A stretch of DNA of 26,253 nucleotides, taken from a virus. The notes below the pieces were generated by a model. It was not told the DNA's origin. It was given only the letters and a program-made list of their open reading frames with translations, and did no database searches. The DNA is taken from IMG/VR virus record IMGVR_UViG_3300013132_005696, positions 1-26,253 of that record. The stretch is one strand, 5' to 3'. The position numbers were made by a program, and so were the translations under genes. Shown one piece after another: positions 1 through 26,253 of the stretch (positions are counted from its first letter, which is position 1; the number at the start of each line of letters is the position of its first letter).

Positions 1-1
1 A

Positions 2-1975
2 ATTCTTCTTAGAAGTTACAGTTCTTCTGATAATGTTGCTTGGTTGGGTATTCAATCTGGTTCTGCATGGACTGCAGGAAATAATCCTGGCTTAATGTTA
101 GCTCAACAACATTTTGGACCGGGAAATGTAAATCAAGAAATTTTAGGAGGAGCAGCACCTTACAATTCTGGCAATTATACAGTGAGAGTTCAGCAGCTAG
201 GTTCCAGCACTAATTATACTTTAGAATTTCAGGTTTTAGCTACAGCTACACCTACAATGACACCTACTAATACAGTAACACCATCACAAACTATAACAAA
301 TACACCTACAACAACACCTACTGAAACTCCTACTACTACGATTACACCAACACAAGCTATTACACAAACACCTACAACAACACCTACTGAAACTCCTACT
401 ACTACGATTACACCAACACAAACTATTACACAAACACAAACTATAACAAATACACCCACCAATACAGTAACGCTAACTTTAACCCAATCCCCTACACAAA
501 CTCCTTCCGCTACTAGACCGCCAGAAATTACACCTACTACAACTACTACTACAACGATTACACCTACACAAACTATTACACAAACACCTACTAATACATT
601 AACCAATACTATTACACAAACACCTACTCTTACAGAAACACCAACAGTAACACCAACAATTACTAATACACCAACAACTACTATTACACAAACACCTACT
701 CTTACAGAAACACCAACAGTAACACCAACAATTACTAATACACCTACCAATACTATTACACAAACACCTACTCTTACAGAAACACCAACAGTAACACCAA
801 CAATTACTAATACACCAACAACTACTATTACACCAACCAATACTATTACACAAACACCAACAGTGACAATAACTCCTACTCAACTAGACTATATTTACTA
901 TTCTACTGGTAATAACATACAAGGTCTTTTAGGTTTTGGTTTTCCAGATACCGGGCCTATAAATACATTCCAACCTTTATCTGGAAGATTTCTTAGAATG
1001 CATGCAAATAATGCTATGAACAGAAATCAAGTTTATATACTATCTTCAGATAATATTACATGGCTTAATTGTGGTATAAGAAAATTTGGTGCTCTTGCTA
1101 TGGGTAGCTCCGGTGAATTTTTAAGTGCTCTGCAACCACTTTCAGGTACTTACGATAATATCTTCCATACAGGAAACACTGTTTATGCTTTATCTTCTGG
1201 TCAATTATTATGTACTGGGCAAAATTCTGCAGGTGCACTTGGCCAAGGCAATTTACAAACAATACATTCGTTTGTTCCTATAGGAAATAGAAATCAATAT
1301 GTTGATATTAAAACTAATGGTGTTAGCACATATTTACTATCAACAAATGGAATAACAAAAGATGGTATGTGGGCTGCAGCAGGTAGGAATGCGGAAGGAC
1401 AATTAAATATAAATAATTTAACAAATCAAACTATATTTGTTGAAATTAGTGGGCAGAGAAACGGTACATCATTTACATCTTTATGTGTTGGAGGTTTTGC
1501 AATATACGTACTTTCAGCAGGTAAATGGTTTAGTTGTGGTGATAATGCATATGGACAACTCTGTATAGGCGATGTAACTTCTCTCCCAAATAGAAGAACA
1601 TTGCTTACACAAATGACGGGTAATTGGTTAAATGTAATTCCGGGTTTTTATCAATTGTTTGCTCTATCTGCAGATGGTCAAACTTGGTTTGGTTGTGGTA
1701 ACAACAGTTCTTATCAACTTGGTCTTGGTGATAACAATATTAGATATAATATGACACAATTATCAGGAAACTGGATTAAATTTGTATCTAATCTTACTTA
1801 TACTCTTGGATTATCAACAAATGGAAGATGGTTAGTTACTGGTGGTTCTGCATCGGGCGGGAATGGTTTAGGAGATGCAAGCCAGATAGTCACTACTTGG
1901 ACAGAATTATCAACTAAATGGGATGATATGGTTACTTTTTCGAATTGTACTTGGGCAAGAATACCAAGCAGATAA
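2..1975 (+). CDS. Virion/adhesin-type protein with Thr/Pro repeat linker and RCC1-like propeller (5' end outside window)
   Basis: The reading frame is open back to base 2, so the first possible start inside the window (TTG at 44) is not the true start and the gene is cut by the left edge. Three parts are visible. A beta-rich N-terminal piece (to about base 240) ends in a YTVRVQQ...YTLEF pattern resembling a pre-peptidase C-terminal-type domain. Bases about 240-885 encode a linker of almost only T, P, I, V, N, Q and E in tandem units. Bases about 890-1970 carry seven copies of a G-x-N-x-x-G-x-L-G-x-G-like motif (e.g. CGDNAYGQLCIGD, CGNNSSYQLGLGD), which is the RCC1 repeat signature and the number needed for one closed seven-bladed propeller. 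A surface or tail-associated binding protein is inferred from this architecture and the nearby structural genes. It converges on folE with a 2-base gap. Confidence 0.75.
   Translation: MLLRSYSSSDNVAWLGIQSGSAWTAGNNPGLMLAQQHFGPGNVNQEILGGAAPYNSGNYTVRVQQLGSSTNYTLEFQVLATATPTMTPTNTVTPSQTITNTPTTTPTETPTTTITPTQAITQTPTTTPTETPTTTITPTQTITQTQTITNTPTNTVTLTLTQSPTQTPSATRPPEITPTTTTTTTITPTQTITQTPTNTLTNTITQTPTLTETPTVTPTITNTPTTTITQTPTLTETPTVTPTITNTPTNTITQTPTLTETPTVTPTITNTPTTTITPTNTITQTPTVTITPTQLDYIYYSTGNNIQGLLGFGFPDTGPINTFQPLSGRFLRMHANNAMNRNQVYILSSDNITWLNCGIRKFGALAMGSSGEFLSALQPLSGTYDNIFHTGNTVYALSSGQLLCTGQNSAGALGQGNLQTIHSFVPIGNRNQYVDIKTNGVSTYLLSTNGITKDGMWAAAGRNAEGQLNINNLTNQTIFVEISGQRNGTSFTSLCVGGFAIYVLSAGKWFSCGDNAYGQLCIGDVTSLPNRRTLLTQMTGNWLNVIPGFYQLFALSADGQTWFGCGNNSSYQLGLGDNNIRYNMTQLSGNWIKFVSNLTYTLGLSTNGRWLVTGGSASGGNGLGDASQIVTTWTELSTKWDDMVTFSNCTWARIPSR
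305..436 (+). repeat. Two tandem 66-bp repeats in the Thr/Pro linker
   Basis: Bases 305-370 and 371-436 are direct copies that differ at one position seen by eye (CAAGCTAT versus CAAACTAT). Each encodes 22 residues of the linker, so the period keeps the reading frame. Confidence 0.85.
608..823 (+). repeat. Three tandem 72-bp repeats in the Thr/Pro linker
   Basis: Copies lie at 608-679, 680-751 and 752-823. The first and third look identical and the second differs only near its end (CCTACCAAT in place of CCAACAACT). Each unit encodes 24 residues beginning TITQTPTLTETP, so copy-number change would lengthen or shorten the linker without a frameshift. Confidence 0.88.
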
Positions 1976-1977
1976 TT

Positions 1978-2628
1978 TTAAATTTTATTTTGCGCAAATT
2001 CTATAAATTTATAAAATTCACTTCTTGAATTATCATTATTATCTAGAAAAGCTCCTGACATTCTTGCAGTGCGCATAGTTGAATCGTGTTTAATACCGCG
2101 ATTTGAACAACAAGTATGTTTTGCTTCTATCATAACAGCAACACCATTATTTTTAATACATACTTGGTCAATGTATTGATGAATTTGCATGGTAAGATTT
2201 TCTTGCACTTGAGGTCTGCGAGAAAACCAATCCACAATTCTATTCAATTTGCTAAGACCTATCACCTTGCCATTTTTTGAAGGTATATAAGCAACATGTG
2301 CTACCCCTGTGAATGCAGCATGATGATGTGAGCATAATGAAGTTACTTTAATATTATTTTGACAAACAATACCATCATACTTATCCACATTATCAAAAGC
2401 TGTAACTTTAGGTGGATTGCTATAACAACCAGATGCTAAATCTTCAACAAATGCTTTAGCAACTCTGTGTGGGGTATTTGCACTATTAGGGTCATTTCTC
2501 CAATCTATACACAAAGCGTCAAGATAGGCTTCATAGGCTTTAGATGCGTGATCAATGATTTCATTCTTTTCTTCATCAGTTCTAGGATGATTATGATTGG
2601 CATACGGTATTAAAATTTTCTTAGACAT
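1978..2628 (-). CDS. folE: GTP cyclohydrolase I
   Basis: Converts GTP to 7,8-dihydroneopterin triphosphate, the first step of folate and of 7-deazaguanine (preQ0/queuosine) synthesis. The 216 residues match the usual FolE length. The zinc and catalytic motifs are present: LCSHHH (Cys99, His101/102) and KHTCCSNRG (His171, Cys173), with the conserved stretches VIGLSKLNRIVDWFSRRPQVQ (about 122-142) and GVAVMIEA between them. With queD and queE in the same window, the likely role is phage preQ0 supply rather than folate, but this is inference. It is transcribed away from the 2686 gene across a 57-bp AT-rich gap. Confidence 0.95.
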   Translation of the reverse strand: MSKKILIPYANHNHPRTDEEKNEIIDHASKAYEAYLDALCIDWRNDPNSANTPHRVAKAFVEDLASGCYSNPPKVTAFDNVDKYDGIVCQNNIKVTSLCSHHHAAFTGVAHVAYIPSKNGKVIGLSKLNRIVDWFSRRPQVQENLTMQIHQYIDQVCIKNNGVAVMIEAKHTCCSNRGIKHDSTMRTARMSGAFLDNNDNSRSEFYKFIEFAQNKI

Positions 2629-2685
2629 AATATTAATAATATAACCTAAGGTTTATAATTTTCAATAATAAATAATATAAGACAA

Positions 2686-3117
2686 ATGAAATTTAACAAT
2701 GTTATAGAAAATATAGCCTATAATCAAAAATTAAAAAGAATACGTGTAAAATATGATCCTTTAAACAAGGAACACGAGGCATACAAAGCATACTCAGGTT
2801 ATGAAGGGTATGTATTACAGGAGTGTGAAGGTGCTGTTTCTATTGTAATAATGCAACCTGCAAAAGATATGAACCCCATGGTTGATGTTCCAACATCCAT
2901 GGTTTCCTCTGCTCAACAACCGGTAATAGGCACAAAATTAGATTTATTAAAAGCATTTTTAGTTCAAAAATTAGGTGAACAAATAGGTTCTTTAATTGCA
3001 CAACTACAAGATATTGTTGCAATAGAGACAATGCTCAGGGATAATGGTGTTGATGATCTGAAGCAAAAAGATTTATATAAGGAGTTTATTCTAAGCAATG
3101 AAAAAATTCGATCCTAA
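2686..3117 (+). CDS. Unknown protein, 143 residues
   Basis: I do not recognise the family. The N-terminal half has a basic beta-like segment (KRIRVKYDP) followed by YSGYEGYVLQECEGAVSIVIMQP. The C-terminal half (about 83-140) is predicted helical with leucines and charged residues. The ATG has no clear Shine-Dalgarno; an ATAAATA box lies at 2668-2674. The end overlaps the next gene by 20 bases, so the two are probably co-transcribed and perhaps translated as a pair. Confidence 0.7.
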   Translation: MKFNNVIENIAYNQKLKRIRVKYDPLNKEHEAYKAYSGYEGYVLQECEGAVSIVIMQPAKDMNPMVDVPTSMVSSAQQPVIGTKLDLLKAFLVQKLGEQIGSLIAQLQDIVAIETMLRDNGVDDLKQKDLYKEFILSNEKIRS

Positions 3118-3658
3118 GAAATTTGATGATATCGATAATGAAGTGGGCGGTGTAACACCTCAACCTACTACAGCTCCTGTTATTAATCCAAAGCAAGCAG
3201 TTAACCCCAATACGGCTGTTACAAGCCAATTTAATAATGCATATACTAGTTATGTACAACCGCAAACGAAAACAGCAACATCACAAACTCAACCTCAATC
3301 ACCTTCTCCGCAATCACTCCCAGCACCACAACCAGCATCTGTACCTACATTACCACCTCCTGCAGCTGCATCAAGTACACCAGCATCTCCGAAAAAGCCT
3401 GTAGATGCATCTAGGATAACTAAACAATATGATACCATGAGTAAAATTGTTAATGATCCAAATGCACCTAAAGGTGAAAAAGATGCAGCGGAGAAAAAGA
3501 TGTCTGAGTTTGAGAAAAAATATCAAGAAATTATTAATAAATACAAAACTGCACCTACAGCACCTGCAACAGCACCAGCACCTGCTGCAGCTCCAAGAGC
3601 GGCTACTACTGCAGCACCTGCAACAGCACCTCAGCAGCGGCTGCTGCGCCAGCAGTAG
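3098..3658 (+). CDS. Pro/Ala/Gln-rich protein, N-terminal part (probably split from 3661-4191)
   Basis: Starts at an ATG 13 bases after a good AAGGAG (3079-3084). Residues about 20-100 are low-complexity Pro/Gln/Thr/Ser. Residues about 103-150 form a charged helical segment (DASRITKQYDTMSKIV...EKKMSEFEKKYQEIINKYK), followed by an Ala/Pro repeat tail. The last nine residues (QQRLLRQQ region) break the Ala/Pro pattern, while the other frame over the same bases reads SAAAAAPAVAMPGGGK and runs straight into the next ORF. One missing base near 3631 would explain this. No function recognised; a disordered, structural-type protein is a guess. Confidence 0.7.
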   Translation: MKKFDPKKFDDIDNEVGGVTPQPTTAPVINPKQAVNPNTAVTSQFNNAYTSYVQPQTKTATSQTQPQSPSPQSLPAPQPASVPTLPPPAAASSTPASPKKPVDASRITKQYDTMSKIVNDPNAPKGEKDAAEKKMSEFEKKYQEIINKYKTAPTAPATAPAPAAAPRAATTAAPATAPQQRLLRQQ

Positions 3659-3660
3659 CT

Positions 3661-4191
3661 ATGCCTGGTGGTGGTAAGATACCACCTCCTGCAAATCCAA
3701 AGCCACCAACACCGGGCAGAGGAGGTGGGGGAGGCAGAGGAGGTAGGGGCAGTAGAGGCAGTGCTCCGTCAATGCAATCACCTACTAATTTAGCAGGGCT
3801 ACAGCAACAATTTCAAGGTATGGGACTTGCACCTGGCAAGCAAGGGCAGCAGCCCAAGAAAGGACCTGATATAATAAGTAGAATTGCTGCAGCACCTTTT
3901 AATGCACTTAATAAGGGTATAGGCGCATATTCGAATATAGTTAACGCACCTAGAAAATTAGGTCAAGCATTAAAAGCTGCAGCAGGTGGCGAGCCTTATC
4001 CTTTGCAGCAGCAGATTGCAGGTACTGCAAAAAAAGCAGGGTTAACTGCAGTAAAGCAACCTGAACCTGGATCACAGTCTGCCGCGCAGCAGTATTCAAC
4101 TCAACAAAAAATTAATGATTTAATTCAAAGAATTAGAAAAAATCCTAACGATCAGCAAGCAATCGTTCAATTGAAAGGCATGGGGTACTAA
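3661..4191 (+). CDS. Pro/Gly/Gln-rich protein, probable C-terminal part of the 3098 gene
   Basis: Begins MPGGGKIPPPANPK two bases after the stop of the preceding ORF, with no Shine-Dalgarno in front. Its frame is open upstream through an Ala-rich stretch, so this ATG may be an internal Met. It contains a Gly/Arg-rich tract (about residues 19-35), then predicted amphipathic helices (DIISRIAAAPFNALNKGIGAYSN), and ends in a charged helix (QQKINDLIQRIRKNPNDQQ) that resembles the helix at 103-150 of the upstream ORF. Followed closely by a strong terminator. Function unknown. Confidence 0.6.
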   Translation: MPGGGKIPPPANPKPPTPGRGGGGGRGGRGSRGSAPSMQSPTNLAGLQQQFQGMGLAPGKQGQQPKKGPDIISRIAAAPFNALNKGIGAYSNIVNAPRKLGQALKAAAGGEPYPLQQQIAGTAKKAGLTAVKQPEPGSQSAAQQYSTQQKINDLIQRIRKNPNDQQAIVQLKGMGY

Positions 4192-4195
4192 ATAT

Positions 4196-4239
4196 ATCAA
4201 CTATAGTTGAAAAAACATAGTTGATTTTTTTATTTTTTT
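4196..4239 (+). terminator. Rho-independent terminator after the Pro-rich gene
   Basis: Perfect 9-bp stem ATCAACTAT (4196-4204) / ATAGTTGAT (4217-4225) with a 12-base loop, followed by a T-run to 4239 broken by one A. It starts 5 bases after the upstream stop codon. Confidence 0.85.
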
Positions 4240-4248
4240 AGTTATAAT
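4221..4248 (+). promoter_or_regulatory. Sigma-70-like promoter for queD, overlapping the terminator
   Basis: TTGATT (4221-4226), 16-bp spacer, TATAAT (4243-4248). The -35 hexamer lies inside the downstream arm of the terminator. The predicted start is near 4255, giving about 18 bases of leader before the queD ATG. Confidence 0.5.
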
Positions 4249-4274
4249 ATTACGGTAATAGAAAGTAATATTAT
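4244..4274. repeat. 10-bp inverted repeat covering the queD start
   Basis: ATAATATTAC (4244-4253) and GTAATATTAT (4265-4274) are perfect inverted copies with an 11-base spacer. The left arm overlaps the -10 box and the right arm takes in the first two bases of the ATG, so it could be an operator or an RNA hairpin that hides the start codon. Confidence 0.6.
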
Positions 4275-4926
4275 GTTTATGAAATATGAAAGTACTAAGA
4301 TTATAGAGCTTGGTAGTTGTGCTTTTAGACAATGGAGAGCTAATCATAGTCATTGCAAGTTTGTACATGGTTATAGACTAGTAGCAAAATTTTGGTTCGG
4401 GTGCAATAAATTAGATGATAAAAATTGGGTTGTCGATTTCGGTGGTTTAAAAGGTCTCAAGACTATTCTTGAAAATCAATTTGATCATACATTATGTATT
4501 GCAAGTGACGACCCTTTAATAGAAGAATTTAGAAAATTACATACTTTAGGCGCGGTAGATTTAAGAGTAATGGAGAATGGTGTTGGTATAGAAAGAACGG
4601 CAGAATGGTGTTTAAAAGCAGCAGACGCTTTTGTGAGAAACTTAACATCTAATAGATGTTGGGTTACAAGGGTAGAAGTATGGGAACACGAGAAAAATTC
4701 TGCAATTGCAGAATCTACAAAAGATATTACAAATGTAGATAAATTTGTTGCAGAACAATTCGAATTGTTTCCGGAGAATCAAAAAACAGTTACAACCACT
4801 ATTAAAGCAAATCCTGGTATTAATACAGCAGCGGAAACCTCTTCCGGCTCAATCCCTGCACCTATAACAAATCATGTCACAACAGGTCTTAGAAACCCAT
4901 TCGCTGGTACTTCTTGGGGACTATGA
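4273..4926 (+). CDS. queD: 6-carboxy-tetrahydropterin synthase (QueD/PTPS family)
   Basis: Second step of preQ0 synthesis: dihydroneopterin triphosphate to 6-carboxy-5,6,7,8-tetrahydropterin. The PTPS motifs are visible: HSHCKFVHGY (residues 25-34; Cys28 is the likely catalytic cysteine, His25/27 and His32 metal ligands), NWVVDFGGLK (51-60), the catalytic FDHTLC (70-75) and VEVWEHEKNSA (135-144). The canonical second His of HGH is Tyr34 here. From memory, an HGY form with this FRQWRANHSHC context is a recurring subfamily, so it need not mean loss of activity. About 65 extra C-terminal residues are low-complexity. The stop overlaps the next start as ATGA. Confidence 0.88.
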   Translation: MFMKYESTKIIELGSCAFRQWRANHSHCKFVHGYRLVAKFWFGCNKLDDKNWVVDFGGLKGLKTILENQFDHTLCIASDDPLIEEFRKLHTLGAVDLRVMENGVGIERTAEWCLKAADAFVRNLTSNRCWVTRVEVWEHEKNSAIAESTKDITNVDKFVAEQFELFPENQKTVTTTIKANPGINTAAETSSGSIPAPITNHVTTGLRNPFAGTSWGL

Positions 4927-5138
4927 ACTTTGTACAGCGCGAAAAAGATCCCTTAATAACATCTCTTCATAATAACGTAATGCAACAAATGCAAAATATA
5001 GTTAATCCTAATCAAGCTAACATTCAAAAAAATAATGATCAATCACTAAGTCTAGACAATGCTGCAGTAGAAGCACAAAACAATGTTAAAGCTGCAATGC
5101 AAGAATTGTTAACTTTACTGAACAACCCTACTACTTAA
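4923..5138 (+). CDS. Unknown small protein, 71 residues, coupled to queD
   Basis: I chose the ATG at 4923 over the TTG at 4914: it forms an ATGA overlap with the queD stop and has GGGGA (4917-4920) just upstream. The product is Asn/Gln-rich and likely helical, with no motif I recognise. Translational coupling suggests it is made with QueD, but nothing shows a shared function. Its last 8 bases overlap the end of the converging phoH. Confidence 0.6.
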   Translation: MNFVQREKDPLITSLHNNVMQQMQNIVNPNQANIQKNNDQSLSLDNAAVEAQNNVKAAMQELLTLLNNPTT

Positions 5139-5862
5139 ATTTTATACCAGCTATTACCTTAACTATATATTTTAATAGCTTGCTTCTTGTAATATCTTCC
5201 TCTGTGAAATGAAACGAAACTATACCATTATTATGACTTTCGTCAGTATCAAATGCTTTCATAATCTTTTCAAAACCCGATTTTTGAATATCTGATTGCC
5301 ATGAATCACCTATTACGAAAAGCTTACAATTTTTTCCAAATCTAGTTAAAATTGTTACTAATTCGCTATGTTCTAGATTTTGAGCTTCATCTACAATAAC
5401 TACACTATTTGTAAAGGTTGACCCTCTTAAAAAATTAACTGGTACACATTTTAAATATTCACTGTCAAACAACATATTTGTTACTTGCTTACCTACTAAC
5501 TCGTCACATTTCTCAACTAACGGTATACTCCAAGGTTTAAATTTTTCATCAACCTCGCCTGGTAAACTACCCAGCTTGCGTGAAGCAGATTCAACTATAC
5601 TACGAATGTATATTATCTCATCTATTTTTTTATCTTTTAACATTGATAACGCAACATATACCGCACAATATGTTTTTGCTGTACCTGCGGGACCATCACA
5701 AAAGATAATATGAGTATTATCTTCTGCAGATTTATCTACAAAAGCTTTATGATGCTCGTTAAAATGATATTTTTGATCTATTTTAAAGTTTAGAAAAATA
5801 TCAGGTTTTATGAGTTCGTCTTTTTTGGCAGCTTTTCTTAGCTGGCGGTCTTTTTTAGACAT
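5131..5862 (-). CDS. phoH: PhoH-like ATPase
   Basis: Cytoplasmic P-loop ATPase of the PhoH family, common in phages of aquatic bacteria and of unsettled role (often linked to phosphate stress or RNA metabolism). Motifs: Walker A GPAGTAKT (57-64), RSIVESASRKLGSLPGE (87-103), Walker B VVIVDEAQN (154-162) and GDSWQSD (185-191). The length of 243 residues fits the phage form, which is a single PhoH domain. The N-terminus is Lys-rich. On its own strand an ATAAATA box (5870-5876) lies 7 bases before the ATG. Confidence 0.95.
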   Translation of the reverse strand: MSKKDRQLRKAAKKDELIKPDIFLNFKIDQKYHFNEHHKAFVDKSAEDNTHIIFCDGPAGTAKTYCAVYVALSMLKDKKIDEIIYIRSIVESASRKLGSLPGEVDEKFKPWSIPLVEKCDELVGKQVTNMLFDSEYLKCVPVNFLRGSTFTNSVVIVDEAQNLEHSELVTILTRFGKNCKLFVIGDSWQSDIQKSGFEKIMKAFDTDESHNNGIVSFHFTEEDITRSKLLKYIVKVIAGIKFK

Positions 5863-5869
5863 CTATAAT

Positions 5870-5876
5870 TATTTAT
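5870..5876 (-). promoter_or_regulatory. Late-promoter-like ATAAATA box before phoH
   Basis: ATAAATA on the minus strand, 7 bases before the phoH ATG; it resembles the T4 late consensus TATAAATA less its first base. There is no -35 element, as expected for a late promoter. In an AT-rich genome chance occurrence is possible. Confidence 0.35.
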
Positions 5877-5900
5877 TCTGGAAATCGTTAATTTATAACA

Positions 5901-5906
5901 TATAAT
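5901..5906 (+). promoter_or_regulatory. TATAAT box 7 bases before the 5914 gene
   Basis: Perfect -10 hexamer with a poor -35 candidate (CTGGAA, 5878-5883). It fits the start-adjacent -10 pattern seen before queE and the glycan island. Confidence 0.35.
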
Positions 5907-5913
5907 ATTAAAG

Positions 5914-6120
5914 ATGAGTATCAAGATAAATGCAGATTTAACTGAAGAGGAATTTAATACATTGTATGGTATTCTTGGTGAATACGCAAGAATTACTAGA
6001 GATCAGTATTATAGATTTGTAGAAACTGAATACACATATTCTTTTGACCCAGTTAATAAAAAAAGATTTGAAGAAGCGCAATGTCTTTTAAATAAGCTAG
6101 TTGAAGAAAATAAGAAATAA
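5914..6120 (+). CDS. Unknown small acidic protein, 68 residues
   Basis: Mostly predicted helical, with many Glu and Tyr (e.g. LTEEEFNTLYGILGEYARITRDQYYRF). No family recognised. It starts divergently from phoH across 51 bp and is followed 14 bp later by queE, with which it may share a transcript, although queE has its own promoter-like elements inside the end of this gene. Confidence 0.65.
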   Translation: MSIKINADLTEEEFNTLYGILGEYARITRDQYYRFVETEYTYSFDPVNKKRFEEAQCLLNKLVEENKK

Positions 6121-6128
6121 TATATAAT
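6101..6128 (+). promoter_or_regulatory. Sigma-70-like promoter for queE
   Basis: TTGAAG (6101-6106), 16-bp spacer, TATAAT (6123-6128), then 6 bases (AAGGTT) to the queE ATG. The AAGG would work as a Shine-Dalgarno only on longer transcripts, because the predicted start is at about the ATG. Confidence 0.5.
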
Positions 6129-6134
6129 AAGGTT

Positions 6135-6878
6135 ATGGAAGATACTATTTTTTTAAGTGACGATAAAATATTTTACACAGTAGAAGGTGAAGGAGAATAC
6201 GCAGGTATACCGTCAGTATTCATGCGTTTATCAATGTGTAACTTAACTTGTAAAGGATTTGCATCTGCAGATGCGCCTCACGGTTGTGATAGTTTTATTA
6301 GCTGGTCCATAAAAAATAAAATGACATTTGAAGAGATTTTTGAGTTAATAACACAAAATAGTTATAATTGTAAGTTAAGAGACGGTGCAATATGGAAAAT
6401 AACAGGTGGTGAGCCTCTCATACAGCAAAAACAATTACTTAAACTTGTTGCAGCATACAGAGATCGCTTTGGATATGTACCTATAATTGATTTTGAGACT
6501 AATGCAACAATACTGCCGGATGATGCTTGGATTAATGAATTTAAAGCTACGTTTACAACATCTCCTAAACTTTCTAATAATGGTGACCCTGATGAAAAGA
6601 GATTTAAGCCTACCATTTTAAAATGGCATGCAGAAAATAGGTCAGGTTTTAAATTTGTTATTAATAATGAATCTGATATAAATGAAGTTCTTGAAAAATA
6701 TATTCATAATCCTGAAATAAATGTACCTTCGAACCGCGTATGGTTAATGCCTTGCTGTGGCAGCAGAGCAGAACTAGCAGAAAAATCTGCTATGGTTGCA
6801 GAACTCTGTAAAAAACATATGCTTAATTTTAGCCCTAGATTACAATTATTAATCTGGGATAAAGCTTTAAAAGTTTAA
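6135..6878 (+). CDS. queE: 7-carboxy-7-deazaguanine synthase (radical SAM)
   Basis: Third step of preQ0 synthesis, a radical-SAM ring contraction of 6-carboxy-tetrahydropterin. Family signs: FYTVEGEGEYAGIPSVFMRLSMCNL region (13-37), GGEPL (91-95), and a substrate-binding-like TSPKLS segment. The 4Fe-4S cysteines are C35-x3-C39-x11-C51 instead of C-x3-C-x2-C, with a loop GFASADAPHG before the last cysteine. Expanded cluster loops are known in some QueE proteins, so I read this as a variant and not a defect. The 247 residues fit the family. It ends 1 base before the converging 6880 gene. Confidence 0.9.
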   Translation: MEDTIFLSDDKIFYTVEGEGEYAGIPSVFMRLSMCNLTCKGFASADAPHGCDSFISWSIKNKMTFEEIFELITQNSYNCKLRDGAIWKITGGEPLIQQKQLLKLVAAYRDRFGYVPIIDFETNATILPDDAWINEFKATFTTSPKLSNNGDPDEKRFKPTILKWHAENRSGFKFVINNESDINEVLEKYIHNPEINVPSNRVWLMPCCGSRAELAEKSAMVAELCKKHMLNFSPRLQLLIWDKALKV

Positions 6879-6879
6879 T

Positions 6880-7113
6880 TTATTTGCTGTAGTTAAAAAC
6901 TATATAACGACCATTACCAATAAATTGGTAATAAAGCCTAAATTTTTCATCACCTGGTACGTATACCCCCCAAACATCATCATTATTAAAGTATTCTCTT
7001 AAAGAAATAGTTTCTGTTTTTTGATTAATACGCTCTTTAACAAATTTTATTACATCATATACATCTCCTTCGAAAAGAATAACCTTACCCTGTTCGGTAT
7101 GCCAATTTGACAT
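6880..7113 (-). CDS. Unknown small protein, 77 residues
   Basis: No family recognised. Mixed alpha/beta character: KVILFEGDVYDVIKFVKERI followed by a Tyr/Phe-rich C-terminal half (FRLYYQFIGNGRYIVFNY). The start codon shares one base with the stop of the membrane-protein gene upstream on this strand (TAATG), so the two form a small coupled cassette. Confidence 0.65.
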   Translation of the reverse strand: MSNWHTEQGKVILFEGDVYDVIKFVKERINQKTETISLREYFNNDDVWGVYVPGDEKFRLYYQFIGNGRYIVFNYSK

Positions 7114-7271
7114 TATATTGATTTAAGTAGACGAAATAAATTTGAAAATTGTTCTTCCGAAAGTTTTCCTCTTAGAGTGTGTTTAATAAGTAAAAAGAAA
7201 ATTATTACTAGGGTTAAGGGTAATCGTAAAATAAACTTAATAGTTTTTATTAATTTATGGAAGGGGCACAT
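7113..7271 (-). CDS. Small single-span membrane protein, 52 residues
   Basis: A short reading frame on the minus strand: ATG at 7271-7269, stop at 7115-7113. It begins MCPFHKLIKTIKFILR, then has a hydrophobic span LPLTLVIIFFLLI (about 17-29), then a charged amphipathic tail KHTLRGKLSEEQFSNLFRLLKSI (split here by its own Gly34). Three points support it as real: it fills what would otherwise be an empty 158 bases, its stop overlaps the next ATG as TAATG, and it has a clean membrane-helix pattern with basic residues before the span. No family recognised. A role in superinfection exclusion or host membrane interference would suit the size but is only a guess. Confidence 0.6.
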   Translation of the reverse strand: MCPFHKLIKTIKFILRLPLTLVIIFFLLIKHTLRGKLSEEQFSNLFRLLKSI

Positions 7272-7323
7272 ATAAACATTTAAAATAATAATAGCAGTTT
7301 TCCACCATAATAATAATAATTGT

Positions 7324-7384
7324 GTAATTTATAAATTACCATTAATAATATTGAAAAATATTAAGTTTAGATTAAAATAATCTA
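7324..7384. promoter_or_regulatory. Divergent control region with three dyads
   Basis: In the 116-bp gap between divergent genes there is a perfect 16-bp palindrome GTAATTTATAAATTAC (7324-7339), an inverted repeat AATATT-GAAA-AATATT (7347-7362) and TAGATTA-AAA-TAATCTA (7368-7384), which ends 3 bases before the ATG at 7388. The palindrome contains TATAAATT, close to a T4 late box, on both strands. Confidence 0.5.
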
Positions 7385-7387
7385 ATA

Positions 7388-8134
7388 ATGAGAATTGCTG
7401 TATCCGGAACTGCTTGCCAAGGCAAAACAACATTTGTAAATGATTTTGTAAAAGAATGGCCAAAATATAGTATTATAGATTCTCAATATAGAAAAGAAAT
7501 TAAAGAAAAAAAACTTAAGCATAGTAGTCAGACTAGCGAAGAAGTGCAGTGGTTGATTTTAAATTCAATGATTGACGAAATGCAAAAAAATTGTGATAAA
7601 GATAACAAAGTACTTTTTGATAGATGCCCATTTGATAATATAGTCTATTCTATTTGGGCAAATGCAAAAGATTCGAAAAACATATCGGATGCATTTATTG
7701 AAAAATGTATACCGCTAGTGCGTGAATCAATGCGTATGCTTGATATTGTCTTTTTTATTCCAATTACTCGAGTTGCACCTATAACAGTTAAAGAAAATTC
7801 TACTCGCGAGACAGATGAAAACTTTATAAAAGAAATTGATAATATCTTCAAATCAATAGTTTATCAAGTTCAAAAAACGGGGGTTTCAGTATTTTTTCCT
7901 AAAGACGATTCTCCCGGGATAATAGAAATTTTTGGTAAACCTGAAGAACGTGTACACATGGCTAGATTTTATTTAAATGCAGAAGGTGATATGATTGGTG
8001 ATGAAAATAGCATTTTATCTGATTTAAACCTCACTTCACAAGTTGAAGATTTGCTCAAGGCTCAAAAAAATATTGCGGAGAGTGAAGAGTTTGAAAAGAA
8101 AATATATAAGAATTTAATTATACCTGATAGATAA
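7388..8134 (+). CDS. P-loop nucleotide-kinase-like ATPase (AAA_28/NadR-kinase type)
   Basis: Starts MRIAVSGTACQGKTTF with a Walker A GTACQGKT (7-14). A later LFDRCPFDN resembles the D-R-x substrate/phosphate motif of deoxynucleoside and nicotinamide-riboside kinases, and a basic region around RESMRMLD could act as the lid. Phages carry several such P-loop kinases for nucleotide or NAD salvage; the substrate cannot be told from sequence. At 248 residues it is longer than simple dNMP kinases, and the last 40 residues are a charged helical tail. The three dyads upstream suggest tight control. Confidence 0.65.
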   Translation: MRIAVSGTACQGKTTFVNDFVKEWPKYSIIDSQYRKEIKEKKLKHSSQTSEEVQWLILNSMIDEMQKNCDKDNKVLFDRCPFDNIVYSIWANAKDSKNISDAFIEKCIPLVRESMRMLDIVFFIPITRVAPITVKENSTRETDENFIKEIDNIFKSIVYQVQKTGVSVFFPKDDSPGIIEIFGKPEERVHMARFYLNAEGDMIGDENSILSDLNLTSQVEDLLKAQKNIAESEEFEKKIYKNLIIPDR

Positions 8135-8137
8135 ATA
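8131..8137 (+). promoter_or_regulatory. ATAAATA box 5 bases before the 8143 start
   Basis: Same ATAAATA-N5-start geometry as the 23044, 23345 and 24025 genes. It overlaps the stop codon of the upstream kinase-like gene. Confidence 0.4.
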
Positions 8138-8142
8138 TCTAT

Positions 8143-8358
8143 GTGAGTAATTTTAACGAAAATTTTGAAAAACTAATTAAAGAATTTAATTCTATAACAT
8201 ATAAAAAGAGACTTTTCTATCCTAGAAATTTTAAGCTTTCGGACGAATTTGTTTCAGCGTTTAAGAAGGAAATAAAGAGATTACTTGGTGAAGGTCATAG
8301 CCCCAAATTAATTTTAGATAAAATATCAAAAGCTCTTCTCTTCCATTTCAAAAATTAA
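8143..8358 (+). CDS. Unknown small basic protein, 71 residues, GTG start
   Basis: Reads MSNFNENFEKLIKEFNS..., helical and Lys-rich, no family recognised. The start is GTG: the ATG two bases earlier is in another frame and is followed at once by TGA. No in-frame ATG occurs later, and the ATAAATA-N5 spacing supports this GTG. It ends inside a hairpin shared with the converging structural gene, overlapping it by 4 bases. Confidence 0.55.
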   Translation: MSNFNENFEKLIKEFNSITYKKRLFYPRNFKLSDEFVSAFKKEIKRLLGEGHSPKLILDKISKALLFHFKN

Positions 8359-8376
8359 GCTTTCGGAAGCAATTTT
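8351..8376. terminator. Bidirectional terminator between converging genes
   Basis: Stem AAAATT (8351-8356) / AATTTT (8371-8376) continued by GCTT (8359-8362) / AAGC (8367-8370) around a TCGG loop, with a two-A bulge. Both strands show T-rich 3' sides. It contains both stop codons. Confidence 0.5.
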
Positions 8377-9179
8377 ATATAGTCGTTCCAATCAATAATT
8401 GAACCATTACTAGAAATATAATAAAATTTTGTAACGCTCCAAGTTAACAATGTTTGAGGAGGTAATTCAGCATCATTATTAGCAACATTAGCAATACAAA
8501 ATGGTATATATACTTTGTTTAATTGCTTGTAATTACCATCACCAAAATCATCTTCACCGCTTGCAACATAATTAGTAAAATTATAGTCAAAATCTTTTAC
8601 CCATACAAATGGAGATGCAGAAGCAATTTGAACTATGGTACCAGGGATATTCTGATTGTAAAAAACTTTATATTGAATATCATAGGAATATATATTCAAA
8701 CCATTAGGCACTGTTTTTGTACCAGATAAATCCCTCTGAAAAATGCCTATACCATACTGATGTTTATATTGATCTAACAATGCTGAACCTGAATCTGTAA
8801 ATACATTGAAAACAGATGCAGATAAAGAACTTATTTGCTTATTAATTGTAGTGCTTAGAGAAGTAATTTCGGAGGAATATAAATTTGCAGCAGATAAAAT
8901 AAGTCCCCCGCTTAAAATATAGGTATTATACTGACTTCCAGTCAGAGATGTGGTAGAAATGGTTTGTCGGTCTAAATTTCTTACGGACAGAGCTGAAAGA
9001 GGGCCAGTTGTCTTAAATTCAGGTAATAATACTCTGCCCGATGTTATATTTTTAAACTTTTTTGGAAATTGATAAGAAACAAAATTTATATTGCCAGCGC
9101 TAATAACACCAGTACCAAGTTTGGCTGTTTCAATAACAAATGTATCGTTATATGATAATGATGTAACGGTAGTATCCAT
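8355..9179 (-). CDS. Virion structural protein, probable tail/neck fibre type
   Basis: 274 residues rich in Ser, Thr, Ala, Asn and Tyr with short SLS/LSG repeats (e.g. SSEITSLSTTINKQISSLSA), a pattern typical of fibrous virion proteins. A mid-protein segment FNVFTDSGSALLD and the final LLTWSVTKFYYI resemble RIFTDGGVVLID and VRVTWNIIKIY of the 240-residue protein encoded just upstream on the same strand, so the two look like diverged copies. No enzymatic motif, signal peptide or membrane segment. The exact virion position is unknown. It starts 3 bases after the stop of its partner. Confidence 0.6.
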   Translation of the reverse strand: MDTTVTSLSYNDTFVIETAKLGTGVISAGNINFVSYQFPKKFKNITSGRVLLPEFKTTGPLSALSVRNLDRQTISTTSLTGSQYNTYILSGGLILSAANLYSSEITSLSTTINKQISSLSASVFNVFTDSGSALLDQYKHQYGIGIFQRDLSGTKTVPNGLNIYSYDIQYKVFYNQNIPGTIVQIASASPFVWVKDFDYNFTNYVASGEDDFGDGNYKQLNKVYIPFCIANVANNDAELPPQTLLTWSVTKFYYISSNGSIIDWNDYIKLLPKA

Positions 9180-9182
9180 TTA

Positions 9183-9905
9183 CTAATATATTTTTATAAT
9201 ATTCCATGTTACTCTTACATTTCTTCTTATCCCAGGTCTAAAAATTATTCTAAATTGAAGTTTGCTATTACTATTTACATAGCTATTACTAATATTTTCG
9301 TCTACTAAAAGTTGTGGCATTCCTGACAAATCATATGAATTTGTTAAGTAAGAATCTAATGAAGAGTTAAACAAATACTTTACGTTAATATCTGCAGCTT
9401 CTATAAAAAGGTTTTGCGGTACATCGTTGTTACCAATTATTACTTCAGAGAAGGACGGTGCAGTATCAGCACCATCAATAAGAACTACCCCACCATCAGT
9501 AAAAATTCTAGGTACTGCAGCAGAGACTTGATTTATTTTTGTATCGGTTGTTGCACTTACTGAATCAACATATACAGAATTTGTATTTCTTGCCTCTGTT
9601 ACTAATCCAGATTGTATCTTGAAAGTATTGAAACTACCTACCGCATTTACACCAGAAACACCGTCAATAAAAATTGAAGTAAGAAAAACTTTATTTGCTG
9701 ATATACCATCTGTCACAATCAAATTATTTGTTGTTAAAGTATCATTAATAGTAACATTATTTCCAGAAATAGGTACAAATGGCAGGCTTGTAAAATCAAT
9801 TAAATATTGGCCTGTGGGTGTTTTAATTGTAAAATAGTCGCCTGGTGCGATTTCTGGAATAACAGGCAAATCAGCTATATTGATATAATTTGAACTATTT
9901 GACAT
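9183..9905 (-). CDS. Virion structural protein, paralogue of the 8355 gene product
   Basis: 240 residues. The N-terminus (MSNSSNYINIADLPVIPEIAPGD region) is followed by a beta-type stretch of alternating Thr/Asn/Ile/Val (NNVTINDTLTTNNLIV), like repetitive fibre shafts. The C-terminal half shares FTDGG...LID and a terminal TWNIIKIY pattern with its downstream neighbour. Only 28 bp separate its ATG from the ATG of the divergent glycan island. On its own strand a TTAAATA sequence lies 6 bases upstream of the ATG, close to the late-type box. Confidence 0.6.
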   Translation of the reverse strand: MSNSSNYINIADLPVIPEIAPGDYFTIKTPTGQYLIDFTSLPFVPISGNNVTINDTLTTNNLIVTDGISANKVFLTSIFIDGVSGVNAVGSFNTFKIQSGLVTEARNTNSVYVDSVSATTDTKINQVSAAVPRIFTDGGVVLIDGADTAPSFSEVIIGNNDVPQNLFIEAADINVKYLFNSSLDSYLTNSYDLSGMPQLLVDENISNSYVNSNSKLQFRIIFRPGIRRNVRVTWNIIKIY

Positions 9906-9926
9906 TTCAAATATTTAATATATAAT
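9899..9926 (+). promoter_or_regulatory. Consensus sigma-70 promoter of the glycan island
   Basis: TTGACA (9899-9904), 16-bp spacer, TATAAT (9921-9926): both hexamers perfect. The first island ATG (9934) is 7 bases after the -10 box, so the predicted transcript begins at or within 1-2 bases of the start codon. The -35 overlaps the start codon of the divergent structural gene. Confidence 0.8.
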
Positions 9927-9933
9927 CACTGAG

Positions 9934-10698
9934 ATGAAAGGAAAAATTGGGATCGGTGTAATTACCTGTGATCGAATAGAGATGCTTAAAAAATGTCTAA
10001 ATAGCATCAAACAGGATTGGTATGATTATCTTGTTGTAATAAATGATGGTTCAACACATATAGATACTAAAAAATACAATGTTATTAATAACACAACTAA
10101 CTTAGGCGTAGGTAAATCAAAGAATATTGCTCTAAAGAAATTAATGGAAAGCGGTTGTGAGCATTTATTTCTTGTTGAAGATGATATTATTTTTAAAAAA
10201 AATGTGTTTGACGCTTATATTAATGCAAGTATCAAGACAAGAGTGAAGCATTTTAACTATTGTTTACATGGGGCGGATAATAAATTAGGAAATCAGCCAA
10301 ATCCAAGAGTTGTTTTTGATATTAGAGGCATTAGGGTTGCACTCTATTTTAATGTTTATGGTGCATGTAGCTACTATCACAAGACAATTATTGATGAAGT
10401 TGGATGCATGGATGAAGAATATATCAATGCAATGGAACATGTAGATCATACAATGCGCATTATTAAACATAGTTATCACCCACCCTTCAGATGGTTTATT
10501 GATCTTGAGAATAGCAATGAGTATATCGAAGATCAAGACTTTAATCACAATGAATCGAAAATTCGACAAGGTGATTGGGTTATTAATTTTCGAAAAGGTA
10601 TTGAAAGGTTTAAGCAAAAATATAATATCGACGTAACAAATCCGGCGGAAAAATATGAAGATTTAAATTCTGTAATTACATTTTTAAAAAAATTATGA
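9934..10698 (+). CDS. Family-2-type glycosyltransferase (GT-A fold)
   Basis: Predicted inverting sugar transferase using a nucleotide-sugar donor. It starts MKGKIGIGVITCDRIEMLKKCL, the usual first beta strand and helix of GT2, with the donor-site NDGS (37-40), a TNLGVGKSKNIAL segment (55-67) and the metal-binding EDD (82-84). A later HVDHTMRI segment could supply the catalytic acidic residue. No membrane span, so it is cytoplasmic. First gene of the island, directly behind a consensus promoter; its stop overlaps the next ATG by 4 bases. Acceptor unknown. Confidence 0.85.
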   Translation: MKGKIGIGVITCDRIEMLKKCLNSIKQDWYDYLVVINDGSTHIDTKKYNVINNTTNLGVGKSKNIALKKLMESGCEHLFLVEDDIIFKKNVFDAYINASIKTRVKHFNYCLHGADNKLGNQPNPRVVFDIRGIRVALYFNVYGACSYYHKTIIDEVGCMDEEYINAMEHVDHTMRIIKHSYHPPFRWFIDLENSNEYIEDQDFNHNESKIRQGDWVINFRKGIERFKQKYNIDVTNPAEKYEDLNSVITFLKKL

Positions 10699-11447
10699 AA
10701 ATTGGTGTTGGCATAACCACATTCAATTCAGAAAAAGTTTATTCCAATCTTTATGAATCTCTACCAAGAGATAAAATAGATGTCTTAGTTACTGTAAACG
10801 GTGGCAAAGAATACAAAAACAAATACACAGATAGTCACTGGATTCAGCATTCACAAAATTACTATCCTTCAACATGTAGAAATGATTGTTTGAGGTTTAT
10901 GCATGAAAGGGATGTTGATTATTTTATTACAATAGAAGATGATATGGTAATTAAGGACAAAGATATATTTGAAAAATATATTGCTGCCGCAAATATTTCA
11001 AAAATAGGTTATTTTTGTTTTGTGAGTACCTCGTGGGGGTCTGGTACCCCCGAAAAGAGGACACCAAAAATCGAGCTTCAATATAGTAAAAATATTTCAG
11101 TTTGTCTATATCCTAATATGTGTAATGAATTTACATTTAAAACTAAGAAGTGTTTTGAAGAGACAGGTCTATATAATAATAATTTTAGATTTTTATTCGA
11201 CGTAGAGAATGTATATAGAATTTCTAAAACAAATCATATGCCAGGGTTTTGGTGGTTTCCCGATCTAAAAAATTCTGATCAGTTAATTATGAATAACCCG
11301 GATTCTCAAACGCGCATAAACGCTGGCGGCGAAAGAGATAAGAAATTAGGACCAGAATACGAATTGTTTTATAAACTACACTCTATAAATATACCGAACA
11401 TTCCAAATTTACCAAAAGAGAATATTATTAATAAGATAAAATTATGA
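10695..11447 (+). CDS. Family-2-like glycosyltransferase
   Basis: Second of three adjacent genes beginning with the same strand pattern (MKIGVGITTFNS). The metal site is EDD (81-83) in FITIEDDMVIKD. The donor-site loop (VNGGKEY, 35-41) is shortened compared with the first gene. The region GFWWFPDLKNSDQ matches the position of FRWFIDLENSNE in the previous protein, so the two probably arose by duplication. Overlaps both neighbours by 4 bases (ATGA). Specificity unknown. Confidence 0.78.
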   Translation: MKIGVGITTFNSEKVYSNLYESLPRDKIDVLVTVNGGKEYKNKYTDSHWIQHSQNYYPSTCRNDCLRFMHERDVDYFITIEDDMVIKDKDIFEKYIAAANISKIGYFCFVSTSWGSGTPEKRTPKIELQYSKNISVCLYPNMCNEFTFKTKKCFEETGLYNNNFRFLFDVENVYRISKTNHMPGFWWFPDLKNSDQLIMNNPDSQTRINAGGERDKKLGPEYELFYKLHSINIPNIPNLPKENIINKIKL

Positions 11448-12214
11448 AAATCGGCATTGGTATAAGTAGCTATAAACAAGAAAAAGATTTGCTAGATAGA
11501 GAAAAATTTTGCTTAGAATCATTGAGAAAATGTAAAGAAAAAATAAAAAACGTTACATTATACACAATTATCAATGAAGGTGATAGAATTAATTATAAAA
11601 ATTTCGAGACATTAGAAATTAAGCAAGAAAAAAAAATACCTTACACTAATCAATTAATAGATAAAATCTCCGAAACTAACAACGATCTAATTGTATTTCT
11701 TAACAACGATATTATACTCAATAGTACTTTCTTTAAACTAATTGAAGATGATATTGATACATATCCAGCATCCCGTGCACATTTACATGAATTAAACTCT
11801 CTTTCAGAACCACTCAAGATACAATCTTATAGCGTTATGGGGTTTGATATGTTTGCTTTTAAAAATTCTTGGTGGAAAGCGAATAAGAAGTTATTTCCAA
11901 ATATGTATTTGGGCCGCTCATATTGGGATACAGTATATTTCATGAAATGTGTTTTAAATAGTAAATATAAAATCTTAAACAAGTTGCCCCCTGTAATATT
12001 TCATGCAGAGCATCAATCAGTTACAGAACACAACCATGATGAATTCAGAAATCATAACGAACAAATTGCTGCTGCAGATCCCGATATGGCAAAATGGTGG
12101 TACTATGTATATAATGTTCTTTTAAAAAGAAACACTATAGATGAAATATTATGGTGGAAGCCTCACGATAATGAAATTGAGTTAGAGAAAAAATTATTAA
12201 AAAATGAAAATTAA
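11444..12214 (+). CDS. Family-2-like glycosyltransferase
   Basis: Starts MKIGIGISSYKQEK, like the two genes before it, and carries an NND (87-89) in VFLNNDIILN where they have EDD, a change also seen in active GT2 enzymes. A Trp-rich C-terminal part (KWWYYVYNV, EILWWKP) may form the acceptor side. It overlaps the next gene by 11 bases. The N-terminal match to its neighbours suggests a three-gene tandem expansion. Confidence 0.72.
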   Translation: MKIGIGISSYKQEKDLLDREKFCLESLRKCKEKIKNVTLYTIINEGDRINYKNFETLEIKQEKKIPYTNQLIDKISETNNDLIVFLNNDIILNSTFFKLIEDDIDTYPASRAHLHELNSLSEPLKIQSYSVMGFDMFAFKNSWWKANKKLFPNMYLGRSYWDTVYFMKCVLNSKYKILNKLPPVIFHAEHQSVTEHNHDEFRNHNEQIAAADPDMAKWWYYVYNVLLKRNTIDEILWWKPHDNEIELEKKLLKNEN

Positions 12215-12899
12215 AGCGTATACTCTTTTTACTCCTTCACACGAAAAATTGTTAAAAAATTATTTGTTAGATTCATTTATATATTCACCAAAAATTGATT
12301 TAACTATTATCAATAAACCTCAACTTTGTGAAACTGCAGAGTTTGGCTCAAATGGGTGGAAATCTACAATGAGGTACAAGGCAGATTGTTTTTACGAAAA
12401 TCTTAAAAGATGTAATGAAGAGGAAATCTTTATGTTTATTGATCCTGATATAGTTGTTTATAAAGATTTTTGCGATGATATTTTGCAAAGAATGAACAAT
12501 TATGATGCTTTATTTCAAAACGATGGGCCAGGTGGTATAAACACAGGATTTTTTGCAGTTAAAAATAATAAGTTAACAAGGGCATTTTTTAATACGGTAA
12601 GAAATAATCTCGAACATTTTGATGAAGAACAAAGAACAGCAAATTATCTACTAAGAAATTTAGATCAGTATCCAACTATTTCTATAAAATGGGGATTTTT
12701 ACCATGGGAATATTGGACATACGGTCAAATCGCTGGTGAGTGGGACAATAAGGGTGGATTAAAAGGTCATTGGTTTAATACAGATAAAACCTTCTCAATA
12801 CCCAAAAATATTTTTATTCATCATGGCAATTGGACAAGAACATTTGATGATAAGTATAAAATTCTCGATACAGTGAGGTCACGTATAAATGGTAATTAA
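12204..12899 (+). CDS. Nucleotide-diphospho-sugar transferase (GT77-like)
   Basis: 231 residues with a D-x-D site FIDPDIVV (79-85), then GPGGINTGFFAVKNNK, in which the NTGFF-like pattern is typical of retaining GT-A enzymes of the nucleotide-diphospho-sugar transferase group. A C-terminal IFIHHGNWTR supplies the late His found in such enzymes. The early GWKSTMRYKADC (51-62) fits the usual donor-site Lys/Arg region. Not related by eye to the first three genes of the island, so it is probably a different linkage or donor. Confidence 0.72.
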   Translation: MKIKAYTLFTPSHEKLLKNYLLDSFIYSPKIDLTIINKPQLCETAEFGSNGWKSTMRYKADCFYENLKRCNEEEIFMFIDPDIVVYKDFCDDILQRMNNYDALFQNDGPGGINTGFFAVKNNKLTRAFFNTVRNNLEHFDEEQRTANYLLRNLDQYPTISIKWGFLPWEYWTYGQIAGEWDNKGGLKGHWFNTDKTFSIPKNIFIHHGNWTRTFDDKYKILDTVRSRINGN

Positions 12900-13752
12900 T
12901 TTTAAAAATTTGAGGGTACCTGCTAGCTACCCAGTTTACCCGCCATATCATAAAGGTGATTATCTAGAAGAATATTTTTATAAATTTTACAAAAATAATA
13001 AATCTAAATTTGATGAAATTAATAGAACTCTTATACCTATATTTTGGACTAATGTATATATAACAGGCAAAAATACCGAGTTATTACAACCATATCTGGA
13101 TAGTTTGCCTCGAGATAAAAAATATTTTACAGTCTCGCAACACGATGATGCAGTAAGTCAAATATTACCGCCCGATACTATAAGCTTTGAAGCAGGTGGA
13201 AATAGAAATGGAGTACCTATACCGTTAATTTGTTCGCCGATAGAGAAAGAACATCTCAATACTACAAAAAAAGATATATTTTGTTCATATGTAGGCTCAA
13301 TATCAAACAATGCGCATTGCAGAGTAAAATTGTACCAAACATATTCTAATGACCCGGATTTTTATTTTTCACAACCTAGATATTGGACACCTTCCGTGCC
13401 GCAAGATAAATTTGATGAATTTATTAATATTACAAAAAGATCTATTTTTAGTCTTTGTCCTAAAGGGTACGGCAAGCAAAGCTTTAGATTATATGAAGTT
13501 ATACAGTTAGGCTCCGTACCTATTTTTGTTTATACTGATAAGTGGTTTCCATTTAAAAAATTTATAAATTGGGATAAATTTTGTGTGTTAATTCATGAAA
13601 ACGAAATACATAGTTTGAAAAATAAACTCTTAAGCTATAATAAAATTGATATCAAAAATATGTTGGCGGAAGGTAGAAAAATATACAATGAATATTTCAC
13701 GATGGAAGGTATGTCTAGAGGTATTTTAAAATATTTGCAAAATGAAAAGTGA
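12889..13752 (+). CDS. Exostosin-like glycosyltransferase (GT47 type)
   Basis: 287 residues. The C-terminal half has the exostosin signature in SLCPKGYGKQSFRLYEVIQL (188-207), followed at once by GSVPIFV, where the Arg and Glu contact the nucleotide-sugar in GT-B enzymes. An FCSYVGSISNNAHCRVKLY segment (131-149) corresponds to the family's F-x-G...R region. Exostosin enzymes in eukaryotes extend heparan or pectin chains; bacterial and viral members act on surface glycans with unknown detail. It is shorter than eukaryotic members and lacks their membrane anchor. Overlaps both neighbours by 11 bases. Confidence 0.78.
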   Translation: MVINFKNLRVPASYPVYPPYHKGDYLEEYFYKFYKNNKSKFDEINRTLIPIFWTNVYITGKNTELLQPYLDSLPRDKKYFTVSQHDDAVSQILPPDTISFEAGGNRNGVPIPLICSPIEKEHLNTTKKDIFCSYVGSISNNAHCRVKLYQTYSNDPDFYFSQPRYWTPSVPQDKFDEFINITKRSIFSLCPKGYGKQSFRLYEVIQLGSVPIFVYTDKWFPFKKFINWDKFCVLIHENEIHSLKNKLLSYNKIDIKNMLAEGRKIYNEYFTMEGMSRGILKYLQNEK

Positions 13753-14491
13753 TTTACCATTATTTTATTATCAACCTAACACTGTAGATTTTCTAGAGAA
13801 AAGTGTTGAGCTAAACAAGAAAATATTTAAAAATCTTATAATTTTGCAAAAAGATTTTTATGAACCTTTTGATAGTATATACAAGCATATGTGCTATAAC
13901 CATGAAGCTTTTGAACGGTTTTGCTTAAGACGATTTTTTGTTATGTTAGAATACGTCAAAGAGAACAATATAGACAAATTTCTTTATTCTGATACTGATG
14001 CAATATTTTTAAAGTTATTAGATTTTGAAAATATACTTGGTAAGGAACATAGCATTCTCTGTAAACCTGCGGAACAAGATAAATTTGACGATATTGCTGC
14101 AGCACATTTTTCAATATGGTCACGAGCCGGTTTGGAAAATTTTTGTGATTTTGTATTATCAGTCTATGCTAATAACATACAGATAATTGAACCAAAATGG
14201 CACTGGCACATAAGCACAGCAACTGGCGGCGGTATATGTGATATGACACTACTATATCATTGGTATAAAAATAAAAAAAGTTTATTAGACTATTATAATG
14301 GTGGAGTATTTGATCGTACTATTGGAATTTCACATAATAATTACAAGAATGAATTTGTAACAAAGGATGGTATTAAGAAGCTTAAAAGAAAAGATAGTAT
14401 TGTTTATGGTACTAATAATAAAGGTGAAGAAATAGAATTTTATGGGGTGCATTTTCAAGGAGCAAATAAAAGACTAATGTTTCTATTATGA
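13742..14491 (+). CDS. Glycosyltransferase-like protein with DTD motif
   Basis: 249 residues. A D-x-D site SDTDAIF (83-89) follows a helical region with FCLRRFFVMLEYV, the arrangement seen in GT-A sugar transferases. GGGICDMTLLYHWY resembles the D-x-x-L element of retaining enzymes, and VHFQGANKRLM near the end supplies a C-terminal His. I do not recognise the exact family. Its place between other transferases and the ATGA overlap with the next gene support a role in the same pathway. Confidence 0.65.
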   Translation: MKSDLPLFYYQPNTVDFLEKSVELNKKIFKNLIILQKDFYEPFDSIYKHMCYNHEAFERFCLRRFFVMLEYVKENNIDKFLYSDTDAIFLKLLDFENILGKEHSILCKPAEQDKFDDIAAAHFSIWSRAGLENFCDFVLSVYANNIQIIEPKWHWHISTATGGGICDMTLLYHWYKNKKSLLDYYNGGVFDRTIGISHNNYKNEFVTKDGIKKLKRKDSIVYGTNNKGEEIEFYGVHFQGANKRLMFLL

Positions 14492-15291
14492 AAAAATTTT
14501 TAACAACCTTTGCATTGTATGACGATTATAAGCAAAATTTATATAGTCAATATATTAAACCTAGATATATAAAATATTCTCAATTGCATGGATTGAAATT
14601 TGTAGAACTCAATCACAATAATTTTTCTATTAAAACATTACATCCGGAATTTCCTCCAAGAGAAAATATGCATTTTAATAGATGGATGTTATTTAAAGAC
14701 CTTCTAGATCAAAATGTAATTAATGACGGTGACATAATTTATAATTTTGATGCAGATATTTTTATTAAAGATTTAAACAAGTTCTTTACACCCACAAAAG
14801 CTTTTTCGTATGCAATTGATTCTGGCAATACTCATTGTTTTGGTTTTTTTGCACTACTAATAAATAATTTTAGCAGAAAACTTATTGATAATATTATTAA
14901 TAGAGAAAGATGGCTCAAGGTAAGTCAACATGAGTTTTTCAATGAACATGACAATACAAAAGGCAGATGGCATATTGCAGATCAACAGATGTATTACACG
15001 TGTGCTGGTATAAAACCACATAGTTGGAAATCTTTTTATGAACTAGATAATTACGGCTTTCACTCTTATCCAACAGAACATACTATTTTTTCTTTAACAG
15101 ATCTATTAGATAATATAAATGTATTACCTACCGAATGGAACGTTACGCAACTTGCTGAGGAAACTGGTGATAACGGTAAACCAAATATGTATGATATCGT
15201 TCAAACAACAGAAGAAAAAACAATTTTTAGACATTTTGCAGGTGGTCAGCCCTGGAGATTTAACGAATGGTCATTAAAATACCCATTATAA
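14488..15291 (+). CDS. Glycosyltransferase (GT34/GT8-like) with DAD motif
   Basis: 267 residues. IIYNFDADIFI carries the D-x-D site (Asp88, Asp90), DQQMYY lies about 75 residues further on, and VLPTEWNVT followed by IFRHFAGG near the end gives the His of the C-terminal metal site. This order (DxD, DQ, W-N, H-F-x-G) is what retaining galactosyl/glucosyl transferases of the GT8 and GT34 groups show. The donor cannot be assigned. One base separates its stop from the methyltransferase ATG. Confidence 0.7.
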   Translation: MKKFLTTFALYDDYKQNLYSQYIKPRYIKYSQLHGLKFVELNHNNFSIKTLHPEFPPRENMHFNRWMLFKDLLDQNVINDGDIIYNFDADIFIKDLNKFFTPTKAFSYAIDSGNTHCFGFFALLINNFSRKLIDNIINRERWLKVSQHEFFNEHDNTKGRWHIADQQMYYTCAGIKPHSWKSFYELDNYGFHSYPTEHTIFSLTDLLDNINVLPTEWNVTQLAEETGDNGKPNMYDIVQTTEEKTIFRHFAGGQPWRFNEWSLKYPL

Positions 15292-15292
15292 T

Positions 15293-15883
15293 ATGCCAGT
15301 AGTTGAACCATATTTAGGCGGATCAATGTATGAAGGAGATCCCGCAACAGCTTTTCCTACCTTGTGGGAATTTTTAGTAAAAGATAAAAATATAAAGACA
15401 GTTTTAGATGTTGGTTGTGGTAGGGGCCATGCATTAAAAATATTTCAAGATTTAGGCTGCAAAGTAACAGGTATAGAAGGCGACATAGAAGCAGTTAATA
15501 CTGCTTTGGTACCTGGAAGAATTAAATGCTATGATTTTACTTATCAAAAAGTTGTACCACAAAAAGATTTTGATTTAGTTATAAGCGTTGAATTTGTCGA
15601 ACATGTTGAAGAAAAATTTAAAGAAAATTTTTTAACTTGTTTTGATAAAGGTAAATTTATTGCAATGACATTTGCCGGGCCGGGACAAGGTGGGCATCAC
15701 CATGTAAACTGTCAACCTGCTGAATATTGGATTAAAGAAATAGAAAAGCGTGGGTTTATTTACAACGATCAGTATACAAAAATTTTAAAAGATAAAGCTA
15801 TTTCTGATAGATTTAATTTTTGCCCCACTTTTGATGGGAACCATTTTGAACACAGAGGTCTTTTCTTTGAACGAAAAAAATGA
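15293..15883 (+). CDS. SAM-dependent methyltransferase
   Basis: Class I Rossmann methyltransferase of 196 residues. Motif I VLDVGCGRGHAL (37-48), acidic residue after strand 2 in GIEGD (60-64), and FDLVISVEFVEHVEE as motif IV/post-I. Because all neighbours act on sugars, the likely substrate is a sugar or glycan (for example O-methyl capping), but Ubi/COQ-type or other small-molecule methylation cannot be excluded. A His-rich GGHHHVNC loop lies near the active site side. Overlaps the next gene by 4 bases. Confidence 0.85.
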   Translation: MPVVEPYLGGSMYEGDPATAFPTLWEFLVKDKNIKTVLDVGCGRGHALKIFQDLGCKVTGIEGDIEAVNTALVPGRIKCYDFTYQKVVPQKDFDLVISVEFVEHVEEKFKENFLTCFDKGKFIAMTFAGPGQGGHHHVNCQPAEYWIKEIEKRGFIYNDQYTKILKDKAISDRFNFCPTFDGNHFEHRGLFFERKK

Positions 15884-16608
15884 AAATAACTGATATAACT
15901 ATTTGTTTGCATTGCGGATGCAATAGAGACATAACAAACACACAAATGCGTATGTTAGAAGGTGTGGAGCAGAAATATAATGTTACATGGAATAATCGCA
16001 TTGATCGTTACCCTCATATGTACAATTCCTATTCATTGCTTATTAATCATTCCATAGTGACGTCTCCAACAGAATGGGTTATACTCATTAATGACAGAAC
16101 ATCACCTACATTATCTGAAATAGATAAGATGGTAAATTTATTAGAAAATGGTTTTTCATGTGTTTTCTTGTATGCTGTTGGATTTATGGGATTTTCAAAA
16201 GAATTAATACGACAAATCGGCTGGTGGGACGAAAGATATGTTCACGGTGGATGGGAAGATAGAGATTGGGTTTTTCGTCTGGCTGAATCAAATTTAGCTC
16301 TCTACGAAAGTTTGGAGAGTACATATGACAATACATGGAAGTCCCCTCTTAATGTACCAGGCGGTAATAGCTCCACACCTTTTTGGCTTAAGAAATGGAA
16401 TGGTTATGATCATCATATTTTATATAAAAATATTGATGATGAAAAATACCCGCACTGGGATTTATTTCTTGGCAATTCAAGACCCGATATTAGCAAAACA
16501 TGGAAAAAATGGAATGATTCTATTTTGAATATAGACTATAATAAACCGGGCGCAGGGCCTTCCGGTTCTTCTATTTTAAGTAATAGAAAAATTGTAAAGA
16601 ATTTTTAA
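15880..16608 (+). CDS. Family-2-like glycosyltransferase
   Basis: 242 residues. It has an NDR (71-73) in VILINDRTSP at the place of the metal site, and GGWEDRDWVFRLAES (123-137), a GT2-type catalytic ED followed by a helix. GFMGFSKELIRQIGWWDERY just before it is the standard segment preceding that motif. The first 60 residues are shorter and less GT2-like than in the 9934 product. Four bases separate it from the next gene. Confidence 0.75.
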   Translation: MKITDITICLHCGCNRDITNTQMRMLEGVEQKYNVTWNNRIDRYPHMYNSYSLLINHSIVTSPTEWVILINDRTSPTLSEIDKMVNLLENGFSCVFLYAVGFMGFSKELIRQIGWWDERYVHGGWEDRDWVFRLAESNLALYESLESTYDNTWKSPLNVPGGNSSTPFWLKKWNGYDHHILYKNIDDEKYPHWDLFLGNSRPDISKTWKKWNDSILNIDYNKPGAGPSGSSILSNRKIVKNF

Positions 16609-16612
16609 TGCT

Positions 16613-17569
16613 ATGAAAAAACATATCCTAATAACTGGTGGAGCTGGATTTCTCGGCACACATTCAATCGAAAAATATCTTGATAATGATTATACAGTTA
16701 CAGTAATAGATAATTTTTCTACTGCAGTAGTAAGAGAAACCAACCCTGTACTTCAAAACATTAATTTAATAAATGGAGATATTTTAAAATTTAACTTTAA
16801 TGATCTGGGTAAATATGATCTTATTTTACATTTAGCAAGCCCCGTAGGGCCTGCAGGTATTCTCAAACATTCAGGTAATATGGCGAGATATATTCTGGAT
16901 GATATTTACTGGGCAATAGATGGTGCGCTTATTAATAATTGTCCTTTAATTTTCTTAAGTACATCAGAGATTTATGGTTTCAGAGACAGACCTGTTTTAT
17001 TGAAAGAAAACGATGACAAAATTTTAGTTGGTGAATTTAAAGTTAGAAACGAGTATAGTATTTCTAAATTATTAGCAGAAATAGTTTTATCAAATACTGC
17101 AAAGGTAAATAAAAATTTAAAATATCAAATTATTCGCCCCTTTAATATAAGCGGTGCGCGGCAATTAAAAACAGGCGGTTTTGTATTACCTACTTTTGTA
17201 CAGCAAGCACTTGAAGGTACTGATATTACTGTTTTTGGTGATGGTACACAAGTAAGAGCTTTTACGCATGTAAAAGATATAGTTGACGGAATTTTTCTTA
17301 CATCCCAGACAAAAAATTATAATCAAATATGGAATGTCGGTAATTCTGATAATATTGCATCAATTCATAAAATGGCGGAAATAGTAAAACAAAAAACTAA
17401 TAGTAATTCAAAAATTACTCTTGTTGATCCCAAGAATATACATGGCCCGTTATATGAAGAAGCATGGGATAAAATTCCAGATGCGTCAAAAATTAGAACT
17501 GATCTCGGATGGGCTCCAAAATACAATATAGATTTTATTATTGATGATGTTATAAATTACTATAAATGA
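16613..17569 (+). CDS. NAD-dependent nucleotide-sugar epimerase/decarboxylase (extended SDR)
   Basis: 318 residues, usual length. NAD site GGAGFLG (9-15), HLASPVGPAG after strand 4, LSTSEIYG with the catalytic Ser/Thr region, and YSISK as the Y-x-x-x-K pair. RPFNISG and VFGDGTQVRAFTHVKDIVDG are the substrate-binding signatures of this family. The nearest well-known relatives are UDP-glucuronate decarboxylase and UDP-glucose 4-epimerase; the HLASP motif leans to the decarboxylase side, which makes UDP-xylose. The sugar is not certain. Overlaps the next gene by 4 bases (ATGA). Confidence 0.8.
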   Translation: MKKHILITGGAGFLGTHSIEKYLDNDYTVTVIDNFSTAVVRETNPVLQNINLINGDILKFNFNDLGKYDLILHLASPVGPAGILKHSGNMARYILDDIYWAIDGALINNCPLIFLSTSEIYGFRDRPVLLKENDDKILVGEFKVRNEYSISKLLAEIVLSNTAKVNKNLKYQIIRPFNISGARQLKTGGFVLPTFVQQALEGTDITVFGDGTQVRAFTHVKDIVDGIFLTSQTKNYNQIWNVGNSDNIASIHKMAEIVKQKTNSNSKITLVDPKNIHGPLYEEAWDKIPDASKIRTDLGWAPKYNIDFIIDDVINYYK

Positions 17570-18309
17570 AAAAAATTGGAATTATTGGTTATGGTGAAAT
17601 TGGTTCATCTCTGGAGAAATGTTATTTAGGCAAAGATTTTACAGTACAAATTTTAGATAATAAGAAAAACATTAATACGATTACTAAAGATTTAGATGTA
17701 CTTAATATTTGCATACCATATCTTGACCCCGATCAGTTTATAACTGCTACAGGTAGTTATATAAAAGAATTTACGCCAAAATTAACAATAATTCATAGTA
17801 CTGTTATACCTGGCACAACATGTAAAATACAAAAAAATTATAATATTGATACAATAATACATTCACCAGTTAGAGGGATTCATCCAAATTTATTTGAAGG
17901 TATAAAAACATTTGTCAAATATATAGGTAGTAACAATGAGGCATCTACAGAGTTAGCTGTTCAACATTACAAAGAATTAGATATAAAATATGATATTTTT
18001 AGTTCTTCTACTGCTACTGAATTAGCTAAAATTCTTGATACAACCTACTATGGTGTATGTATAGCTTTTCACAATGATATAAATAGACTCTGTACAAAAT
18101 TTGGTGTTAAATTCTCTGAAGTTGCGACAAAATATAATAACACATATAACGATGGGTTTAAAGCTTTAGGCATGAATAATGTTACTAGACCGGTGCTCTA
18201 CCCTCCCAAGGATAATAAAATTGGTGGTCACTGTGTTGTACCAAATGCAGAGCTTTGCAAAAAGTTTTTTGATAGTCTAGCATTAGACTATATCTTACAA
18301 CTAAAATAG
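17566..18309 (+). CDS. Short UDP-glucose/GDP-mannose dehydrogenase-like protein
   Basis: 247 residues against about 400-450 in the family. It keeps the NAD-binding IGIIGYGEIG (4-13), HSTVIPGTT (77-85; STVPPGTT in the family), a central TELAKILDTT helix (151-160; normally ending in Asn at the position of Thr159) and GGHCVVPN with the catalytic Cys223. The C-terminal substrate-binding domain is absent. Real dehydrogenases need that domain for the dimer active site, so it may have a changed reaction, need a partner, or be a reductase on another substrate. No frameshift is evident: the stop is followed by a clean 34-bp gap. Confidence 0.75.
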   Translation: MKKIGIIGYGEIGSSLEKCYLGKDFTVQILDNKKNINTITKDLDVLNICIPYLDPDQFITATGSYIKEFTPKLTIIHSTVIPGTTCKIQKNYNIDTIIHSPVRGIHPNLFEGIKTFVKYIGSNNEASTELAVQHYKELDIKYDIFSSSTATELAKILDTTYYGVCIAFHNDINRLCTKFGVKFSEVATKYNNTYNDGFKALGMNNVTRPVLYPPKDNKIGGHCVVPNAELCKKFFDSLALDYILQLK

Positions 18310-18329
18310 TTGATAATAAAAATTAATAC

Positions 18330-18335
18330 TATAAT
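18330..18335 (+). promoter_or_regulatory. TATAAT box 8 bases before the 18344 gene
   Basis: Perfect -10 hexamer in the only real gap of the island. A TTGATA at 18310-18315 is spaced by only 14 bp, which is short, so this is a weak call. Confidence 0.35.
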
Positions 18336-18343
18336 TTAAAATA

Positions 18344-19318
18344 ATGAAAAAAGCTTTAGTTTGTGGTGCAGGCGGTTTTATAGGCAATCATCTTGTTGCT
18401 GCACTTAAAAATAAAAATTTTTGGGTCAGGGGTGTAGATATAAAACATCCTGAATTTAGTACAACTAAAGCCGATGATTTTTTAGTATGTGATTTAAGAG
18501 ATAAACATTCTGTTATTAAATCACTCTCTACAGATCAATCTGGTACTCCCGTAGATGAAATCTATCAACTTGCTGCTGATATGGGTGGTGCCGGCTATAT
18601 TTTTTCGGGTAACCATGACGCAGATGTAATGCATAATTCAGCTTTAATTAATCTTAATATTATTGAGGCTTCAAAAAAATTTAATGTTAAAAAAATATTT
18701 TACAGTAGCAGCGCGTGCATGTACCCGGAGCACAATCAGCTTGACCCACTTAATCCTAATTGTGAGGAAAGCTCTGCTTATCCAGCTAACCCTGACAGTG
18801 AATATGGGTGGGAGAAACTTTTTAGTGAAAGAATTTACTTAGCATTTAATAGAAATTATAATTTCGATGTACATATAGCTAGATTTCATAATATTTTTGG
18901 ACCTCTCGGATCATGGAATAATGGAAAAGAGAAGGCTCCAGCTGCTATATGTAGAAAAATAGCCATGGCTAAAGATGGTGATGAAATAGAAATTTGGGGT
19001 GATGGTAATCAAACAAGAAGTTTTCTATATGTAGATGAGTGTATTGAAGGCATATTTAGATTAATGAATTCTAATTTTAATGGGCCTGTGAATATAGGTT
19101 CAGAAGAAATGATTTCTATAAATCAATTAGTCGATACAATTTCTGACATTGCGGGTAAAAAAATATTTAAAAAACATATACCCGGGCCCGTAGGTGTAAG
19201 AGGAAGAAATTCTAATAACAAATTGATAGAAAAAGAGTTAGGGTGGAAGCCTTCACAACCTTTAAAAATTGGTTTGGAACAAACTTATAGATGGATAGAA
19301 TCACAAGTTCATTTATAA
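18344..19318 (+). CDS. GDP-mannose 3,5-epimerase
   Basis: Would convert GDP-D-mannose to GDP-L-galactose (and GDP-L-gulose). The sequence follows the plant enzyme closely along its length: GAGGFIG (8-14), LAADMGGAGYI (77-87), SSACMYPE with Cys125, Y154-G-W-E-K158, RFHNIFGP, KEKAPAAICRK with Lys197, WGDGNQTRSF, and HIPGPVGVRGRNS (278-290). Cys125, Tyr154, Lys158 and Lys197 correspond to the known catalytic residues. 324 residues is slightly shorter than plant forms (about 375), with the difference at the N-terminus. GDP-mannose would have to come from the host or from genes outside the window. Product use by the adjacent transferases is inferred. Confidence 0.9.
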   Translation: MKKALVCGAGGFIGNHLVAALKNKNFWVRGVDIKHPEFSTTKADDFLVCDLRDKHSVIKSLSTDQSGTPVDEIYQLAADMGGAGYIFSGNHDADVMHNSALINLNIIEASKKFNVKKIFYSSSACMYPEHNQLDPLNPNCEESSAYPANPDSEYGWEKLFSERIYLAFNRNYNFDVHIARFHNIFGPLGSWNNGKEKAPAAICRKIAMAKDGDEIEIWGDGNQTRSFLYVDECIEGIFRLMNSNFNGPVNIGSEEMISINQLVDTISDIAGKKIFKKHIPGPVGVRGRNSNNKLIEKELGWKPSQPLKIGLEQTYRWIESQVHL

Positions 19319-19319
19319 T
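19314..19319 (+). promoter_or_regulatory. TATAAT box 6 bases before the 19326 gene
   Basis: Perfect -10 hexamer overlapping the stop codon of the epimerase gene; no good -35 at the right distance. Listed because it repeats the start-adjacent geometry. Confidence 0.3.
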
Positions 19320-19325
19320 AAACGT

Positions 19326-19910
19326 ATGATTATTGAGCAAATTATATACGACGGGTCACTCTTACATTCACGGTTTGCATATAAATTTTTTAGGGAAAAG
19401 ACTTTACCTATTGGTAATATCATAGCATTTCGCGCTCCTATGAAAGTAGAAGCTGAGGGGATGATAGATTCAGAAGATATATTGAGCGGTGATTATATCT
19501 ACAGCGATGATGCAATTAATTTTTTATGGGAAATACCCAATCTAGATTCTTTTGGTGCAGTAGCATACCAGCGATTACTCAACACCCAAATAGCAAACAT
19601 ACTTTCAACTCACTATATAAATGCGCCCATAGAAATGAGAGGTGATGATATGATTGTTCATAAAGAACACGAGCAGGGAGGTGTTGTTCAACCTTCCGGT
19701 AAATGTAGTGTAAGCATTACCTATACAAAGAATAATGTTGCGCTCGGTCATACTGGTATTAATATTACCGCAGGCAAGAAAGCGCCTGCGTTTGCTTATT
19801 CTACCAAACTCACAGATACACAGACAACTGATTTCATGAAAGATGTTGTTACTTTATTTTACAATTTGAATGATGATATTTTTATCGCTACAACAAAAGT
19901 TATTTCTTAA
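19326..19910 (+). CDS. DUF366-like protein
   Basis: 194 residues. Motif order matches what I recall of the DUF366 family (mostly archaeal, unknown function): IYDGS (7-11), AFRAPM (34-39), MIDSED (46-51), IYSDD (58-62), QRLL (82-85), RGDD (105-108), KCSVSI (126-131) and GINITAG (144-150). The KCSVSI/RGDD pairing recalls the biotin/lipoate ligase fold, with which I believe the family is linked, but no reaction is known to me. Its stop and the next start overlap as TAATG, coupling it to the clamp-loader gene. Confidence 0.6.
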   Translation: MIIEQIIYDGSLLHSRFAYKFFREKTLPIGNIIAFRAPMKVEAEGMIDSEDILSGDYIYSDDAINFLWEIPNLDSFGAVAYQRLLNTQIANILSTHYINAPIEMRGDDMIVHKEHEQGGVVQPSGKCSVSITYTKNNVALGHTGINITAGKKAPAFAYSTKLTDTQTTDFMKDVVTLFYNLNDDIFIATTKVIS

Positions 19911-20299
19911 TGGAAACTATTTTTGATTTTTTAAATAGTATTCTTTTTTCAAAAGCTAAAAAAAATCTTACTCAAGAAAATAGCTCTGTATATACTCCTT
20001 TTATGATTAATAGATGGTGCAGCTTTTACTCAAAAGAGTTGTCCAGATTTATAAATCTCTCTGTTAATAGATTTAGTAATTTCAATAAAGAAGAACATTT
20101 TATTTTTTTAAGAAATTTTTTACCTAAACTTCCCTTTAAAAAAATAAGTTATGTTAAAAAAATTGCGGTAGAAAATGAAACAGATAATACTGTTTGCATG
20201 CTAGCAAAGAACCTTGAATTATCTAGAAGGGAGATAAATCATTATATCCTATGTCAAAAATATCTGTCGACGTCCTCGGTCCCGTCCCAAAAAGCTTAA
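19910..20299 (+). CDS. 62: Clamp-loader small subunit (gp62-like)
   Basis: 129 residues. N-terminal IFDFLNSILFSK (4-15), then YTPFMINRW (28-36), a middle HFIFLRNFLPKLPF segment and a C-terminal LELSRREI (102-109). This order is that of T4 gp62 (FDFLNAI..., YNPFMVNRS..., LT-x-E-Q-I), which partners gp44 to load the sliding clamp at replication forks. Slightly shorter than T4 gp62. The gene is coupled to the DUF366-like gene and its last 49 bases overlap the co-chaperonin gene in another frame. Confidence 0.7.
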   Translation: METIFDFLNSILFSKAKKNLTQENSSVYTPFMINRWCSFYSKELSRFINLSVNRFSNFNKEEHFIFLRNFLPKLPFKKISYVKKIAVENETDNTVCMLAKNLELSRREINHYILCQKYLSTSSVPSQKA

Positions 20300-20703
20300 T
20301 AGATTTTTCTGAGTTACCTAAAAACACATTTGATTCTGTTTTTATGGGCTACAATCTAAAGCAAGTATTAGATGATGTTATTCTTGCTATCTTTATAGAT
20401 GAATCTGATAATGGTAAAGAAATTGTACGTAATGGCATTCTTGTGCCTGTAAACGCGGAGACGAAGGCATGGCGTTTAGGTAAAGTAGTGCTCGCAGGAC
20501 CTTCTGTACGCCATACAAAAGCCGGTGATGTTATCTGTTTTCCAAATAACATGGGGGTTCCTATATCAAACATTGAAGTTGACGGCTATGGCAAGGTGAA
20601 TAAAGGAATTTTTATTAACGAGCAACGCATATTTGGTATTTGCTCAACACGTAAGGAGAATGAGAATATCCCTGGGGTCGTTAAAAAATCTTCTAGAAAA
20701 TAA
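20251..20703 (+). CDS. GroES-like co-chaperonin (gp31-type)
   Basis: 150 residues. A GroES-like barrel spans about 43-130: VILAIFID (43-50), a flexible DESDNGKEIVRNG stretch (50-62) where the mobile loop sits, ILVPVNAETKAWRLGKVVLAGP (63-84, with the GKVVxxGP signature), AGDVICFPNNMGVPI (91-105). T4 gp31 replaces host GroES to fold gp23, and the gp23-like capsid gene in this window gives the same logic. An unusual N-terminal extension of about 40 residues precedes the barrel. The first in-frame ATG gives a 49-base overlap with the gp62-like gene; the next Met (20344) would cut into the extension. Confidence 0.75.
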   Translation: MSKISVDVLGPVPKSLIDFSELPKNTFDSVFMGYNLKQVLDDVILAIFIDESDNGKEIVRNGILVPVNAETKAWRLGKVVLAGPSVRHTKAGDVICFPNNMGVPISNIEVDGYGKVNKGIFINEQRIFGICSTRKENENIPGVVKKSSRK

Positions 20704-21040
20704 TGTTTGTGAGATAAAGTTTGCTAGAAGACGGCCGGTAGAAGGGGAACCGGCAACTAGAAGAATGTTGTGTACTAATAGTGTGCAATTACTTAACAGT
20801 GTTAATGGTAAAGTTCTTTTAAATTACAAACAACCAAAAAAAATGCCTAAATTTAATCCTGCTAATAAAAACTTAATTATTACATGGGATATTTTTATGC
20901 AAGATTTTCGATGTATTAATATGGAAAGTTGTGAATTAATAAAAACTATTCCAGTTGTAAACGATGAATTCTGGAAATATTTTAATGAAAGTCTGCGATT
21001 TATGTCAGTAGTAGAAAAAGAGAGGTTTATGAACGCATGA
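20660..21040 (+). CDS. Small beta-barrel protein, possibly WYL_2/Sm-like type
   Basis: I chose ATG 20660 (126 residues) over the TTG at 20633; AAGGAG sits directly before it (20653-20658), closer than usual, so initiation is not certain. CEIKFARRRPVEGEPATRRM followed by LLNSVNGKVLLNYK and a D-F-R-C-I-N-M turn recall the phage WYL_2 Sm-like SH3 barrel family, which is a modest call. 44 bases overlap the co-chaperonin gene, and ATGA links it to the next gene. Confidence 0.5.
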   Translation: MRISLGSLKNLLENNVCEIKFARRRPVEGEPATRRMLCTNSVQLLNSVNGKVLLNYKQPKKMPKFNPANKNLIITWDIFMQDFRCINMESCELIKTIPVVNDEFWKYFNESLRFMSVVEKERFMNA

Positions 21041-21378
21041 CAAATATATTAAAACTTGAAAAAGACATGGCTTCTATTTTTCAAAAAGATTTAAAGTTTA
21101 AAATTAATAATAAAATTTTAAAAGAAGGAAAATTGATATTGTTTTCGTTTAAAGAATTTTATTTACATTTTAAATTACATGTAACAGGAAACACGTACAA
21201 ATATATAGAACTTCCGTACCCTTATTATTATAAAATAACACCATCATCTATAATGTTTGATTATACAAATAATTCTCTTTCTAAGAACAATACCGATATT
21301 GATGTCCTCATTAAGCTTCTCAAACGCGCCAAACATTCAAAATTTTACGATAATACCTTGATCATTGAAATTTCATAA
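21037..21378 (+). CDS. Unknown protein, 113 residues
   Basis: Lys-rich with a beta-rich middle (KLILFSFKEFYLHFKLHV; YKYIELPYPYYYKITPS) and a helical segment IDVLIKLLKRAK. No family recognised. It overlaps the previous gene by 4 bases and precedes the helicase by 12, so it lies within the replication cluster. Confidence 0.65.
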   Translation: MTNILKLEKDMASIFQKDLKFKINNKILKEGKLILFSFKEFYLHFKLHVTGNTYKYIELPYPYYYKITPSSIMFDYTNNSLSKNNTDIDVLIKLLKRAKHSKFYDNTLIIEIS

Positions 21379-21390
21379 TAAAATTATTAA

Positions 21391-23028
21391 GTGCAAAAAA
21401 AGTTTATTTCATATTTTCCTGACGAATATTCTCCGAGCAAATGCCAAGTTGAATTAATTAATAAAGTAGAAAAAGTTTTTACAAAAGGAAAAAAATTTGC
21501 TATATGCTGTGCACCAACGGGCACTGGCAAAAGTTTCTTAGGTAAAACGTTATCAAATATAAGCTCAACACCTACAGACAATTTTTCTAATCTTATTAAG
21601 TCATATGATGCGTTTAAGCAAGACTATAACGGTAATTATACAAATGAAATTGAAGCGAGGAGAGAACCCCCTTTTGGTGCTTTTGTTTTAACAATAACTA
21701 AATCTTTACAAGACCAATATTTAAAATTGTTTTCAGACAGTAAATTATTAAAAGGCAAAACAAACTACCAATGTCAAATAGATCTAAATTTTGATGTTGA
21801 ATCCGCTCCATGTATTTTAGTCAATAAATTAAAAGAAGATTGTTGGAAGAAAAATTTATGTCCATATTATACAGCGCGAAACATCGCATTAATAGATAAA
21901 TTCTCTATTTTAAATTATAAAATGTTTCTCTCTCTGCCAACACACGTAAAGAAAAAAAATTTTTTAATATGTGATGAAGCATCAGAACTTGAAGATGAGT
22001 TGGTTAAGCAATTTTCAGCTTATATTGAGTATGATAAACTAAAAAATTATGGTATTGAAATACAACCACTTGTTACTGATAGTCAGCAGAAAACTCGAAC
22101 TTGGTTGTATGATATCATATTTCAGTTAAGCGAACTTATCAATACATTACAAAATAGATATACAAAAAAAATTACTAATCTCTCACCTATTGATAAAATA
22201 AAAATAAGATATTTAAAAAATCTTTTTAATAGTTTGTCTATTATAGAGTCGTTATGGGATGAATGTGAATTTATTGTAGAGAAAGATTTGAGAAAAGCGC
22301 ATTTTACACCTCTAAAAGTTGACAAACTTTCAAAACATATTTTTGATTACGGTGAAAATATTCTTCTAATGTCCGCAACAATTGTAGATCATAAAAATTT
22401 TGCTAAATCTCTAGGTATTAGAGAAGATGAATATGAATATGTTGAGGTTGACTCAACTTTTGATTCGTCCAAATCACCTATTTATGTAACTTCTAAAAAT
22501 AAACTTAACTATAAAAATGTAAAGACTGAATTACCTGAAGTAGTTAATAAGATAAAACAAATTTGCGATTTTCATAAAGATGAAAAGGGTATTATACATA
22601 CACATACTATGGAAATTACTGAATATTTAAAAAATAGATTCAAAGATGACACCCGGTTTTTATACAGAGATATTGGTTCTAAGAATGAAGATATATTAAA
22701 AGAACATTCATCTAATAGTATATCCACAGTATTAGTTTCGCCTTCTTTAGCCTACGGTATAGACCTAAAGGATGATTTAGCGAGATTCCAAATTATTGTT
22801 AAGTTACCATATTTGCCTTTATCTTCAAAAAGAATAAAAAAACTGTTTGATAATGATAAGAGTTGGTATATCGATAAAATGCTAAATTCGTTAATACAAG
22901 CATGTGGAAGAGCCACAAGAAGCAAAAACGATTACTCCACTACATATATACTAGACGGTAATATAGTAGATGTTATTAAAAAACATAAGGAAAAACTACC
23001 AAAATACTTTATTGATAGATTTGTTTAA
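21391..23028 (+). CDS. XPD/DinG-type helicase with iron-sulfur cysteines
   Basis: 545 residues, GTG start. Superfamily 2 helicase: Walker A APTGTGKS (41-48), DEAS box (195-198), LLMSATI (motif III, about 324-330), SPSLAYGIDLKDD (motif V, about 449-461) and QACGRATRS (motif VI, about 502-510). Four cysteines between motifs I and II (128, 141, 151, 157; with CPYY at 157-160) match the 4Fe-4S domain of XPD and DinG. These enzymes unwind DNA 5' to 3' and remove R-loops or protein blocks. It is smaller than DinG (about 700 residues). No Shine-Dalgarno is seen; the box before the next gene follows its stop. Confidence 0.85.
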   Translation: MQKKFISYFPDEYSPSKCQVELINKVEKVFTKGKKFAICCAPTGTGKSFLGKTLSNISSTPTDNFSNLIKSYDAFKQDYNGNYTNEIEARREPPFGAFVLTITKSLQDQYLKLFSDSKLLKGKTNYQCQIDLNFDVESAPCILVNKLKEDCWKKNLCPYYTARNIALIDKFSILNYKMFLSLPTHVKKKNFLICDEASELEDELVKQFSAYIEYDKLKNYGIEIQPLVTDSQQKTRTWLYDIIFQLSELINTLQNRYTKKITNLSPIDKIKIRYLKNLFNSLSIIESLWDECEFIVEKDLRKAHFTPLKVDKLSKHIFDYGENILLMSATIVDHKNFAKSLGIREDEYEYVEVDSTFDSSKSPIYVTSKNKLNYKNVKTELPEVVNKIKQICDFHKDEKGIIHTHTMEITEYLKNRFKDDTRFLYRDIGSKNEDILKEHSSNSISTVLVSPSLAYGIDLKDDLARFQIIVKLPYLPLSSKRIKKLFDNDKSWYIDKMLNSLIQACGRATRSKNDYSTTYILDGNIVDVIKKHKEKLPKYFIDRFV

Positions 23029-23031
23029 TAA

Positions 23032-23038
23032 ATAAATA
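23032..23038 (+). promoter_or_regulatory. ATAAATA late-type box, 5 bases before the 23044 ATG
   Basis: ATAAATA, with a second copy shifted by 4 (23028-23034). Same spacing as the boxes at 23332 and 24012. Confidence 0.5.
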
Positions 23039-23043
23039 CATAT

Positions 23044-23310
23044 ATGGGTCAAATATCATTAGAAGGTCAAGCATTAGCGCTACATAATATAAACACAACA
23101 GGGTTTATATATAGAACAGGAGACAGCACTTTCACAAGAGCAACTACAGGCGCTACAACAGCTAATAATTTACCTATTTTTAGTGGTGTACCTGCCAGCA
23201 GTGTCGCTACTGGAACACCTGGCCAGGTGGCAATCGCCTCTAACGGTACTTTTATGTATGTATGTACCGGTACAAATCTCTGGGCTAGAGTAGCTTTACA
23301 AGCATACTAA
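23044..23310 (+). CDS. Small virion fibre-like protein, 88 residues
   Basis: MGQISLEGQALALHN is followed by a Thr/Ala/Gly-rich stretch and ends GQVAIASNGTFMYVCTGTNLWARV (split across the Gly), a pattern common at the C-terminal ends of phage tail or head fibres. Its position directly before the head genes and the late-type box upstream suggest a late structural protein. No specific homologue named. Confidence 0.6.
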   Translation: MGQISLEGQALALHNINTTGFIYRTGDSTFTRATTGATTANNLPIFSGVPASSVATGTPGQVAIASNGTFMYVCTGTNLWARVALQAY

Positions 23311-23331
23311 TTAAAAATTTATATATTAAGA

Positions 23332-23339
23332 TATAAATA
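23332..23339 (+). promoter_or_regulatory. T4-type late promoter TATAAATA before gp21
   Basis: Perfect match to the T4 late consensus, 5 bases before the ATG. The 16 bases TATAAATATTATTATG are identical to those at the gp67-like start. Confidence 0.65.
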
Positions 23340-23344
23340 TTATT

Positions 23345-24016
23345 ATGGCATTACGTCTTTTAGTCGAAACACCTTCCCCAGAAGAATTTGAGTATATACT
23401 GGAAGACAAGAACTCAAAGGGCCCTGCCAATCTTTTTATTAAAGGCCCTTATATGATGGCAGAAGGCATAAACAAAAATAATAGAATTTACGATTTGAAA
23501 GAAATGGCTAAGGAAGTTTCTCGTTACACCGAAGAATTTATTAAGAGCAACAGAGCAATGGGCGAGTTAAACCACCCAACAGCAGCAGATGTAAATCTTG
23601 AAAGGGCATGTCATCTTGTTACCGAATTAAAGCAAGATGGTAATGTTTTTTATGGTACTTCAAAAGTGCTTTCTACCCCCATGGGTATGATTGTAAAGTC
23701 ATTAATTCAAGATGGTGTAAGAGTTGGTATGTCATCGCGTGCTCTAGGTAAGCTTGAAGAACAAGATAACGGTGTTGATAGAGTCTCAGAAATGAGACTT
23801 ATCGCTATTGATTGTGTTGCTGATCCATCGTTTCCCAAAGCTTTCGTAAATGGTATATTAGAGTCTAAGCAATTCGTAGTTGGTCAAGATGGCAGGTATG
23901 AGGAGGTGTATAATGAATTTGAAAACAGAATTTCTTCTTTGCCTAAAAAAGATTTAGAAACATTTTTAAAGGAGCAAATATCTAATTTCTTTAAAAAAAT
24001 GACTTTAACAGTATAA
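23345..24016 (+). CDS. 21: Prohead core protease (gp21-like)
   Basis: Serine protease of the T4 gp21/herpes assemblin type that cuts the scaffold and capsid proteins as the head matures. Visible motifs: GPYMMAEGINKNNRIYD (34-50), GELNHP with the catalytic His77, VGMSSRALG with Ser130/131, and a later AIDCVADPSFP. 223 residues is close to T4 gp21 (212). It is followed by gp67-, gp22- and gp23-like genes in the order expected for a T4-like head block, except that gp67 lies after and not before the protease. Confidence 0.93.
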   Translation: MALRLLVETPSPEEFEYILEDKNSKGPANLFIKGPYMMAEGINKNNRIYDLKEMAKEVSRYTEEFIKSNRAMGELNHPTAADVNLERACHLVTELKQDGNVFYGTSKVLSTPMGMIVKSLIQDGVRVGMSSRALGKLEEQDNGVDRVSEMRLIAIDCVADPSFPKAFVNGILESKQFVVGQDGRYEEVYNEFENRISSLPKKDLETFLKEQISNFFKKMTLTV

Positions 24017-24019
24017 ATA
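24012..24019 (+). promoter_or_regulatory. T4-type late promoter TATAAATA before the gp67-like gene
   Basis: Perfect TATAAATA overlapping the gp21 stop codon, 5 bases before the next ATG. Confidence 0.6.
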
Positions 24020-24024
24020 TTATT

Positions 24025-24177
24025 ATGCATAATACGGATAACAATAATAATACTAAGCTTAATATTAGTAAATTCGTAAGAGCAATTTCTGAAAAAAATT
24101 ACGCCGAAGCAAATAAATATTTAAAGAACGCAATTAACGAGAAAATCAAAACAAAAATCTCGAAAATTGCAAAATAA
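24025..24177 (+). CDS. 67: Prohead core protein, gp67-like, 50 residues
   Basis: A short ORF reading MHNTDNNNNTKLNISKFVRA, then ISEKNYAEANKYLKNAINEK, then IKTKISKIAK. The FVRAISEKNYAEANKYL / NAINEKIKTKI pattern lines up with T4 gp67 (LIEAIKSNDLVAARKLF / EAMAARTIDLI). T4 gp67 is a short internal core protein cut up during maturation. It lacks the acidic C-terminal tail of T4 gp67. It lies between the protease and scaffold genes with its own late-type box. Confidence 0.65.
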   Translation: MHNTDNNNNTKLNISKFVRAISEKNYAEANKYLKNAINEKIKTKISKIAK

Positions 24178-24184
24178 AAAAATT

Positions 24185-25069
24185 ATGAAAGAAGTAAAAG
24201 ACGTATTAAAGACAGCAGCCAAGGATATCCTTTCTGAGGATACTCTTAATGAACTACAAAATATTTTTAATGAAGCAGTAGCAGAAAAAGTTAAACTACA
24301 TGTTGAAAAAGCATTACTAGAGCAAGATGATGATTATTCTAATAAGCTTGAAAAATTAGTTGCTGCTCTTGATGTAGACCATACAGAGAAATTAACAAAA
24401 GTTTATGAAGCAGTAGTTGCAGATCATGCAGCAAAATTGCATAATGTTATCAACAAATACGAGGCCGATTACAACGGTGATGCAAAGAATTTCAAACAAA
24501 ATTTAGTTGAGAATATTTCTAATTATTTAGAACTTTATATTGATGAAGCAATACCTGCTGCAGCAATTAATGAAGCTGTTAAGAACAAAAAATCAAATCA
24601 AATTCTTGAACAAATAAAGAATGTTCTATCTGTCAATGAAGCTTCAGTGAATAATTCAATTCGTGAAGCTATTATTGATGGCAAGAATCAAATCGATGAA
24701 GCTAATAAAAAGCTTGAAGCCGTTCTCTCTGAGAACAAGGAATTAAAGTCAAAAATGGAAAAACTAGAAGTTAATAAACTAGTTGCCGAAAAGACTAAGG
24801 ATATGAATCCAGAAGTAGTTGAAAAAGTATTCAAGCTACTTAATGGTAAAGATCCAAAGTTTGTAAAAGAAAATTTTGACTATACAGTTAAGATGTTTGA
24901 AAAAACAGAGAACGAACGGCTTGAAACTCTAGCTTCTGAAGCAGTAAATGACTCGCAAGCGGTTGAAGTTGATCGCCCGGTAATTGAGGAATCAGCTAAA
25001 CCAACTGCTAATGAAAATGAAGTTGATGCGTCTGCTGCCTTCTATCTAAAAGAATTAAGCAAGTATTAA
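24185..25069 (+). CDS. 22: Prohead scaffold/core protein (gp22-like)
   Basis: 294 residues from the ATG at 24185; I rejected the upstream in-frame TTG (24167) because it lies inside the gp67-like gene. Almost wholly predicted helix and coiled coil, rich in Lys, Glu, Ala and Asn (e.g. KLEAVLSENKELKSKMEKLE). It forms the assembly core inside the prohead and is degraded by gp21. Several L/I-x-E sites that could be cut by such a protease occur (e.g. ALLEQ, ILEQ). Position between protease and capsid genes is the T4 order. Confidence 0.85.
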   Translation: MKEVKDVLKTAAKDILSEDTLNELQNIFNEAVAEKVKLHVEKALLEQDDDYSNKLEKLVAALDVDHTEKLTKVYEAVVADHAAKLHNVINKYEADYNGDAKNFKQNLVENISNYLELYIDEAIPAAAINEAVKNKKSNQILEQIKNVLSVNEASVNNSIREAIIDGKNQIDEANKKLEAVLSENKELKSKMEKLEVNKLVAEKTKDMNPEVVEKVFKLLNGKDPKFVKENFDYTVKMFEKTENERLETLASEAVNDSQAVEVDRPVIEESAKPTANENEVDASAAFYLKELSKY

Positions 25070-25149
25070 TTTTGTAGAGTTTCTGAGGTTTTAAACCTGA
25101 ACAGATATTTAATTGGTCGACTAATCGTTTTGGAGAAACTTATTCAATT
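25070..25149 (+). promoter_or_regulatory. gp23 leader with inverted repeat and Shine-Dalgarno
   Basis: 80-base leader. AGGTTTTAAACCT (25086-25098) is a perfect inverted repeat, extended by TCTG (25082-25085) and CAGA (25102-25105) with a GAA bulge. GGAG (25132-25135) lies 14 bases before the ATG. No TATAAATA is present. I tried to read a tRNA here and could not. Confidence 0.5.
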
Positions 25150-26253
25150 ATGAAAAAAGTTGTACGTCCTTCGCAATCATATATCGATGAATCAAGAGCA
25201 TCAGCTCTTCTTGAGAAGTGGAGTCCAGTATTGGATTACACATCCAAGAATGTAACTGCCATCGAAGATGATCACACACGCTTGAACACAGCCATTCTCT
25301 TGGAAAACCAAGAGCAGTGGTGCTTAAGGGAAGCAGGCCCAAATTATGTGCCTTCATATCCCGGTACAGCAGGTTCTTTAGCTAACGGCTCAGCCGGTGG
25401 TTCACTTGGTAAATTCAACACAAGCAATTGGGTTGATAATCCAGATGGCACCCCCGGTACTGACAATTACGCAGCAGGTGACTATCGTCTTCCTAAGATC
25501 TTGATCCCGATGATTCGCCGTACTTTCCCAGAACTTATCTCTAATGAAATCGTTGGCGTACAGCCAATGTCCGGCCCAGTAGGGTTGGCATTTGCTCTAC
25601 GTTATCGCTACGATCAAACAGCACTTGGTAACGGTGTAGATGGTCAACCATCAGCAACCGATACTACAGTAGGCACCAACTACGGTGCACCAAATTCCGA
25701 TGGAACAGATAAACAAGAGTTGGGTTACCAACTTCTTGATACACGTTTCACCGGTACATCATCAGCTGGTCTTTCAGGTAACAGCGCATTCAGCATCCTT
25801 GGCACTGACCAGGGTGTTGCACGCATCCTAAAGAACTTCGAATTGACAGGTCAAATCCCTCAAATCGTTGTTTCTTTCGAAAAGACAGCAGTTGAAGCTG
25901 GTACACGTAGATTAGCTGCTCGCTGGTCCGTAGAATTAGAGCAAGACCTTAAGAACATGAACGGTATTGACATTGACACCGAATTGACAAATGCTATGAG
26001 CTATGAGCTACAAGCAGAAATCGATCGTGAAATGATCATCCGCATGATCCAGGTTGCTCTAAACGCAGGCTCAAGTACAGGTTATTCTGTATGGAGCCCA
26101 GCATCTGCAGACGGCCGCTGGCTTGTTGAGCGTAATCGCGATTTCTATCAGAGATTAATTATCGAAGCTAACCGTATTGCTGTTCGTAATCGTAGTGGCG
26201 CTGCCAACTTTGTTGTTGCCACCCCACGCGTTTGCGCTATCCTCGAAATGCTC
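25150..26253 (+). CDS. 23: Major capsid protein (gp23-like), 3' end outside window
   Basis: 368 codons are present and the frame is open at the right edge; T4 gp23 has 521 residues, so about 150 are probably missing. Signature region PKILIPMIRRTFPELISNEI followed by VGVQPMSGPVGLAFALRYRY is typical of gp23. The N-terminal part carries LLENQEQW and LREAGPN; Glu61-Ala62 sits where T4 gp23 is cut (Glu65-Ala66) and fits the L-x-E rule of the gp21 protease. Third codon positions are visibly richer in C than in the rest of the window, as expected for the most highly expressed late gene. Confidence 0.97.
   Translation, partial: MKKVVRPSQSYIDESRASALLEKWSPVLDYTSKNVTAIEDDHTRLNTAILLENQEQWCLREAGPNYVPSYPGTAGSLANGSAGGSLGKFNTSNWVDNPDGTPGTDNYAAGDYRLPKILIPMIRRTFPELISNEIVGVQPMSGPVGLAFALRYRYDQTALGNGVDGQPSATDTTVGTNYGAPNSDGTDKQELGYQLLDTRFTGTSSAGLSGNSAFSILGTDQGVARILKNFELTGQIPQIVVSFEKTAVEAGTRRLAARWSVELEQDLKNMNGIDIDTELTNAMSYELQAEIDREMIIRMIQVALNAGSSTGYSVWSPASADGRWLVERNRDFYQRLIIEANRIAVRNRSGAANFVVATPRVCAILEML

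Follow-up and report, generated by a model that had tools for sequence, protein, structure and literature searches.

Leaderless mRNAs of phages have usually been regarded as a minority curiosity. In sigma70 promoters the -10 element spans -12 to -7, which puts +1 at the seventh base after it, and the +1 base is normally a purine; the middle promoters of phage T4 carry the MotA box TGCTTTA. The early promoters of T4 have GTTTAC as their consensus -35 element and the T4 late box extends from -13 to -6 (PMC1524935). Bacterial leaderless genes whose -10 box adjoins the open reading frame are known from the Actinobacteria and Deinococcus-Thermus (PMC3160421, PMC12340547), and one AR9 paper mentions in passing that phage transcripts are 'often leaderless'. 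Our search of the open-access literature found no report of a T4-like phage whose genome is organised around leaderless initiation, nor of matching transcription in a cyanophage.

Here we analyse a stretch of 26,253 nucleotides of viral DNA (IMG/VR record IMGVR_UViG_3300013132_005696), referred to as the window. It is a fragment of a virus in which gp21- and gp23-like genes lie close together, and since the closest isolate gp23 is only 34% identical to its own, the lineage is an uncultured T4-like one. On roughly a hundred IMG/VR contigs there is a gp23 relative with at least 56% identity. A scan of genome contigs with gp23 for a host-binned relative found none, and the epimerase gene was set aside as a guide to the host because its relatives, at about 60-70% identity, are spread over many phyla. 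A long open frame at positions 2-1975 of the window encodes Thr/Pro-rich TPTxT repeats and, after them, repeated glycine-rich units that are RCC1-like in look. We find that the single promoter noted at 9899-9936 is an instance of the general plan of its clade, late promoters included. Judged from sequence comparison, this is very probably a real promoter of the sigma70 type that yields a leaderless glycosyltransferase mRNA, within a T4-like clade that has leaderless early as well as late starts.

The interval between two divergent genes

The first-pass annotation had described consensus -35 and -10 hexamers, a 16-bp spacer and an ATG 7 bases past the -10, all of which are confirmed in the arrangement below.

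9183-9905, minus strand: divergent gene, predicted late, starting Met-Ser-Asn
9899-9904, plus strand: -35 hexamer TTGACA, read from the sequence and conserved in relatives
9905-9920, plus strand: 16-bp spacer, equal to the modal spacer of the clade's TATAAT promoter class
9912-9917, minus strand: TAAATA late-type element of the 9183-9905 gene, within the spacer of the plus promoter
9921-9926, plus strand: -10 hexamer TATAAT (TACAAT in one relative)
9934-9936, plus strand: ATG, preceded by the 7 bases CACTGAG
9933-9934, plus strand: predicted transcription start, placed by the usual sigma70 geometry and by the 6-nt peak of the clade
9934-10698, plus strand: glycosyltransferase, first gene of the operon (PHROG 2456, E 8e-29)
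10695-18309, plus strand: remaining operon genes, tightly packed downstream of the first glycosyltransferase

With 12 of 12 hexamer positions matched at a spacing of 16 bp, within the 16-18 bp of the sigma70 type, 9899-9926 is the sole such site in positions 1-20000 of the window. Consensus hexamers are no guarantee of promoter strength. The spacer is typical, 16 bp being the modal length among 84 pooled clade sites. The first T of the -10 lies at -13 from the start codon (the clade peak is at -12, and the figure for TA-led genes about 12 bp), and the sequence ahead of ATG 9934 has no Shine-Dalgarno (SD) site. Since the -10 is followed by 7 nt rather than the 6 that are modal in the clade, a 1-nt leader is possible, and we infer that +1 is either the A of the AUG or the base before it.

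Downstream, the genes of the 9934-18309 operon are separated by gaps of -11 to +4 nt, and 10695-18309 encodes glycosyltransferases, a methyltransferase, an epimerase-like gene and a UDP-glucose-dehydrogenase-like gene. The closely packed internal genes of this island lack TATAAT and TAAATA start motifs. Relatives conserve the first two glycosyltransferases of the cassette; most of what follows differs or has been replaced.

The -35 had also been described as shared with the start region of the divergent gene, and it does overlap codons 1-3 of that gene: TTGACA is the reverse complement of TG-TCA-AA, from start-codon bases 2-3 to base 2 of codon 3, and so doubles as the Met-Ser-Asn coding sequence of the minus-strand neighbour. 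That neighbour had been called a late structural gene. Its predicted lateness is based on a conserved TAAATA element; the structural part found no backing, as PHROG and Pfam searches with the 9183-9905 protein gave no match. The element is a TATAAATA-like box without a -35, reading TTAAATA, conserved and 6 nt from the ATG. Because it falls within the plus-strand promoter's spacer, the opposing promoters are interleaved between start codons (9183-9905 on the minus strand, 9934 on the plus strand) that are 28 bp apart, and early use of one would be expected to exclude late use of the other.

Start-docked motifs across the clade

Gene-based counts were made with the same ORF caller on all genomes, and the window together with its 217-kb relative G001 comprises 310 genes. 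In 24 of these genes the ATG follows TATAAT after 5-8 nt (3.4 expected from shuffles), with a peak at 6 nt; in 54 it follows TAAATA over that range (3.5 expected), with a peak at 5 nt. Counted without gene calls, an ATG lies exactly 6 nt past TATAAT 27 times against 9.3 expected (in the wider clade 75 against 28.7). For TAAATA the favoured distance is exactly 5 nt, with 41 ATGs against 4.5 expected (in the wider clade 142 against 21.5). GTG is likewise enriched 5 nt past TAAATA in the window and G001 (13 against 2.3), with no enrichment in the wider clade, and TTG at this distance is enriched in neither set. A peak that includes GTG but not TTG is as expected if the start codon begins with the +1 purine, and the enrichment suggests leaderless GTG genes, for example at 8132-8145. 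Given the span of the T4 late box, +1 is the sixth base past the box, which matches the 5-nt peak of TAAATA; with the geometry of each box taken into account, the 6-nt and the 5-nt peaks both make the A of the AUG the +1 base. Examples in the window are the following.

5870-5875, minus strand: TAAATA, 7 nt before the PhoH ATG at 5862
5901-5906, plus strand: TATAAT, 7 nt before the ATG at 5914
6123-6128, plus strand: TATAAT, 6 nt before the QueE ATG at 6135
8132-8137, plus strand: TAAATA, 5 nt before the GTG start at 8143
18330-18335, plus strand: TATAAT, 8 nt before the epimerase ATG at 18344
19314-19319, plus strand: TATAAT, 6 nt before the ATG at 19326
23033-23038, plus strand: TAAATA, 5 nt before the ATG at 23044
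23334-23339, plus strand: TAAATA, 5 nt before the ATG at 23345 of the gp21-like protease gene
24014-24019, plus strand: TAAATA, 5 nt before the ATG at 24025; the upstream gene terminates in the TAA of this element

TAAATA contains a stop codon, and an artefact of calling ORFs from the first ATG after a stop was considered and rejected: the stop and a start at the main, 5-nt peak are in different frames, control genomes put through the same caller lack the peak, and it persists without gene calling. Of the 34 genes that have TAAATA at 5 nt, 9 have a gap that would fit the TAA ending the upstream gene (G001, L010-L021, and window 24014-24027), so that stop, promoter and start are packed into 14 bp. 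Divergent genes just 19 and 15 bp apart carry late-type elements on both strands within the gap (L014:17847-17867 and L015:1910-1926).

AT-rich motifs just before an AUG might resemble promoters yet act in translation initiation, as A/U-rich, unstructured sites to which ribosomal protein S1 binds. The motifs do occupy the SD position in an AT-rich genome where SD sites are rare (AGGAG 5-9 nt before the start in 5 of the 310 genes, against 22 of 223 in T4), but we consider this reading unlikely on several grounds. There are two motifs with two exact spacings, each fitting its own +1, and a -35 element lies 16 bp upstream in one class only. TTGA is found 15-18 bp upstream of 16 of the 24 start-proximal TATAAT against 14 of 379 other TATAAT in G001, and it precedes only 5 of 54 start-docked TAAATA at that distance. 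Among TTGA..TATAAT sites that have an ORF no more than 80 nt away, the ORF is 5-8 nt distant in 24 of 31, against 0-1 in each control; the -35 pooled from the 84 clade sites reads T79 T62 G61 A51.

The two classes also divide by function. Annotated TATAAT genes encode ribonucleotide reductase, QueD, QueE, GTP cyclohydrolase, a helicase, UDP-glucose dehydrogenase, an epimerase and a glycosyltransferase; annotated TAAATA genes encode tail sheath, tail tube, fibre or baseplate proteins, a head-tail connector-like protein and the head protease, and also PhoH, a non-virion protein. This split describes an annotated minority, as many proteins of the TAAATA class were scanned without a PHROG match. 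The metabolic and replicative character of the one class against the mostly structural character of the other lends indirect support to the early expression that had been proposed for the glycosyltransferase island. Translation signals would fit poorly, too, with the motif-free internal genes of the packed operon and with AT-rich outgroup phages that lack the pattern.

A homologue of gp55, the late sigma, occurs in both long relatives (G001 and G002, E about 1e-24), the window itself being a fragment. The gp45 sliding clamp was not found in G001 by HMM and Pfam searches, the latter of which also missed known positives; in this genome, which has gp55, the clamp is either too divergent or off the contig.

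In a gp23 tree (FastTree), start docking is characteristic of a 93-row group that has 100% local support, while the 29 rows of the outgroup have distant late boxes and commoner SD sites. Two long branches inside the 93-row clade, L161 and L168, keep distant late promoters and SD sites and may be reversals or early branches. Start-docked motif counts are 0-4 in T4, P-SSM2, OspM_OC and Cr30, and the docked pattern is absent from these four phages and from the gp23 outgroup contigs, AT-rich outgroup phages included.

Conservation of the locus and a proposed scheme

Three distinct relatives (L002, L004 and L005) have the same gene pair, with identities of 57-60% for the divergent protein and 65-67% for the glycosyltransferase. 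In all three, TTGACA is unchanged, as are the spacer of 16 bp and the distance of 28 bp between the two ATGs, with no indel, and the -10 is TATAAT or TACAAT. The block TATTTAATATA(T/C)AAT is nearly invariant, and the bases from the -10 to the ATG vary. Conservation at 9899-9926 goes beyond coding need: in the genome set just 6 of 32 serines at codon 2 are encoded by TCA, yet TCA is kept by 3 of 3 relatives, so coding constraint alone is insufficient to explain the -35 hexamer. We regard this retention as mildly informative.

A coincidental perfect match, with TTGACA supplied by the Met-Ser-Asn codons and TATAAT by AT-richness together with the neighbour's late promoter, would draw on the overlap of TTGACA with coding sequence and on the number of loose promoter-like matches, which is near the shuffle level (125 against 112). 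It is very unlikely all the same. TTGACA-N16..18-TATAAT occurs once in the whole window against 0.05 expected from dinucleotide shuffles, the spacing and the -35 are invariant in the relatives, TATAAT lies outside the TAAATA element, and the site fits the clade's pattern of -35, spacer and -10. Least probable of all is a real promoter whose transcripts nevertheless carry a leader, begun upstream or at a second promoter within the neighbour gene, for promoter-like words are present upstream but the conserved block ends at the -10, the neighbouring stretch has no comparable conserved pair and there is no SD site for a leader. The leaderless mRNA from a sigma70-type promoter that had been proposed for 9934 is well supported, at the level of sequence, by position, conservation and genome-wide statistics.

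Under this preferred reading, host RNA polymerase would read 9899-9934 without phage factors and ahead of the late programme. The first glycosyltransferase would be translated from a 5'-terminal AUG, and the later operon genes by coupling through overlapping stop and start codons. Each promoter class would sit at the AUG distance dictated by its own start-site geometry: TTGAnn-16-TATAAT, about 6 nt away, would serve genes for metabolism and replication; a gp55-type sigma would read the T4-late-type TAAATA, which would sit about 5 nt away and serve mainly virion genes. Leader loss would let back-to-back genes share gaps down to 15-60 bp. We lean, if only slightly, towards a broader proposal, that this large uncultured clade, which occurs in many metagenomes, converted both host-sigma and gp55-type late transcription to leaderless initiation and that interleaved pairs such as 9905/9934 act as regulator-free, exclusive early/late switches.

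By a strict motif count, the whole T4-like clade seems to use leaderless mRNAs for about a quarter of its genes, in both classes. Related T4-like phages have mostly retained leaders and SD sites and would offer a natural contrast for studying how, and why, leaders disappear. The scheme predicts a host with efficient leaderless translation and a sigma factor of the TTGA/TATAAT type. It also suggests a rule for calling gene starts in genomes of the clade, namely that +1 is the start codon, and would make early and late promoters readable directly from metagenomic sequence.

Comparison with known systems

The TATAAT class resembles T4 early promoters in being of the sigma70 type and presumably read by unmodified host polymerase; it has TTGA in place of the T4 -35 GTTTAC, and its -10 adjoins the AUG. 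Perfect TTGACA-TATAAT sites like that of the window occur in cyanophages of the P-SSM2 type, where, unlike in the clade, leaders follow and almost none of the sites lies 5-8 nt from an ATG. The TAAATA class shares with the gp55-dependent late promoters of T4 (TATAAATA) a TAAATA core at -10, the usual lack of a -35 and a gp55 homologue. The core lies mostly 20-29 nt before the ATG in T4, with an SD site between, and mostly 20-29 nt upstream in P-SSM2 as well, whereas in the clade the distance is 5-8 nt. Pelagibacter phage HTVC008M (L042-L048) has TAAATA 5-8 nt before the ATG of about 10 genes, nine at exactly 5; unlike in the clade, its docked genes are a minority, SD sites are common and start-docked TTGA..TATAAT is absent. 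From these positions, this cultured phage appears to have a partial late leaderless set.

Like the clade, the TA-led genes of Actinobacteria and Deinococcus-Thermus have a -10 whose first T is about 12 bp before the start, no leader or SD site, and a -10 box that itself serves as the promoter. The clade differs from them in consisting of T4-like phages, in early-type sites that retain a clear -35, and in a second, phage-specific late promoter class that is docked in the same way.

Follow-up and report, generated by a model that had tools for sequence, protein, structure and literature searches.

Exchangeable glycan-synthesis cassettes at one hot spot in the genomes of uncultured aquatic T4-like phages

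Large sets of glycosyltransferase (GT) genes in aquatic T4-like phages have already been published. The T4-like cyanophage S-SCSM1 encodes 13 proteins of this kind, including GDP-mannose 3,5-epimerase (GME), GMD, fucosyltransferases and several glycosyltransferases; they were interpreted as host cell-wall genes, and we found no mention of a fixed site with a conserved first enzyme (PMC9602691). Pelagimyophages carry a hypervariable island with many glycosyltransferases close to structural genes, the host recognition cluster (HRC), which lies between VrlC and gp14 together with tail fibres and is dominated by GT8 (PMC7029224). A similar, mostly unannotated cluster was observed in Synechococcus phage S-SKS1. 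Given these examples, the suggestion made in the initial annotation that the locus considered here is an undescribed system was too strong.

Glycosylation of virions is known as well. In mycobacteriophages Che8, Corndog and Myrna, one or few phage glycosyltransferases decorate capsid and tail-tube proteins. Neither a nucleotide-sugar pathway nor a large cassette open to exchange is known to us from mycobacteriophages. The virion proteins of Myrna are glycosylated (PMC12363180). In chloroviruses, the capsid protein carries a conserved core and varying outer sugars made by virus-encoded, largely soluble enzymes, and A075L and A064R of PBCV-1 are enzymes of capsid glycan synthesis (PMC9614988, PMC11571054). 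PBCV-1 has a eukaryotic host and N-linked glycans. Its glycosylation genes, to our knowledge, do not form a single exchangeable cassette. Exchange of this type is seen in bacterial O-antigen and capsule loci, which have fixed flanks, swapped contents and horizontal transfer of whole cassettes.

The window (the whole stretch of DNA that was analysed) is a 26,253-base virus record of a T4-like phage. Its head genes, at positions 23345-26253, encode the gp21 protease, a gp22-like scaffold and the gp23 capsid protein. For gp21 and gp23, identity to the proteins of cultured phages reaches only about 34-43%, the nearest being those of cyanophages and single-cell marine viruses. The phage belongs to a clade of T4-like phages that are aquatic and uncultured. 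The block at 9934-19318 consists of twelve intact ORFs, all on the plus strand; neighbours either overlap, by 4 or 11 bases, or lie 1-34 bases apart. On the left it is anchored by a deoxynucleoside/thymidylate-kinase-like gene (7388-8134, plus strand; PHROG 2107, 1.8e-15), and on the right by a DUF366 gene (19326-19910, plus strand; PF04017, 7e-24), which is 75-89% identical in 80 loci and probably does not belong to the glycan pathway. The block resembles the pelagimyophage HRC in its many glycosyltransferases, its hypervariability and its proximity to structural genes; it is situated between the kinase gene and DUF366 upstream of gp21-gp23. Neither vrlC nor gp14 was seen in the window, which ends at gp23.

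The first gene of the block, GT1 (9934-10698), encodes a GT2-like GT-A glycosyltransferase (PHROG 2456, 7.6e-29; weak Pfam match to GT2), and the second (10695-11447) another GT2-like enzyme from the same protein cluster, C0 (PHROG 2456, 8.8e-16). The third gene (11444-12214) has no usable family match; its invariant DxD-like motif FLNND and conserved order suggest a probable GT-A transferase. The fourth (12204-12899) encodes a GT77-type transferase (Nucleotid_trans, PF03407, 2.2e-8) with an invariant DPD motif. The fifth (12889-13752) is an exostosin-type GT47 gene (PF03016, 5.7e-15; RXYLT1_C, PF24785, 4.5e-10), matching EXT1/EXT2 (5e-12) and A075L of PBCV-1 (0.0033) in profile searches. The sixth (13742-14491) was assigned to no family and is a probable transferase, given its invariant DxD-like motif SDTDA and synteny. 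The product of the seventh (14488-15291), which has a DAD motif, is predicted to adopt a GT-A fold (model pLDDT 87), the nearest structures being domain 1 of PBCV-1 A064R and a GT34 xyloglucan xylosyltransferase (Foldseek 2p6w, 3.7e-7, and 6bsu, 4e-6; TM about 0.5-0.6). PDB profile searches with the sixth and seventh proteins yielded nothing useful. A SAM methyltransferase gene follows (15293-15883; PF13489, 1.6e-10), and then a gene for a GT2-like transferase recognized by its motif (15880-16608; weak PHROG glycosyltransferase match, 0.0026; GGWEDRDW invariant in the alignment).

The last three genes encode enzymes of nucleotide-sugar metabolism. One is a UDP-glucuronate decarboxylase-like (UDP-xylose synthase-like) SDR protein (16613-17569; 4lk3, 1.5e-31), an assignment of moderate strength given by the nearest match, with no NCBIfam model reaching its cut-off. 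The next is a compact nucleotide-sugar dehydrogenase (17566-18309; PF00984, 1.2e-5; 3g79, 1.4e-9). It has no C-terminal domain of UDP-glucose dehydrogenases, retains the catalytic Cys loop GGHC and is of equal length in a distant relative (L083). The last, also an SDR protein, is clearly GME (18344-19318; 2c59, 1.5e-92 over 319 residues).

This analysis bears out most of the gene catalogue proposed in the initial annotation: the twelve overlapping plus-strand genes in a T4-like phage, the GT2-like, GT77-type and GT47 transferases (by family searches), the GT8/34-like type (in agreement with the predicted fold of the seventh protein), and the methyltransferase with three sugar-nucleotide enzymes (by family searches). 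Six of the eight proposed transferase-like genes have database or fold matches, whereas the third and the sixth are recognized by motif and gene order. The block cannot be called self-contained, as had been proposed, since UDP-glucose and GDP-mannose must be supplied by the host. For the island genes that were compared, pN/pS is about 0.07-0.6 and synonymous sites are close to saturated. These genes evolve under purifying selection, and thus decay is not indicated.

To place the block among its relatives, loci were collected with DUF366 (80 loci) and with the GT47 gene (24 loci), and their ORFs were called mechanically. Scans of viral records and genomes used exact peptide patterns, which miss distant relatives. 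In every locus that includes both ends, the block is flanked by the kinase gene and by DUF366 and lies upstream of the head genes. Twenty-six complete de-duplicated cassettes, including that of the window, contain 4-17 genes each, forming 73 protein clusters, of which 34 are singletons. The GT1 cluster supplies the first gene in 25 of these cassettes and the second gene in the remaining one (L105). GT1 was also found in all 19 large records searched. Its catalytic EDD is invariant in 16 aligned members, and its model (pLDDT 92) matches GT-A folds, the nearest including enzymes of teichoic acid, O-antigen and ganglioside synthesis. No GT1 homologue was found in Synechococcus phages. The other cassettes encode GT10, GT11, GT23/FUT8-like, GT25, GT47, GT7C and GT1-like transferases, FkbM and other methyltransferases, an aminotransferase and a HAD-nucleotidyltransferase fusion, and therefore the hot spot is a glycan locus throughout. 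The block of the window is one allele of this polymorphic locus. At the level of genes, GT1 is universal and the remainder varies, a pattern of conserved core and variable outer enzymes; the methyltransferase of the window is the least conserved member, with relatives only in L005 and L084.

Comparison of the cassettes with their flanks demonstrates exchange. In three distant phages (L132, L140 and L083) every gene of the window's block except the methyltransferase recurs, the 11 genes being in unchanged order and about 57-76% identical, while their flanking genes are mostly 33-62% identical to those of the window. Hence the search for the same gene order elsewhere, suggested in the initial annotation, was positive. 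Conversely, L003 and L007 have flanks about 54-91% identical to the window, yet they retain few members of the block, at 29-68%. Since distant phages keep the block and close ones have mostly replaced it, whole cassettes must have been exchanged. Carriage of a close GT47 gene changed at least five times on a well-supported helicase tree; this count may be inflated by incomplete upstream sequence in some loci, although the cassette region of L003 and L007 is complete.

The region upstream of GT1 contains a sigma-70-like candidate promoter, TTGACA-16-TATAAT (9899-9926, plus strand), which alone in the stretch scanned matches at 12/12 positions. Its -10 box ends 7 nt upstream of the GT1 ATG, and thus the transcript would be nearly leaderless. 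Read on the opposite strand, the -35 box TTGACA corresponds to the start codon region of the divergent gene. The promoter is retained in L002 (with spacing 14 rather than 16), L003, L005 and L007 and is lost in more distant relatives. So the perfect consensus behind the proposed single strong promoter is real, whereas a strong conserved promoter was rejected, the signal being specific to the clade of the window with its -35 box overlapping a start codon. On the minus strand of the same intergenic region many relatives have a T4-late-like sequence, TATAAATA. Since the window itself shows just a variant, TTAAATA, this sequence was not counted as evidence.

The divergent gene (9183-9905, minus strand) encodes a fibre-like protein from a family of 23, which includes its paralogue encoded at 8355-9179 on the same strand. 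The family has a conserved N-terminus, SNYVNIxxLPxxxxxxxxDLLxVQTxxGTQTIDF, and a variable C-terminus. A PHROG search with the 9183-9905 product gave no informative match. A fibre-like gene is head-to-head with GT1 at 18 of the 26 cassettes and missing at the other eight. We found no description of such an architecture, with a fixed site, a conserved first enzyme, exchange of whole cassettes and a divergent fibre-like partner, in the open-access literature, which does not prove its absence. The Thr-rich mucin-like linker (2-1975), named as a target in the initial annotation, was rejected as a general acceptor: TPT-rich proteins occur in 4 of the 19 large relatives, and none was found in G013, whose cassette is the same.

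The cassettes encode no apparatus for export. In a simple window scan of their 252 proteins, eight had one strongly hydrophobic segment and none had more, which argues against the presence of any flippase, polymerase or membrane enzyme of the Gtr type. Consistently, no flippase, polymerase, ABC exporter or initiating transferase was observed among the Pfam families listed for the cassettes (25 of 41). The locus is thus unlike a serotype-converting Gtr cassette (GtrA/GtrB with a membrane Gtr), since the 26 cassettes contain no multi-span membrane proteins by the hydrophobicity scan. It resembles bacterial O-antigen and capsule loci in its fixed flanks, swapped contents and transfer of whole cassettes, and differs from them in being phage-borne and having no export or polymerization genes. 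With PBCV-1 it shares several features: mostly soluble virus-encoded glycosyltransferases (by the hydrophobicity scan, without signal peptides or membrane spans in all but the eight proteins above), synthesis of its own nucleotide sugars (GME clear, the UDP-xylose synthase-like enzyme moderate, the dehydrogenase compact), methyltransferases, a conserved core with a variable outer part, and related folds. GT1 is also about 29% identical (7e-14) to gp234, a Myrna protein annotated as a glycosyltransferase and a candidate for the enzyme that glycosylates the virion of that phage; so distant a similarity indicates only a common family. GT-A folds are alike among themselves. Similarity of sequence or predicted fold, including the match to A064R with TM of only about 0.5-0.6, therefore does not fix the acceptor.

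The reading that we favour, at about even odds, is that the acceptor is a virion protein, glycosylated in the cytoplasm as in chloroviruses and some mycobacteriophages. The main alternative is that the enzymes remodel the infected cell's LPS or capsule, blocking competing phages or affecting release, as has been published for similar genes of pelagimyophages (PMC7029224) and cyanophages (PMC9602691). One bacterial contig has a relative of the GT47 gene (39-41%) beside two genes resembling other cassette genes at 27-32%. The GT11, GT10 and GT25 families, which are common in O-antigen loci, occur in the cassettes, and glycosyltransferases of the LPS core are soluble too, so that the missing membrane proteins are compatible with a host-surface acceptor reached through host flippases. 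However, the hydrophobicity scan revealed no flippase or polymerase, no initiating phosphoglycosyltransferase and no membrane protein of the Gtr type in any of the 26 cassettes, a lytic infection would leave little time for remodelling of the surface, and conservation of GT1 across phages of probably varied hosts would fit a phage-borne acceptor better. We regard modification of the host surface as rather unlikely.

Glycosylation of DNA, with sugars added to hypermodified bases against restriction, seems very improbable. T4 glycosyltransferases do act on DNA, and the hot spot lies among the window's 7-deazaguanine pathway genes folE, queD and queE together with DUF366. We found no link between DUF366 and 7-deazaguanine in the open-access literature. 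On the other hand, a thymidylate-synthase-type hydroxymethylase was found in none of 19 related records of up to 217 kb (controls positive; the records are perhaps incomplete), nor was TGT/DpdA in the same relatives, which are not certified complete. No island gene matches DNA-glycosyltransferase families, including alpha/beta-GT, in Pfam or PHROG, and up to 17 hypervariable genes would exceed the needs of base protection. Still less credible is passive carriage of a fragment captured from a capsule or O-antigen locus of the host. Bacterial glycan loci are mobile, and a few members of the cassettes have bacterial relatives at 27-41%. But the fixed site and kept order are found in phages only, the locus is present throughout the clade (all 19 large records), and the genes compared are under purifying selection. 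The match to a host capsule locus that the initial annotation had named as evidence against its proposal did not appear: a pattern-based scan of 84,980 genomes yielded a single relative of the GT47 gene at 39%, on one distant bacterial contig, and a host capsule origin was rejected.

Under virion glycosylation, the scheme that we infer for donors, order of action, acceptor and benefit is as follows. Phage enzymes would make rare nucleotide sugars in the host cytoplasm, GME producing GDP-L-galactose or L-gulose, and the dehydrogenase and decarboxylase probably producing UDP-glucuronate and UDP-xylose. GT1 would start the chain by attaching its first sugar to a conserved acceptor of the phage, for which the fibre-like proteins (9183-9905 and 8355-9179) or the capsid are the first candidates. 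The variable glycosyltransferases would then lengthen and branch the chain, and the methyltransferase would cap it. A conserved starting enzyme with a changing set behind it would be expected where the acceptor stays the same and the outer sugars can vary freely. Such variation in the outer sugars would alter the face that the particle presents to hosts, receptors and grazers. A stricter version is that this is a true phage serotype locus, in which the invariant initiating transferase recognizes the conserved head-to-head virion protein and whole cassettes are swapped behind it; we offer this tentatively, at somewhat worse than even odds. If true, it would be the phage counterpart of bacterial O-antigen loci.

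Glycosyltransferases of aquatic phages are usually classed as auxiliary genes for the host cell wall. A locus whose site is fixed, whose first enzyme is invariant and whose further genes are swappable provides a testable handle, and the target of GT1 would explain hundreds of such genes. These phages seem to exchange sugar coats much as bacteria swap capsule loci, and these coats are probably on their own particles. If the acceptor is indeed the virion, aquatic phages would have variable sugar coats, with a bearing on receptor choice, particle decay, grazing and competition between phages.

The hot spot, a fixed site holding exchangeable glycan cassettes, is flanked by genes of the 7-deazaguanine pathway, folE (1978-2628, minus strand), queD (4273-4926) and queE (6135-6878), and by a DUF366 gene (19326-19910). 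The latter is conserved at 75-89% within the clade of the window and is nearly absent from cultured phages. Despite the presence of folE, queD and queE in the window, no TGT/DpdA was found in the 19 large related records searched. The kinase-like gene (7388-8134, plus strand) has its counterpart close to queE in relatives; it could encode a nucleotide kinase for modified deoxyguanosine.

A virion-type protein (2-1975, plus strand) carries RCC1-like repeats after an extended TPTxT repeat that is rich in Thr and Pro. In the relatives G001 and G006, proteins rich in TPT occur several times. Two paralogous fibre-like proteins (8355-9905, minus strand) have conserved N-termini and variable C-termini, and their genes are oriented head-to-head with the first glycosyltransferase gene. 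In many relatives the minus strand bears a T4-late-like motif, TATAAATA.

Within the cassette, the nucleotide-sugar dehydrogenase (17566-18309, plus strand) is compact and lacks the C-terminal domain. The same compact form without this domain is retained in the related phage locus L083, and the protein is possibly an unusual minimal enzyme. A relative of the exostosin-type GT47 gene (39-41%) was observed at 10001-12394 of L128, a delta-proteobacterial MAG contig; the next two genes there are similar, at 27-32%, to other genes of the phage cassettes. One possibility is that this bacterial gene group represents a source pool.
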